A stretch of 64,000 bases of DNA, from assembly GCF_002285285.1 (NCBI RefSeq), contig NZ_NSJF01000001.1:186001-250000 (forward strand), in the 5' to 3' direction. The position numbers and the translations under genes were made by a program. Shown here one piece after another: positions 1 through 64,000 of this stretch. Numbering within the stretch: the first letter of the stretch is position 1; the number at the start of each line of letters is the position of its first letter. The stretch is from Vandammella animalimorsus (lineage in GTDB: Bacteria; Pseudomonadota; Gammaproteobacteria; Burkholderiales; Burkholderiaceae_C). The notes beneath the pieces are model-generated. The model had not been told where the DNA came from and ran no database searches. It saw only the letters and a list, made by a program, of their open reading frames with translations.

Positions 1-706
1 GCGACACGGCCTCGTGGCGCTGGCGCACGCGCACCAGCGACAGCGCGCGCTGGCCATCGGGGTCTTCGGCGTTGGTGGGGCGCACGCGACGCTCGCCGTC
101 GGGCAGCAGGTATTTGTGCAGCGGCGTGTCCACCACTTTCAGACGCTCGGGCCAGTGGCCCTTGACCAGCGCCAGGTAGGTTTTGCCGGTGCTGCGGGCG
201 CGGAATTGGTCCTGCAGGTGTGTCAGGGCGCTGCGCCGCTTGGCGATCAGCAAAATGCCGCTGGTTTCGCGGTCCAGCCGGTGCACCAGCTCCAGGTAGC
301 GCGCTTGCGGCCTGGCGGCGCGCAGCTGCTCGATGACGCCAAAGCTCACGCCGCTGCCGCCATGCACGGCCACGCCAGCGGGCTTGTCGATGGCCAGCAG
401 CCAGTCGTCCTCATGCAGCACGCTGAACTGTCGCGCGGGCGCCGGGGCGCTGGGCGCAGCGCCCCCACCAGTGCCTGCGCTCTGGGCGCTGCGCACGGGC
501 GGGATGCGCACCACATCGCCGGCGTTCAGGCGGGTCTCGGCTTGGGCGCGCCCCTTGTTGATGCGCACCTGGCCGCTGCGAATCAGCCGGTAGATGTGCG
601 TCTTGGGCACGCCCTTGACGGTGCGAAAGAGGAAGTTGTCCAGCCGCTGGCCGGCGCTTTCCTCGTCCACGGCCAGCTGGCGCACGGTTGGGGCTTCAGT
701 CGTCAT
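1..706 (-). CDS. rluC: 23S rRNA pseudouridine synthase RluC, partial (C-terminus outside window)
   Basis: RluA-family enzyme that isomerises uridines of 23S rRNA. Reading leftwards from the ATG at 706 an S4-type RNA-binding domain covers about residues 15-65 (RLDNFLFR, YRLIRSGQVRIN). The catalytic motif HRLDRETSG follows at 142-150, with D145 the expected catalytic aspartate. The frame is open to the window edge, so about 235 residues are visible. The start lies inside the last codons of the upstream toxin gene yoeB (11-nt overlap), so it may be translated from the same mRNA. Next to rne, as is common in proteobacteria. A paralogue such as RluD is less likely because of the adjacent rne. The family call is firm. 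Confidence 0.9.
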   Translation of the reverse strand, partial: MTTEAPTVRQLAVDEESAGQRLDNFLFRTVKGVPKTHIYRLIRSGQVRINKGRAQAETRLNAGDVVRIPPVRSAQSAGTGGGAAPSAPAPARQFSVLHEDDWLLAIDKPAGVAVHGGSGVSFGVIEQLRAARPQARYLELVHRLDRETSGILLIAKRRSALTHLQDQFRARSTGKTYLALVKGHWPERLKVVDTPLHKYLLPDGERRVRPTNAEDPDGQRALSLVRVRQRHEAVS

Positions 707-953
707 AGTGGCCCCGGCACTGTGCGATCACCAGCTCTTCGCCTTCCATCCGGTAGACCACGCGGTGCTCGTCCGTGATGCGGCGCGACCAGAAGCCCGA
801 GAGCTCGTTTTTCAGCGCTTCGGGCTTGCCGATGCCGCCGAAGGGGTCGCGCTGGATGTCGCGGATGAGCCGGTTGAGCTTGCCCAGCACCTGGCGGTCG
901 TGCTGTTGCCACCAGAGGTAGTCGTCCCAGGCGGCGTCTTCGAAGGAAATCAT
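696..953 (-). CDS. yoeB: YoeB toxin, RelE-fold mRNA endonuclease
   Basis: Ribosome-dependent mRNA interferase of the YefM-YoeB type II toxin-antitoxin system. The 85-residue product matches the usual length (about 84). It keeps the LSGFWSRRIT and EHRVVY blocks, and the residues equivalent to E. coli E46, R65 and H83 are present (E45, R64, H82), so the toxin looks intact. The ATG at 953 overlaps the antitoxin stop (ATGA). An upstream in-frame extension exists but runs through the antitoxin and is not needed. The 3' end overlaps the rluC start by 11 nt. Confidence 0.95.
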   Translation of the reverse strand: MISFEDAAWDDYLWWQQHDRQVLGKLNRLIRDIQRDPFGGIGKPEALKNELSGFWSRRITDEHRVVYRMEGEELVIAQCRGHYDD

Positions 954-1204
954 TCGTCGATCAGCTCGCGCTGGGTCAGGTTGCGCCGGTTGCGGATGTT
1001 CTCCACCGACTTCAGCAGCCGGGGGCCGTTCTTGCCGCGCAGCAAGAACAGGGTTTCCTTCCACGACTCGAACTCGCGCAGGCTCATCAGCACGGCGGCC
1101 TCGCCCTTTTGGCGCGTGATGACGGTGAAATCGCAGTCGTTGACCACCCGGTCCAGGTGCTTGGCCAGGTTGTTGCGGGCTTCAGAATAGGTGATGGCTT
1201 GCAT
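950..1204 (-). CDS. yefM: YefM antitoxin (Phd/YefM family)
   Basis: DNA-binding antitoxin that neutralises YoeB and represses the operon. It is 84 residues long and starts MQAITYSEARNNLAKHLDRV, the typical Phd/YefM N-terminus. The C-terminal part (about 55-84) is the toxin-wrapping tail. The ATG at 1204 was chosen over longer readings because AGGAGG lies 8-9 nt upstream and the family begins here. The stop overlaps the yoeB start (ATGA), so antitoxin and toxin are translationally coupled. A pair of TGTACA-type operator half-palindromes sits 34 bp upstream. Confidence 0.95.
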   Translation of the reverse strand: MQAITYSEARNNLAKHLDRVVNDCDFTVITRQKGEAAVLMSLREFESWKETLFLLRGKNGPRLLKSVENIRNRRNLTQRELIDE

Positions 1205-1237
1205 GGCTTTTGCCTCCTGCACATGAAAGAGCTGCAA

Positions 1238-1257
1238 TTGTACAAAAAATTGTTCAA
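1238..1257 (-). promoter_or_regulatory. YefM-YoeB operator (two palindromes)
   Basis: TTGTACAA (1238-1245) is a perfect palindrome and TTGTTCAA (1250-1257) is a near copy whose centre lies 12 bp away. From memory, the E. coli yefM operator also has a long and a short palindrome with a TGTACA core at this spacing. The site is just upstream of yefM, where autorepression would act. The match is seen in the sequence; binding is inferred. Confidence 0.75.
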
Positions 1258-1290
1258 TCTTGCGGCCCTGTTGCACCATGCCCGTGCCCC

Positions 1291-1296
1291 TATAAT
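1291..1296 (+). promoter_or_regulatory. Candidate -10 element of the rne promoter
   Basis: TATAAT followed by GCGCCC, with weak -35 candidates (TGTTGC at 1269 or TTGCAC at 1271). Transcription would begin near 1303, giving a leader of roughly 615 nt before rne. The same hexamer-GCGCCC arrangement recurs before acpS in this window. Confidence 0.5.
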
Positions 1297-1302
1297 GCGC
1301 CC

Positions 1303-1919
1303 ACCTGAGCCCGAGCGGAGCCAAGAGCTTGTATTGCCTTGGTGATTTTTTGACGCGAAAACGGTTGTATCTGCCCTTGTGGCTCAGGCCGGTCGATGCC
1401 CTTGGGGCCGGTTGGGGTTGCCGAAGAACCATCTACCCAGACTCTGGCCCCGCCCTTTTCGGCGCGACGCGATAGAACACTGAATACGGAATCACTCCGG
1501 CTGGCCGGCATAGCACACGCTAGTGACAGCGTGCACTGCTGGCGAGCTGGATTCGAGCGAGCAAGCACACCATGTTGATGGCCTTGGCAAACCTGCTTTG
1601 GCACTGGCTGCGGCCAGCGGCCCCGGTGCCTTTGGGCTGGACAGCGCTCGCCACCCATCAGCCGCTGCTGGCAATGCGCTGGCCTGCAAACAGGCTCGGC
1701 GGCGCCCTCGCAGTCATGCAAGCCCCTTTGCCTGTGCCGCGCTGCTGAAGCGCCTATGCGCGTTCAGCAGCCCTGGGCCGCCATTGACGCGCGGCCGTTG
1801 GGGCGCAGGGGCCACAGGCCGCCACGGCGGCGTTTCCGTTGTGTCATCGCGAAGCCCGGATACAGGCATCGGGCGCCCCGCTGGGGCATGGATTGCTTTG
1901 ACACAAAGGAACACGCATC
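1303..1919 (+). other. Long rne 5' untranslated leader
   Basis: No convincing gene lies between yefM and rne on either strand. The stretch is best read as the untranslated leader of rne. RNase E mRNAs of enterics carry a leader of several hundred nucleotides through which the enzyme feeds back on its own transcript. Here the region contains at least one strong hairpin (1741-1771) and several GC-rich inverted repeats. Specific homology to the enteric hairpins cannot be judged by eye. Confidence 0.5.
1741..1771 (+). other. Strong hairpin in the rne leader
   Basis: GCTGCTGAAGCGC (1741-1753) pairs with GCGC-g-TTCAGCAGC (1758-1771) around a CTAT loop, with a single bulged G. No U-tract follows, so it is not a terminator. 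It ends about 150 nt before the rne start and is a plausible element for RNase E autoregulation. Confidence 0.6.
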
Positions 1920-4900
1920 ATGAAACGGATGCTCATCAATGCCACGCAGGCCGAGGAACGCCGCCTGGCCATCGTCGACGGGCAGAAATTGCTCGATTAC
2001 GAAATCGAGATCGAAGGGCGCGAGCAGCGCAAGGGCAACATCTACAAGGCGGTGGTGACCCGCATCGAGCCCAGCCTGGAGGCCTGCTTCGTCGATTACG
2101 GTGAGGAGCGCCACGGTTTTCTGCCGTTCAAGGAAATCTCCCGCCAGTACTTTGCCGAAGGCGTGGCCGTCAGCCAGGCGCGCATCAACGACGTCATCCG
2201 CGAGGGCCAGGAGCTGCTGGTGCAGGTCGAGAAGGAAGAGCGCGGCAACAAAGGCGCGGCGCTGACCACCTTCATCAGCCTGGCCGGGCGCTACGTGGTG
2301 CTGATGCCCAACAACCCGCGCGGCGGCGGGGTGTCGCGCCGCATCGAGGGCAGCGAGCGCAGCGAGCTGAAAGAGGCCATGGACCAGCTCGAATACCCCA
2401 AGGGCATGTCCATCATCGCGCGCACCGCTGGCATTGGCCGCAGCGCCGAAGAACTGCAATGGGACTTGAACTTCCTGCTCAAGGTTTGGTGCGCCATTGA
2501 GGAGGCCGCCGACGGCCTGCGCAAGCCCGAGCTGATCTACCAGGAATCCAGCCTGGTGATCCGCGCCATGCGCGACTACTTCCGCAACGACATCGGTGAA
2601 ATCCTCATCGACACCGACGACATCTACGAACAAGCGCGCCAATTCATGGGCTACGTCATGCCCGAGAACGCCGCGCGCGTCAAACGCTACCGCGATCCGG
2701 CGGCGCTGTTCTCGCGCTTCCAGATCGAGCACCAGATCGAATCGGCCTACGCGCGCACCGTGCAACTGCCCTCGGGCGGCGCCATCGTCATCGACCAGAC
2801 CGAGGCGCTGGTGGCCATCGACGTGAACTCCGCGCGCGCCATCAAAGGCGGCGACATCGAGGAAACGGCCACCCGCACCAACCTGGAAGCCGCCGACGAA
2901 GTGGCGCGCCAGATGCGCCTGCGCGACCTGGGCGGCCTGGTGGTGATCGACTTCATCGACATGGAGGACAGCAAGAACCGCCGCGAAGTCGAAAACCGCC
3001 TGCGCGATGCGCTGCGCCAGGACCGCGCGCGCGTGCAGTTTGGCTCCATCAGCAAGTTTGGCCTGCTGGAGATGAGCCGTCAGCGCCTCAAGCCCGCCCT
3101 GAGCGAGGGCAGCTCCATTCCCTGCCCGCGCTGCGGCGGCACCGGCCACGTGCGCGACATTGAAAGCTCGGCGCTGCAAATCCTGCGCGTCATCCAGGAA
3201 GAATCCATGAAGGACAACACCGCCGCCGTGCACTGCCAGGTGCCGGTGGAGGTCGCCAGCTTCCTGCTCAACGAAAAGCGCACCGAGGTCACCAAGATCG
3301 AAATCCAGCAGCGCGTCAACGTGCAAATCGTCGCCAATAAAACGCTGGAAACGCCCAACTACCGGCTGGAGCGCCTGAAGGTGGATGACAGCCGCCTGGA
3401 CAGCCCCGAAGCCAGCTACAAGCTGGCCGAGGAAATCGAAGACCCGCTGGCCACATCGCGCCGCTCCAAGGAGCCCACCAACCGCCAGACCCCGCTCATC
3501 AAGAGCGTGCTGCCCGATGCCCCGCCGCCTGCGGCGACCAAGCCCGAGCCTGTGGCGGAAGCCGCGCCGACGGTTGCGGCAAGCCTGAGCAGCACCTTGG
3601 CCGGTTGGGTGGAGCGCCTGAAAACGCTGTTTGGCTTTGGCGCGCCAGCCACCCCCGCCGTGCAGCCCCAGGCCCAGCCTGAAGAAGGCGGCAAGGCCGG
3701 TGCTGCACGCAGTGGTGAGCGCCGCCGCAGCGGCGGCGAGCGCAACGAACGCCGCAGCGGCGAACAGCGCAGCCGCAACCAGCGCAGCAGCAATGGCCAG
3801 GGCGGGCGTGGCGGCAACGGGCGTCAGGAAGGCGCTGGCGCTGCCGAAGCCCCGCGCCAGGAGCGCAGCGAGCGCCGTGGCGGCGAGCGTGGCGGCCGTG
3901 ACCGTAGCCAAGAGCGCGCCGAGGCCGCGCGCCAGCCGCAGCGCCAGCGCCGCGAAGCTGCGCCGACCGAGGCCAGCGCCGCGCTGGATGCCGAAAACGG
4001 CCAGCGCAGCCGCCGCCAGCCGCGCGCCGAACGCGATCCGGGTGGCGCTCGCGATGAGGAGCAGCGCACTTCCTTGAGCGTTGAAGCTGGCGCCATGACA
4101 GCCAGCTTGCCGCTGGCCGATGTCACCGCTTCCGATGCACCAGCTGCGGCGCCGCAGGGCAATACCGCGGCCGAAGGCGTCGAGGCCGATGGCCAAGGCC
4201 AAGAGCGCCGCGAACGCCGCCAGCGTGACCGCTATGGCCGCCATCGCCGCCGTCAGGATCGTGACGGCACCTCGGCCGATGCAGATCAGGCTGCGCAAGC
4301 GCAGGAGATGGACGAGCAGGCTCAAACAGGCTGGGCCGAGCCGCAGGGCTCGCAAGCGCCGCAGGAGCCAGCGCCGCGCCGCCGCAGCTATTTCGACCGC
4401 GCTGCGCAGGACGAAGCCGCGCCGCAGGCCGAGTCTGCGCCGCAGGCTGCTGCAGGTGAAGCAGCCGATGCTGCCCCAGCGGTTTCTATCGAGCCGGCCG
4501 CCCCCGTGGCTGCCCTGGCTGTGGAGTCGGCCCAGCCCTTGGCGGTATCCGACGAGCCAGTGCCTCAGCCAGAGCCCCTGCCCGCACCACAGGCAGAATC
4601 GCCTCAGCTTGCACAGCCTTCGGCAGAGCCTGCCCCCGCGCCTGCTGCAGAGCAGCAGCCTGCCCCACAGGCCGCTGCGCCAGTTGCAGCGCAGCCCTTT
4701 GTGCTCGATGTACAGGCGCTCTCGCACATCGTCACCACGGCTGGACTGGACTGGGTGCATTCGGATGCCGACAAGGTCGCGCGCGCGCAGGCCGAAATGG
4801 CCGCCGCCCCCAGGCCCGTACACGTGCCGCGTGAGCGGCCGCCGGTGCCGGTGCTTGACCAGGGCCCGCTGGTGTTGGTCGAGACGCGTCGGGATCTGCG

Positions 4901-4964
4901 CCAGCAGCAATACCCGTTTGACCCATCTGCACATGGCGTACAGGGCCACGCAGAGCAGCTTTGA
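1920..4964 (+). CDS. rne: Ribonuclease E
   Basis: Essential endoribonuclease that initiates mRNA decay and processes rRNA and tRNA. The start [10 protein letters not shown] and the S1 domain (about 35-125) match E. coli closely. The catalytic aspartates are D301 and D344, and the Zn-link cysteines are C402 and C405 (CPRCGGTG); both spacings equal those of E. coli D303/D346 and C404/C407. Beyond about residue 520 the protein is a low-complexity Arg/Glu/Ala/Pro-rich tail, the usual unstructured degradosome scaffold. AAAGGA precedes the ATG. Total 1014 residues. The gene is followed 18 nt later by yaaA on the same strand. Confidence 0.97.
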
Positions 4965-4982
4965 TACGGGGGAGGCGCTGCC

Positions 4983-5777
4983 ATGCTGTTTCTGCTCTCG
5001 CCAGCCAAGTCGCTGGATTACGACAGCCCGGTGGATGCGGCCTTGCCTGCCACCGAGCCGCACTTCATGCCCCGGTCGGAGCAGCTGATGCAGGTGCTGC
5101 GCCAGAAGAATGTTGCTCAATTGGCTCAGCTCATGGGCATCAGCGACAAGCTGGCACAGCTGAACGTGCAGCGCAACCAGGCCTGGCAGCTGCAATCCAC
5201 GCCGCAAAACTCGCGCCAGGCCGTGCTGGCCTTCAATGGCGACGTTTATGAAGGCCTGCAAGCGGCCAGCCTGAGCGCTCAGGATCTGGACTGGGCGCAG
5301 CAGCACCTGCTGATCCTCAGCGGCCTGTACGGCGCGCTGCGCCCGCTCGATAGCCTGCAGCCTTATCGGCTTGAAATGGGCACGCGCCTTCCCGTGGGCA
5401 GTGCCGAAAACCTTTATCAGTTCTGGGCCGAGCCGCTGGCCGAGTACCTGGCGCAGCGCCTGCAGCAGCAGAAAACGCCGCTGATTGTCAACCTGGCGTC
5501 GGGCGAGTATTTCAAGGCCGTCGATCGCCGGCGCCTGAAGGCGCGGGTGGTGGACTGTGTCTTCTATGACGAAAAAGGCGGGCAGTACAAGATCATCAGC
5601 TTCCTGGCCAAGCGCGCACGCGGGCTGATGGCGCGATTTGCCATCGAGCAGCGCGCCGAGCACCCCGAGCAGCTGCAGGCCTTTGCCAGCGAAGGCTACG
5701 CCTTCGATGCCCAAGCCTCCAGCCTCGATCAGCTGGTGTTTCGCCGTCTGGAGTCGGCCCGTCCAGCCCAGGCATAA
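4983..5777 (+). CDS. yaaA: Peroxide stress protein YaaA (DUF328/UPF0246)
   Basis: Member of the YaaA family, which in E. coli lowers free iron and limits DNA damage during hydrogen peroxide stress and has DNA-binding ability in vitro. The 264-residue product has the family N-terminus (MLFLLSPAKSLDY) and the blocks FNGDVYEGL, ILSGLYGALRPLD and NLASGEYFKAV. Length fits (E. coli 258). It starts 18 nt after rne and is probably cotranscribed with it. Confidence 0.93.
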   Translation: MLFLLSPAKSLDYDSPVDAALPATEPHFMPRSEQLMQVLRQKNVAQLAQLMGISDKLAQLNVQRNQAWQLQSTPQNSRQAVLAFNGDVYEGLQAASLSAQDLDWAQQHLLILSGLYGALRPLDSLQPYRLEMGTRLPVGSAENLYQFWAEPLAEYLAQRLQQQKTPLIVNLASGEYFKAVDRRRLKARVVDCVFYDEKGGQYKIISFLAKRARGLMARFAIEQRAEHPEQLQAFASEGYAFDAQASSLDQLVFRRLESARPAQA

Positions 5778-5969
5778 CACGCTCTAGGCTCGGCACATCG
5801 GCCCGCAAGCTGTGTGCGGCTGACGCGATTCCAGCCAGGCCGCGCTGCATCGCGCAGCCGCAGATTGTGAGAACATGCAGGCTTTGCCCTGGCTGCATGT
5901 TTTTGACGCCATGCAGCAGCGGCAGACACTGCGCATCGATGTTCAATATTCATAGGGAGGAAGCAGGAC

Positions 5970-6890
5970 ATGAGCGAGATCGCCACCACCACCAACCCCC
6001 ATCTGGCCGCCGTGACGCCGGAGCTGCGCGCCTGGATCGTGGAGCAGGCTCAGGCCGGCGTCTCCGCGCCGCGCGTGTTGCAGGCCATGCTCGATGCAGG
6101 CTGGTGTGAAGAGGTAGCTCTGGCGGCCATGGAAGCCGTGCTCTCCGAACACCTGCAGGGCACGGCCGCAGCAGCCGTGCAGCCGCAGGCGCAGGCGCAG
6201 GCGCAGGCGCGCAGCGAGAATGTGCCGCCTGCCGTGCCGGTGCCCGATCTGACGCTGCAGCAGCATCCGGCCTTTCTGGATGCAGGCGATCGCCAAGTGC
6301 GTGTGGTGATGAACCTGCAGCAGCCGCGTGTGGTGGTCCTCGATGGCGTGCTCGATGCGCACGAATGTCAGCAGCTCATCGAGCTGGCCCAGCCGCGCAT
6401 GAAGCGCTCGATGACGGTGGATAACAACAGCGGCGGCGACGAGCTCAACGCCGACCGCACCAGCGAGGGCATGTTCTTCGAGCGCGGCGAGCACCCCGTG
6501 GTGGCAGCGCTGGAGGCGCGCATCGCCCGTTTGCTGGACTGGCCACTGGAAAACGGCGAGGGCCTGCAGGTGCTGCGCTATGGGCCGGGTGCCGAGTACA
6601 AGCCCCATTACGACTACTTCGAGCTGGGCCAGCCCAGCACGGCCACCTTGCTGCGCCGTGGCGGCCAGCGCGTGGCCACCTTTCTCGTCTACCTGAACAC
6701 GCCGCCCGAGGGCGGGGGCACCACCTTCCCCAATGCCGGGCTGGAAGTCACCGCCCAGCAGGGCATGGCCGTGTTCTTCAGCTACGACAAGCCACACCCC
6801 AGCACGCTGTCGCTGCACGGCGGCGCGCCCGTCATCTCAGGTGAGAAATGGGTGGCCACCAAGTGGCTGCGCGAGCGCGAGTTCCATTGA
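5970..6890 (+). CDS. 2-oxoglutarate/Fe(II)-dependent oxygenase (prolyl 4-hydroxylase-like)
   Basis: Predicted cytosolic dioxygenase with a P4Hc domain in the C-terminal two thirds. Iron ligands H213 and D215 (PHYDYF) and H283 (LSLHGG) and the 2-oxoglutarate lysine K293 (GEKWVATKW) are all present, so it should be active. Residues 1-65 form a small helical domain, followed by a Gln/Ala linker. Bacterial relatives hydroxylate proline in a few proteins (for example EF-Tu in Pseudomonas), but the target here is unknown. GGGAGG stands 11 nt upstream of the ATG. It has its own 190-bp upstream gap, so it need not belong to the rne-yaaA transcript. Confidence 0.88.
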
Positions 6891-6948
6891 CCTATGGCGG
6901 TGCCAGAGCCTCGCTCCTGGCCCAAGGCCTATTGCCTGTTTTCAGAGC

Positions 6949-7722
6949 ATGTTGTCCCGTCTGCGAGCCGATATCCGATGCATTCTTGAGCGCGACCCCG
7001 CAGCGCGCAACGCCTGGGAGGTCGTGACCTGCTACCCTGGCCTGCACGCCATTTGGCTGCACCGCATTGCGCATTGGTTCTGGCGGCATCGGCTGTACTG
7101 GCTGGGGCGGCTGACCTCGCATTTCGGGCGTTGGTGCACCGGCATCGAGATCCATCCCGGCGCGCGCATCGGCCAGGGCGTGTTCATCGACCACGGCATG
7201 GGCGTGGTGATTGGCGAAACCGCCGAAATCCACGATGGCGTGACCATCTACCAGGGCGTCACGCTGGGCGGTACCTCGTTGCACAAGGGCAGCAAGCGCC
7301 ACCCCACCATCGGCGCAGGTGCCGTCATCGGCGCTGGCGCGCAGGTGCTCGGCGGTTTTGAAGTGGGCGCTGGCGCCAAGGTCGGCAGCAATGCCGTAGT
7401 CACCAAGCCTGTGCCGGCAGGGGCCACGGCCGTGGGCAATCCGGCGCGTATCATCCAGGCCGACAGCGACCGTCGCCGCGAGGAGGCCTCGGCCCGCATG
7501 GGCTTTTCCGCCTACGGCGTCACGCAAAGCGACGACCCCGTCTCCCAGGCGCTGCGCGGCCTGATCGACACCGCCGCACACTACGAAGAGCAAATCGCCC
7601 GCCTGTGGCAGGAGATCGAGCGCCTCTCCGGCCAACAGCCCCGGGCCGCAGAGGCCCCGGCAGAGGCTGCGCCGGGCGAAGAATCCGAACTGAAAAAACT
7701 GCGCGAGCTGGTGGACGAGTAA
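6949..7722 (+). CDS. cysE: Serine O-acetyltransferase
   Basis: Catalyses acetyl transfer from acetyl-CoA to serine, the first step of cysteine synthesis. After an N-terminal helical region ([20 protein letters not shown]) the left-handed beta-helix of hexapeptide repeats runs from about 65 to 165, with the active-site motif [14 protein letters not shown]. The 257-residue product is the short EpsC-like type with an extra Glu/Ala-rich C-terminal tail. The start was chosen at the ATG that matches the family; the same frame is open further upstream inside the previous gene but that part is not protein-like. Confidence 0.93.
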
Positions 7723-7725
7723 CGC

Positions 7726-7743
7726 ACCGCGCCTGAGCGCGGT
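7726..7743 (+). terminator. Hairpin just after cysE
   Basis: ACCGCGC and GCGCGGT pair around CTGA, beginning 4 nt after the cysE stop. There is no U-tract, so it may only protect the 3' end or act as a weak terminator. Confidence 0.3.
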
Positions 7744-7866
7744 CGCGCTGGCCAAGCGCGCGCTGGTCGCCCGCACACTGCGCTAACATCTTGCGCATTG
7801 CCCGCACATGGCCCATGTCGCCCCAGCACGGCGCGTGGGCCGCGCTTTTTCATGGAAGCCCCGGCC

Positions 7867-10800
7867 ATGGTCTTGCTCTATCGCCCCCATCAGGAACCTT
7901 CTTCCTATGCCATTGCGCTGCGCCCTGGCGTGGCAGCCGGCATGCGGGTCTGGGCCGGCCCTGGCCAGGGTGAGGCGGTGGCCTGGCATGTCTGCCCGCC
8001 TGCGGCCGACATGGATGCCCAGGCCGCCCAGCAGCGCGTGCAGCGCCTGGTGGCGGCGCGCGCGCGTGAGGGCTTTGTCGAACAGCAGGGCGCAGCGGGC
8101 AGCGCGGCCCAGGAGCCGCTGGCGCAGCTCTCGCTGGCCCTGCCGCCTTGGCAGGCAGAGCCAGCTTTGGCGCAGGCGCTGAGCCAGCGCCTGCACCCCG
8201 ATGTCTGGCGCACCCTCTCGCCGCGCCAGCGCAGCCGCCTGGTCTGGCGCATTGGCGAAGTGCGGCTGACGGGCGTGGCCGGGCAGTTGCTGGCCTATGC
8301 CGGCAGTGGCGATGCCATGCTCGACTACTGCCTGGCCTGGGCCTTGTGCCGCTGTACGGCCGAGCACGATGCCCAGGCCGATGCCGTGCGCGCGCAACTG
8401 CAGCGTTGGGCCCGGCAAGCGCCCGATGCCGCCTTGCAATACCTGGCCGGCGTGGCCTGGTTGGCCCTGAGCAGCCAGGCCGAGCGTGAGCGGCATGCCC
8501 AGGCGCTGATGGCCGACTGGCCTGCGCGCCTGCGCGAAGCCAGCGCGGCCGCCACGCCGGCCAGCTTCGCCGCTGCGCTGGCCGAAGGCGCGCTGGATGG
8601 CAGCCCGAATGGCGGCCCGGATGGTGACCTGTGGCAGCGCCTGCCGCACGGGCAATGGCTGGAGCAGCTCGACCAGGTCGCCCAGTCGCCCGCGCACCGC
8701 CATTGGGCCCGACCCCTGCTGCTGCAGCAATTGCAGACGCTGCCGCTGGAGTACGGCAGCTTTCGCAGCCTGCGGCGCCTGTACAAGGCCGCGCAGCTGC
8801 GCCTGGACGCGCAGCTGTTGGGGCTGCTGAACTGGCGCTTCGAGACCACGCCGCACAGGCCGCCGCCCGATCCTGATGCGGCCCGCCCGTCGGCCCAGCC
8901 AGCGCTGGCCCACGCCTGGGGCCGGCGCACGCGCCAATACTTTCTGCGCCGCAGCTGGCGCACGCTGCGCCGCCTGGGGCAATTGGGCAGCCCGCACTAC
9001 GTGCTGCTGGCCACGGCGGCCTTGCTGGCTTATGACGAGCAGCCACCCCAGGCCGGCAGCAGCTGGACCTTGCTCGAACACATCGCAGGCCAGGCCGCGC
9101 AGCAGGTGGCCGCAGCCGGCGGTGCAGGGCAGGGCGTGCCATTTGCCGCGCTGTGGGCGCAATGCCCGCAGGCCGTGCCGCTGCTGCTGCATGCGCGCAA
9201 CCCGGCCGTGGCGGCGCTGGCCGTGCGCCTGATGCAGCAGCAGCCGGCCTTGCAGGCCAGCCAGACGCCCGATGCCTGGTTGCAGCTGCTGGACAGCCGC
9301 CATGCCTGCGTGGCCCGGTACGCGCTGGAGCAAGTGCGCCACCTGCTCGACGCCGGGCGCGGCGATGCCCAGCAGCACAGGCGTTGGCTGACGCAACTGG
9401 CCCGCGCCACCTTGCCCGAAGCACAGGCGCTGGTGCTTCAGACCCTGAGCCAGGATCCGCGTCGCCACGGTCGCGACCCCGAGCTGCTGCTGGCGCTGTT
9501 GCTGGCGCCGCAGCCGCCGATGCGGCAAATGGCGCGCCTGCTGCTCGACAGCGCAGCCCACGAGCCGGGCGTGGCGCGCGCCTGCATCCAGGCCCTGCAG
9601 CATTGGCTGGAGGACGCCGAGCCATGGAGCGCCGCCTGGCAGGATGCCGAGCCCGACGTGCTCTGGGCCCTGCGGGAGCCGCTGCTGCATGCGGCAGCCA
9701 CGCAAGCCTATGCGCCATTGCTGCCCCTGCTCGAGCACCACGTGCCGCAGGCCGTGTGCTGGGCTGCGGCCTGGCTGGCGCAGCACCCGGGCTTTGCCGC
9801 GCAGCCGCCCATGGCTGCCTTGCAGCGCCTGCTGGACAGCCGCGACGAGCCGTTGCACCAGCGCGCAGCCGCGCTGCTGTTTGCCGCGTTGCCAATGCGC
9901 CTGCAGCAACAAGAGCCGGCGCTGCTGCAGGCCTTTGCCGGCAGCGCCCATGCGCCGGTGCGGGCCGTGGCGCACAGCGCCATCGCCGAGCTGGCTCGGC
10001 AGCGCCCAGCGGGCTTTGAAGCGTTGGCCCAGGCCTTGGTGCCGGGGCTGCTGGATTTGCTGTTTCGCGCCGAGCCCGCACCGGGCCTGCATGCCGATCT
10101 GCTGGCCCTGCTGCAAGGCCCGCTGCAACAGGCCGCGCAGGCGCTGGATGCCGCCACCGTGCTGCGCCTGCTGCTGGCCAAAAGCCAGGGCGCGCAGCAA
10201 CTGGGGCTGTGGCTGCTGCCCGGCCAGCCGCGCAGCGCCTGGGCGGTGGGCGAATGGGCCGCGTTGGCGCGCAGCCCGCTGCAGGCCGCGCGCCAATGGG
10301 CCATCGAGGCCTACCGCAGCCAGCCCGAGCAGGTGCAGGCCAAACTGGAAGACGCGCTGCGCATTTTCGACAGCCGCTGGGACGACGCGCTGGACTTCGC
10401 CTGTGGCTACTTCCAGCAGCCGGCCTTTGTGCAGGCCGCGCTCTGGCCGCACGCGCGCCTGATCGGCCTGTGCGACCACAGCCAGCCCCAGGCCCAGCAA
10501 TGCGGCCGCGCTCTGCTGGCGCAGCTGGTGCCCATGCCCGAGCTGCTGCACTACCTGCTGCAGCTGAGCCAGCACCCCAGCGCCGCCATGCAGCAGCTGG
10601 TGGCCGATTGGCTGGAGCAAGGCGCGCTCGATGGCGCTGCCGATGCCGTGCATGCGGCCCATACTGAAGATGGAGCATCCACCGCAGATGCCGCAGCTCA
10701 GGCCCCAGCCCGGCAGCTGGCGCGGCTGCAGCAGCTGCGGCCGTACTTCGTGCAGGTGCTCTCGCAGGTCAACCGCGCGCGCCAGCTCAAGAGCCGGGTG

Positions 10801-11088
10801 CAGCGCTTTTTGTTGGCCCAGGCGCTGCAATCGCCCGAGGCCGCAGCCTTTGTCAGCGGCCTGTACGAGCGCCTGGTGGTGGGTATGGCTGTGGGCGACC
10901 GGGAGCACTACCTGCACAGCCTGCTGGCCATCCAGGCGCGCTACCCGCAGGTTGCCACGCCGCTGCACATCCTGGCCACGCCGCTGTGGCGAAGGGAAAA
11001 GCCGCACGAATCCAGCGATCCCGTGTGCGCTGCGACTCGCGCAGGTCTGGCCAAGGGCGCAGCCGCGCAGCAGGGGGCCTTGCCATGA
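7867..11088 (+). CDS. Large HEAT-like repeat protein with a possible degenerate WGR N-terminus
   Basis: About 1073 residues, no enzyme motif recognised. The bulk is Leu/Ala/Gln-rich helical pairs resembling HEAT/ARM repeats (for example the segments around LLDSRDEPLHQRAA and GSAHAPVRAVAHSA). The first 75 residues (RVWAGPGQGEAVAWHV and AREGFVE) faintly recall a WGR domain. The start is uncertain: ATG 7867 gives MVLLYRPHQEP and has GGAAG 8 nt upstream; ATGs at 7852 and 7798 are alternatives. Its stop overlaps the next gene's ATG (ATGA), so the two are coupled. WGR/HEAT proteins beside SWIM proteins occur in MoxR-vWA gene clusters such as E. coli yehI-yehQ, but no MoxR or vWA gene is present here. 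Confidence 0.7.
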   Translation: MVLLYRPHQEPSSYAIALRPGVAAGMRVWAGPGQGEAVAWHVCPPAADMDAQAAQQRVQRLVAARAREGFVEQQGAAGSAAQEPLAQLSLALPPWQAEPALAQALSQRLHPDVWRTLSPRQRSRLVWRIGEVRLTGVAGQLLAYAGSGDAMLDYCLAWALCRCTAEHDAQADAVRAQLQRWARQAPDAALQYLAGVAWLALSSQAERERHAQALMADWPARLREASAAATPASFAAALAEGALDGSPNGGPDGDLWQRLPHGQWLEQLDQVAQSPAHRHWARPLLLQQLQTLPLEYGSFRSLRRLYKAAQLRLDAQLLGLLNWRFETTPHRPPPDPDAARPSAQPALAHAWGRRTRQYFLRRSWRTLRRLGQLGSPHYVLLATAALLAYDEQPPQAGSSWTLLEHIAGQAAQQVAAAGGAGQGVPFAALWAQCPQAVPLLLHARNPAVAALAVRLMQQQPALQASQTPDAWLQLLDSRHACVARYALEQVRHLLDAGRGDAQQHRRWLTQLARATLPEAQALVLQTLSQDPRRHGRDPELLLALLLAPQPPMRQMARLLLDSAAHEPGVARACIQALQHWLEDAEPWSAAWQDAEPDVLWALREPLLHAAATQAYAPLLPLLEHHVPQAVCWAAAWLAQHPGFAAQPPMAALQRLLDSRDEPLHQRAAALLFAALPMRLQQQEPALLQAFAGSAHAPVRAVAHSAIAELARQRPAGFEALAQALVPGLLDLLFRAEPAPGLHADLLALLQGPLQQAAQALDAATVLRLLLAKSQGAQQLGLWLLPGQPRSAWAVGEWAALARSPLQAARQWAIEAYRSQPEQVQAKLEDALRIFDSRWDDALDFACGYFQQPAFVQAALWPHARLIGLCDHSQPQAQQCGRALLAQLVPMPELLHYLLQLSQHPSAAMQQLVADWLEQGALDGAADAVHAAHTEDGASTADAAAQAPARQLARLQQLRPYFVQVLSQVNRARQLKSRVQRFLLAQALQSPEAAAFVSGLYERLVVGMAVGDREHYLHSLLAIQARYPQVATPLHILATPLWRREKPHESSDPVCAATRAGLAKGAAAQQGALP

Positions 11089-12806
11089 AGTTCCAGTACC
11101 GCTACCTGGGCCACAGCACGGCCCACAGCACGGCCCAGGCCACCCAGCTCTCGTTCGCGCCCGACACGCTGCGCAGCCCGGTGTTCTTCGAGGCCGAGCT
11201 GGCGCAGCAGCTGCCGTTTCGCGAAGCCATCAGCGCACTGCACGACGTGGTGCTCAGCGACCTGCGCCCGCAGCAGCAGGACCGCACGGCCTACTTCGCC
11301 TGGCTGCAGGCGCATGAGCCGCAGCTGCTGGCCGACTTCATGGCCCAGGAGCAGGCCGTGCGCCAGGAGATGGCCCAGACGCGCCGCGAGCTCGACGCCG
11401 TGCGGGCCGAAAAACATGCGCTGCAGGCCCCGTTCCTCAAGGCGCAGCAGCGCTATTTCGACTACCTCTACCAGCAGCACCGCGATGCCTGGTTCGTGCT
11501 CGATCCGGTCATCACCGTGCACCCGGACAAGCTGTTCTTCGAATGCTTCAGCCGCGATGAGGCCAGCTACGCCGCGCTCAGCTGCAGCCACGAGAGCTTT
11601 CGCCACCACGGCGCTTTCTCTTGCGGCACGACCAACATCGACTACTCGTCCGGCCTGTACCAAGAGTTCCAGCAAATCCGCGACTACCGCAAGACCACGC
11701 TGGCCGTGGCCGCCGACGGCTTTGCCGTGCAGCATGGCCAGGCTGCGGCCTTCGTCGAGAGCCAGATCGAGCTGCCCGACAGCTGGGTGCGCGGCTTTCT
11801 GCAAGTGAGCAGCGCCATGACGCTGCCGGCCCACACCGTGCAGCTGCACCCCATGGACGTTTACAACATCTGCCATGTGCTGCGCCGCCGCCGCGAGCGT
11901 ACAGGGCCGCGCTCGATCCGCTTTTTCCTGCAGCCCGGCGCGCCGCTGCGCATGCGCTTCGAGCCCTGGAGCGTGGATGTGCACTGCCCGCGCTCCATCT
12001 ACACCGGCAGCCAGGAGGCCGAAATCCGCATCTGGGGCCGCAGGCGCTTGCTGACGCTGCAGCGTCTGATCCCCGTGGCCGAGCGCTTCACCGTGCATTT
12101 GCTGGGCAGTGGCATGCCCAGCTTCTGGATCGCCCACCTGCCCGGCGGCATGCAATTCACGCTGGGCCTGTCGGGCTGGACGGCCAACGACTGGGCCAGC
12201 CAGGCGCAGTTCGACCTGCTGGGCCCGCGCCACAGCGTGGCACCGCAGGCCACGGCGCAGGTGCTGGCCGCGCTGCAGCAACACTGGCTGGGCAGCACGG
12301 CGCAGCTGGCGGCGCAGACCGGCCTGCCATCGCCCACCGTGGTGGCCGCGCTGGTGCTGCTGACCCAGGCTGGGCGCGTGGTTTTCGACTTGGTGCAAGG
12401 CCTTTGGCGGTTGCGCGAGCTCAGCGCCCAGCCCTTGCCGTTGGAGAGGCTGCGCTACGCCAGCGAGCGCGAAGCCCAGGCTGCGGCCTTGCTGCACGGT
12501 GCGCAGCAGGCCGGCCAGCCTGTGCAGGTGGCGCGCCAGGCGCTGGGCGGCGGCCGCGAGTGCCTGCAAGCCAGCGTGGCCGATGGCGCGCAGCGCCACG
12601 AAGTGCAGCTGGAGCTGGACGCCGACGCCCGGCTGGAATCGGGCCGCTGCCAGTGCAACTTCTTCACCCAGAACCAACTGCGCCGCGGCCCCTGCGCCCA
12701 CATGCTGGCCGTGCGCATGGCCGACACCGCGCAGCGCATGCTGCAGCCCCAGGCCAATGCCGCAGCGCCTGCCTGGGCTGAAGTGCCAGGCGGGGATGAG
12801 GCATAG
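11085..12806 (+). CDS. SWIM zinc-finger protein
   Basis: The 573-residue protein ends in a SWIM zinc finger: C522-x-C524, then C537-x-H539 (CQCNF...GPCAH). The middle is rich in aromatic residues and has no recognised fold. Residues near 410-460 look like a winged helix (LAAQTGLPSPTVVAALVLLTQ). An N-terminal segment (about 85-125) looks coiled-coil. SWIM fingers bind DNA or protein. The gene starts within the stop codon of the HEAT-like gene, so the two products probably act together. It is distantly reminiscent of E. coli YehQ. Function unknown. Confidence 0.8.
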   Translation: MKFQYRYLGHSTAHSTAQATQLSFAPDTLRSPVFFEAELAQQLPFREAISALHDVVLSDLRPQQQDRTAYFAWLQAHEPQLLADFMAQEQAVRQEMAQTRRELDAVRAEKHALQAPFLKAQQRYFDYLYQQHRDAWFVLDPVITVHPDKLFFECFSRDEASYAALSCSHESFRHHGAFSCGTTNIDYSSGLYQEFQQIRDYRKTTLAVAADGFAVQHGQAAAFVESQIELPDSWVRGFLQVSSAMTLPAHTVQLHPMDVYNICHVLRRRRERTGPRSIRFFLQPGAPLRMRFEPWSVDVHCPRSIYTGSQEAEIRIWGRRRLLTLQRLIPVAERFTVHLLGSGMPSFWIAHLPGGMQFTLGLSGWTANDWASQAQFDLLGPRHSVAPQATAQVLAALQQHWLGSTAQLAAQTGLPSPTVVAALVLLTQAGRVVFDLVQGLWRLRELSAQPLPLERLRYASEREAQAAALLHGAQQAGQPVQVARQALGGGRECLQASVADGAQRHEVQLELDADARLESGRCQCNFFTQNQLRRGPCAHMLAVRMADTAQRMLQPQANAAAPAWAEVPGGDEA

Positions 12807-12879
12807 CCATCGCCCGTGATGGGCAGGGGCCATGTGCAGGCGCTGGACTTGCCCGCAGTGGCCACCTTGTCTGGCAATT

Positions 12880-12906
12880 GGCTGGTTTGGCTGGTTTGGC
12901 TGGTTT
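12880..12906. repeat. Three perfect tandem copies of a 9-bp unit
   Basis: GGCTGGTTT is repeated three times without interruption in the gap between the SWIM gene and acpS. It is a short microsatellite-like tract with no clear role. The rest of 12807-13058 shows no gene I can support. Confidence 0.8.
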
Positions 12907-13046
12907 GTGACTGGCGCACGCCAATGCTTTTCCTTCAGCGCCGGCCCGCTGCCGCTGCGTTTTGCGCTCCCATCCCCAACCGCCTCTGGCCCGCTCTTGC
13001 CGAAGTTTTGAACAGGTTCTGAGCGAGTGGGCCTGCGCGAAGGTTT

Positions 13047-13052
13047 CATAAT
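13047..13052 (+). promoter_or_regulatory. Candidate -10 box giving a leaderless acpS transcript
   Basis: CATAAT lies exactly 6 nt before the acpS ATG, separated by GCGCCC. Initiation at the usual distance would fall on the A of the ATG. No Shine-Dalgarno sequence is visible and the -35 region is weak. Confidence 0.4.
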
Positions 13053-13058
13053 GCGCCC

Positions 13059-13502
13059 ATGATTTATGGCATTGGCACCGACATTTGCGACATCCGCCGC
13101 ATCGAGCAGGCGCTGCAGCGCTATGGCGAGCGTTTTGCGCAGAAAGTGCTGGCCGATGGCGAGCTGGCCACTTGGCGGGCCCGCGCGGCGCGTTCGCCGC
13201 AGCGCGGCGTGCGCTTTGTGGCCACGCGCTTTGCCGTCAAGGAGGCCTTCAGCAAGGCCATTGGCCTGGGCATGCGCCAGCCCATGGGCTGGCGCGATTG
13301 TGAAGTGGCCAATGGCGCATCGGGCCAGCCGCAGATCATCACGCATGGCGCCTTGCGCCAGTGGTGCGCGCAGCGTGGGCTGCAGTTCCACATTTCGCTC
13401 TCGGATGAGCAGGACTATGCCGTGGCCTTTTGCATTGCGCAGATCGGCGCCGCGCCAGGCACAGGCGCTATGGGAAGTACAGGAGGAGGCAGCGATGAGT
13501 GA
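13059..13502 (+). CDS. acpS: Holo-[acyl-carrier-protein] synthase
   Basis: Transfers the phosphopantetheine arm of CoA to acyl carrier protein. It has the AcpS magnesium motif [13 protein letters not shown] at 4-16 and the second motif [11 protein letters not shown] at about 57-67. At 147 residues it is longer than the usual 125-130 because of a Gly/Ala-rich C-terminal tail. The last codons overlap the next gene by 8 nt. Confidence 0.95.
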
Positions 13503-13845
13503 TCGAGCAGACCGGCTTGCCGCCAGTCCGGCAGCCGTTGCGGGAGATGCGGCGCTGGATGCGGATTTGCAGCACATGAGCGCCGCGCAACTGTCCGACG
13601 AGGTGCGCCGCCTGCGCGCTGGCATCCGCGCGCACCGCGACAGCTCCGGCCATGATCTGTGCTGGTACCACCCGCAGCTGTGGCAACTGCTGCCCGAGCA
13701 GGTGCAGCCCAGCCCTGAAGTGCCCGACTGGCCGCAATTCATGCGCGGCTGCATCCGCTACCGCCAATCGCTCGACGCGCAATGCCCTCAGGCGCCTCGC
13801 ACACAGCAGGAATTCGATGCGCCGCCTGATGCTCCCAGCCGCTGA
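13495..13845 (+). CDS. Small conserved-looking hypothetical protein
   Basis: The 116-residue protein is hydrophilic, without signal peptide or membrane segment. An N-terminal helix (about 20-48, [19 protein letters not shown]) leads into the block [17 protein letters not shown] (53-69), which looks like the conserved core. The start is firm: AGGAGGAGG stands 5-6 nt before the ATG, inside the acpS 3' end. Sandwiched between acpS and nagZ. Function not recognised. Confidence 0.75.
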
Positions 13846-13887
13846 CGCACAGCCGCAAGGCATCTTTTTCTTCTTTCCTTGTCTTCC

Positions 13888-14985
13888 ATGTACGCACACG
13901 CCCCTTTGTTCATTGATGTGGCCGGCACCAGCCTGCAGGCCATCGACCGCGAGCGTCTGGCCCACCCGCTGGTGGGCGGCCTGACTCTGTTTGCCCGCAA
14001 TTGGGAGGATCGTCGCCAGCTCGTGCAGCTGTGCGCGCAGATCAAGGCCGTGCGCAGCGATCTGCTCATCTGTGTGGACCAGGAAGGCGGGCGCGTGCAG
14101 CGCTTTCGCAGCGATGGCTTCACGCCCTTGCCGCCCATGCGCGCGCTGGGCGCGATGTGGGAGCAGGACGACCGCCGCGGCCCGCACCGGGGCCTGCCGG
14201 GCACGGGCGCGCTGCGGGCATTGGGCGCGGCCACGGCGCTGGGCCAGGTGCTGGCCAGCGAGCTGCGCGCCTGTGGCGTGGACCTGAGCTTCACCCCCGT
14301 GGTCGATCTGGACTGGGGCGGCAGCACCGTGATCGGCGATCGCGCGCTGCACGCCGATGCGCGCGTGGTCAGCCTGCTGGCCAAGGCGCTGATGCAGGGC
14401 CTGCTGCAAGGCGGCATGGCCCACTGCGCCAAGCACTTCCCTGGGCACGGCTTCGTGCACGCCGATTCGCACACGGAAATCCCCGTGGACCGGCGCAGCC
14501 TGCGCGCCATCCTGCAGGACGACGCCGCCCCCTACGGCTGGCTGCGCTCCAGCCTGGCGGCGGTGATGGTGGCGCACGTGGTCTATGCCCGCGTCGATGC
14601 CCGGCCGGCCGGCTACTCGGCGCGCTGGCTGCGCGACATCCTGCGCGGGCAGCTGCAGTTCGATGGCGCCATCTTCAGCGACGACCTGAGCATGGAAGGC
14701 GGGCGCCGCCTGGACGGCCGCGCCGTGGATGCTACCGAGGCCGGCGTGGCCGCGCTCAACGCCGGCTGCGACCTGCTGCTGCTGTGCAACCAAAGCCTGG
14801 ACGGCGGCGCGGCCCTGGACGCCTGGATCGACGGCATGGCCGCCGCCCTCAAGGCCGGCGACTGGCAGTGCGACCCGCACAGCGAGCGCCGCCGCCAGGC
14901 CCTGCTGCCCACCACGCCGCCGCAGCCCTGGGACATGCTGATGCAAGACCCGGCCTACCTGCAGGCGCTGGAGCAACTGCCGTAA
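13888..14985 (+). CDS. nagZ: Beta-N-acetylhexosaminidase
   Basis: Glycoside hydrolase family 3 enzyme that removes GlcNAc from anhydromuropeptides in the cytoplasm during cell-wall recycling. The signature KHFPGHGFVHADSHTEIPVD (about 182-201) carries the catalytic His/Asp loop, and DQEGGRVQR (about 67-75) is also diagnostic. It is 365 residues from the ATG at 13888; a TTG three codons earlier would also be in frame. No good Shine-Dalgarno is visible. An insertion (about 90-105, Asp/Arg/Gly-rich) sits in a variable loop. Confidence 0.93.
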   Translation: MYAHAPLFIDVAGTSLQAIDRERLAHPLVGGLTLFARNWEDRRQLVQLCAQIKAVRSDLLICVDQEGGRVQRFRSDGFTPLPPMRALGAMWEQDDRRGPHRGLPGTGALRALGAATALGQVLASELRACGVDLSFTPVVDLDWGGSTVIGDRALHADARVVSLLAKALMQGLLQGGMAHCAKHFPGHGFVHADSHTEIPVDRRSLRAILQDDAAPYGWLRSSLAAVMVAHVVYARVDARPAGYSARWLRDILRGQLQFDGAIFSDDLSMEGGRRLDGRAVDATEAGVAALNAGCDLLLLCNQSLDGGAALDAWIDGMAAALKAGDWQCDPHSERRRQALLPTTPPQPWDMLMQDPAYLQALEQLP

Positions 14986-15005
14986 ATCGCCATCGAGCTA
15001 CCGCC

Positions 15006-15893
15006 ATGCAAGCCAACACCATGCACCAAGCCACTGCCAACCCCGCCCCCATGCCTGCCTCCATGCCCACCTGTCGCGCCGCCGGGCCAAGCGCCATCTG
15101 GCGGCACTGGTGGCGCTGGCTGGCCGCGCTGCTGCTGGCCGCCGCTGCCGTGCTGGGCCTGCTGGCCGCTCCTGCGGCCCAGGCCGGTGAGCGGCTCGAC
15201 CGCATCATGGAAAAAAAGCTGCTGCGCGTGGGCACGCCCGGTGACTACCGGCCCTTTGCCATCAAGACCGAGGGCGGCTACTCCGGCCACGACATCGACC
15301 TCATCGAGCTCATCGCCAAGGAGCTGGGCGTGCGCATCGAATACGTGCCCACGACCTGGAAAACCCTGCTGCCCGATTTGCAGGCCGACCGCTTCGACAT
15401 CGCCATCGGCGGCATCACGCGCAACGTCGCGCGCCTGAGCCAGGCCGACATGCTGCCCGGCTATGCGCCTTTCGGCAAAGTGGCGCTGGTGCGCGCCGAG
15501 CACAAAGATCGCTTCACCACGCTGCAAAGCCTGAACCAGCCCGATGTGCGCGTCATCAAGAACCCGGGCGGCACCAACGAACTGTTCGTCGATGCGCATC
15601 TGGGCCAGGCCCAGGTGCGCACCCATGAGCACAACGCGCAGATCCCGGCCCTGATCGCCGAAGGCCAGGGCGACGTGATGATCACCGAAACCTACGAGGC
15701 GCTGCACTACGCCCGCGCAGACCCGCGCCTGCACGCCGCCTTCATCGAGCAGCCGCTGACGCCGCGCAACTGGCTGGGCTTTCTGCTGCCGCTGGACGAC
15801 GCCGACTACCGCCGCGTGATGCACTTCGTCTGGCAGCAAATGCACGAGCGTGGCCAGCTGCGCGAGGCCCAGACCAAGTGGCTGGCGCCTTGA
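15006..15893 (+). CDS. Periplasmic cyclohexadienyl dehydratase-like / family 3 solute-binding protein
   Basis: The 295-residue precursor has a Trp-rich basic segment, a hydrophobic core and a likely cleavage site after AQA near residue 60. The mature part follows the SBP_bac_3 fold: RVGTPGDYRPF, DIDLIELIAKELG, RFDIAIGGIT and the motif NPGGTNE. GTPGDY...NPGGTNE is typical of PheC cyclohexadienyl dehydratases, which make phenylpyruvate or phenylalanine from prephenate or arogenate in the periplasm. A plain amino-acid-binding protein is the alternative. No permease genes are adjacent, which favours an enzyme. The precursor may start at a later ATG (15021, 15051 or 15063) since the predicted signal region is long. 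Confidence 0.75.
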   Translation: MQANTMHQATANPAPMPASMPTCRAAGPSAIWRHWWRWLAALLLAAAAVLGLLAAPAAQAGERLDRIMEKKLLRVGTPGDYRPFAIKTEGGYSGHDIDLIELIAKELGVRIEYVPTTWKTLLPDLQADRFDIAIGGITRNVARLSQADMLPGYAPFGKVALVRAEHKDRFTTLQSLNQPDVRVIKNPGGTNELFVDAHLGQAQVRTHEHNAQIPALIAEGQGDVMITETYEALHYARADPRLHAAFIEQPLTPRNWLGFLLPLDDADYRRVMHFVWQQMHERGQLREAQTKWLAP

Positions 15894-16026
15894 GCGTTTT
15901 CTGCACTGGCTGAGCAGGCGCGCAGCCCCTGAGTGGCTGCCGCCCAACCCATTGCGATCGCCGCGCACGGCGCCTTGAGCAAGGCGGTGTGCGCGGCATG
16001 GCGTTTCTTGTTTTCAATCCAAACCC

Positions 16027-17409
16027 ATGACCCAGTCCGCTGCCCCCAACGCCGCCAACACCGCCAGTGCCGGTACTGGCCCGGCCGACTTTGCCACGCT
16101 GGCCCAATGGCTGGCCTACTGTGAGCGCATCCACCCCCAGCAGATCGAGCTGGGGCTGCAGCGCGTGCGCCAGGTGGCGCAGGCGCTGGAGCTGCGCTTT
16201 GACTGCCCGCTGATCACCGTGGCTGGCACGAACGGCAAGGGCTCGAGCTGCGCCATGCTCGAAGCCATTGCGCTGCAGGCCGGTTATCGCACCGGCGTCT
16301 ACACCTCGCCGCACCTGGTGCATTTCGAGGAGCGCTGCCGCATTGGCGGCGAGAACGCCACGGCCGAGCAGCTGCTGCCGCACTTTGCCGCAGTCGAGCA
16401 GGCGCGCTGGCGCGCCGGGCAGGGCGGTGAGCCGGTGTCGCTGAGCTATTTCGAGTTCACCACGCTGGCCATTGCCCGTCTGCTCAGCCACAGCCGGCTG
16501 GACGTGGCCATCCTGGAAGTGGGCCTGGGCGGGCGGCTGGATGCGACCAATCTGTTCGATACCGACTGCGCGCTGATCACCAGCGTGGACATCGACCACG
16601 TGGACTACCTAGGCCCGGACCGCGAATCGATTGGCCGTGAAAAAGCCGGCATCATGCGCCCCGGCGTGCCGGCCATCGTGGCCGACCCGATGCCGCCGCA
16701 ATCCCTGCAGGCCCATGCCGAGCGCATCGGCGCAGACCTGTGGCTGGCCGGGCGCGATTTCAATTACGCTGGCGACCGCCAGCAATGGAGCTGGGCCGGG
16801 CGTGGCAAGCGCCTGCACGGCCTGGCCTACCCGGCGCTGCGCGGCGCCAATCAGCTGGTCAATGCCTCTGGCGTGCTGGCGGCCCTGCAGGCGCTGCGCC
16901 AGCGCCTTCCCGTTACCGCCCAGGCCATCCGCCAGGGCCTGGCGCTGGTGCAGGTGCCGGGGCGCTTTCAGATCGTGCCAGGCCAGCCCACGCTGGTGCT
17001 GGACGTGGCGCACAACCCGCACTCGGTGGCGGCGCTGGCGGCCAATCTGGATGCCATGGGCTTCTTCCCCACCACGCACGCGGTGTTCGGCGCCATGCAC
17101 GACAAGGACTTGAACGCCGTGCTGCAGCGCATTGGGCCGTTGGTCGATCGCTGGTATTTCACCGATTTGCCGCTGCCGCGCGCCGAGCAGGCGGCAGCGC
17201 TGGTGCAGCGCTGGCAGGCCCTGCAGGTGGCGGCCCAGCGCCCGCGCCAGGTGCCCGCGCAGGCCTTTGCCAGCCCGCAATTGGCGCTTGATGCGGCGGC
17301 GGCGGCGGCGGAGCCGGCTGATAGAATCGTCGTTTTTGGCTCGTTTCATACCGTTGGCGGTGTGCTCGCCCAGGGCGTGCCGCAGCTTGGGGCGCGCCAC
17401 CTGCAGTAA
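16027..17409 (+). CDS. folC: Bifunctional folylpolyglutamate synthase / dihydrofolate synthase
   Basis: ATP-dependent ligase adding glutamate to dihydropteroate and folates. The Mur-ligase type P-loop GTNGKGSS is at residues 67-74. The blocks YTSPHLVHFEER, EVGLGGRLDATN and SVDIDHVDYLG follow, and the C-terminal domain begins near 300. The 460-residue length fits the family. It heads folC-dedD-cvpA-purF, the conserved proteobacterial order. Confidence 0.96.
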   Translation: MTQSAAPNAANTASAGTGPADFATLAQWLAYCERIHPQQIELGLQRVRQVAQALELRFDCPLITVAGTNGKGSSCAMLEAIALQAGYRTGVYTSPHLVHFEERCRIGGENATAEQLLPHFAAVEQARWRAGQGGEPVSLSYFEFTTLAIARLLSHSRLDVAILEVGLGGRLDATNLFDTDCALITSVDIDHVDYLGPDRESIGREKAGIMRPGVPAIVADPMPPQSLQAHAERIGADLWLAGRDFNYAGDRQQWSWAGRGKRLHGLAYPALRGANQLVNASGVLAALQALRQRLPVTAQAIRQGLALVQVPGRFQIVPGQPTLVLDVAHNPHSVAALAANLDAMGFFPTTHAVFGAMHDKDLNAVLQRIGPLVDRWYFTDLPLPRAEQAAALVQRWQALQVAAQRPRQVPAQAFASPQLALDAAAAAAEPADRIVVFGSFHTVGGVLAQGVPQLGARHLQ

Positions 17410-17414
17410 GTTCT

Positions 17415-18485
17415 ATGGCTTTATTCGACACGCGCGCTGCCGACAGCGGCGCAGAAAGCACCGGCCAGCGTGCGCGCGGCGCGCGCGCGCCAGTGAATCT
17501 GCTGGAAGACATGCGCCGCAGGGCGCGCCATCGGCTGATTGGGGCCTGTCTGCTGGTGCTGGTGGCGATCGTGGTCTTCCCGATGTTGTTCGACACCGAG
17601 CACAGGCCCACTGTGGTGGATGCACGCGTGAGCATCACGGGTGGCGAGACCGTGCCGGCCGCAGGGGAGGATCCGGCCCAGGTTGCGGTGCTCACGCCTT
17701 CAGCGCCCAACCGCTACGGTCTGGCCGATGACGAGGAAGTCATGGACCTGGACGCGCTGCCGCCCGCACGGGCCGGTCGTGGCCAGGCCAGCCCGGCACA
17801 GTCCGCAGCCGGCAATCAGCAGGCGACCGCGCGCAGCAAGCCCCAGGCGGCGCAGGAGCCACGAAGCCTGGCTGCCCAGCGCGCTCAAGAGGCCAAACAG
17901 CCCGCGGCCAAGCAGCCAGCGGCCAAGCCAGAGAGCAAACCGACCGAGGCCAAGCCCACCGAGAACAAACCCAAGGCCAAGCCTGAGGCCAAGCCCGCCG
18001 AGAGCAAGCCTGCGCCCAAACCAGAGACCAAGCCCAGCGCCAAACCCGAGGCCAAACCCGAAGCCAAACCAGAGAGCAAGCCCGAGGCCAAGCCAGCCGA
18101 AAGCAAGCCGGCGCGGCCCACCCAGGTGGCCGTGGCCACGCCCCCGCCAGCGCCAGCGGCCAAGCCCGCAGCCGCCCGCGATGAATCTGCGCGCGCGCGC
18201 GCCTTGCTCGAAGGCAAGCCCGTGGCAACCACCACGCCCGCCGGCCGTTCTGACGAAGGGCGCTTCATCGTGCAGATCGGCGCATTTTCGGACGATGCCA
18301 AAGTGCGTGAGATCCGCCAAAAGCTGCAAGGCATGGGGCTGCGCACCTACACGCAAGTGGTGCAAACCGGCGCCGGGCGGGCCACGCGCGTGCGCGTCGG
18401 GCCATTTGCCAGCCGCGCAGAGGCAGACCGCGCAGCAGAGCGCGTGCGGGGCGCCAGCCTGCCTGCGGCCATTGTCTCCATGTGA
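17415..18485 (+). CDS. dedD: DedD-like SPOR domain cell-division protein
   Basis: Inner-membrane protein that binds denuded peptidoglycan at the septum. A basic cytoplasmic N-terminus (about 1-40) is followed by one membrane segment (about 41-58). A long periplasmic linker dominated by Lys-Pro-Glu/Ala repeats covers about 160-235, and the SPOR domain is at 282-356 (GRFIVQIGAF...VRVGPF). It starts 5 nt after folC. Position between folC and cvpA supports the name. Confidence 0.9.
   Translation: MALFDTRAADSGAESTGQRARGARAPVNLLEDMRRRARHRLIGACLLVLVAIVVFPMLFDTEHRPTVVDARVSITGGETVPAAGEDPAQVAVLTPSAPNRYGLADDEEVMDLDALPPARAGRGQASPAQSAAGNQQATARSKPQAAQEPRSLAAQRAQEAKQPAAKQPAAKPESKPTEAKPTENKPKAKPEAKPAESKPAPKPETKPSAKPEAKPEAKPESKPEAKPAESKPARPTQVAVATPPPAPAAKPAAARDESARARALLEGKPVATTTPAGRSDEGRFIVQIGAFSDDAKVREIRQKLQGMGLRTYTQVVQTGAGRATRVRVGPFASRAEADRAAERVRGASLPAAIVSM
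17890..18115 (+). repeat. Degenerate Lys-Pro-Glu-Ala coding repeats in dedD
   Basis: Many near copies of a 12-18 nt unit encode variants of AKPEAKPAESKP. The tract is likely length-variable between strains and makes an extended periplasmic linker. Confidence 0.75.
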
Positions 18486-18492
18486 GCTTTCC

Positions 18493-18579
18493 ATGCCCAT
18501 GCGCGTGCAATCCCTCACGGCGGCGCGGCCGCTGCTGGCTGTGGCCGCCGCTGCACTTGAACGGGGCCGCCTGCGATGA
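18493..18579 (+). CDS. Possible 28-residue coupled small ORF
   Basis: It begins at an ATG 8 nt after the dedD stop and ends with a TGA that overlaps the cvpA ATG (ATGA). The product is MPMRVQSLTAARPLLAVAAA followed by 8 further residues, resembling a short membrane or leader peptide. Its only support is position: it would fill the dedD-cvpA gap and deliver ribosomes to cvpA, which lacks a clear Shine-Dalgarno. Confidence 0.25.
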   Translation: MPMRVQSLTAARPLLAVAAAALERGRLR

Positions 18580-19163
18580 CGCTCAACGGCTTCGACCTGG
18601 TTTTTCTGATGCTGGCCTTCGTGTCCGTGGCCGTGGGCATCTGGCGCGGCTTCGTGTTCGAAAGCCTGGCCGTGCTCGGCTGGGGCCTGGGCGCGTTTGC
18701 AGCAATGCGCCTGGGGCCTGCGCTGGGCATGTGGCTGCCAGGCCAATCGCTGGGCATGCCGGCGCGGCGCGTGCTGGGCATGCTGGCGCTGTTCATTGCG
18801 GCAGTTTTTGGTTCGTCCGTCCTGGCCACCATGGCGCGGCGCTCGATCAAGGCCCTGGGCATGCGCGCGGCCGATCGCTTCGTCGGGGCGCTGTTTGGCG
18901 CATTGCGCATTGCGCTGGTCGGCGTGGTGCTGGCGGTGGCCGTACATGCCCTGCGCTGGCAAACGCAGCCGTGGTGGAGCGGCTCGGCCGTGGGGCCGGC
19001 GCTCGACGCCGCCCGGCTGGAGCTGGCCAGATTGCTGCCCGACTGGACCATTTTGCAAACCCCCGAGCCGTTGGAATTGCCTGCCGTGCCCATGCTGCCC
19101 GCTGGCACCGCGATGGAAGCCCTGGGCCGGCACCAGGGCAGCGCTGCTGGCAGCAGGCCCTGA
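18576..19163 (+). CDS. cvpA: CvpA family membrane protein
   Basis: Integral inner-membrane protein needed in E. coli for colicin V production and linked to envelope stress resistance. Four hydrophobic segments lie in the first 125 residues, with the family pattern MTLNGFDLVFLMLAFVSVAV and GIWRGFVFESLAVLGWGLGA at the N-terminus. The 195-residue length is normal. Directly upstream of purF, the conserved arrangement. Confidence 0.92.
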   Translation: MTLNGFDLVFLMLAFVSVAVGIWRGFVFESLAVLGWGLGAFAAMRLGPALGMWLPGQSLGMPARRVLGMLALFIAAVFGSSVLATMARRSIKALGMRAADRFVGALFGALRIALVGVVLAVAVHALRWQTQPWWSGSAVGPALDAARLELARLLPDWTILQTPEPLELPAVPMLPAGTAMEALGRHQGSAAGSRP

Positions 19164-19257
19164 TGGCTGGCGCATGGCATTGCCTATGGGCCGTGGGGCC
19201 GCAACGCTTGCTTTCGTCTCCCTCCTTGAATCCGACTACTAGATAGGACTTACTGCC

Positions 19258-20778
<1,521 letters not shown>

Positions 20779-20810
20779 TCACCGCCCAGACCGCTAAAGC
20801 GGCCCCTGCG

Positions 20811-20848
20811 CAAACAAAAAACCGCGCCATGGCGCGGTTTTTTGTTTG
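20811..20848. terminator. Bidirectional rho-independent terminator after purF
   Basis: An 18-bp perfect inverted repeat with an AT centre: CAAACAAAAAACCGCGCC at 20811-20828 and its complement at 20831-20848. The GC core is flanked by A and T runs on both sides. It serves purF (plus) and the convergent gene at 20890-21225 (minus). Confidence 0.92.
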
Positions 20849-20889
20849 TCTGCGGGGCAAAGGCCTTGCCAGGCCCAAGGCTCAAAAGC

Positions 20890-21225
20890 TCAAAGCTGCG
20901 CCAGGTGCAGGATTTCCTGCCCCATCAGCAGGCACTGGCCACCTTGGGTGTAGTAGCTCAGGCGCATGCGGTACTCGCCCTTGTAGACAAAGCCCATCAC
21001 TTCCAGCACCTCAAAACGCTGCTTGCGGTTGGCGGGGTTGGCGCGCGCGGGCAGGGCCTTGACGCTGCTGGCATCCACCTCGGCGCGGTCGTCGCCGTCG
21101 CTGTGAAACGCCAGCAGCTTGCGCGCCTGCGCCACGGCCTCGTCCTTGCAGGCAGGGGCCTGCTCGGTCGCCAGCGCAGAGCTGGCCAGCGCGGCCACAA
21201 AAAGGCGGGAAATGGTGTGTTTCAT
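20890..21225 (-). CDS. Small exported hypothetical protein
   Basis: The 111-residue protein begins with a probable signal peptide (MKHTISRLFVAALASSALAT), with cleavage near residue 20-25 and no lipobox. The mature part is about 88 residues. It has two cysteines (one near residue 26, one near residue 97) that could form a disulfide in the periplasm, and ends RMRLSYYTQGGQCLLMGQEI. GGGAGG-like sequence precedes the ATG. I do not recognise the family. Confidence 0.7.
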   Translation of the reverse strand: MKHTISRLFVAALASSALATEQAPACKDEAVAQARKLLAFHSDGDDRAEVDASSVKALPARANPANRKQRFEVLEVMGFVYKGEYRMRLSYYTQGGQCLLMGQEILHLAQL

Positions 21226-21246
21226 GGGTTGCTCCTCCCAATGGGC

Positions 21247-21459
21247 TCATTCGTCCACGGCCAGCATCACGTTCGAGGCCTTGATGACGCCAAAGGCCTG
21301 CGCGCCTTCCTTCAGGCCCAGTGCCTCGGCCGAGTGCGTGGTGATGGTCGAGACGACTTGCAGGCCGGGGGCCAGCTCCAGCGTGACCTCGGTGGTGACG
21401 GGGCCTTTGTGGATGGCCACGACCTTGCCGGGCAACACATTGCGAGCGCTGATTTTCAT
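21247..21459 (-). CDS. Molbindin (single Mop/TOBE domain)
   Basis: The 70-residue protein is one Mop domain: MKISARNVLPGKVVAIHKGP, then VTTEVTLELAPG and a final ASNVMLAVDE. Such proteins oligomerise and bind molybdate or related oxyanions in the cytoplasm as a storage or buffering device. The ATG at 21459 has AGAGGA upstream. No molybdate transporter is adjacent; it lies between a small exported protein and queC. Confidence 0.88.
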   Translation of the reverse strand: MKISARNVLPGKVVAIHKGPVTTEVTLELAPGLQVVSTITTHSAEALGLKEGAQAFGVIKASNVMLAVDE

Positions 21460-21544
21460 GGTGATGTCCTCTGTAGGGGGTGCTGCAAAAGCGGCCATTG
21501 TGCCAGGGCCTTGCCCCCGTCTGGGCAGCAGGACTTTTTTCCGC

Positions 21545-22324
21545 TCAGCAAGAGGGGGCGTGCTGCGCCGCCAGCCACTGCGCATGGCCGCGGGCGCGCA
21601 GCTGGCAGGCCGGGCAGTGACCGCAGCCATAGCCCCAGCTGTGCAATGTCTGGCGCTGGCCCAGGTAGCAGGTGTGGGAATGCAGCCGGATCAGCTCGAC
21701 CAGCGCATTGCCGCCCAGTGCATGTGCCAGGGCCCAGGTCTGGGCCTTGTCGCGCCACATCAGCGGCGTGGCCAGGTTCAAAGGCCGGTCAATGCCCAGG
21801 CTGAGCGCCACCTGCAAGGCCTTGAGGGTGTTGTCGCGGCAATCGGGGTAGCCGGAGTAGTCGGTCTCGGAGACGCCGCACACCAGTACCTGCAGGTCGC
21901 GCCGGTAGGCCAGGGCGGCGGCCAGCGTCAGAAAGAGCAGATTGCGCCCGGGCACGAAGGTGTTGGGCAAGCCATCGGCCTGCATGGCGATGGCCACGTC
22001 CTCGGTCATGGCGCTGCTGCCCAGCTGCGCCAGCGCATCGACTTGCAGCAGGTGGTCGGGGCCGAGCGCGGTGCGCCAGTCTGGGCGCAGTGCGGCCATG
22101 CCATCGCGCAGCCGCTGGCGGCAGTCGAGCTCGACGCGGTGGCGCTGGCCGTAATCGAAGCCCAGGGTCTCGACATGGGCAAAACGCGCCAGCGCCCAGG
22201 CCAGGGTGGTGGCCGAATCCTGCCCGCCCGAGAGCAGCACCAGCGCGCGGCGCTGGGCCTTGAGCACGCGATTGCAGGAGGCTGCGCTGGAGTCAGCGGG
22301 GGCCGGGCACAAGGCGCCCGTCAT
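21545..22324 (-). CDS. queC: 7-cyano-7-deazaguanine synthase
   Basis: ATP-dependent enzyme that makes preQ0, the nitrile precursor of queuosine. The PP-loop motif SGGQDS is at 32-37. The zinc site is formed by C219, C234, C237 and C240 (CxxC spacing at GCGHCPAC). A slightly longer N-terminus than usual (about 25 extra residues) precedes the first strand. The ATG overlaps the stop of the upstream transporter gene (ATGA), so the two are coupled and share its riboswitch-bearing leader. Confidence 0.95.
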
Positions 22325-23019
22325 GGCGCAGCGCTGCGGCAGGCGGTGCTGGCGCAGGCCGGAGCAGCGGGCGCGGGCGTCTTGATGCGCCGCACGATGG
22401 CCGCCAGCATCAGCCCGTAGGCGGGCACGAACAGCGCCAGGCTCACCAGCAGCTTGATGACGTAATCCACCAGCGCAATCTCGCCCCAGTGCGCGGCCAT
22501 GAAGGGGTCGCTGCTGCGCCAGAACGCGATGGAGAAGAAGGCGGCCGTATCCAGCGCCTGGCCGAGGATGGAGGAAGCCGTGGGTGCCAGCCACCAGGCC
22601 TTGTAGCTGCGGCGCATGCGGTCAAACACCTGGATGTCCAGCAACTGCCCCAGTACGTAGGCGGCAAAGCTGGCCAAGGCGATGCGGAATACGAAGCCGT
22701 TGAACTCGCCCAATGCCGCCAGACCATTGAAGCGCCCTTCGTGGAACAGCACCGAGACCACGTAGGAGGCCAGCAGCGCCGGCAGCATGACGCGGGCAAT
22801 GACGCGCCGCGCCGGCTGCTTGCCGATCAGGCGCACGGTCAGGTCGGTGGCCAGGAAGATGAACGGGAAGCTGAAGGCCCCCCAGGTGCTGTGAAAGCCC
22901 AGCAGATCAATGGGCAGCTGCACCAGATAGTTGCTGGCGATGATGATGGCAATGTGCAGCGCCACCAGCAGGGCCAGCGCTTTGGATACCCGTGGCGACG
23001 GGTCGGCAAACGCGGTCAT
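22321..23019 (-). CDS. yhhQ: Queuosine precursor transporter (YhhQ/QPTR family)
   Basis: Inner-membrane carrier for queuosine precursors (preQ0/preQ1) of the ECF-like vitamin transporter class. The 232-residue product has about six hydrophobic segments. The family signature is visible as [20 protein letters not shown] and [17 protein letters not shown]. The start at 23019 was chosen because AAGGA lies 5 nt upstream and the reading further upstream would cross the riboswitch. Coupled to queC by an ATGA overlap. Confidence 0.92.
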
Positions 23020-23024
23020 GGCAA

Positions 23025-23057
23025 TCCTTTTTGATGAATGGGGTGAGGGAACCCATT
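23025..23057 (-). promoter_or_regulatory. Candidate preQ1-I riboswitch controlling yhhQ-queC
   Basis: On the minus strand AATGGG and CCCATT form stem P1 around the loop UUCCCUCAC. This is followed by an A-rich tail (CAUCAAAAA) ending in GGA. The GGUUC...CACCC pattern and A-rich tail match the preQ1-I aptamer; the C before CCCATT would be the ligand-pairing cytosine. Loop UCC can pair with GGA, making the H-type pseudoknot. That GGA is the Shine-Dalgarno of yhhQ, 5 nt before its ATG, so ligand should block translation. Confidence 0.8.
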
Positions 23058-23139
23058 GCGATGAAAAACCAGACGGGCACATGCGCCGCGCCTGGGCAAC
23101 CGGCGATTGTAGCTGCTGGTGACAGTCTTTTTCGAGGCT

Positions 23140-23901
23140 TCAGGCCAGCTCTTCCGGGCTGCGCCACTGCACCGCCTGGCCGCTGGTCAGCAGGCCGACG
23201 CGGTTGGCCATGATGCGCGCTTCCTGTTTGTTGTGCGTGACCAGGATGGCTGTGTGCTGGCCCTGGCGCAGGATGTCGCGCACTTCGTGCGCCAGGTGTT
23301 CGCGCAGCTCGGTGTCGAGGTTGGAGAACGGCTCGTCGAGCAGCAGCAACGCTGGCGAGGGCGCCAGCGCCCGTGCCAGCGCCACGCGTTGCTGCTGGCC
23401 GCCGGAGAGCTCATGCGGCCAGGCCTTGGCCGCCTGGGGCAGGCCCACCAGTTCGAGCATCTCGGCCACGCGCGCCTGGCGCTGGACGCGACCCAGCGTG
23501 CGCAGCCCGAAGGCGATGTTGTGAAACACGTTCAGGTGCGGGAACAGCGCGTAGTCCTGAAACATCATGCCCACTTGGCGCTGTTCGGGCGGCACGCTCT
23601 GGGCGGGGGAGGACAGCAGCTTGCCACCCAGATGTATGCTGCCTTCGCGCAGCGGCTCGAAGCCGGCGATGGCGCGCAGGATGGTGGATTTGCCGCAGCC
23701 GGAGGCGCCGATCAGGCAGGCGGTCTGGCCGCGCGGCAGCTGCAGCGAGAAGTCGCGCACGATCTCGCGCAGGCCCTGGGGCGTGTCATAGCCCAGGCGC
23801 AGCCGGTCAATGCCAAGAAAGGCGGCTTCCGGGCCGGTCTGCGGTGTGGCTTGCGTGGCGGGGAGCATCGTTTGCGACATAGGTGGCATAGGGCAATTCA
23901 T
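23140..23901 (-). CDS. fbpC: Ferric iron ABC transporter ATPase, short form
   Basis: ATP-hydrolysing subunit of an FbpABC-type Fe3+ importer. Walker A GASGCGKST is at 65-73, the signature LSGGQQQR near 167 and Walker B LLLLDEPF near 187, so it should be active. At 253 residues it lacks the C-terminal regulatory OB/TOBE domain of typical FbpC/AfuC (about 350). The ATG overlaps the permease stop (ATGA). A polyamine or thiamine transporter ATPase is possible by sequence alone, but the partner binding protein is FbpA-like. Confidence 0.88.
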   Translation of the reverse strand: MNCPMPPMSQTMLPATQATPQTGPEAAFLGIDRLRLGYDTPQGLREIVRDFSLQLPRGQTACLIGASGCGKSTILRAIAGFEPLREGSIHLGGKLLSSPAQSVPPEQRQVGMMFQDYALFPHLNVFHNIAFGLRTLGRVQRQARVAEMLELVGLPQAAKAWPHELSGGQQQRVALARALAPSPALLLLDEPFSNLDTELREHLAHEVRDILRQGQHTAILVTHNKQEARIMANRVGLLTSGQAVQWRSPEELA

Positions 23902-25643
23902 GCGATGGCCTGGCGCTGCGCGGCTACGGGCTGGGACGGCTTGGGCGCCTGTGGCCGCCCCGACGGGCCGTTGCCGCCCACGGCCAGCTGGGTGCGCGCC
24001 AGCACGATCACCGGCAACAGGCCGGCCAACACAATGGCCAGGGCGGCGATGGCGCCTTCTTCATAGGTGCCGCGCGCAGCCTCGGCATACAGCCGTGTGG
24101 CCAAGGTTTCGAAGTTCAGCGGGCGCAGCAGCAGCGTAGCGGGCAGCTCTTTCATGGTATCGACGAATACCAGCAGCGCGGCTGCGGCCAGCGCCGGGCG
24201 CAGCAGCGGCAGGTGCACGCGCCAGAGCGTGGCGGCGCTGCCGTGGCCCAGCAGGCGTGCGGCCTGCTCCAGCGAGGGCGGGATGCGCGCCAGTCCGGCC
24301 TCGATGCCGCCAATGGCAATGGCCATGAAGCGCAGCACATAGGCCATGACCAGCGCTGCGCTGCTGGCCATCAGCCACAGGCCCGGCTCGCGCAGCAGTG
24401 CAGAGATGCCCCGATCCATCAGCGCCAGCGGGCTGAGCAGACCGATGGCCAGGATGGTGCCCGGAATGGCATAGCCCAGGTGGCCGATGCGGGCGCAGGC
24501 CATGGCCCAGCGGCTGCGCTGCCCGTCGATGGCCAGGCGCGCCTGCCAGGCCAGCAGCAGGCCGCACAGCAGCGCGATGCCGGTGGCCGCCAGCGCCAGC
24601 GCCACGGTGTTGCGCAGGCTCGTCCACAGCGCTGGGGAGATGCTGTGCGCCTCGTGCAGGCGCTCGGCAGCGGCGCCGGCCAGGTAGGCGGCGGGCACGA
24701 CAAAACCCAGCAGCACGGGCAGTGCGCCCAGCAGCAGCGCCAGCCAGGCGCGGCCGCCGTGCAATTGGCGCGGCTGCGCCGGGCGCAGGCGCTGGGCGGT
24801 GGCAAAGCGCTGGCGCTGGCGGCCGCGCCGCTCCAGCAGGATCAGGGCCACGACCAGCAGCAGCATCAGCAGCGCCAGCTGCGCTGCGCCGCCCAGGTCG
24901 GAGCGCGTCACCCAGGTGTTGTAGGTGGCCACGGTCATGGTGCGCACGCCGAGGAACTCGGAGGCGCCGATGTCGTTGAGCGTCTCCAGCAGCGCCAGCG
25001 CCACGCCGGTGGCGATGCCCGGGCGCGCCATGGGCAGGGCCACGCGCCAGAACGCGCCGGCGGCCGAGCAGCCCAAGGTGCGCGCCGCCTCCAGCAGGCT
25101 GGCGCTCTGGCTCATGAACATGAAGCGCGTGCTCAGGTACACATAGGGGTAGAGCACCAGCGACAGCAGCGCGATGGCGCCGGGCAGCGAGCGCACATCG
25201 GGCAGGCGAAACTCGCGCGGGCTGCTGTAGCCCAGCAGTTCGCGCACCCAGCCTTGCAGCGGGCCGATGGGGTGCAGCACGTCCAGGTAGGCGTAGGCGA
25301 TCACGTAGCTGGGGATGGCCATGGGCAGCAGCAGCGCCCAGACCAGCAGGCCACGGCCGGGGAAGCGGTAGGCCGTCACCAGCCAGGCCGCGCCCGTGCC
25401 GATGGCCGTGACCAGCAGCCCCACGCCCAGCAGCAGCAGCAGCGTGTTGCGCGCCGCCACGGGCAGCACGTGCCGGGCCAGGTGCGACCAATGGTCCCAT
25501 TGCGCATGCTGGGCATGCCACAGCAGCGCGGCGATGGGCGCCAGCGCCAACAGCGCCAGCAGGGTGCAGGCCAGGCCGGCGGGCCAGCCCAGGCGGTGCG
25601 GGGCGCGCAGCGGCGCGGAAAGGGGCAGGGCGGTGTCGGACAA
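23898..25643 (-). CDS. fbpB: Ferric iron ABC transporter permease (fused two-domain)
   Basis: The 581-residue inner-membrane protein contains two fused permease halves, each with about six hydrophobic segments. The EAA-type loops are EAARTLGCSAAGAFWRVALP (about 185-204) and EQAARLLGHGSAATLWRVHL (about 470-490). There is no ATG near the N-terminus: an in-frame TGA lies three codons before a TTG, so the TTG at 25643 is the best start. It sits between fbpA and fbpC. Confidence 0.9.
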   Translation of the reverse strand: MSDTALPLSAPLRAPHRLGWPAGLACTLLALLALAPIAALLWHAQHAQWDHWSHLARHVLPVAARNTLLLLLGVGLLVTAIGTGAAWLVTAYRFPGRGLLVWALLLPMAIPSYVIAYAYLDVLHPIGPLQGWVRELLGYSSPREFRLPDVRSLPGAIALLSLVLYPYVYLSTRFMFMSQSASLLEAARTLGCSAAGAFWRVALPMARPGIATGVALALLETLNDIGASEFLGVRTMTVATYNTWVTRSDLGGAAQLALLMLLLVVALILLERRGRQRQRFATAQRLRPAQPRQLHGGRAWLALLLGALPVLLGFVVPAAYLAGAAAERLHEAHSISPALWTSLRNTVALALAATGIALLCGLLLAWQARLAIDGQRSRWAMACARIGHLGYAIPGTILAIGLLSPLALMDRGISALLREPGLWLMASSAALVMAYVLRFMAIAIGGIEAGLARIPPSLEQAARLLGHGSAATLWRVHLPLLRPALAAAALLVFVDTMKELPATLLLRPLNFETLATRLYAEAARGTYEEGAIAALAIVLAGLLPVIVLARTQLAVGGNGPSGRPQAPKPSQPVAAQRQAIA

Positions 25644-25704
25644 GGCGGGTCAAAGGCCCCAGGGGCCGAAGAAAAGCAGCCGGCGGTGGTGCTGCGCGTC
25701 AATG

Positions 25705-25732
25705 GCAAAACGCCGCCCAGTGCTGGGCGGCG
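25705..25732 (-). terminator. Intra-operon terminator/attenuator between fbpA and fbpB
   Basis: Perfect 10-bp inverted repeat CGCCGCCCAG/CTGGGCGGCG with a 2-nt loop. On the minus strand it is followed by TTTTG. It lies about 75 nt after the fbpA stop. Partial termination here would give more binding protein than membrane subunits, as in many ABC importers. Confidence 0.7.
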
Positions 25733-25805
25733 GCGAGGAGGGGCAGCTGCGCTGGCCCGCCATGGACGGCGGGGCGCAGCTGGCAGGCAAGATCTGCGAT
25801 TGCGA

Positions 25806-26846
25806 TCAGTTGTCGAAGCCGACCTTGTCCACCAGTTCGCTGGCGAGCTTGCGGTGCTTGGCCACTTCCGTCAGCTGCAGGGTGTCTGCCTTGAGCGGGC
25901 CGAAGGATTCGGTCACCGGATCGAGCTTGACGCCTTCGCGGATCGGGTACTCGTAGTTGGCGTTGGCGTAGAGCTCTTGGGCCGGCACGGACACCAGGTA
26001 CTCCAGCAGCTTGACGGCGTTGTCCTTGTTGGGGGCATTCTTGGCCACGGCGCCGCCGGAGATATTCACGTGCGTGCCGCCGTCCTTGCCGAAGGTCGGG
26101 CGCACCACTTTGATGGCCTGGCCCCACTTGTAGTCGTCGCTCTCGGGCTTGGCATTCTTCATGCGGCCCACGTAGTAGTTGTTGGCGATGCCGATGTCGC
26201 AGATGCCGCCCAGGATGTCGCGCGCCACGTTGCGGTCGCCGCCGGTGGCCTTGCGCGCCAGGTTGGCCTTGACGCCCTTGAGCCACTGCTCGGTGGCCTC
26301 GGCGCCGTTGTGCGCGATCATGGCCGAGATCAGCGCCGTGTTGTAGGGGTGCTGGCCGGCGCGGATGCAGACCTTGCCCTTCCACTTCGGGTCGGCCAGG
26401 TCTTCATAGGTGAAGCTGGACAGATCCAGATCCTTGTCCACGTACAGCACGCGGTCGCGCAGCGACAGCGCAAACCACTCGCCATTGGCGCCGCGCAGGT
26501 GTGCAGGCAGCGTGCTGGTCAGCGCCTCGGACTGGATCGGCTGTGTGACGCCGGCATTGACCAGATCCAGTAGGTTGCCGATGTCCACCACCATGAACAC
26601 GTCCGCAGGCGATTGCGCGCCCTCGGCCTTGGCGCGCTCGAGCAGGCCATCCTTGACGAACACCGTATTGACCTTGGTGCCGCTGTCTTTCTCGAAGGCC
26701 TTGAGCAGCGGCTCGATCAGCGCCGGCTCGCGCGTGGTGTAGAGGTTGACCTCGCCAGCGGCCAGGGCAGCGGGCGAGAAAGCGCCTGCGCCCAGGGCGA
26801 GCAGGGCGGCGCACAGGGTGTTGCGCTTGAAGTTGCGAGCGGACAT
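25806..26846 (-). CDS. fbpA: Periplasmic ferric-binding protein
   Basis: Fe3+-binding component of the ABC importer. The 346-residue precursor has a signal peptide ending AALA near residue 29. The paired tyrosines Y224-Y225 (ANNYYVG) are the iron ligands of the FbpA/FutA family, and FVKDGLLERAKAEG near 63-76 is also typical. GGAGG lies 8 nt before the ATG. A Fur-box-like site is upstream. Confidence 0.92.
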   Translation of the reverse strand: MSARNFKRNTLCAALLALGAGAFSPAALAAGEVNLYTTREPALIEPLLKAFEKDSGTKVNTVFVKDGLLERAKAEGAQSPADVFMVVDIGNLLDLVNAGVTQPIQSEALTSTLPAHLRGANGEWFALSLRDRVLYVDKDLDLSSFTYEDLADPKWKGKVCIRAGQHPYNTALISAMIAHNGAEATEQWLKGVKANLARKATGGDRNVARDILGGICDIGIANNYYVGRMKNAKPESDDYKWGQAIKVVRPTFGKDGGTHVNISGGAVAKNAPNKDNAVKLLEYLVSVPAQELYANANYEYPIREGVKLDPVTESFGPLKADTLQLTEVAKHRKLASELVDKVGFDN

Positions 26847-26911
26847 GGGAAAACCTCCGTCTTGGGGTGGGATGAAATACAGCAAAGCCGCCATTGTAGG
26901 CCGGGGCTGCG

Positions 26912-26936
26912 TGTGAGAATCAAAATCAATCATCAC
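26912..26936 (-). promoter_or_regulatory. Fur-box-like operator upstream of fbpA
   Basis: On the minus strand the tract reads TGATGATTGATTTTGATTCT with flanking bases. It contains three GATT-type units and partial symmetry resembling the consensus GATAATGATAATCATTATC. The region is AT-rich against its surroundings and lies 65-90 bp from the fbpA ATG, where iron repression would be expected. The match is imperfect. Confidence 0.5.
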
Positions 26937-27010
26937 AGACAGAATGGTAAAGGCCTGGCCCAGCGCCGGGCCGGGCTGGGCCGGGTTGGCGCTGGGCAAT
27001 AATCGGCGCG

Positions 27011-28459
27011 ATGGACCCCCTACTGGATCACGACGAAGACGGCGGCAGCTTCGAGGCGTATTTCCGCGCCCCGGCGCTGGCCGCTGAAGCGCCCCTGGCC
27101 TGGGCGCTGGGGCAGCGGCTGGAACTGCTGGATGCGCTGCGCAGCCTGTTTTCCGGGCCGCGCCACGTGGTGCAGCTGCGCCTGTGGTGCTTTCTGGAAC
27201 TGGCCAGCACGCCCAAGGGGCGTGTGGCGCGCGATGATCTGAACCTGCTGTTTCACGCCCTGCAGCCGCAGGCGCTGGAGAACGTGCTCAAGCGCCTGCG
27301 CGAGGCCGGCTTGCTGGTGTGGGATGCCACCCAGCAGGACTACGCCCTGTCCGATCTGGCGCGGCAGGTGCACAGCCTGCTGGCGCCGCTGACGCAGACC
27401 GCCGGCGAGGACGATGACCTGGCCGGCCTGCTGGCCCAGGTCGCTGGCGCGCAGGCCCTGGGCCTGGCCGATGCCACGCAGCTCAAGCACCTGCATGCCC
27501 AGTTGGCGCGCTTGCACGATGAGTTTGCCGATGCCATTGCCAGCGGCTCCGAGGCGCGGCTGCGCCAGGCCCAGCCGCGCTTTGCGCGCGCGCTGGCCCT
27601 GGTCGAGCGCGCCGGGCAGGCGCTGACGGCGCTGATCCGCAGCGACAGCGGCGATGTGCGGCTTGAGCGCGAGGCGCGCGCGCTGGGCTATGCCCAGGCG
27701 CGGCTGCTGTCCATGGCCAGCCAGTTCAACCGCGCCATGCAGCAGGCCGACCGCCAGCGCGTCACGCTGGGCAGCACCGGCGTGACCAACTCCGACGTGC
27801 GCGACTGGTTGCGCGAGCAGGCCGCCCTTCCTGAGCTGCTGTGCGGCGCGCTGGCCGTGGGGGTGCAGCCCTGGCTGCTCAGCCAGCACGATTTGCTGGA
27901 CGTGGCCGAGGCCGAATTCGAGCGCGACCGGCCCGACCCGCAGCGCAGCAGCGCCTTGCCGCCGCCGGCCGATGCCGCAGGCGGCACGCTGGACGTGCCC
28001 AGCCTGCCCGAGGAGCTGCATGGCCTGATCGAGCTGCTGGCGCAGTGGCAGGCGTCGGCCCAGCAGGCCGGGCCGGCCGAGGCGCAGCCAGATACCCAGC
28101 CCGATGGCCCAGCCGCCGCGCCGCCGCGCCCGCTGCATGAGGCCGTGCTGGGCGGGCGTTTCGCCCAGGCTGCCTACCGCATGCAATTGCTGCCGCTGCT
28201 GGGCGATGCCCAGGCGCAAACCCTCAAGGGCCAGACTGGTGAGCTGGCGCGCTCAGGCTGGCGCGCTTCGCTCTCGCCGCGCGTGCTGCCGGTGCAGCAC
28301 CACGCCGTGCAGGCCATGAGCGAAGGCTGCCTGCACCCTGAACAATCCCAGCCGCCGCCCTGGCCGGCCATGGCGTTGCCAACTGCCCAGGCCGCCCAGG
28401 CTGTGGCCGCCGGCCCGCGCCGTGGCCGCCCCCCGCGAAAAAATTCTTCCAAACCATGA
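27011..28459 (+). CDS. MukF/MksF-like kleisin subunit of a condensin operon
   Basis: The 482-residue, Leu/Ala-rich, mostly helical protein carries a winged-helix region at about 55-115 (HVVQLRLWCFLELAS through LKRLREAGLLVWD). A central helical part (about 150-270) resembles the MukF/MksF neck. Residues 300-400 are an acidic/proline-rich linker and the end is very basic (RRGRPPRK). It opens an operon with a KITE-like and an SMC gene, which supports the kleisin role. An AATAAT box 7 nt before the ATG suggests a leaderless mRNA. Its stop overlaps the next ATG. Confidence 0.75.
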   Translation: MDPLLDHDEDGGSFEAYFRAPALAAEAPLAWALGQRLELLDALRSLFSGPRHVVQLRLWCFLELASTPKGRVARDDLNLLFHALQPQALENVLKRLREAGLLVWDATQQDYALSDLARQVHSLLAPLTQTAGEDDDLAGLLAQVAGAQALGLADATQLKHLHAQLARLHDEFADAIASGSEARLRQAQPRFARALALVERAGQALTALIRSDSGDVRLEREARALGYAQARLLSMASQFNRAMQQADRQRVTLGSTGVTNSDVRDWLREQAALPELLCGALAVGVQPWLLSQHDLLDVAEAEFERDRPDPQRSSALPPPADAAGGTLDVPSLPEELHGLIELLAQWQASAQQAGPAEAQPDTQPDGPAAAPPRPLHEAVLGGRFAQAAYRMQLLPLLGDAQAQTLKGQTGELARSGWRASLSPRVLPVQHHAVQAMSEGCLHPEQSQPPPWPAMALPTAQAAQAVAAGPRRGRPPRKNSSKP

Positions 28460-29241
28460 ACAGCACAACCGACGAAGCGGCCCTGCTGGCCGCCGAGCTG
28501 CTGGCGCGCCGCTGGCTGCCGCGCCAGCATCCGCGCATCCGCCGCGCCCTGGTCGATGCCGAACTCTGGCAGGCGCTGGAGCAGCGCCTGGCCGGCGTGG
28601 GCCTGCGCCTGGTGGACAACATCCACGCCGACCACGTCACCGTGGCGCTGGCGCGCAGCGCCGAGAACGCTGTGCTGGGCGAGACTGGGCTGGCCAGCCA
28701 CAACAACTTTGACCTTCCGCGCGATGGCGTCTCGCTGCTGGTGGTGCTGTGGGCGCTGATCGTGCTTCCCAAGCGCGAGCGCCAGGCCGCGCGCGGCAAC
28801 GCCGCCGATGCCCCCGGCCAGGGCGAGATGTTCGCCAGCGAAAAGCCCATGCCCAAGGCCGCCAGCGTCAGCCCGCTGGTTTCCTACAAAGCGCTGCTGG
28901 CCGACTTTGGCCCGCAGCTGGGCAAGAAAACCCGGCTGGACATGAACCTCAAGCGGCTGGAGAACCACGGCTTCATCCTGCGCCGTGGCGACGACATTGC
29001 CGAAGGCCCGCTGCTGGATCTGCTGCTGGACTACGACGTGATGGCGCCGCGCATTCTGGAAGGCACGCTGGCCCAGGTGCTGGAGCGCGCCCGCGCGGCC
29101 GAGGCCCAGGCTGCGCCGGCAGAAGCCGCATCGGAAGAGGCCACGCCACAGGCTGCGCCTGAAGCCACGCCCGCGCCCCCATCGGATGCGCGCCCCGATG
29201 TCGCGCCCGCGCGGCCCGAGGCCCAGCCGCCCGTCGCCTGA
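28456..29241 (+). CDS. MukE/MksE-like (KITE) subunit
   Basis: The 261-residue protein has winged-helix-like content in its first 200 residues (SLLVVLWALIVLP near 95 and NLKRLENHGFILRRGDDI near 165). A disordered Ala/Pro/Glu-rich tail covers about 205-261. In bacterial condensins a KITE protein of this size binds the kleisin and is encoded between kleisin and SMC, exactly the position here. It begins inside the stop codon of the kleisin-like gene. Sequence similarity is low, so the assignment leans on context. Confidence 0.7.
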   Translation: MNSTTDEAALLAAELLARRWLPRQHPRIRRALVDAELWQALEQRLAGVGLRLVDNIHADHVTVALARSAENAVLGETGLASHNNFDLPRDGVSLLVVLWALIVLPKRERQAARGNAADAPGQGEMFASEKPMPKAASVSPLVSYKALLADFGPQLGKKTRLDMNLKRLENHGFILRRGDDIAEGPLLDLLLDYDVMAPRILEGTLAQVLERARAAEAQAAPAEAASEEATPQAAPEATPAPPSDARPDVAPARPEAQPPVA

Positions 29242-29255
29242 ACCGAACCTGCCCC

Positions 29256-32072
29256 ATGTTTCATCTCCAATCCATCGAACTGCTGCACTGGGACTACTGC
29301 CAGCGCCTGAGCCTGCCGCTGGACGGCGCCATCATCACCGTGGCCGGGCCCAACGGCTCGGGCAAGACCACGCTGCTGGATGCCATGCGCACCCTGCTGG
29401 GCCTGGAATGCTCGGGCGGGCGCAGCTTCAAGACCTACGCGCGCCACGCCAACGCCGATGCCTCCTGGCTGCGTGCAGTGGTGGACAACCGCCCGCGCAC
29501 GCGGCAAAGCTCCAGCCGCCCCTTTGCGCGCAACCTGCTGTATGCCGACCAGGTCACGCTGGCCTGCCGCATCCAGCGCAACAGCGGCGACTGGCAGCGG
29601 CGCTACTACATGGCCGATGGCGACGTGGCCATCGAGCAGCTGCTGGAGTTGCCCGACAAGGACTGGCTGGGCATCGAGCACTGGCGCCGCCGGCTGGAGA
29701 CGGCTGGCCTCTCGCGCGCCATCGCCCGCGTGCTGGCACTGGAGCAGGGCCAGACCGACCGCCTGTGCGAATACTCGCCCAAGGAGCTGCTGCGCCTGGT
29801 GTTCGACGTGTTCGGAGACCAGGAAGTGCTCGATCGCTACGAAGAAGCGCGCCGCCACCAGCGTGACGTGGCCGACGAAGCCGAGGCCGCCGCCAAAGAG
29901 CTGGCCCACGGCCAGGCCCAGCTGGCGCTGGTGGAGGCGCGCCTGAACCTCTACCGCCAGTACCAGGCCAAGCTGCGCGAGCGCGAGCGCCTGCACACCG
30001 AAGTCATCCCCGTGCTGGAATGGCGCGACGCGCGCGACGCCATGCTGGCCGAGGCCCAGGACTTGCACCGCCAGCGCCTGGAGCATGGCAAAAGCCTGGC
30101 GCGCCAGCGCCAGGACCGCCAGGCGCTGCTGCAGCTGGCGCAGCAGCAAGAGCAACTGGCCGTACAGCTGGCCCAGGCCGAGGCCCAGCGCAAAGCCGCG
30201 CAAGAGGCCCTGAGCGAAGCGCGCGGCCACGAAACCCCGGTCGAGGACCTGGTGCGGCAAGCCGACGAGCTGCATGCGCTGGCCCAGGTCGAAGGCGATG
30301 CGGAGCAACTGGCCCTGCGCGTGCAGCAACTGCAGCAACAGTGCCAGGCGCACGAGCGCGATTGGCACACCCGTCAGCAGGAACGCGAGGCCGCGCAGCG
30401 CGCCCTCGAACAATTGCGCAGCGCCCGCACCGCCCCGCGCCCGGAGGAAGCCACGCGCTTTGCCCAGCTGCTGTGCCAGCAGGGCATTGCCCATCACTTT
30501 GTGGCCGAGGCCATCGAAATCATCGACGAGCAATGGCGCGCGGCCGCCGAAGGCGTGCTGCGCAGCGCGCGCTGGGTGGTGGTGCTGGACGATCCCGCCG
30601 ACGAAGCCCGCGCCAGCCAGCTGGCCGAGCAGCAGCGCTACCGCCACTACCTCGTGGCCGATGCCGCGCCCGCGCCCGAGCGCGTGCCGCCGCACAGCCT
30701 GCTGGCCGCGCTGCACGTGGCCGCGCCGCTGCCCGTGTGGCTGCTCAGGACGCTGGCGGTCATCCGCTGCGTGCCCGACACCGCCGCCGGTTTTGCCGCT
30801 GGCGGCGAGTGGATCACCCCGCAGGCCTACTGGCGCGACGTCCGCGGCGGGCGCAGCGTTTGGGTGCCGCCCGGCCAGCACCAGTTCGGCGCCGCTGCGC
30901 TGGCCGCGCGGCGCGAATCCATCGAACAGCGCCTGGCCGAGCTGGATGCGCAGCTGCAGGCCATCGCCCAGCAGCAGCGCGAGAGCGAGCGCCAGCTGCA
31001 GGCCGCCAAGGCCGCCGCCGCTGGCCACCGCGCTGCCGAGGAGCTGGCGCGCCGCAGCGAGGAATTTGCCACCGCGCGCAGCCAGCTGGCGCAGCTGCGC
31101 CAGGCGCGCATCAGCGCTGGCCAGCGCTACGCCGAACTCGATCAGCAGCACCAGCGCCTGGGCGAGCAGCTGCGCCAGGCGCAAAGCCAGTACCAGCAAA
31201 CCCAGCAACGCCTGCAGGGCGACGAATCGGCTGCCAGCCGCTTTGCGCGCGAATGGCAGGGCCGCCGCGATGCGCTGCGCACGCGCAGCGCCCAATCGCG
31301 CCGTCAGCGCGGCCAATTCCCCCCGCGCTGGATCGCGCCCGAGGCCATCGCGCAACTGCGCGAGCAGTTCACCAACGCCACGCAGGCGCGGCTGCGCGGC
31401 CAGGCCGTGGCCCGCGAGCTGGAGGAGGGCGAATGGGAAACCGACCCCAGCATCGAGGAGCGCCACACGCTGATGGTCGCCCAAGTGGCTGGCCAGCAGG
31501 CCCAGTTGCAGCAGCGCCAGGCCAGCAACGAGTCGGCCCGCATCGCCGTGGACAACGCCCGCGAGCGCTACATCGATGTGCTGCGCGCCACCGTGCGCCG
31601 CTACCGCAAGAACATCACCGAGCTGGGCGAGCTGGCTGGCGTGGCCGTGCAAGCCGATACACCGCACCTGGAAAACGACGACGCGGCGCTGCGCCAGGCC
31701 GAGCTGAGGGTGCATTTCAACTTCGATGGCAAGGGGCAGATCGGCCTGAACGACGGCGAGGCTTCGGGCGGGCAGCAGGTCATCAAATCGCTGATCCTGC
31801 TGGTGGGCCTGCTCAAGGACGACGAAGCCTCGGGCGGCTTCGTCTTCATCGACGAGCCCTTTGCGCACCTGGACGTGCGCAACATCCAGCTGGTGGGGCA
31901 CTTTCTCAAGTCCACGCGCGCGCAGTACGTGCTGACCACGCCGATCACGCACAACGTCGAGGTCTTCGAGCCGGCCGACGTCACCCTGGTCACCGCCAAG
32001 AAAAAGCCTGGCGAGCGCTGGGCCCCGCCCATTGGCGTGCTGCAGCGCCGCGTGGCGCCCGAGCAGTATTGA
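29256..32072 (+). CDS. Short SMC-like ATPase (MksB/JetC-like)
   Basis: The 938-residue SMC protein has Walker A GPNGSGKT at 31-38. An N-terminal coiled coil spans about 195-390 and a hinge-like domain about 395-560 (GIAHHFVAEAIEIIDEQW, RWVVVLDD). The return coil spans about 560-760. The signature SGGQQ is at 837-841 and Walker B FVFIDEPFAHLD ends near 873 (E867). The arms are much shorter than those of SMC or MukB. Starts 14 nt after the KITE-like gene. Both head halves look intact, so it is probably a functional DNA loop-forming or plasmid-acting condensin. Confidence 0.85.
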   Translation: MFHLQSIELLHWDYCQRLSLPLDGAIITVAGPNGSGKTTLLDAMRTLLGLECSGGRSFKTYARHANADASWLRAVVDNRPRTRQSSSRPFARNLLYADQVTLACRIQRNSGDWQRRYYMADGDVAIEQLLELPDKDWLGIEHWRRRLETAGLSRAIARVLALEQGQTDRLCEYSPKELLRLVFDVFGDQEVLDRYEEARRHQRDVADEAEAAAKELAHGQAQLALVEARLNLYRQYQAKLRERERLHTEVIPVLEWRDARDAMLAEAQDLHRQRLEHGKSLARQRQDRQALLQLAQQQEQLAVQLAQAEAQRKAAQEALSEARGHETPVEDLVRQADELHALAQVEGDAEQLALRVQQLQQQCQAHERDWHTRQQEREAAQRALEQLRSARTAPRPEEATRFAQLLCQQGIAHHFVAEAIEIIDEQWRAAAEGVLRSARWVVVLDDPADEARASQLAEQQRYRHYLVADAAPAPERVPPHSLLAALHVAAPLPVWLLRTLAVIRCVPDTAAGFAAGGEWITPQAYWRDVRGGRSVWVPPGQHQFGAAALAARRESIEQRLAELDAQLQAIAQQQRESERQLQAAKAAAAGHRAAEELARRSEEFATARSQLAQLRQARISAGQRYAELDQQHQRLGEQLRQAQSQYQQTQQRLQGDESAASRFAREWQGRRDALRTRSAQSRRQRGQFPPRWIAPEAIAQLREQFTNATQARLRGQAVARELEEGEWETDPSIEERHTLMVAQVAGQQAQLQQRQASNESARIAVDNARERYIDVLRATVRRYRKNITELGELAGVAVQADTPHLENDDAALRQAELRVHFNFDGKGQIGLNDGEASGGQQVIKSLILLVGLLKDDEASGGFVFIDEPFAHLDVRNIQLVGHFLKSTRAQYVLTTPITHNVEVFEPADVTLVTAKKKPGERWAPPIGVLQRRVAPEQY

Positions 32073-32089
32073 AGAAGGGCCAGAACACC

Positions 32090-33103
32090 ATGCCCAGCGA
32101 CACGCCACTGCCGAGCGCCGCCGCCCTGGATGAGCTGCCCGGCCAGCCCTGGTGGCCGCAGCTGACGCCGCCCATGCGCGCCATCGTCACCGGCATGGCG
32201 CGCGCCCAGCGCGCGCCGCTGCACACGCTCACGCCGCAGCAGGCGCGGCAGGCCTATCGCAGCGGCGCGCAGGTGCTCGAAGAAGATCGGCCGGCGCAGG
32301 TGCAGCACCGCGACGCGCACATTCCGGCGCGCGATGGCCATGCGCTGGCGGTGCGGCTCTATACGCCTCAGGCTCAGCGCGGCCCGGCCGCCGCGCCCTG
32401 GCCGGTATTGCTGTACCTGCACGGCGGGGGCTTTGTCGTGGGCGATCTGGACACGCACGACGTGCTGTGCGCGCGCATCGCCCACAACGCGCAGCTGGCC
32501 GTGCTGGCGCTCGATTACCGGCTGGCGCCGCAGTGGCGCTTCCCTACGGCGCTGCACGATGGCTGGGACGCGCTGTGCTGGCTGACGCGCCACGGCGCGC
32601 AGTGGGGGCTGGACGGCCAGCGCCTGGCCGTGGGCGGCGACAGCGCTGGCGGCACGCTGGCGGCGGTGTTGGCGCTGATGGCACGCGATGCAGCCCTGCC
32701 GCTGCAGGCGCAGCTGCTGATCCACCCGGGCACCAGCGCCTGGCAGGACACGGCCTCGCACCAGCGCCATGCCCGCGGCCCGGTGCTGAGCGCGGCGCTG
32801 CTGCAATGGTTTTTCGCCCACTACATCGAGCCGGCGCAGCGCCAGGACTGGCGCTTTGCGCCGCTGCTGGCGCCCGAGGTGCAGGCCGTGGCCCCGGCGC
32901 TGTTCGTGCTGGCCGAGTGTGACCCACTGTGCGACGAAGCCCTGGCCTATGCCGATCGGCTGCGCATGCAGGCCGTGCCGGTGGAGCTGGAGCTGTACCG
33001 GGGCGTGGCGCACGAGTTCATCAAGATGGGTCGCCTGCTGCCCGAAGCGGCCTGGGCCCATGCGGCCATCGGCCAGTTCCTGCGGGCGCGCCTGCACGCC
33101 TGA
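32090..33103 (+). CDS. Alpha/beta hydrolase, hormone-sensitive-lipase family (esterase)
   Basis: Carboxylesterase of the HSL/fold-3 type. The oxyanion motif HGGG is at 111-114 and the nucleophile elbow GDSAGG at 183-188 has S185. The acid is probably in ECDPLCDEA and the histidine in VAHEF near the C-terminus. 337 residues, no signal peptide. It lies 17 nt after the SMC gene with AAGAAGG upstream, so it may be read through from that operon, but no functional link is evident. Confidence 0.9.
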   Translation: MPSDTPLPSAAALDELPGQPWWPQLTPPMRAIVTGMARAQRAPLHTLTPQQARQAYRSGAQVLEEDRPAQVQHRDAHIPARDGHALAVRLYTPQAQRGPAAAPWPVLLYLHGGGFVVGDLDTHDVLCARIAHNAQLAVLALDYRLAPQWRFPTALHDGWDALCWLTRHGAQWGLDGQRLAVGGDSAGGTLAAVLALMARDAALPLQAQLLIHPGTSAWQDTASHQRHARGPVLSAALLQWFFAHYIEPAQRQDWRFAPLLAPEVQAVAPALFVLAECDPLCDEALAYADRLRMQAVPVELELYRGVAHEFIKMGRLLPEAAWAHAAIGQFLRARLHA

Positions 33104-33224
33104 ATGGGCGGCAAAACCGCTTATGCTTGCGGGATTTTTCGCAATCCGGGCCGGTTGCCGCAGACCGCCGCCACCATGGTGCCAGCGGCCCAGCATGCGC
33201 CTTTGAACCCTTGATGGAGAACAC

Positions 33225-34415
33225 ATGCAATTCATTCGTTTCAGCGATTTGTGCGCCCAGGGCCAGGCCCAGGGCAAGCGGGTCTTCATTCGCGCGGACT
33301 TGAACGTGCCGCTGGACGAGCAGGGGCAAATCAGCGAGGACACGCGCATCCGCGCCTCGGTGCCGGCCATCCGCATGGCTCTGGATGCAGGCGCTGCCGT
33401 GATGGTCACCAGCCACCTGGGCCGCCCCAAGGAAGGGCAGTTGCAGCCGGGCGATTCGCTGGCGCCGGTGGCGCAGCGCCTGGGCGAGTTGCTGGGCCAG
33501 GAGGTGCCGCTGGTGCGCGACTGGGTCGATGGCGTGGACGTGGCGCCTGGCCAGGTGTTGCTGCTGGAGAACTGCCGCGGCAATGTGGGCGAGAAGAAGA
33601 ACGACGCAGAGCTGGCGCGCAAGATGGCGGCGCTGTGCGACATCTTCGTGCATGACGCCTTCGGCACGGCTCACCGGGCCGAGGCCTCGACCTACGGCAT
33701 TGCGCAGTACGCGCCCGTGGCCTGCGCCGGCCCGTTGCTGGCCGCCGAGATCGATGCGCTGGGCAAGGCGCTGCGCGAGCCCAAGCGGCCGCTGGTGGCC
33801 ATCGTGGGCGGCTCCAAGGTTTCGACCAAGCTGACCATTCTGCGCAGTCTGGCTGAAAAGGTCGATGCGCTGATCGTGGGCGGCGGCATTGCCAACACCT
33901 TCATGCTGGCCGCTGGGCTGCCGATCGGCAAAAGCCTGGCCGAGCCCGACCTGGTGGGCGAGGCCAAGGCCATCATCGACATGATGCGCGCGCGCGGCTG
34001 CGCCGTGCCCATCCCGCAGGACGTGGTGGTGGCCCAGCGCTTTGCCGCCGATGCGCAAGCCCAGACCAAGCCGGCCAGCGAAGTGCAGGCCGATGACCTG
34101 ATCCTGGACATTGGCCCCAAGACGGCCGCCGAGCTGGCCGCGCAGCTGCAGCAGGCCGGCACCATCGTCTGGAACGGGCCAGTGGGCGTGTTTGAGTTCG
34201 ATGCCTTCGAGCAGGGCACGCGCACCCTCTCGCACGCCATTGCCGATTCGCAGGCCTTCAGCATCGCCGGCGGCGGCGACACCTTGGCGGCCATTGCCAA
34301 GTACGGCCTGGAGCCGCGCATTGGCTACATCTCCACCGGCGGCGGCGCCTTCCTGGAAGTGCTGGAGGGTAAGCAATTGCCGGCTTTTGAAATCCTGGCG
34401 AAACGGGCGCAGTGA
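33225..34415 (+). CDS. pgk: Phosphoglycerate kinase
   Basis: Glycolytic/gluconeogenic enzyme converting 1,3-bisphosphoglycerate and ADP to 3-phosphoglycerate and ATP. The blocks RADLNVPLD (about 23-31), [10 protein letters not shown] (about 61-70) and the C-terminal nucleotide loop GGGDTLAA (about 346-353) are all present. 396 residues, normal length. GGAGAACAC precedes the ATG. Separated by 120 bp from the esterase and so probably with its own promoter. Confidence 0.97.
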
Positions 34416-34615
34416 GGATGCAATCAGGGCGCAAGCGGCGGCAAAAACGTGGCTTTCCTGCCAATCACTGCCAATTTTTTGCAAACAATCGAAAAAAATT
34501 GCAGATCGCTGGTGAGGAATCGCTTATCTTGTTTTCCAATATGACATTAGGTGACTAAACGTTACTTTGTGAATGTGGGCCGCCGATTCAGCGGCCTGTC
34601 AATACTAGGAGAGTC

Positions 34616-35287
34616 ATGATGCATCAACGCGTTTTTCACGCCGCCGCGCTGGCAGTGGCCGTCGCTGGTCTGGTGGGCTGCGGCAGCAGCGCAATCCCCC
34701 TGTCGCGCAATTTCGATCAGGCCGACCAGTACAAGGTCCGCTCGGCGCAGCATTGGAGCGTGATCAGCGCCGATGCGGCCAACCGCACCGCCGCCGCCCT
34801 GGAGGCCGCAGGCGTTACGCAGGGCTCGCCCATTTACGTGGCCATCCCGGAGAACGCCGGCCAGTTCGAGTGGGCCTTCCGCGACATGCTGATGACGCGC
34901 CTGGTCGAGCGCGGCGCGGCCGTGCAGCAGCACCCCGTGGCTGGCCAGTACACCGTGGTTTATCACTCTCAAGTGGTGCGTCACCCCTCCAATCTGTGGG
35001 TGGGCGGCCATGGCGGGCGCGATTACTACAACCTGGGCGATGGCGTGAGCGTGCGCTATGGCCGCCACAATGTGCAGACCACGCCGCTGGCGCCCCATTA
35101 CGACCACGATGGTCCGCTGCGCAGCTATTCCGGCCAGTCCGGCACGGAGTTGGTGCTGACGACTGCCGTGCTGCACAATGAGCGCTTCCTCTCGCGCACG
35201 ACCGACGTCTACTATCTGGAGAATGTGGACGCCGGCCTGTTCCAAAGCAGCTTCAAGAACATCAATATGAAAGTGGTGAACCAATGA
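34616..35287 (+). CDS. Lipoprotein, function unknown
   Basis: The 223-residue precursor has a lipobox LVGC with C22, giving a lipidated mature protein of about 202 residues with no Asp at +2, so probably outer membrane. No catalytic motif recognised. The region WVGGHGGRDYYNLGDG and a Tyr/His-rich stretch are distinctive. AGGAGAG precedes two adjacent ATGs (34616 and 34619); either could be used. It overlaps the next lipoprotein gene by 4 nt (ATGA), so the two are coupled. The 200-bp upstream gap is AT-rich compared with its surroundings. Confidence 0.8.
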   Translation: MMHQRVFHAAALAVAVAGLVGCGSSAIPLSRNFDQADQYKVRSAQHWSVISADAANRTAAALEAAGVTQGSPIYVAIPENAGQFEWAFRDMLMTRLVERGAAVQQHPVAGQYTVVYHSQVVRHPSNLWVGGHGGRDYYNLGDGVSVRYGRHNVQTTPLAPHYDHDGPLRSYSGQSGTELVLTTAVLHNERFLSRTTDVYYLENVDAGLFQSSFKNINMKVVNQ

Positions 35288-35838
35288 AAGTCCAATTTCT
35301 TGCATCTGCGCTGGCTGCGGCCGCACTGGTCGCTGGCTGCGCGAATCACACCAACACCGTCCGTGTCGAGCCCAGCTACCAGGACGCGGCCAGCAACAGC
35401 TTTCTGAAAACCAACCAGAACGCTGCGCAGCAGTTGATCAGCGGCTACGACACCACGGCCTTTCAGAACAGCCCGCTGCTGGTGGCCACCATTGTGGACG
35501 TCAACGACACGCGCGTGTCCGCCCCGCTGGGCCGCACGCTCTCCGAGCAGTACGCCTCGACCCTGGCCAATGCAGGCTTGAACGTGCGCGAGATCAAGCT
35601 GCGCGGCAATGTTTTCGTGCAGGAAGGCACGGGCGAGCTGCTGCTCTCGCGTGAGATTCAGGACATCGCCAAGAGCCAGAACTCCGGCGTGGTGCTGGTG
35701 GGCACCTACTCTGCTGCAGCGCGCTTCACCTACGTCAGCCTGAAGCTGGTGCGCACGCAGGACAGCCGCATCATCAGCGCTTACGACTACACCCTGCCCA
35801 ACAACCGCGACGTGCGCCGCCTGCTGCAGTCGAACTGA
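35284..35838 (+). CDS. FlgO-like domain lipoprotein
   Basis: The 184-residue precursor has the lipobox VAGC with C19. The mature part follows the FlgO domain pattern: LLVATIVDVND, PLGRTLSEQYASTLANAG, LLLSREIQDIA and VVLVGTYSAAARFTYVSLKL. FlgO is an outer-membrane lipoprotein tied to flagellar motility in Vibrio, yet no flagellar gene is near. It is coupled to the preceding lipoprotein, suggesting an envelope complex of two lipoproteins. Confidence 0.82.
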   Translation: MKVQFLASALAAAALVAGCANHTNTVRVEPSYQDAASNSFLKTNQNAAQQLISGYDTTAFQNSPLLVATIVDVNDTRVSAPLGRTLSEQYASTLANAGLNVREIKLRGNVFVQEGTGELLLSREIQDIAKSQNSGVVLVGTYSAAARFTYVSLKLVRTQDSRIISAYDYTLPNNRDVRRLLQSN

Positions 35839-35889
35839 TGGCTTGCGATGCCTGCGCCGGCTTGATGGCGCGGGCAGGCGCCAATTGGA

Positions 35890-35922
35890 AAAAATGCCAG
35901 CAACTCCTCGGGGCTGCTGGCA
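35890..35922 (-). terminator. Terminator downstream of azlD
   Basis: TGCCAGCA (35895-35902) pairs with TGCTGGCA (35915-35922). On the minus strand the hairpin is followed by TTTTTTCC. It would end the def-fmt-azlC-azlD transcript and may also serve the convergent lipoprotein genes. The rest of 35839-35995 shows only GC-rich inverted repeats. Confidence 0.8.
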
Positions 35923-35995
35923 TTGCTCGTTTTGGGGCCTGTGCTGTGGGCCTGCACTTTGGCGGCCTTGCGCTGGAGTTATCGCATCAACGCGG

Positions 35996-36331
35996 CTACC
36001 AGCCCAGGCCCAGGCGCAAAGGCAGATAAACCAGCATGCCGGTGATGATGGTGCCCAGAATGCCTCGGCGCAAAAAGAAGTACAGGCAGGCCGCTGGCGT
36101 GGCCCAGAGCCGGGCGTCGCGCCAGGTGTCAATCAATTGCCCATCGCTCATGAGCAGCTCCGGGATGATGACAGCCGCCAGCGCTGCCAAGGGGGCGTAT
36201 TTCAGGCCACGGCGCAGCCAGTCGGGCAGCGGCAACTCACGGCGCGGGATGACGAAAAAAGCCCGCGTGATCAGCGTCACCAGGGTCAGGCCCAGGATGG
36301 CTGCCAGGGTGTACCAGTCGTTGCTGTCCAT
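35996..36331 (-). CDS. azlD: AzlD-like branched-chain amino acid exporter small subunit
   Basis: The 111-residue membrane protein has about four hydrophobic segments and the AzlD pattern ITRAFFVIPR, LKYAPLAALAAVIIPEL. With AzlC it forms an exporter of branched-chain amino acids in the LIV-E family. The ATG at 36331 lies 11 nt after the azlC stop. Confidence 0.9.
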   Translation of the reverse strand: MDSNDWYTLAAILGLTLVTLITRAFFVIPRRELPLPDWLRRGLKYAPLAALAAVIIPELLMSDGQLIDTWRDARLWATPAACLYFFLRRGILGTIITGMLVYLPLRLGLGW

Positions 36332-36342
36332 GGGGTGCGGCC

Positions 36343-37152
36343 TTATTGCGTCTTGGTGGGCGTCTTGGCGGATGTCTGGGCGTTCTGGCGCTCGCGCACG
36401 ATACGTTGGGTGTGGTCGAACAGCAGGCCCAGTACCACGGCCGCGCCAATGGCCACCAGGATGTTGAGCCTGAGCGGCAAGCCGTAGGCCGCGATGGCCA
36501 CGCCGCCGGCGACCAGCGCGGCCAGGGCGGTGTAGCGGTCCACCAGCATGGACAGCGTCACGCCCAGCAGGGCCAGGATGCCAGCAAAGCCCAGGCCCCA
36601 GTGCATAGGGATGAAGTTGGCCAGCAAGATGCCCAGCATCGAAGGGACTTGCCAGGCCAGCCAAGTCACGCCCACGCTGCCCCAGAGGTAGGGCTCATGC
36701 TCCGGGCTGGGGCTGGGGTCCTGAAAGCGCTTGAAGAACAGCACGAACACCATGTCCGTGGCCAGGTAGGTCATCAGCAGCCGTTTGATGGGCGGCCAGT
36801 GGGCGAGCGGCGTGCGCCACATGCTGCTGAAGATGACAAAGCGCAGGTTGACGCACAGGCCCGTCAGCCAGATCACCCACAGCGGCGATTGCAAGGCCAG
36901 CAAGGGCAGCACCGCCAGCTGCGAGCTGCCGGCATAGACCAGCAGCGACATCAGCACCGCCATGGGCACCGACAGCCCGCTTTTCACCATGGCCACGCCA
37001 GTGACCAGGCCCCAGGCGCCGATGCCCAGCGCCACTTGCAGCTGGGCGCGCGCACCTTCGCGAAAGGCCGGGTGGCGCAGCAAGGCCTGCATCCTCGTCT
37101 GGCCATGCGGCGCGGACTCGGGGGCGGGTGTGGGCGACAAGGGGGCGGGCAT
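36343..37152 (-). CDS. azlC: AzlC-like branched-chain amino acid exporter large subunit
   Basis: Inner-membrane protein of the AzlC/YgaZ family, about six to seven hydrophobic segments (LVYAGSSQLAVLPLLALQSP, NLRFVIFSSMW). The start is uncertain: ATG 37152 (269 residues) lies 34 nt after the fmt stop; ATG 37092 with GAGG directly before it, and ATG 37242 inside fmt, are alternatives. Cotranscribed with fmt and azlD. Confidence 0.88.
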   Translation of the reverse strand: MPAPLSPTPAPESAPHGQTRMQALLRHPAFREGARAQLQVALGIGAWGLVTGVAMVKSGLSVPMAVLMSLLVYAGSSQLAVLPLLALQSPLWVIWLTGLCVNLRFVIFSSMWRTPLAHWPPIKRLLMTYLATDMVFVLFFKRFQDPSPSPEHEPYLWGSVGVTWLAWQVPSMLGILLANFIPMHWGLGFAGILALLGVTLSMLVDRYTALAALVAGGVAIAAYGLPLRLNILVAIGAAVVLGLLFDHTQRIVRERQNAQTSAKTPTKTQ

Positions 37153-37186
37153 GGCGTGGGGCGCTCGGGGTTGGGACGGAGCGGAT

Positions 37187-38248
37187 TCAGCCGCGCGCCT
37201 CGTGCGCGGTGGCTGCATCGGTGCCGACAGCGGCAAAGCCATCTCCGGCGGCGATGATAAAGCCGTTGAGAAACTGCTGCACAGGCTGGCGCTTGCCGCC
37301 GGCGCGCTGCAATTGCAGCAGGCGCAGCACGCTGCCTTGGCCGCAGGCCACGTCTACGCCTTGGCGATTGACCTGCAGCACGGTGCCTGGCGCAGCCGTT
37401 GCTCCGGTGCTGGCATCCGCATCTGCATTTGCATCTGTGGCCGGGGCTGGCAAGGCCTGGGCCTGCCAGATTTTCAGCGTCTGCACTGCGTCGCCGGTTG
37501 CGGCTTGGAACAGCGCCTGCGCACCGGGAAAGGGATCGAAAGCGCAAATCTGGCGCGCCAACTCATGGGCCGGGCGCTGCCAGTCGAGCTGGCTTTGCGA
37601 GCGTTCGATCTTGTGCGCATAGCTGATGCCCTCGGCCGGCTGGGGCTGGCTGGGCAGCGGCGCCTGGGTTTGCTGCAGCTGCTCAAGCGCTGTGACGATG
37701 CACTGGCCGCCCAGCTGCGCCAGGCGGTCGTGCAGTTGCGCCGTGCTTTCGCCGGCGTGGATCGGGATGGCCTGGCGGGAGACGATGGCGCCGGTGTCCA
37801 GGCCCTCGTCCATCTGCATGATGCTGATGCCGGTTTCGGCGTCGCCAGCCTCAATGGCGCGGTGAATGGGCGCTGCGCCGCGCCAGCGCGGCAACAGGCT
37901 GGCGTGGATGTTCAGGCAGCCGTAGCGCGGCATCTGCAGCAACCAGGTCGGCAGAATCAGCCCATAGGCGGCCACGACCATCAAGTCCAGCTGCAGCTCG
38001 GCCAGCGCCTGTTGGGCGGCGGCAGCATCGGCTGCGTACTTGCCATCCAGCCGCAGCCCTTGGGGTTGCAGCACGGCAATGCCGTGCGCCTGGGCGAGCT
38101 GCTTGACCGGCGAGGGCGCAAGGCGCAGGCCCCGGCCAGCGGGGCGGTCGGGCTGTGTCAGCACCACAACGGGGCGAAAGCCCGCCGCCAGCATGGCGGC
38201 CAGGGCCTGTTGGGCAAACTCCGGCGTGCCGGCAAAAGCAATGCGCAT
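37187..38248 (-). CDS. fmt: Methionyl-tRNA formyltransferase
   Basis: Formylates initiator Met-tRNA with 10-formyl-tetrahydrofolate. The catalytic set N113, H115 and D151 is visible ([16 protein letters not shown] and DEGLDTGAI). The C-terminal tRNA-binding domain starts near 215. 353 residues; an Ala/Asp/Thr-rich insertion near 280-295 lengthens it slightly. GGAGCCCTC stands before the ATG at 38248. Follows def, the classical pairing. Confidence 0.96.
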
Positions 38249-38287
38249 GAGGGCTCCTGGCGGTGGGCGATGCACGATGAATGAAGT

Positions 38288-38309
38288 GCGCCCGCTGTGT
38301 TGCGGGCGC
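38288..38309 (-). other. Hairpin between def and fmt
   Basis: GCGCCCGC and GCGGGCGC pair across a 6-nt loop in the 89-bp gap between def and fmt. No U-tract follows, so it may be an mRNA stability or processing element instead of a terminator. Confidence 0.4.
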
Positions 38310-38337
38310 GTGAGGTCAGGGGCTGTGAACGCGGTGC

Positions 38338-38856
38338 TCAGACCTGAGCAGGGGCCTCGCTCTTGCTGCGCTTGAGCATCTTGGTCTTGATGCGATTGCG
38401 CTTGAGCGGCGAGAGGTAATCAATGAACAGCTTGCCTTTGAGGTGGTCCATCTCGTGCTGGATGCACACGGCCTGCAGGCCTTCGGCCTCGATGGTGCGC
38501 CACTGGCCGTGCTCGTCCTGGGCCCTGACGTGCACGCGGGCATGGCGCTGCACCCCATCGTAAATGCCGGGGATGGACAGGCAACCTTCCTCGCCGCTGT
38601 GCATTTCCTCGCTGACCCAGACCAGCTCCGGGTTGATCAGCACTTGGGGCTGGTTGCGCTCTTCAGAGACATCCATCACGAACAGGCGCTCGTGCACGTC
38701 CACCTGCGTGGCGGCCAAGCCTACGCCGTTGGATTCGTACATGGTCTCCAGCATGTCGGCGGCGATTTGCTGAATGCGCGGCCCCACTTCCGTGACGGGG
38801 GCGGCCACCTTGTGCAGGCGCGGGTCTGGGTAGTGAAGAATGGGCAGAAGGGCCAT
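38338..38856 (-). CDS. def: Peptide deformylase
   Basis: Metalloenzyme that removes the formyl group from nascent proteins. The three PDF motifs are GVGLAATQ (45-52), EGCLS (90-94, metal ligand C92) and QHEMDHL (133-139, metal ligands H134 and H138, catalytic E135). 172 residues, normal. The ATG at 38856 was chosen because the protein family begins [11 protein letters not shown]; an upstream ATG would add 27 unlike residues. Confidence 0.96.
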
Positions 38857-38971
38857 GGCGTCTGTAAAACTCTTTTGTAAACTGTCGTTATTTTCGCCAT
38901 TTTTGCCCTGGATGACCGCTGCGGCATAAAAAATCATTGATTTGTAAGGGCCATCGAATCAGAATCCCCTG

Positions 38972-38988
38972 CAATTTGTCACAAATTG
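38972..38988. promoter_or_regulatory. Palindrome between divergent def and LysM genes
   Basis: CAATTTG-TCA-CAAATTG is a 7-bp inverted repeat with a 3-nt centre. It lies in the AT-rich 243-bp divergent gap, and its TTGTCA could be the -35 of the LysM gene, with TAGTAA 17 bp downstream as a weak -10. A regulator could control both genes from here. No cognate protein is identified. Confidence 0.4.
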
Positions 38989-39099
38989 GGACGTTTGTTA
39001 GTAAAGCCTGCTGCCGCGCCCATGCAGGTGTTTAGGGTCTAGTGCTCTGGTCATGCGCACCAGCCCAGCAGAGGGGGCATTCACTTGTTGTACGACACC

Positions 39100-40326
39100 A
39101 TGAATCACATCAGAACAAACCAAATCGCTGTTCGTCTTGCAAGCCCGGTGGGGAGGCTGCTGTCCGTTGCGGTGGCGTGTGCGGCGCTGCTGGCCCCGGC
39201 GGCGCAGGCGCAGAAATACCCCATTACCCAGCAGCAGCGGGCCATTGCCCAGCAAGTGGCCGCGCGCGGCATTCCGGTGCGCGAGCTCAAGGCCGATGCG
39301 CCCAGCACTTATACCGTGCGCCGTGGCGACACGCTGTGGGCCATCTCCGGCATGTATTTGCACCGCCCTTGGCGCTGGCCGGCCCTGTGGGGCATGAACA
39401 TGGATACGGTGCGTAATCCACACCTGATCTACCCGGGCCAGGTGCTGCACCTGGACGTGCGCGATGGCTATGCACGCCTGGGGCTGGCCCCTGGCGGCGG
39501 TGGCACGATCAAGCTCTCGCCTTCGGTGCGCTCCGAACCGCTCAGCGCCGCTGCGCTGCCCACCGTGCGGCGCGATCTGATCGAGCCCTTCCTGGTGCGC
39601 CCGTTCATCAAGAGCCTGGAAGACCTGAGCGGGCTGCCCGACATCGTCGCCTCGGTGGACGAGCGTCTGGTCATGGGCAATGGCGATCTGATCTACGTGC
39701 GCGGCACGGACAGCGTGCCCCTGGCGGTCAAGGATGGTGCGCCGCGCAATCTGTCCATCTTCCGCAAGGCCAAGCCACTGCAGGATCCGGAAACCAAGGA
39801 AATCCTGGGCTACGAGGGCGAATACGTGGGTCAGGCGCGCATCGTGCGCGATGAATACTTCGTCGAGCAGACCGATCGGCGCGGCCGCGTCATCGAGGAA
39901 TACCGCCCAGCCACGCTGGAAATCACCTCGGTGGCCACGGACGTGCGCGTGGGCGACCGTCTGGACCTGATCAACGAGGAAGGAAATTACGACAACTTCG
40001 TGCCGCGCCTGCCGGCCAAGGATGTGCAAGGCCGCGTGGTGGCGCTGTACGGTGACCAGGCCGTGAAGAATGCCTCCTCGGGCCAGGTGGTGGCCATCAA
40101 CCTGGGGCGCGACGATGCCATCGAGCAAGGCCATGTGCTGCAAATCCTGCGCCAGGGCCGGCTGGCGCGCGATCCCGAGCGTGGGCGCAACGCGCGCATC
40201 CGCCTGCCCGATGAGCCCAATGGCGTGTTGCTGATCTTCCGCGTCTTCGACCGCGTCTCCTATGGCCTGATCATGGATACGCACGATCCCGTCTCGGTGG
40301 GCGACAAGCTCGTCGTGCCCGAGTGA
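39100..40326 (+). CDS. Exported LysM-domain protein
   Basis: The 408-residue precursor has a signal peptide ending AQA near residue 37. It has one LysM domain at about 70-118 (TYTVRRGDTLWAISGMYLHR to IYPGQVLHL), which binds peptidoglycan. The rest is beta-rich, including a GEYVGQARIVRDEY block. The start ATG is preferred to a TTG five codons earlier. The family sits upstream of dprA in many Burkholderiales; here the next gene downstream is rtcB-prfH on the other strand. Confidence 0.87.
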   Translation: MNHIRTNQIAVRLASPVGRLLSVAVACAALLAPAAQAQKYPITQQQRAIAQQVAARGIPVRELKADAPSTYTVRRGDTLWAISGMYLHRPWRWPALWGMNMDTVRNPHLIYPGQVLHLDVRDGYARLGLAPGGGGTIKLSPSVRSEPLSAAALPTVRRDLIEPFLVRPFIKSLEDLSGLPDIVASVDERLVMGNGDLIYVRGTDSVPLAVKDGAPRNLSIFRKAKPLQDPETKEILGYEGEYVGQARIVRDEYFVEQTDRRGRVIEEYRPATLEITSVATDVRVGDRLDLINEEGNYDNFVPRLPAKDVQGRVVALYGDQAVKNASSGQVVAINLGRDDAIEQGHVLQILRQGRLARDPERGRNARIRLPDEPNGVLLIFRVFDRVSYGLIMDTHDPVSVGDKLVVPE

Positions 40327-40350
40327 TCCTGCACTGCAAGCGGCAGCATC

Positions 40351-40386
40351 AAAAAACAAGCGGCCTGTGGGCCGCTTGTTTTTTTG
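40351..40386. terminator. Bidirectional terminator after the LysM gene
   Basis: AAAAAACAAGCGGCC and GGCCGCTTGTTTTTT pair around TGTG. It is flanked by A and T runs and suits both the LysM gene (plus) and the convergent prfH (minus). Confidence 0.9.
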
Positions 40387-40536
40387 ATACGCACGATCCG
40401 ATGCAAAAACCGCAGATGCAAGGCGAAGACGCGCGCAAGGCTTGAACGCTTTGCAAGCGTCTTCAACGCGGCAGCTGCACAGTTTTGACCGAAATCGCCG
40501 TCGCAATACTGAGTCTCAACAAGCCTTAGCATCCTG

Positions 40537-41163
40537 CTAAGGGCCACGCAGCACGCGCACCGGATTGCCGCGATCGACCTGCCAGTGCAGTTGCGTGCGC
40601 GCCTGGCGTGCGGCGGCCTGGCGGGCCTGGGCCTGCTCAGCCAGCCGCAGTGCGATCAGGGCCCGGGCCAGCTGCTTGTTGGCATGCTGGCTGCGGGCGC
40701 TCATGACCTTGACGGCAATGCCGCTGGGGCGGTGCACGGCATGCACGGCCGAGTCGGTGGTGTTGACGTGCTGGCCGCCCTTGCCGCTGGCGCGGCAGGC
40801 CTGGTAGTCGATGTCCTCCTCGCGCAGGGCTGGGTGCGGGCCTTCGCCGGCCGTGGGGCAGCGCTGCACGGCCACAAACCAATTCTTGCGCCGGTGGCCG
40901 GGCCGCAGCGGGCTGGGGAAGATGCACTGGATGCTGCCCAGCCAGCCCTGCAGCCAGGCTTGCAGCCCGCGCTCATCGCCGGGCCTTGGCGGCTGCAGCT
41001 GCAGCAGCACGGATTTGTAGCCCGCTGCCGTGGCCAGGCTCTCGACCTGCTCGGCCTGCACGCCGGCGCGCCGGGCGTCGTCCAGCAGGGCCTGCAGCGT
41101 CAGTCGCACAGCCAGTTCGCACTCGGCCGGCCCTTGGGCGGCGGTGATCTGGATCAGCAGCAT
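40537..41163 (-). CDS. prfH: Peptide chain release factor H homologue
   Basis: Class I release-factor-like protein with the GGQ motif at 129-131 ([16 protein letters not shown]) that hydrolyses peptidyl-tRNA. It lacks the stop-codon recognition domain of RF1/RF2, as PrfH proteins do (208 residues). The basic C-terminus follows the family. PrfH is thought to free ribosomes damaged in the decoding centre so that RtcB can religate the 16S rRNA. It overlaps rtcB by 10 nt and is translated downstream of it. Confidence 0.93.
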
Positions 41164-42365
41164 GGCTGGTCTCCTTTCTTGTAGGTCAGCAGCGGCTTGA
41201 AGCGTGCCAGCAGTCGCACCAGGCCGGCGTCGAGCAGGCTGGCGATGACGCTGTCGATGGCTTTGTAGGCCTGTGGCGCCTCCTCGTACAGCAGCGCCTT
41301 GTCGTTGCAGACCACGGTGCTGCCCAGGCGGGTCTTGCGCAAGGCGCTGGCCTGAAAGCGCGGCGCCAGCCGGCCCATGCAATCGCTGCGCGCCCACTTG
41401 CGCCCGGCGCCGTGTGCCAGCGAGTTCAGCGCCGCATCGCAGCCGGGCAGCGGTTGCACCAGGTAGCTGTAGTCGCCGCGCGAGCCGGGGATGAACACCG
41501 GCCCGACATCGGCCGGCGTGGCGCCCTTGCGGTGGATGAAGCCTTGCAGGCCGCCGTGGGTGGCGGGCAGCACGTGGTTGTGGCTCACGTCCAGCAGCGG
41601 CAGGCCGTCGCTGCGCAGCGCCTGCAAAAAGCGCTGCGCGATGGCCTCGCGGTTCAGGCGAGCGTAGCGCAGCGCGGCCTCGTGCTGCATGAGGTAGTGC
41701 TGCGCCTGGGGCGTATCGGCGGCCAGGCCGGCGTGGCCATGGGCCTCGACCTGGGCGCGCAGGATGGCGCCGCCCAGGCCGCGCGAGCCGCTGTGCACCA
41801 GCAGGTACACGGCCTTGGGGTCGAGCGCCGCGCACAGTGCAGTCGTGGCTGCGGCATCGGCAGAGTCGTCGCCTTCGGGCACGGCGTACAGCTGCTCGCA
41901 GGCCAGCAGCTCGGCAAAGTGGTTGCCGCCGCCGATACTGCCCAGGCTGCCTGCCAGCTGCGCGGCGGACAGCGGCAGTGCAGCGTCGTGGCACAGGGCG
42001 GTCAGCTCGGGCTGCGCCTGGGCCAGCAGCGCCTCAGGCAAAGGCCCTTCCTGGCTGCCCAGCAGTTTTTCCAGCCGGGCAGGAGAGGTTTTGTGCGCTT
42101 TCAGCCCTGTGCGCCACAAGGCCATGCCGCAGCCTATGTCGCCGCCCACCAGCGCCGGGTACAGATGGCCGACTGAGAAAAACGCCGCGCCGATGGGGTA
42201 GCCGCGGCCGGCGTGCAGGTCTGGCAGGCCAACGGCTGCGTGGATGTGCGGCAGTTGCGCCGTGGTGTGCAGCTGCGCCACGGCATTGGCTTCCAGCCAA
42301 ACGTCGTTGTTGGCAAACACGCGCACCTTGTCCGCGCTGGGTTTGCCTTGCAAAGAATTGCCCAT
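41154..42365 (-). CDS. rtcB: RNA ligase RtcB (RtcB2 type paired with PrfH)
   Basis: GTP- and Mn-dependent ligase that joins 2',3'-cyclic phosphate and 5'-OH RNA ends. The metal site GGDIGCG (D76, C79) and the guanylylation segment with [13 protein letters not shown] near residue 315 are present. 403 residues from the ATG at 42365; upstream in-frame sequence has no family character. The direct overlap with prfH places it in the ribosome-repair subgroup, not the general RtcBA operon; rtcA and rtcR are absent. Confidence 0.93.
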
Positions 42366-42622
42366 GAGAAATCCTTGTCGGGAAAACAAACACGATGTGA
42401 TGGGCAACCTGGGGCGCTGCAGGCCCATGCGGCCACGGCGCGGCCAGCGTGCGCCTGCCGCAGAAGCGGGCATGGCACACGGGGCTGGCGTTGCTGTGTC
42501 GGGGATGGCGCGTGAGATACGCTGCGGGCCGGGTGGTCAGGCGATGGGCCTGCTCAGCCCACCGGCGCGGGCGCGCTGTCGCACGGGGTGCGTGCGCAGT
42601 TTCTTAAACCCTGCTCAGGACT

Positions 42623-42682
42623 TCAAAGCGCAGGCCACGGCGCTGCCAGGTTGCAAAGTGCGGGGGCATGGCGTTGGGTCAT
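42623..42682 (-). CDS. Possible 19-residue leader peptide ORF upstream of rtcB
   Basis: AAAGGAG lies 7 nt before the ATG at 42682, the best Shine-Dalgarno in this region. The product is MTQRHAPALCNLAAPWPAL. It ends about 257 nt before rtcB on the same strand. It could be a leader that senses translation, which would suit a ribosome-rescue operon, or a chance ORF. No amino-acid run points to classic attenuation. Confidence 0.3.
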   Translation of the reverse strand: MTQRHAPALCNLAAPWPAL

Positions 42683-42745
42683 GGGTGGCTCCTTTGCAAA
42701 TGGTGGGGCAGGGTGAAAAGGTGGGCAGAGCGCAGGGGGCTTTCC

Positions 42746-42763
42746 CCTGCCCTGTGGGGCAGG
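42746..42763 (-). other. Hairpin upstream of the small ORF
   Basis: CCTGCCC and GGGCAGG pair around TGTG. On the minus strand it lies about 65 nt before the 19-residue ORF and could be part of the rtcB leader. Confidence 0.35.
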
Positions 42764-42810
42764 CATGGCAGTGCGCGCTGCGCCGCCTAACGAAAGCGCG
42801 CAAGTCTAAA

Positions 42811-42831
42811 TGCCCTGGTGCTGGCAGGGCA
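42811..42831 (-). terminator. Possible weak terminator after mntR
   Basis: TGCCCTG and CAGGGCA pair across 7 nt. On the minus strand the stem is followed by TTTAGACTT. It lies about 105 nt beyond the mntR stop. Confidence 0.4.
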
Positions 42832-42936
42832 AGGTTTGGCCGGGCCTGATGCAACGGCAGGCGGGCATGTGTTGCGCGCCTGCTGCATGGGCATGCCGGG
42901 GCGCTCTCACGGGGGGCGGAAAGTGCATAACACGCT

Positions 42937-43413
42937 CTAGCCTTGGCGCGTTTTTTTCGCAGGCTTGACCTGGGCATGCTGCTGCAGGTAGCGCTCAAAG
43001 GCATCCAGTGTGGCCTGGCTGACGTGGTGCTCCATGCCTTCGGCGTCGCGGCTGGCGCATTCCGGGTCCACGCCCAGGGCCAGCAAAAACGATTCCACCA
43101 GTTGGTGGCGCTGGCGGCTGTAGTTGGCCGTTTGCTCGCCTTTTTCGGTGAGCAGCACCCCTTGATAGGGGCGCAACTGCACGTAGCCCTCGCTGTGCAG
43201 GCGCTTGAGCATTTTGGCCACCGTGGGCTGGGCCACGCCCAGGCGCTGGGCGATTTGCACCTGCCGGGCCTGGCCGGTGCTGTGCAGCAGGTCGGAGATC
43301 AGCTCCACATAGTCCTCGATGATTTCCATGCGGTGCGCTTGGCGAACCTGCTGGAAACCGGCCACCTGCGCCTGGGTGTCGGGCAGGGTTGTGGGCTGGG
43401 CGGGGCGATTCAT
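42937..43413 (-). CDS. mntR: Manganese-responsive regulator MntR (DtxR family)
   Basis: The 158-residue DtxR/MntR-type repressor has a winged helix at about 40-95 ([20 protein letters not shown] recognition region, then [12 protein letters not shown]). A dimerisation part follows, with metal-site residues in [10 protein letters not shown] and EGMEHHVS. It represses Mn2+ uptake genes when Mn2+ is abundant; no such gene is in the window. The ATG at 43413 was chosen because the sequence upstream is not family-like. It lies 65 nt after gapA on the same strand. Confidence 0.88.
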
Positions 43414-43478
43414 CGTTTTGGGTGTGGGGCGGGCCGTCGGCAGCGCGGCGGGCGTTGCGGCGACCCGCAGGGACGTGT

Positions 43479-44681
<1,203 letters not shown>

Positions 44682-45419
44682 TCAGCCCATGTGCAGACCG
44701 CCGTTGCAGGAGAAGTCCGCGCCGGTGGTGAAGCCCGAATCCTCACCAGCCAGCCAGGCGACGATGGAGCCGATCTCCTCGGGCGTGCCCAGGCGCTTGA
44801 CGGGGATGGTGGCAACGATTTTCTCCAGCACGTCGGGGCGGATGGCCTTGACCATGTCGGTGCCGATGTAACCGGGGCTGACGGTGTTGACCGTCACGCC
44901 CTTGCCTGCCAGCTCCTGGGCCAGCGCCATGGTGAAGCCGTGCATGCCGGCCTTGGCGGCCGAGTAGTTGGTCTGGCCGGCCTGGCCTTTTTCGCCGTTG
45001 ACGGAGCTGATCTGGATTACGCGGCCCCAGCCTTTTTCCACCATGTCCGGGATCACCTGCTTGGTGACGTTGAACATGCTGGTGAGGTTGGTGCTGATGA
45101 CGGCGTCCCAGTCCTCGCGGGTCATCTTCAGGAACATGCGATCGCGCGTGATGCCTGCGTTGTTGACCAGCACGTCAATCGGGCCGTGCTCGGCCTTGGC
45201 CTGGGCAAAGGCCTGCACGGTGGATTCCCAATCGGCCACGTTGCCCACGCTGGCGTAGAACGTGAAGCCCTGGGCCTTTTGCTCGTCCAGCCATTTCTGG
45301 TAGTCGCGCGTGGGGCCGCAGCCGGCAATCACCTTGAAGCCATCCTGATGCAGGCGTCGGCAGATGGCTGTGCCGATACCGCCCATGCCGCCGGTGACGT
45401 AGGCTACTTTTTGCGTCAT
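44682..45419 (-). CDS. phaB: Acetoacetyl-CoA reductase
   Basis: NADPH-dependent short-chain dehydrogenase making (R)-3-hydroxybutyryl-CoA for polyhydroxybutyrate. The cofactor loop TGGMGGIG is at 9-16, and the catalytic S139, Y152 and K156 match Cupriavidus PhaB spacing. The blocks AGCGPTRD and NAGITRD are typical of PhaB rather than FabG. 245 residues; AAGGAGA 10 nt before the ATG. No phaC or phaA is adjacent. Confidence 0.93.
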   Translation of the reverse strand: MTQKVAYVTGGMGGIGTAICRRLHQDGFKVIAGCGPTRDYQKWLDEQKAQGFTFYASVGNVADWESTVQAFAQAKAEHGPIDVLVNNAGITRDRMFLKMTREDWDAVISTNLTSMFNVTKQVIPDMVEKGWGRVIQISSVNGEKGQAGQTNYSAAKAGMHGFTMALAQELAGKGVTVNTVSPGYIGTDMVKAIRPDVLEKIVATIPVKRLGTPEEIGSIVAWLAGEDSGFTTGADFSCNGGLHMG

Positions 45420-45522
45420 GCAATGCTCTCCTTGTGTTGTTGCAATGGCCGTTAATCTAGCCAAACTGGGGGCTGCTGCGCTATGCGCATAAACCCTTCA
45501 TTGGCCGCGCGGGCTGCAGTTT

Positions 45523-46530
45523 TCAGGGTTTTTCCTGGGTGGGCGCGGGCAGTGCAAAGCGCTGCTGCAGCCATTGCTGCAGGCCCAGTTGCTCGGCCAT
45601 GGCCTGCAGGCGCTCGCGCGCACTGCGCTGGCGCTGGCCAGTCCAACGGGCAATGATGAGCTCATTTTTCATGCTGTGCTCCCAGCCGGTCAGCTCGGTG
45701 ACGGTGACCTGGTAGCCGCAGGCCTGCAGGTACAGGCAGCGCATGACGTTGGTGACGTGGCTGCCCAGCTCGCGCGTGTGCAGCGGGTGGCGCCAGAGCT
45801 CGGCCAGCGGGGTGCGCGCCAGCTGCAGGGCCTTGTTGCGGCGCAGGTGCGCGGCGACCTCGGCCTGGCAGCAGGGCACCAGCACCATGGCCTGGGCCTG
45901 CTTGGCCAGGCCGAAGGCGATGGCATCGTCGGTGGCGGTGTCGCAGGCGTGCAGCGCGGTGACGATGTCCACCCGCGCGGGCAGGCCCGGGTGCTTCTGG
46001 GCATCGGCCACGGCCATGGGCAGAAAGTCCATGCGTGCAAAGCCCTGGCGCTGGGCCAGCGCCTGTGATTGCGCCACCAGGGCCGGGCGCCATTCCACGC
46101 CGATGACGCGACCGCGCCCCAGCGGGCGCAGCACCAGGTCGTAGAGGATGAAGCCCAGGTAGGACTTGCCCGCGCCGTGGTCAACCAGCACGGGGCCGGC
46201 ATCGACTGTGCCATCAGCGCTCTCGGCGCTCTGGGCGCCGCGCTGGCGGTCGATGTCGTGGATCAGCGGCTCGATGAATTGCACCAGATGCAGCACCTGC
46301 TTGAGTTTGCGGCGCGAGTCCTGGTTCAGCCGGCCTTCGCGCGTGAGGATGTGCAGCGCCTGCAGCAGCTCGATGCTGGCGCCGGCGGGTAGGCCCAGCT
46401 CGGCCAGTGCGGCTTGCCCTTGGGCAGCGGCGTCTTGCCGCGCGCGTCGATCCTGCTGCGCTTGCGGGGCCGGGCGGCGGCGCGCGCCGGGCTGCCTGGG
46501 TGCGGGGCTGGGGGTGAGCTTGCCTGTCAT
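45523..46530 (-). CDS. Class I SAM-dependent methyltransferase (METTL25-like)
   Basis: The 335-residue protein has a Rossmann methyltransferase core at about 110-280. The SAM motif VLVDHGAGKSYLGFILYDLV is near 114-133, GRGRVIGVEWRP near 139-150 and VTALHACDTATDDAI near 189-203. An acidic, Pro/Gln/Arg-rich N-terminal part precedes it. VPCCQAEV near 218-225 has a CC pair seen in this family. The substrate is unknown; related proteins are suspected RNA or protein methyltransferases. Overlaps the upstream DUF1415 gene (ATGA). Confidence 0.82.
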   Translation of the reverse strand: MTGKLTPSPAPRQPGARRRPAPQAQQDRRARQDAAAQGQAALAELGLPAGASIELLQALHILTREGRLNQDSRRKLKQVLHLVQFIEPLIHDIDRQRGAQSAESADGTVDAGPVLVDHGAGKSYLGFILYDLVLRPLGRGRVIGVEWRPALVAQSQALAQRQGFARMDFLPMAVADAQKHPGLPARVDIVTALHACDTATDDAIAFGLAKQAQAMVLVPCCQAEVAAHLRRNKALQLARTPLAELWRHPLHTRELGSHVTNVMRCLYLQACGYQVTVTELTGWEHSMKNELIIARWTGQRQRSARERLQAMAEQLGLQQWLQQRFALPAPTQEKP

Positions 46531-47177
46531 GACTGCTGCGGCCCGGCGGGGGGCGCGGGAGGGGTGGCGGCATCGGTGCTGGGCACGGCGGCATCGGCTG
46601 GGCCGAGGCCCAGCGCCTGCCAGCCGGCCAGGCCCAGGGCTTCGAGGGTGGCGATGTTGCGCTCGAAGATGGCGCTGGCATCGGGCACGGCCTGCACGGC
46701 CTGGGCGATGCTGTCCTCGCGCAGCAGGTGCAGCGTGGGGTAGGGCGCGCGGTTGGTGTAGTTGGCGATGTCCTCGGGCTCGGTGCCGGCGAACTGGTAT
46801 TGCGGGTGAAAGTCGGCAATTTGCAGCACGCCCTCCAGCCCTAGGCGTTCGAGCAGGGCGTCGGCCTCGTCCAGGAAATCGTTGAAGTCCAGAAAGTCGT
46901 GCAGCATGTCCGGCACGATCAGCAGGCTGGTGTCGCGCTGTTCGGGGGGCAGGTCGGCCAGCGCCAGCAGCTCGCGCGCCAGATCCTTGAGCAGCTGCTG
47001 CGGCGTTTGAGCGCGGCTGACGGCGTAGTGCACCAGGCCCTTGTGCTGCACGGCCTTGGCGAAGGGGCAGAGGTTCAGGCCGATGACGGCCACATCGACC
47101 CAGCGCCGCGTGGCGGCGATCAAGGCTTGGTCGGGGGCGGGGTCAGGCGTGGGGTGTATTGCAGTCGGGTTGGTCAT
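46527..47177 (-). CDS. DUF1415 family protein
   Basis: The 216-residue cytosolic protein matches the DUF1415 pattern (RRWVDVAVIGLNLCPFAKAV near 25-44, LIVPDMLHDFLDFNDFLDEA near 86-105, DFHPQYQFAGT near 121-131, NRAPYPTLHLLRE). The family function is unknown. The C-terminal 25 residues are low-complexity Pro/Ala. Translationally coupled to the methyltransferase. Confidence 0.9.
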   Translation of the reverse strand: MTNPTAIHPTPDPAPDQALIAATRRWVDVAVIGLNLCPFAKAVQHKGLVHYAVSRAQTPQQLLKDLARELLALADLPPEQRDTSLLIVPDMLHDFLDFNDFLDEADALLERLGLEGVLQIADFHPQYQFAGTEPEDIANYTNRAPYPTLHLLREDSIAQAVQAVPDASAIFERNIATLEALGLAGWQALGLGPADAAVPSTDAATPPAPPAGPQQS

Positions 47178-48305
47178 TCATTGCGCGGCCTTCGTGGCCG
47201 AGTCGGTCGTCGTGGGGAATGCAGCGCGGGGCATGATCCAGCGCAGGCTGAGGCGGTACAGCGGTCGCTCGATCAGGCGGTAGTGGATCCAGGCATAGAC
47301 CAGGCAGGCCAGCAGCGCCAGCAAGTAGCTGGGCACGTGGCGCCACAGGCCCAGCAGGCCGGGCACCAGCGGCATCAGGATGTACATGCCGCGCAGCGCC
47401 AGCAGATGGGTGAGGTACAGCGAGTACGAGGCATCGCCCAGCCGGGCCGCCAGCAGCGCCGGGCGGCTGCGCGGCTCGGGCAGGCACAGGGCCACGACCA
47501 GCAGGCCGCAGGCCGGGATGCCAAACAGCATCACGCGCTCGGGGTAGTGGAAGTAGCCGGCCATGCCCGAGCCGCGCATCAGGCTGCTGCTCTGATAGAG
47601 ATAGGCCGCAATGCAAAACAGCAAGCTGGCGGCCAGCCACAGTTGCCAGGGCTGTTGCGGGTGGCGGCGTACCCAGTCGCAGACCAGAAAGCCAGCAATG
47701 AATTCCAGCAGAAAGGGCGAGCAGGTGAACTCCACCAGCAGCGGCAGCCGGCCCAGGCCATCGGGGCTGTAGATGCCCTGCTGCGCAAAGGCCACGGTCA
47801 GCGTGGCGATGGCCAGCCCCAGCAGGAACAGAATGCGCAGCTGCGTGGCCCGCTGGCACAGCAGCAGCACGGCCACCAGCAGATAGAAGTACAGCTCGTA
47901 CACCAGCGTCCAGACGATGGGCAGCAGCTGCGCATCCAGCGGCTGGGGCAGCAGCAGGAAGGACTTGAGCAGATTGATGTTCTTGCCCTCGTAGGCATTG
48001 CTGCCCAGGTACAGCGCCAGGAAGATCAGGAACACCGGCCACCAGCCGCTGTAGACGCGTGCAAAGCGCTTGACGGCAAAGCCCGCAGCGCTGCGCAGCC
48101 CGGGTTGTAGCTGGCGCGTGGTCTCGGCCATGATGGCGCCGCTGATGACGAAGAAGATGTCCACCCCGGCAAAGCCGATCTTGGCGATCTGGTGCAGTAC
48201 CGGGATTTCCGGATAAACGATTTGCCACACGATGGGCGGCGTGGCGTGGTGCAGCGTGACCAGCAAGGCGGCGACGAAGCGCAGGATCTGGATGTTCTGG
48301 ATCAT
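47178..48305 (-). CDS. Acyltransferase family 3 membrane protein
   Basis: The 375-residue inner-membrane protein has about ten hydrophobic segments. The acyltransferase-3 signature is at the start (MIQNIQILRFVAALLVTLHH, FAGVDIFFVISGAIM), with the catalytic-type His at residue 19-20 and RFARVYSGWW later. Such proteins O-acetylate polysaccharides or lipids using cytosolic acyl-CoA. Its stop abuts the DUF1415 start with no gap. No glycosyltransferase cluster is near, so the acceptor is unknown. Confidence 0.88.
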   Translation of the reverse strand: MIQNIQILRFVAALLVTLHHATPPIVWQIVYPEIPVLHQIAKIGFAGVDIFFVISGAIMAETTRQLQPGLRSAAGFAVKRFARVYSGWWPVFLIFLALYLGSNAYEGKNINLLKSFLLLPQPLDAQLLPIVWTLVYELYFYLLVAVLLLCQRATQLRILFLLGLAIATLTVAFAQQGIYSPDGLGRLPLLVEFTCSPFLLEFIAGFLVCDWVRRHPQQPWQLWLAASLLFCIAAYLYQSSSLMRGSGMAGYFHYPERVMLFGIPACGLLVVALCLPEPRSRPALLAARLGDASYSLYLTHLLALRGMYILMPLVPGLLGLWRHVPSYLLALLACLVYAWIHYRLIERPLYRLSLRWIMPRAAFPTTTDSATKAAQ

Positions 48306-48351
48306 GGGCAGATGGCCTGGGGTGTGATGGATGTGGGCGCTGCGGCGCGCT

Positions 48352-51300
48352 TCATGGATAGACCATCTGCACGCCGGCGCCGCCGTTGTGCACGCGCAGC
48401 GCGTGCAGGGCCTGCTCGCTGGGGAAGATGGCCTGCGCCTCGGGCAGCAGCAGCTCGGCGGCGGCGTGCTGGCCCTGCGCGCCGTGGCAGCGCAGGCGGA
48501 TGCGCAGGCGCACGCCGCGCTTGCGCGGCGGTTCGGCCTCATCGTCCTCGGCATGGGCGGCTTGGATTTCGGCAGCGGGGCTGGCGTGCGCTGCGGGCTG
48601 GTGCGCCTGGATCCAGGCCTGCAATTGCTGCAATGGCTGCTGCGTGTTGCCCGCCTGCTCAGGCGCCAGCCAGTCCAGCTTCAGCCAGCGGCCGAAGGCG
48701 CAGCGGGCGCTGGGCAAATCCAGCGCGTCCTGCACGTTCAGGCGCGGCTCGAAGCCGTTGCGCCCTGGCTGGTAGCGGGCGTTGAGCACCAGCAGCTCAT
48801 CTTCGCGGATGTGCTGGCCGCAGCGCGCCATCAGCGCCTCGTCGGCCACGGCCTCGATGGCGCCGCTTTTGTCGTCCAGCGTAAAGATGGTGACCTTGCC
48901 ACGCGGGCCGTTGGCGCTGCGCAGGCCGCTGACGATGCCGGCCACGCGCTGCGTTTCGCGGCTGTCCTCCAGCGCGGCCACGGGCGTGCGCACGAACTGG
49001 CGTACCTCGGCCTCGTATTCGTCGAACAGGTGGCCGGAGAGGAAAAAGCCCAGCGCGGTTTTCTCGTGCAGCAGCTGCTCGCGCACGCCCCAGGGCAGGG
49101 TGGCCTGCAGCGGCGGCTCCTGGCCGCTGGCGCCCACGGCGTCTTCGCCCAGCATGTCGAACAGCCCGCCCTGGTTGGCATTGGCCAGCTGCGTGGCGGC
49201 CCATTCGAAGGCCATGTCCAGCGAGGCCAGCAGCGCAGCGCGATCGGCGTGGATGGTGTCGAAAGCGCCGGCCTTGATCAGCGCCTCGACCGTGCGCTTG
49301 TTGATTTTTTGCTTGTCCACGCGCAGGCAGAAGTCGAACAGGCTTTTGAACGGCCCGCTTTGGCGGCCCTTGTCGCCCTCGCCCCGGCCTTCGCGCGCGG
49401 CGATGATGGCTTCGATGGCGGCCTGGCCCGTGCCTTTGACGGCGCCCAGGCCGTAGCGGATGAGGCGGTTGGACACCGGCTCGAAACGGTAAGCGCCGTG
49501 GTTGACGTCCGGCGGCTCGAAGCGGATGCCGAATTTTTGCGCATCCTCCAGCAAGACCTTGAGCTTGTCCGTGTCGTCCATCTCAATGGTCATGTTGGCG
49601 CAGAAGAACTCGGCCGTGTAATGCACTTTGAGCCAGGCCGTGTGGTAGGCCAGCAGCGAGTAAGCAGCGGCGTGCGATTTGTTGAAGCCGTAGCCGGCGA
49701 ACTTCTCCATCAAGTCGAAGACTTCGTCGGCCTTGGCCTCGCTGATGCCGTTCTTGGCCGCGCCCTCGCGGAAGATCAGGCGGTGCTTGGCCATTTCCTC
49801 GGGCTTTTTCTTGCCCATGGCGCGGCGCAGCAAGTCGGCGCCGCCCAGGCTGTAGCCGCCCAGGATCTGCGCGGTCTGCATCACCTGCTCCTGATAGACC
49901 ATGATGCCGTAGGTCTCGCTCAGCACCTTTTCCACCAGCGGGTGCGGGTACTCGACCTCCTCCTTGCCGTGCTTGCGCGCCACGAAGCTGGGGATCAGGT
50001 CCATCGGGCCGGGGCGGTACAGGGCGTTGAGGGCGATGAGGTCTTCCAGGCGGCTGGGGCGCGCTTCCTTGAGCATGCCTTGCATGCCGCGGCTTTCGAA
50101 CTGGAACACGGCCTCGGTGCGCCCTTCCTGAAACAGCTTGTAGGTGGCCTTGTCGTCCAGCGGCAGCTTTTCAAAGGCGAAGTCCTGCTGGCCGGGGTGG
50201 CGGGCGATGATGAACTGGCGCGCCAGCTCCAGGATGGTGAGCGTGGCCAGGCCCAGAAAGTCGAACTTGACCAGGCCGATGGCCTCCACGTCGTCCTTGT
50301 CGTACTGGCTCACGGCCGCATCGCTGCCGGGCTGCTGGTACAGCGGGCAGAAATCGGTGAGCTTGCCCGGCGCGATCAGCACGCCGCCGGCGTGCATGCC
50401 GATGTTGCGCGTCAGCCCTTCGAGCTTTTGCGCCATCTCGATCAGGGATTTGACTTCCTCCTCGTTCTCGATGCGCGCGGCCAGCAGCGGCTCGGCGGCG
50501 ATGGCGTATTTCTCCTTGTCGGCCTCGCTGAGGTTCTCTGGCGGGTATTGCAGGGTGACGGGCTTGCCCGGCTTGTTGGGGATGAGCTTGCTGATGCCGT
50601 CGCAGAAGGTGTAGCTCATGTCCATCACCCGGCCCACGTCGCGGATGGCCGCGCGCGCGGCCATGGTGCCGAAGGTGGCGATCTGGCTGACGGCCTCGCG
50701 CCCGTACTTTTGCTTGACGTACTCGATCACGCGGTCGCGGTTGGTCTGGCAAAAGTCGATGTCGAAGTCGGGCATGGAGACCCGCTCCGGGTTCAGAAAG
50801 CGCTCGAACAGCAGGTTGTATTGCAGCGGGTCCAGATCGGTGATGGACAGCGCATAGGCCACCAGCGAGCCCGCGCCCGAGCCGCGCCCCGGCCCCACCG
50901 GGCAGCCGTTGGCCTTGGCCCACTGGATGAAGTCCGACACGATCAGGAAGTAGCCGGGAAAGCCCATTTTCAGGATGGTCTCCAGCTCGAACTCCAGCCG
51001 CTGCACGTAGCGAGGGCGCTCGGCTTCCCGCCGTGCGGCGTCGGGGTACAGCAGCGCCAGGCGCTGCTCCAGCCCGGCGTGCGATTGCTGGCGGAAGTAG
51101 CTCTCGATGGTTTCCCCCTCGGGGATGGGGAAGTCCGGCAGGCGCGGCTTGCCCAGCACCAGCGTCAGATTGCAGCGCTTGGCGATTTCCACCGTATTGG
51201 CGATGGCGCTGGGGATGTCGGCAAACAGCGCCTGCATTTGCGCGGCGGTCTTGAAATGCTGCTCAGGCGTGAAGCGGCGCTGGCGCTTTTGATCGCCCAG

Positions 51301-51972
51301 GATTTCGCCCTCGGCAATGCACACGCGCGCCTCATGGGCCTCGAACTCGTCGGCATCGAGAAACTGGATCGGGTGCGTGGCCACCACCGGCAGCCCGGCC
51401 TTGGCCGCCAACTGCACGGCCTGGGCGATGTAGCGCTCGTCATCGCGGCGGCCCGCGCGTTGCAGCTCAATGTAAAAGCGCCGGGGGAAGATGCGCGCCA
51501 GCTCCATCGCCCGCTCGAACGCCTGCGGGAAATCGCCATTGAGCAAGCTGCGCCCCACCGCCCCCTGCTGCGCGCCCGAGAGTGCAATCAGCCCCTGGCT
51601 GTGCTGCTCCAGTTGCGCCATGCTCACCTGCCCCATGCCCTGGGCCTGCGCGGCGGCGTGTTGCTTGTCCGTCCAGGCCAGCGCCAGCAGCGCGTTCAGG
51701 CTCAAATAGCCCTGCCAGTCTTGCACCAGCAGCAGCAGCCGCGTGGGCGCATCGCCAGGCGCCCCGGCCACCACCACCTCGGCGCCCAAAATGGGCTTGA
51801 GCCCCTTGCCGCGCGCCTTGGTATAGAACTTGACGGCGCCAAACAGATTGTTCAAATCGCTGATGGCCAGGGCCGGCTGCCCATCCTTGGCCGCGCGCGC
51901 GACCACATCGCCAATGCGGGCCGTGCCATCGACGACGGAAAACTCAGTGTGCAAACGCAGGTGAATAAACAT
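48352..51972 (-). CDS. dnaE: DNA polymerase III alpha subunit
   Basis: Replicative polymerase, 1206 residues. An N-terminal PHP domain (MFIHLRLHTEFSVVDG) is followed by the polymerase core with the catalytic block MPDFDIDF near residue 401. Finger domains (GRGSGAGSL near 365) and a C-terminal OB fold and tau-binding tail complete it. The ATG at 51972 is the family start; 45 earlier in-frame residues are unlike DnaE. It ends with a GGAGVQMVYP tail. Confidence 0.97.
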   Translation of the reverse strand: MFIHLRLHTEFSVVDGTARIGDVVARAAKDGQPALAISDLNNLFGAVKFYTKARGKGLKPILGAEVVVAGAPGDAPTRLLLLVQDWQGYLSLNALLALAWTDKQHAAAQAQGMGQVSMAQLEQHSQGLIALSGAQQGAVGRSLLNGDFPQAFERAMELARIFPRRFYIELQRAGRRDDERYIAQAVQLAAKAGLPVVATHPIQFLDADEFEAHEARVCIAEGEILGDQKRQRRFTPEQHFKTAAQMQALFADIPSAIANTVEIAKRCNLTLVLGKPRLPDFPIPEGETIESYFRQQSHAGLEQRLALLYPDAARREAERPRYVQRLEFELETILKMGFPGYFLIVSDFIQWAKANGCPVGPGRGSGAGSLVAYALSITDLDPLQYNLLFERFLNPERVSMPDFDIDFCQTNRDRVIEYVKQKYGREAVSQIATFGTMAARAAIRDVGRVMDMSYTFCDGISKLIPNKPGKPVTLQYPPENLSEADKEKYAIAAEPLLAARIENEEEVKSLIEMAQKLEGLTRNIGMHAGGVLIAPGKLTDFCPLYQQPGSDAAVSQYDKDDVEAIGLVKFDFLGLATLTILELARQFIIARHPGQQDFAFEKLPLDDKATYKLFQEGRTEAVFQFESRGMQGMLKEARPSRLEDLIALNALYRPGPMDLIPSFVARKHGKEEVEYPHPLVEKVLSETYGIMVYQEQVMQTAQILGGYSLGGADLLRRAMGKKKPEEMAKHRLIFREGAAKNGISEAKADEVFDLMEKFAGYGFNKSHAAAYSLLAYHTAWLKVHYTAEFFCANMTIEMDDTDKLKVLLEDAQKFGIRFEPPDVNHGAYRFEPVSNRLIRYGLGAVKGTGQAAIEAIIAAREGRGEGDKGRQSGPFKSLFDFCLRVDKQKINKRTVEALIKAGAFDTIHADRAALLASLDMAFEWAATQLANANQGGLFDMLGEDAVGASGQEPPLQATLPWGVREQLLHEKTALGFFLSGHLFDEYEAEVRQFVRTPVAALEDSRETQRVAGIVSGLRSANGPRGKVTIFTLDDKSGAIEAVADEALMARCGQHIREDELLVLNARYQPGRNGFEPRLNVQDALDLPSARCAFGRWLKLDWLAPEQAGNTQQPLQQLQAWIQAHQPAAHASPAAEIQAAHAEDDEAEPPRKRGVRLRIRLRCHGAQGQHAAAELLLPEAQAIFPSEQALHALRVHNGGAGVQMVYP

Positions 51973-52019
51973 GGGGCGCGATTGTAGGAGGGGGCATGGC
52001 CTGCCGGAAAAGCAAGGCA

Positions 52020-52499
52020 TCACGCCGCCCACAGCGCGGGCTTGTTCACCATCAGCCAGTACACCAGCACCATGGCGATGAAGGCCGGGTAGCCCAGCGC
52101 CTCCCACCAGCGGGCCAGGCGTGCGTATTCATGGGGCAGGGCGCTGCCGCTGGCGTGGGCGGCCTGGGCCATGCGCGCCATGCGCAGTTGCAGCCACAGC
52201 ACGGGCAGCCAGCAGGCGCCGGCCAGCGCGTACAGCGCCAGCGAGGCGGCCAGCCACGGCGTGCTCAGCGGCCAGCCGGCCCAGTAGGCCAGCAGCACGC
52301 CGGTGACGGGCTGCACGATGACGGCCGGCGTGGTGAACCAGGTGTCGGCGCGCACCACCAGGCGGCTGACCACGGCCTGCGCGGCCACGTTGCCCGAGCG
52401 GTTGGCAAAGAACATGTAGAAGGCCGAGCCAAAGCCCGTGCCAACCATCAGCACGCTGCTGAGGATGTGCAGCCATTTGACGATGAGATAGCTGTTCAT
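52020..52499 (-). CDS. DUF2269 family integral membrane protein
   Basis: The 159-residue protein has about four hydrophobic segments (IVKWLHILSSVLMVGTGFGS at 6-25; PAFIAMVLVYWLMV near the end). HxxS and conserved His/Arg positions in the first helix suggest a haem- or quinone-associated membrane fold, but this is not shown. It is the last gene of the GbsR-led operon, coupled to the DoxX-like gene by ATGA. Confidence 0.85.
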   Translation of the reverse strand: MNSYLIVKWLHILSSVLMVGTGFGSAFYMFFANRSGNVAAQAVVSRLVVRADTWFTTPAVIVQPVTGVLLAYWAGWPLSTPWLAASLALYALAGACWLPVLWLQLRMARMAQAAHASGSALPHEYARLARWWEALGYPAFIAMVLVYWLMVNKPALWAA

Positions 52500-52903
52500 G
52501 GGGCGCTCCGGTAGAGGACGAAAAGAATGGCCAGGATGGGCAGGTTCTTGCTCAGCGGGCCGATGGGGTGCAGCCACAGCGCGGGCAGCAGCGCGGTGGC
52601 GGCCAGCGTCAGGCCCAGCACGGCCAGGGCCGTGAGGGCGTAGGTGGCGCGGGTGGGCCGCCAGGTCAGCGCCAGCGCCAGGGCGATGTCCAGCGCCACG
52701 CCGCCGCCGATGAGCGCGTGCGCCAGCGGCCCCGGCGGCACGCCGCCAGCATGCAGCAGCGCCAGGCTTTGGCCGTTCCATTCGATCAGGCTGGCGGCCA
52801 CGGTGAGCCAGCACACGGCGATCAGGCTGGCGCGCAGCAGGCGCAGTGCGCCAGGGGCGTGGATGTCATGCGGGGCGTGGCTGGTTGCGGGTGTGTTTGG
52901 CAT
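52496..52903 (-). CDS. DoxX-like membrane protein
   Basis: The 135-residue protein has four hydrophobic segments (about 25-45, 65-85, 90-110, 115-133) and the DoxX-like pattern ending NLPILAILFVLYRSAP. An Ala/Pro/His-rich segment of about 20 residues precedes the first helix. DoxX-like proteins are often linked to redox membrane complexes. It begins 1 nt after the epimerase-family gene stops. Confidence 0.83.
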   Translation of the reverse strand: MPNTPATSHAPHDIHAPGALRLLRASLIAVCWLTVAASLIEWNGQSLALLHAGGVPPGPLAHALIGGGVALDIALALALTWRPTRATYALTALAVLGLTLAATALLPALWLHPIGPLSKNLPILAILFVLYRSAP

Positions 52904-52904
52904 G

Positions 52905-53906
52905 TCAGCCTCCGGCGGATGCGGCCAGGCCCGCGATGAAGCGCGCCGGGGGCGAGGCCGGGCGGCCCAGCAGCGCGGGCAGGGTGTGGGCGTCGGCCAC
53001 GTTGTCGCTGGCCAGCAGGGCCAGCGATTGGCTGCACCAGGGGGAAAAGGGCAGGGCATCGCCCAGGCGCGCGCTGGCTTGGGTCAGCCAATGGGGCAGG
53101 GGCCAGATGCGGGCGGGGCGGGCGGGCGCTTTGCCATCCAGCGCACCCAGTTGCGTGCGCAGCAGGGCGATGTACTCGGCCAGCGTCATGGCCTGCGGGC
53201 CGGCCAGATCGGCCAGGCCGGTGAATGCGGCGGTGTTGTCGGCGATGTTGTTGGCGGTGAAGTCAGTGGTGGCGCTTGTGGCCGTGGCCGCGCCAGCGGG
53301 CGGCGGCAGCAGGCGCGCCACGGCACCGGCCAGGTCCCACACGGCCAGGGGCTGCACGCGCGCTTGCAGCACCGGGCGCGGCAAGGCCAGCCAGGGCAGG
53401 CGCGCCAGCGCCAGGAATAGGCGCGTGCTCTCGCCGCCCGCGCCAAACACCAGGCTGGGGCGCAGCACCGCGCCGTCGAGCTGGCCGGCCTCGGTCAGCG
53501 CCAGCAGGTGGGCGTCGGCGGCGCGCTTGGTGCGGGCGTAGGGGGTAGCGCCATGGGCGATGCCCAGCGCGGAGATCTGCACCACGCGGCGCAGGCCGTG
53601 GGCGGCGCAGGCGTCGAACAGGGCGCGCGGGGCGGCATCGTGCACCAGCGCCATGGGCCGTGCGCGGCTGTCGCGCAGCAGGCCCACGGCGTTGACCACC
53701 GCCTGCACGCCGTGCAGCAGCGGCGCCCAGTGAGCTGGCGTGCTGGCCTGGGTGAAATCCACAGCCGGGCTGCTGTGGCGGCTGGCGGCGCGCACCTGCC
53801 AGCCTGCGCGGCGCAGGGCCTGGGCGATGTGGCGGCCGATGAAGCCGTTGGCGCCGCACAGCAGCACGGTGGGGGCGGGGGCAGGTGTGGGGGCTGGGGC
53901 GGTCAT
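52905..53906 (-). CDS. NAD(P)-binding epimerase/dehydratase-like protein
   Basis: Extended short-chain dehydrogenase of 333 residues. The nucleotide loop GANGFIGRHI is at about 18-27 and the blocks VNAVGLLRD (about 68-76), QISALGIAHGATPYARTKRA (YxxxK near 122-126) and DGAVLRPSLVFG follow. The pattern resembles complex I NDUFA9-like proteins and YbjT-type reductases. The C-terminal half is hydrophobic. ATGA overlap with the upstream membrane protein gene. Confidence 0.83.
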   Translation of the reverse strand: MTAPAPTPAPAPTVLLCGANGFIGRHIAQALRRAGWQVRAASRHSSPAVDFTQASTPAHWAPLLHGVQAVVNAVGLLRDSRARPMALVHDAAPRALFDACAAHGLRRVVQISALGIAHGATPYARTKRAADAHLLALTEAGQLDGAVLRPSLVFGAGGESTRLFLALARLPWLALPRPVLQARVQPLAVWDLAGAVARLLPPPAGAATATSATTDFTANNIADNTAAFTGLADLAGPQAMTLAEYIALLRTQLGALDGKAPARPARIWPLPHWLTQASARLGDALPFSPWCSQSLALLASDNVADAHTLPALLGRPASPPARFIAGLAASAGG

Positions 53907-54319
53907 AGAGCTTCTCCGGCATGGATTGGGGGAGTGGGGTCGCACAGATGGGCCAGGGCCTCGGCCTGGCGCCGGGCTTCGAGCAGGGCGGCCACTTGCC
54001 GCCAGACGCCGCGCGCGATCAGGGCCACGCTGACGAACACGCCGCCGCACATCAGCAGCAGGCTGTGGCGCAGGGCCTCGGCCGGTGCGGCGCTGGCGCG
54101 GAAATCGCCAAAGGCCAGCGCCAGCATCAGGCTGCCGCTGAGGGCCAGCAGGTAGGCGCAGCGCACCCAGAATTCGGCAGCGCTGCCGTCTTCGCACAGT
54201 GTGCGCAGCACGTGCACAAGGATGGGGCGCAGGTAGTGCACGGCCGCCAGCGGGCCGAGCAGGGCGATGAGCACGTTGGCCAGCAGCAGCGTCAGGTTCA
54301 AGGACTCGGTCGAAGTCAT
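53903..54319 (-). CDS. Small integral membrane protein, unknown
   Basis: The 138-residue protein has three or four hydrophobic segments (LTLLLANVLIALLGPLAAVH at 9-28; near 52-70; MCGGVFVSVALIARGVW near 88-105). It has a cytoplasmic-looking C-terminal helix (AALLEARRQAEALAH). Family not recognised. Sits between the DCC oxidoreductase and the epimerase-like gene. Confidence 0.65.
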   Translation of the reverse strand: MTSTESLNLTLLLANVLIALLGPLAAVHYLRPILVHVLRTLCEDGSAAEFWVRCAYLLALSGSLMLALAFGDFRASAAPAEALRHSLLLMCGGVFVSVALIARGVWRQVAALLEARRQAEALAHLCDPTPPIHAGEAL

Positions 54320-54355
54320 GGCAAGGCTCCTGTCAAGGTGGTGAAGAAGGGTTTG

Positions 54356-54877
54356 CTACTTTTTTAATAGCTGCTGGGGCTTGCTGGATGGGCGCTGGGG
54401 CGTGCTTTCATCCAGTCGGCAAGCGCCCGCCGGGCCGCAGCGCTGGCTGGCATGACGGGCGGCGTGGGCCTGTGCCTCCTGCAGGGGCTGTGCCAGGGGG
54501 CGCGCGAACAGCCAGCGCGCCAGCCAGCGGGGCAGACGCTGGCGGTGGCGCGCCAGGTGCGGGTAGAGCGCGCGGGCCAGCCAACCCAGCAGCGGATGGC
54601 GCAGGGCGCTTGCCACGCGGTGGCGGCCCACGGCGGCGTAGGCAGCCTCGAACGCGGGCACGCCCACCAGCACGCGGCCGTCGGCGGTCTGGGCGTGCAT
54701 CAGGCGCATCAGCTCGGCCTGGGTGCAGCCGGCGGGTGCGCCGTCAAAGCCGGGGGGCGAGCAGTCCACCAGCCGCAGGCGGCCGTGTGCGTCGCGCTGC
54801 AAGAGCGCGTGCATCTCCGCCGCGCACAGCGGGCAGGAGGCGTCGTAGTACAGCGTCAGGGGGTAGGTGGCGGGCAT
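54356..54877 (-). CDS. DCC family thiol-disulfide oxidoreductase (DUF393)
   Basis: The 173-residue thioredoxin-like protein has the DxxCxxC motif YYDASCPLCAAEM (12-20; cysteines at 15 and 18). Residues 70-130 carry VLVGVPAFEAAY and the LLGWLARALYP stretch typical of DUF393. Two extra cysteines lie near the C-terminus (CGPAGAC). Likely a cytosolic or membrane-associated thiol-redox partner. It is part of the GbsR-led operon. Confidence 0.87.
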   Translation of the reverse strand: MPATYPLTLYYDASCPLCAAEMHALLQRDAHGRLRLVDCSPPGFDGAPAGCTQAELMRLMHAQTADGRVLVGVPAFEAAYAAVGRHRVASALRHPLLGWLARALYPHLARHRQRLPRWLARWLFARPLAQPLQEAQAHAARHASQRCGPAGACRLDESTPQRPSSKPQQLLKK

Positions 54878-54925
54878 GGTGATCTCCTTGGTTTTTAAAA
54901 ATGGATATTTCAGAAAAAAGTGAAA

Positions 54926-55423
54926 TCAAGGCGCAAAAAAAGGGGCGCGGCGGCTTGTGCTGCTTTTGCTGCTTTCGCGGCCTGGGCATGGCTCCAGGCT
55001 TTCGGCCAGGCGCTTGAGGGCGCGCAGGCGCTGGCGCGATTGGCGCTGCACGTAGCGGCCCACCAGCGGCGTGAGCAGCCAGGCCACGGCCCGGTGCAGG
55101 CGCAGGTGGTAAGTGAAGTGCACGCGGCAGCGCCCCGGCCCATCGGGCACGAAGCGCCAGCTGCCTGCCAGCGCGGCAAACAGCCAGGGCCCGCGCAGCA
55201 GGCGGAAGGCGGCCACGCGCGGGCGCTGAAAGCTGACGTAAGCCACGTCAAACGCCATGCCCAGCGGGGCCGGGCAGTGCGCCACGCGCGTGCCGTCGGC
55301 TGCGGTGGCGGGCCGGGCGTGCGGGGTCAGGCTGTCCCACAGCGGGCGCAGGGCGTAGTCCTGGCTCAGATCGAAGCAGGTGGCGGCGCTGGCCGCGATG
55401 TCGATGTGGGTTTGAATGCGCAT
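54926..55423 (-). CDS. SRPBCC/polyketide-cyclase-like protein
   Basis: The 165-residue protein begins MRIQTHIDIAASAATCFDL, typical of START/SRPBCC folds that bind hydrophobic ligands. An RFVPDGPGRCRVHFTYHL strand pair is at about 90-108, and a hydrophobic helix near 111-125 (AVAWLLTPLVGRYV) is followed by a basic tail. GGAGCCGCCC precedes the ATG. First structural gene after the regulator. Confidence 0.82.
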   Translation of the reverse strand: MRIQTHIDIAASAATCFDLSQDYALRPLWDSLTPHARPATAADGTRVAHCPAPLGMAFDVAYVSFQRPRVAAFRLLRGPWLFAALAGSWRFVPDGPGRCRVHFTYHLRLHRAVAWLLTPLVGRYVQRQSRQRLRALKRLAESLEPCPGRESSKSSTSRRAPFFAP

Positions 55424-55448
55424 GGGCGGCTCCTGGTCGGTTAAGGGT

Positions 55449-55967
55449 TCAGCGCACCAGCTTCTGCACGCTGGCGCCGAGCTTGAGCACTTTTTCCAGC
55501 GTGCTGGGCGACAGGCGCAGCATCTCCTCGCTCCAGGCGCCCAGCGCCTGCATGAAGCGCAGGGTTTCGCGCAGGCGGTCTTGCGCGTCGGGCGGCTCGG
55601 CGGCGAAGTCCTCGCGCGCCACCAGCTCGGCCAGCAGGCGCGTGGTGGGGTCGAACTCGCGCTCCTTGCGTTCGCGCACGATGGTGCGAAACAGCGCCCA
55701 CACGTCGCTGGAGGTTTCAAAGTAATCGCGCCGGTCGCCCAGCACGTGGGTGACGCGGATCAGGTTCCAGTTCTGCAGCTCCTTGAGGCTGTTGCTCACG
55801 TTCGAGCGCGCCACGCCCAGGGTCTCGGCCAGCGCCTCGGCATGCAGCGGGCGGCCGTGGATGAACAGCAGCGCATGGATTTGCGCCACCGTGCGGTTAA
55901 CGCCCCAGGCGGAGCCCATTTCGCCCCAGTGGACGACGAAGCGGCGTGCGATATCGGTCAGTTCCAT
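55449..55967 (-). CDS. GbsR/MarR-type transcriptional regulator
   Basis: The 172-residue winged-helix regulator matches the GbsR pattern (VHWGEMGSAWGVNRTVAQIHALL near 12-34; LHAEALAETLGVARSNVSNSLKEL, the recognition helix, near 41-64; DRRDYFET wing near 77-84). The start was set at ATG 55967. A TTG 12 codons earlier lies inside the palindromic operator and is unlikely. A TTGACA/TACATT promoter ends just before this ATG, so the mRNA may be leaderless. It probably controls itself and the six genes downstream. Confidence 0.88.
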   Translation of the reverse strand: MELTDIARRFVVHWGEMGSAWGVNRTVAQIHALLFIHGRPLHAEALAETLGVARSNVSNSLKELQNWNLIRVTHVLGDRRDYFETSSDVWALFRTIVRERKEREFDPTTRLLAELVAREDFAAEPPDAQDRLRETLRFMQALGAWSEEMLRLSPSTLEKVLKLGASVQKLVR

Positions 55968-55991
55968 GGGGTGGTAATGTATAGGAACTGA

Positions 55992-56013
55992 AATTTCTGT
56001 CAAGACAGAAATT
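55992..56013. promoter_or_regulatory. Perfect palindromic operator overlapping the gbsR-like promoter
   Basis: AATTTCTGTC-AA-GACAGAAATT, a 10-bp perfect inverted repeat with a 2-nt centre. On the minus strand its right half contains TTGACA, the -35 hexamer, followed 16 nt later by TACATT and then the ATG at 55967. A dimeric MarR-type repressor bound here would occlude RNA polymerase. Confidence 0.8.
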
Positions 56014-56125
56014 ATTTTCGCGGCTTCCTGTCATGGGCGATGGCGGGAAAGTGCTCCTACCTGTTTGCAGCGTGTTTGGCGGGGCGAGACAGCGGCTGCC
56101 CATCGGCCTGTCGCACCGCCAGTGC

Positions 56126-58903
<2,778 letters not shown>

Positions 58904-58957
58904 TGGCGCTCCGGGAAATGAGGGGGGCGGAAATCAGGCAAACCCGCTATTGTGCCA

Positions 58958-58998
58958 GCCCGCCGCCAGGCGGGCGCCCGGCCCGGTTGGCGGCGGGC
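58958..58998 (-). other. 11-bp inverted repeat between the PACE gene and metH
   Basis: GCCCGCCGCCA and TGGCGGCGGGC form a perfect stem around a 19-nt GC-rich loop. On the minus strand it lies between the PACE stop and the metH start. No U-tract follows. It does not match a cobalamin or SAH riboswitch. Confidence 0.5.
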
Positions 58999-59013
58999 GC
59001 CGATTGGCCTGGC

Positions 59014-59484
59014 TCAGCGCGCTTGAGTCTTGCCCGCCTGGGCCGGCGCGCCCTGCAGTGGCTGGGCGGCTGTGGGCAAGCCAAAGATGCGGTCAAAGCA
59101 CCAGGTAAAGACGAAGGTGTAGACCAAGAAGAACAGCATCAGACCAAAGTCCATCACGAAAGCCTGCCAGAGGCTCACGCCCAGCAGCCAGGCCAGCAGC
59201 GGCACCAGGAAGAAGATCAGTCCGCCCTCGAAGCCCAGGGCGTGGGCCAGGCGGCGCCGAATGCTGCGGCCCCGGGTGGGTTGGCGCGCCTCCCAGCGCT
59301 CGAATAAGGTATTGAAGATGTAGTTCCAGGTCACTGCGGTGGCCGAGGCCGCCACGGCCGCCAGCAGCGCGCGCTGCATGCCGCTGCTGCTCAGCAGCGC
59401 CAGCCCCCAGCTGGAGACGGCAATGGCGATGGCCTCGTAGATCAGCACATAGACGATGCGGCGGCGTTTGCCCTGGAGTTTCAT
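59014..59484 (-). CDS. PACE-family (chlorhexidine-type) efflux transporter
   Basis: The 156-residue inner-membrane protein has four helices in two repeated halves of the bacterial transmembrane pair fold. The signature RIVYVLIYEAIAIAVSSWGL is at about 9-28, and NYIFNTLFERWEARQ near 52-67 and FDLGxx-like FVMDFGLMLFFLVYTFVF later. Related to AceI, which exports biocides and polyamines. Length is normal (about 150). The ATG at 59484 is preferred over two upstream ATGs that lack family similarity. Confidence 0.85.
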   Translation of the reverse strand: MKLQGKRRRIVYVLIYEAIAIAVSSWGLALLSSSGMQRALLAAVAASATAVTWNYIFNTLFERWEARQPTRGRSIRRRLAHALGFEGGLIFFLVPLLAWLLGVSLWQAFVMDFGLMLFFLVYTFVFTWCFDRIFGLPTAAQPLQGAPAQAGKTQAR

Positions 59485-59625
59485 GGCGGCGAGTCGGTGG
59501 GGCGGCAAAGGGCGAGACTGTAGCGCCATTGGCTGGGCTTTGCGCGCCGGCGGCATGGACAAGGCCTGACGCCGCGCTTATGCTGCCGGCCGTTGCGTTG
59601 TACGTATAGAGGTAAGGAGATCAAT

Positions 59626-61062
<1,437 letters not shown>

Positions 61063-61101
61063 GCGCCGCCCGCCGCCGTGCGGGCTTTGGCTTTGTTCGA
61101 G

Positions 61102-61160
61102 AACCTCTGCACTATCCGGCGCCAGCCGCTGGGGTAGTGCAGAGGTTTGCTTTGTTTTCT
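61102..61160 (+). terminator. Terminator hairpin after gdhA
   Basis: AACCTCTGCACTA (61102-61114) pairs perfectly with TAGTGCAGAGGTT (61135-61147), with an inner CCAGC/GCTGG stem. A U-rich stretch TGCTTTGTTTTCTT follows. It ends the gdhA transcript about 85 nt after the stop. Confidence 0.85.
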
Positions 61161-61177
61161 TGCCTTGTCGGTGTGCC

Positions 61178-62566
61178 ATGCGGCCCTTGTTGCGCAAAAC
61201 CCTGTTGCTGATCGTTCTGCTGCTGTCGCTGCTGCTGGCCTGGTGGTTGCAGCGCCCTGAGGGGCAGGCATTGCTGGCGCGCACGCTGGGCTGGCAGGCA
61301 GCGGGCAATACTGCGGCAGGGCAGGGGGAGCGGCCATCTGCAGGACCTGCAGCGCCCTTGAAGCCTGGGCCACAGGCCAATGCATCGGCCAGTGCCCCGG
61401 CCTTGATCGAGGTGGCCCAGGCCATTGGCCGGCCGCTGCGCGATGTGGCGCAGGCCACTGGCACGCTGCGCGCGCGCCAGAGCAGTGCGCTGCGCCCGCA
61501 GGCCAGCGGGCGGGTGCGCGCCATCCACTTCCGCGAAGGCCAGCCGGTGCGCAAGGGCCAGTTGCTGCTGCAGCTGGACGATCGGCTCGAGCGCGCCCAT
61601 TGGCAGCAGGCCCAGGCCGAGCTGGAGCTGGCCCGCGCCAACCACGGCCGCAGCCGCGAGCTGGTGCAGCGCGGCTTCATCAGCCGCGCCGCGCTCGAAG
61701 AAAGCGCGGCCAAGCTGCAGATCGCCCAGGCACGGCGTGATCTGGCCCAGGCCCAGCTCGAGCGCCTGCGCATCCAGGCGCCGTTCGACGCAGTGGCCGG
61801 CCTGGCCGATGTGCACGTGGGCGACTACGTGCGCGAAGGCGAGGTGGTGCTGCAGCTGCAGGATTTGGATGTACTGCTGGTGGACTTTCGCCTGCCCGAG
61901 CGCGTGGCCGCGCAACTGGCCGTAGGCCAGGCCGTGCAGCTGCGCTTTGACGCGCTGCCCGGAGTGCAGCGCCAGGCCACGGTACAGGCCATCGACCCGC
62001 TGGTCGATGCGCAAGAGCGTGCGCTGGCATTGCGCGCGCGTCTGCCCAACCCCGACCGGCAGTTGCGCCCGGGCATGTCGGCCCAGGTGGAGCTGGTGCT
62101 GCAAGAGCGCGCCCAGGCCGTGCTGGTGCCAGAGCAGGCTGTGCTGAGCAATGCCCAGGGGCCTGCGCTGATCCGGGTGCAGCCCTGGCAGGCCCAGGCG
62201 CCCACGCCGCAGGGCGATGGCCGCCTGGGCTGGCCGCCGCAGACGGTGTTTCGCACCGAGCGCCTGCCGGTGCAACTGGGCCAGCGCCTGCCCGGCTGGG
62301 TGGAGGTGCGCGGTGAGGGCCTGGCAGTGGGCGATGTGGTGATGGTGGCCGGCCAGCACCGCGCCAACCGCTCGGGCCAGCGCGTGCGCATCCGCTGGGC
62401 CGAGCCTGAGCCGCCGCCGTTGTCCGATCACGCCACCCCCAGCCCCCATGATGGCCCCAGCCCCGAGGCGGGCCAGGACGCCGCATTCGGTGCAACGCTC
62501 AGTGCAGCGCCCGCGCCTGGGCAGCCGCTGCGCCGCAGTGCCATGCGGGGTGTGCCATGGGCCTGA
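61178..62566 (+). CDS. RND efflux periplasmic adaptor (membrane fusion protein)
   Basis: The 462-residue adaptor has an N-terminal membrane anchor (LLRKTLLLIVLLLSLLLAWW, about 4-23) and the MFP arrangement: a biotinyl-lipoyl half near 90-125 (ALRPQASGRVRAIHFREGQ), a helical hairpin near 140-195 and the second lipoyl half with QAPFDAVAGLADVHVGDYV. The C-terminal region is enriched in Ser/Pro/His. ATG at 61178 (a TTG six codons earlier is less likely). Overlaps the pump gene by 10 nt. Confidence 0.9.
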   Translation: MRPLLRKTLLLIVLLLSLLLAWWLQRPEGQALLARTLGWQAAGNTAAGQGERPSAGPAAPLKPGPQANASASAPALIEVAQAIGRPLRDVAQATGTLRARQSSALRPQASGRVRAIHFREGQPVRKGQLLLQLDDRLERAHWQQAQAELELARANHGRSRELVQRGFISRAALEESAAKLQIAQARRDLAQAQLERLRIQAPFDAVAGLADVHVGDYVREGEVVLQLQDLDVLLVDFRLPERVAAQLAVGQAVQLRFDALPGVQRQATVQAIDPLVDAQERALALRARLPNPDRQLRPGMSAQVELVLQERAQAVLVPEQAVLSNAQGPALIRVQPWQAQAPTPQGDGRLGWPPQTVFRTERLPVQLGQRLPGWVEVRGEGLAVGDVVMVAGQHRANRSGQRVRIRWAEPEPPPLSDHATPSPHDGPSPEAGQDAAFGATLSAAPAPGQPLRRSAMRGVPWA

Positions 62567-64000
62567 GCGAGCTGTCGGTGCGCCGGCCGGTGCTGGCGAC
62601 GGTGATGTCGCTGCTGCTGGTGCTGGTGGGGCTGGTGAGCTTTTTCACGCTCACGGTGCGCGAATACCCGCGCACCGACGAGCCGGTGGTGACGGTGCGC
62701 GCCAGCTACAGCGGCGCGTCGGCAGCAGTGGTGGAGTCGCGCGTGGCCAAGCCGCTGGAGGACTCGATCGCAGGCATCGAAGGCGTGGATGTGATCAGCT
62801 CCATCAGCCGCGCCGGGCAGGCGCAGATTACCGTGCGCTTCGTGCTGGAGAAGGACCCGGACAGCGCCGCCGCCGAGGTGCGCGACCGCGTCGCGCGCGT
62901 GCGCGCCCGCCTGCCGGCGGAGATTGACGAGCCGGTCGTGGCCAAGGTCGAGGCCGATGCCACGCCGGTGATCTGGCTGGCCTTCAGCTCGGCGCAGCGC
63001 AGCCCGCTGGAGATCAACGAGCTGATGCTGCGCATTGCGCGCCCATTGCTGCAAACCGTGCCGGGCGTGGCCGACACGCCCATTTTTGGCGAGCGCCGTT
63101 ACGCCATGCGCGTCGCGCTGCAGCCCGAGCGCATGGCCGCGCACGGGCTGACGGTTGAGGAGATCGAGAGCGCCATCCGCGCCAGCAATCTGGAGCTGCC
63201 CGCAGGGCGCATCGAATCGCACGAGCGAGAGCTGAACGTCGTCTCGCACACAGAGCTGGTCACGCCCAGCCAGTTTGCCGACATCGTGCTGCGCCATGGC
63301 GCGGGCCTGAAGCTGCGCCTGGGCGACGTGGCCCAGGTCGAGGAAGGGCCGGCCAGCCTGCGCAGCCGCGTGCGCTTCAATGGGCAAGAGGCCGTTTCCA
63401 TGGGCATCGTGCGCCAGGCCACGGCCAATCCGCTGGAGGTGGCCGCAGGCATTCGCCAGGCGCTGCAGCGCCTGCGCGCCGAGCTGCCCGGCGATGTGCA
63501 GGTCACCATCGCCAACGACAACGCGGTGTTCATCGAGCGCTCCATCGCCAGCGTGTACGCCACCATCGCCGAGGCTGTGCTGCTGGTGGTGCTGGTCATC
63601 GTGGTCTTTCTGGGCTCGCTGCGCGCGGCGCTGGTGCCCATCGTCACCATCCCCATCAGCCTGATTGGCACCTTTGCGCTGATGGCGCTGGCGGGCTTTT
63701 CGATCAATACGCTGACGCTGCTGGCCATGGTGCTGGCCATTGGCCTGGTGGTGGACGACGCCATCGTCATGCTGGAGAACATCCACCGCCACATTGAGGC
63801 CGGGCAGCGGCCCTTTGAGGCCGCCATCGCGGGCGCGCGCGAGATCGGCTTTGCCATCGTCGCCATGACGCTGACGCTGGCGGCCGTCTATGCGCCGCTG
63901 GCTTTTACGCCAGGGCGCACCGGGCGGCTGTTTGCCGAGTTCGCGCTCACGCTGGCCGGGGCCGTGCTGGTCTCGGGCTTTGTGGCGCTGACGCTCTCGC
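62557..64000 (+). CDS. RND multidrug efflux pump, partial (C-terminus outside window)
   Basis: Inner-membrane RND transporter. The visible 481 residues begin MGLSELSVRRPVLATVMSLL with the first membrane helix. They run through the first periplasmic porter region (SISRAGQAQITVRFVLEKD, PVVAKVEADATPVIWLAFSS) to helices 2-5. GLVVDDAIVMLENI carries the paired aspartates of TM4 that drive proton exchange. AFTPGRTGRLFAEFALTLAG is near the window edge. Translationally coupled to the adaptor. No local regulator is seen. Confidence 0.93.
   Translation, partial: MGLSELSVRRPVLATVMSLLLVLVGLVSFFTLTVREYPRTDEPVVTVRASYSGASAAVVESRVAKPLEDSIAGIEGVDVISSISRAGQAQITVRFVLEKDPDSAAAEVRDRVARVRARLPAEIDEPVVAKVEADATPVIWLAFSSAQRSPLEINELMLRIARPLLQTVPGVADTPIFGERRYAMRVALQPERMAAHGLTVEEIESAIRASNLELPAGRIESHERELNVVSHTELVTPSQFADIVLRHGAGLKLRLGDVAQVEEGPASLRSRVRFNGQEAVSMGIVRQATANPLEVAAGIRQALQRLRAELPGDVQVTIANDNAVFIERSIASVYATIAEAVLLVVLVIVVFLGSLRAALVPIVTIPISLIGTFALMALAGFSINTLTLLAMVLAIGLVVDDAIVMLENIHRHIEAGQRPFEAAIAGAREIGFAIVAMTLTLAAVYAPLAFTPGRTGRLFAEFALTLAGAVLVSGFVALTLS

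Follow-up and report, generated by a model that had tools for sequence, protein, structure and literature searches.

The window, the whole stretch of 64,000 nucleotides of Vandammella animalimorsus DNA that was analysed, contains a nuclease-free three-gene condensin operon in the order F-E-B, with a short SMC subunit, that is best filed as MksBEF. Judged from sequence comparison, this operon probably descends from a Wadjet-like four-gene system from which mksG was lost, and MksBEF would on balance have been kept as a nuclease-free accessory condensin beside Smc. The operon and its downstream flank consist of the following features.

27011..28459, plus strand: mksF-like gene, 482 aa, likely kleisin (ORF, AF2 model)
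28456..29241, plus strand: mksE-like KITE gene, 261 aa (weak DUF4194 match, AF2 model)
29256..32072, plus strand: mksB-like SMC ATPase gene, 938 aa, short coiled-coil arms (motifs, SMC_N and JetC matches)
29346..29369, plus strand: Walker A codons, GPNGSGKT, residues 31–38
31764..31778, plus strand: ABC signature codons, SGGQQ, residues 837–841
31839..31874, plus strand: Walker B/D-loop codons, FVFIDEPFAHLD, residues 862–873
32073..32089, plus strand: 17 nt gap where mksG begins in G-bearing relatives, in which no remnant was found
32090..33103, plus strand: lipase/esterase gene occupying the place of mksG (LipP1 match)

The start of mksE overlaps the stop of mksF by 4 bp (ATGA), and mksE and mksB are separated by 14 nt. 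A first-pass annotation of this DNA had described three overlapping or abutting reading frames in this order together with the three ATPase motifs; the coordinates of the frames are exactly as first noted and all three motif positions are exact on rechecking. It had also pointed out that the gene following mksB is an esterase and not JetD/MksG. Profile searches agree for the window, where neither JetD/MksG nor a remnant was found with three profiles (best E value 0.63), and the genome, which is 3.08 Mb in 13 contigs and 99.6% complete, gave no hit with either PF09983 or A4, the G profile of the subfamily. The missing nuclease is thus confirmed in the window but does not extend to all of its surroundings in the tree, as a survey of neighbouring genes reveals a JetD-like gene right after mksB in some close relatives. 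The downstream gene starts 17 nt past the mksB stop and encodes an alpha/beta-hydrolase of the hormone-sensitive-lipase type (LipP1, E = 4.5e-87, under the cut-off of the model). Among the best 80 of 90 relatives, a lipase/esterase gene adjoins mksB only in L011 and L012. L011, also V. animalimorsus, is the closest relative, with a B protein 97% identical to that of the window. Directly upstream of mksF, positions 23140–26999 on the minus strand hold a divergent ABC transporter cassette, which includes a solute-binding protein. The solute-binding protein matches SBP families and is of the iron type by eye, and the cassette is also kept beside mksF in two Lampropedia loci (L013 and L082).

The identity of the SMC subunit is firm. 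The window protein matches SMC_N with an E value of 9.1e-14, and the best solved-structure match of the SMC family profile A1 is JetC (8dk2_C, E = 4.2e-10). The ATPase motifs are intact in every related full-length SMC that was checked. In relatives with all three genes, complete MksB is 930–953 aa long. The distance from Walker A to the signature is 799–830 in 25 rows of the window's subfamily, 942–962 in 12 loci labelled as JetD-type (among them L134, in which JetD was undetected), and 951–1153 in 11 further DUF4194-linked SMCs; in the canonical Smc of the window's genome it is 1054. The DUF4194-linked SMCs found outside the window's subfamily, a set from which L130, L147 and L151 were dropped since they yielded no SMC, have adjusted lengths of 1091–1226 aa and are all longer than those within it. 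The window SMC belongs to a distinct subfamily, found mainly in Burkholderiales, that is short-armed throughout. In a tree of head domains, from which MukB and RecN were left out because the motif is missing, this group is a separate long branch to which the tree assigns no sister group.

The assignment of the mksE product as a KITE is likewise firm. DUF4194 matches the window protein with an E value of 0.0039 and 23 of 28 family members weakly (best 6.9e-5), while a profile alignment with hhalign against pooled KITEs gave a weak signal (22.6% probability). The AF2 model (pLDDT 73.5) has the tandem winged helices of a KITE subunit and lies nearest to JetABC entries in Foldseek. The top matches are 8dk1_F (E = 2.5e-6) and 8as8_C (E = 4.5e-6), from the JetABC entries of PA14 and Escherichia coli, chains which we take to be JetB. 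Entries of Nse1-Nse3-Nse4 and ScpAB follow, and MukE-MukF comes lower (E = 9.4e-2).

The mksF product is likely to be a kleisin, as suggested by its predicted structure. In the AF2 model (pLDDT 75.8, pTM 0.37), winged helices at the N- and C-termini flank a helical bundle, which is the layout of a kleisin. The expectation of the first-pass annotation that this protein is kleisin-like finds partial backing here: the top four Foldseek matches are all MukBEF and JetABCD chains, but their E values of 1.1e-3 to 2.1e-2 are marginal, with no match under 1e-3 and TM-scores below 0.3 for kleisin chains. No convincing match to the mksF product was found in Pfam or PADLOC (29 members each) or in NCBIfam (window protein only). 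Using hhalign, F could be linked neither to JetA/MksF-type sets nor to MukF; this comparison is powerless, as reference kleisin pairs such as MukF and JetA likewise gave no link.

A fourth gene is present in part of the family. Clustering of the genes downstream of mksB brought out a homologous frame of about 400 aa, already open at the mksB end, in 26 of 71 loci. With profile searches, mksG adjoins mksB in 31 of the 74 loci that are full-length, and L080 has a fragment; this set includes the window, excludes L050, where the contig ends at mksB, and scores L080 as G-less. In the 31 loci the start of mksG falls within a range from 4 nt upstream to 20 nt downstream of the mksB end. All four subfamily members compared with PADLOC JetD1 match it (4.7e-12, 4.2e-6, 5.6e-13 and 1e-10). 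Conserved motifs are an invariant glutamate, a DxD motif and a terminal EQE, which we read as the Toprim residues. Pfam JetD_C (PF09983) matches none of the mksG proteins of L072, L040, L073 and L155, and NCBIfam none of three. In the solved-structure search the sole match is an O-methyltransferase with an E value of 0.68. DUF2399, which is counted as JetD family in the accessible part of PMC7251935, scores above its cut-off in one of the four proteins. The picture of relatives that are JetD-free beside mksB, as obtained from PF09983 searches, is wrong for the G-bearing ones and represents a false negative of that model, which was revealed by the clustering of downstream genes. Among the comparators, L141, L142, L144, L146 and L148–L150 have JetD-like genes according to the profiles that were missed by blastp with three JetDs. 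Surveys of the JetD_C or NCBIfam type may therefore undercount this nuclease, and the kleisin is likewise without a convincing family match.

The operon as such is well conserved. F, E and B are present at least partly in 73 of the 80 related loci analysed, which are the best 80 of 90 relatives found; six of the remaining seven are cut by contig ends, and L089 is without detectable F. This co-occurrence indicates that the operon is not due to chance. A canonical Smc is found in all 42 genomes searched (the window's own and those of 41 of the 80 loci), above the cut-off in 40 and in pieces in two, and MksBEF would therefore be an accessory condensin. The window's type of SMC is present in two of 369 genomes in an even draw of the class, one of which is the window's own (E ≤ 1e-20), and in 46 of 300 in an even draw of the order, own included (E ≤ 1e-40). 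In the latter draw G is found in nine genomes, all within the 46 that bear the SMC; these searches scored just two and six candidates in each genome and could overlook nucleases of high divergence. A further 36 G-less loci from this draw were analysed with three profiles (E < 1e-3). F and E with no JetD-like frame were found in 34 of them, in each of which 1.9 kb or more of sequence follows, and four of four G-bearing controls were recovered; the other two could not be judged owing to a contig end (L190) and a frame that runs on (L216). In other-family DUF4194 operons, a JetD-like gene lies near mksB in 16 of the 21 that are readable, with the proviso that 12 of these 16 themselves served to build the profiles. 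The nuclease-free state is common in the window's subfamily and less so in the other-family DUF4194 set. The tails of F and E differ little between G-less and G-bearing operons (medians of 457 versus 445 aa and 246 versus 234 aa, respectively).

Some loci deviate from the compact arrangement. In four members of the Aquabacterium clade (L030, L045, L088 and L090) the operon is split between E and B by about 2.0–2.7 kb, and the insert holds two genes, by eye one for a TetR-like regulator and a larger one. These insert genes were considered as nucleases and rejected, as by eye the smaller is a TetR-type regulator and the larger protein resembles no known nuclease. In L216 the mksB frame (4521–12236) extends to 2572 aa, only model positions 1–879 match, and we take its C-terminal head to be fused or rearranged. 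Among plasmid records, only two Variovorax entries (NZ_LR594690.1 and NZ_LR594663.1) match at an E value of 1e-20. At the best place both carry about half of mksB, as if broken.

Among known systems, Wadjet type I (MksBEFG or JetABCD) has the gene order of this operon. The KITE fold is nearest to JetABC and the SMC profile to JetC, and in some close relatives a JetD1-like gene takes the fourth position as it does in Wadjet. Unlike Wadjet type I, the window has no nuclease, its SMC measures 938 aa versus 1091–1226 aa (adjusted) for other DUF4194-linked SMCs, and its kleisin and KITE are without a good PADLOC or Pfam match. E. coli MukBEF has the same F-E-B order and, taking F as the likely kleisin, the same kleisin plus KITE architecture, but MukB is 1486 aa long and the window scores 12.7 bits (E = 0.11) with PF04310, which has a cut-off of 23. 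Smc-ScpAB also combines an SMC ATPase with a kleisin and a KITE; the window SMC, however, reaches 50.3 bits where the cut-off of TIGR02168 (SMC_prok_B) is 567 bits, and the true Smc is encoded elsewhere in the genome. In contrast to RecN, SbcC and Rad50, a KITE and a kleisin-like protein are encoded beside the window SMC, and SbcC_Walker_B stays under its cut-off. The first-pass annotation had named an SMC of the RecN/SbcC lineage lacking a kleisin partner, or F and E genes of unrelated families, as outcomes that would speak against a condensin, and neither was encountered. LmuB models of Lamassu match the window ATPase (8.3e-17) and one kleisin row weakly (1.8e-4), but the window SMC gene is flanked by genes for a kleisin-like protein, a KITE-like protein and a lipase.

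Petrushenko 2011 is said to be the founding MksBEF paper. Compared by description, the window's operon resembles MksBEF of Pseudomonas aeruginosa in being a condensin that coexists with Smc-ScpAB, and the part of the source at hand has MksBEF spanning several distantly related families (PMC7485682). The P. aeruginosa system is proposed, in the available text of PMC10586767, to derive from an SMC complex for plasmid defence that lost its nuclease; a nuclease-free MksBEF and its proposed origin by JetD loss are thus already known. Among the literature matches listed, no paper deals with this Burkholderiales subfamily or with recurrent loss of mksG, which is weak evidence given the thin coverage of subscription journals. 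The window's subfamily looks different from P. aeruginosa MksBEF, and distant. In 119 genomes, the family of which was taken as Pseudomonadaceae from an OprF match, the window SMC profile has four matches, all partial, and the MksB-like SMC L149 has 11, two of them near full length.

The distribution of mksG was mapped onto trees of mksB. The tree of 75 rows requires at least 14 changes of G state, 12 of which are forced by well-supported branches. A tree of 114 rows, which adds 34 G-less and four of the nine G-bearing draw genomes as well as L155, and in which L082 is scored as G-bearing and L059 as of unknown state, requires at least 21 changes, 17 of them forced; it was built with a simpler model and comes with long-branch warnings. 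An ancestral G would imply 25–26 losses, more than the 21 steps of equal-cost parsimony, and G is the minority state (nine of 46), which makes it likely that G was gained or replaced in some cases. Herbaspirillum L040 and L070 have SMCs with 96% identity but G proteins with only 49%, and G alleles therefore seem to have been swapped.

In three of 14 pairs of a G-less locus and a G-bearing partner (L032/L057, L074/L040 and L066/L062), G is cleanly absent with the flank in register, the partner's post-G flank following mksB within 30–71 nt. A clean joint was not seen in the other 11 pairs: in four the flank was found with other DNA in between (L074/L070, L027/L038, L034/L075 and L081/L062) and in seven only the end of mksB could be matched, including the Vandammella pair L011/L072. 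The nearest G-bearing relatives of the window are Lampropedia puyangensis and Corticibacter populi, and loss of mksG in the Vandammella line (three rows) is the simplest reading. As L011/L072 does not provide a clean joint, a deletion in this line would be deduced from the tree.

The numbers can also be read in the other direction, with the three-gene form being ancestral and mksG acquired repeatedly. This alternative concerns the history only and is compatible with the functional readings. The minority status of G, the parsimony count of 21 versus 25–26 for pure losses, the Solimonas rows that are also without G and the exchanged alleles of Herbaspirillum fit it. We nevertheless consider it rather unlikely, since B and G distances run in parallel (r = 0.81, n = 32, with none of 2000 permutations as high), a G remnant exists (L080), and it is one and the same gene that abuts mksB, in a shared position and orientation. 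The JetD-like gene near mksB in 16 of 21 other-family operons, together with L155, which has G there, argues in the same sense.

Entrapment and translocation of DNA by ring-type complexes is established biology for SMC complexes of the KITE type. MksBEF would be an ATP-driven ring complex of this kind, probably dimeric. Two short-armed MksB molecules would be joined at the hinge, and the kleisin MksF and the KITE MksE would close the ring. With its shorter arms, the complex would be expected to have less reach. The complex would spend ATP to entrap DNA and then translocate along it or bridge it. In the Wadjet model, as given in the available text of PMC10586767, the motor fully extrudes a small circle and then triggers JetD; a motor without JetD would be limited to folding or bridging DNA. 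The ancestor would have been a four-gene Wadjet-like MksBEFG, from which mksG was dropped here and in many sister lineages, and selection would retain the remaining MksBEF as a non-cutting condensin with a putative chromosomal role.

Based on analogy, a role as accessory chromosomal condensin is the most likely one, and non-cutting control of plasmids ranks second. In the latter case MksBEF would still recognize small circles and, by compacting or sequestering them, lower their copy number, expression or segregation. It is related to the plasmid-cleaving Wadjet family, the chromosome is already served by the canonical Smc, and compaction of circular DNA is given as a model for Smc5/6 in the part of PMC10586767 at hand. 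Nonetheless, deletion of mksB, mksF or mksG in Corynebacterium glutamicum each raises the plasmid yield, so that the nuclease is needed there (PMC10123090, available portion). MksBEF of P. aeruginosa, moreover, works on the chromosome, with roles in its organization and segregation according to the accessible parts of PMC7485682 and PMC10586767. Plasmid control without cutting is therefore unlikely.

A role in defence could be preserved if MksBEF recruited an unlinked or borrowed nuclease encoded elsewhere. In genome-wide searches the subfamily G profile recovered six of six positive controls. Of the genomes that lack G next to mksB, 42 were searched, the window's own among them but not L032, and 39 have no G match anywhere. 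In L082, L. puyangensis, the contig with mksB, recognized by its equal length, carries an intact mksG about 9.5 kb further downstream; L080 retains just a remnant, a fragment interrupted by a stop, and L059 gives a weak match (E = 2.8e-10). The displaced mksG of L082 groups with that of Corticibacter, as does its mksB. Other genes fill the interval of about 9.5 kb between mksB and mksG in L082, as seen in L082 10821–18817 and L178, and its genome contains a separate conventional JetD (L123/L153). PF09983 matches elsewhere in six of 42 genomes, strongly in three (L013, L063 and L082). While the displaced gene of L082 and these PF09983 matches are what a borrowed nuclease would look like, the window's own genome has no match to either profile, and mksB is not followed by any common substitute: of the gene families downstream, G itself is the largest (26 of 71) and the next one has five of 71. 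A borrowed nuclease is accordingly very improbable.

Selection on the three genes was estimated as omega using a simple Nei–Gojobori count. Omega of B is 0.024–0.117 in ten G-less pairs, three of which fall within the window's line and are not independent, versus 0.041–0.144 in six G-bearing pairs. Purifying selection on the SMC is thus similar whether or not the nuclease is present, and the low omega indicates that the motor is under selection. For F the values are 0.036–0.275 (eight G-less pairs) versus 0.082–0.129 in G-bearing pairs, and for E 0–0.341 (nine G-less pairs) versus 0.026–0.193. The highest F and E values (0.16–0.34) are found in the window's own line, where these two subunits are perhaps slightly, or partially, relaxed. 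That the operon is a decaying relic, a broken Wadjet heading for loss, would agree with the absent nuclease, these F and E values and the split operons of some relatives, but is hardly credible given ATPase motifs that are intact in all related full-length SMCs checked, an omega of B of 0.11–0.12 in the window lineage and 0.02–0.11 in other G-less pairs, and a G-less state that persists through an Aquabacterium-type clade of 20 rows (19 of known state).

The proposed retention of MksBEF as an accessory condensin after loss of mksG has implications beyond the window. The nuclease-loss step appears to have occurred many times within one subfamily, in which close partners have and lack mksG. Such partners make the question testable, namely what the motor does alone and which changes are needed once the cutter goes. 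More tentatively, and with somewhat less confidence than for the window itself, the short-armed MksBEF of Burkholderiales may be a DNA motor with a detachable cutter, the nuclease often being lost, moved or swapped and a defence system that cleaves plasmids repeatedly being converted into a condensin free of the nuclease. If this is true, the motor would be useful to the cell without cutting, and the family would provide a natural series of independent conversions.
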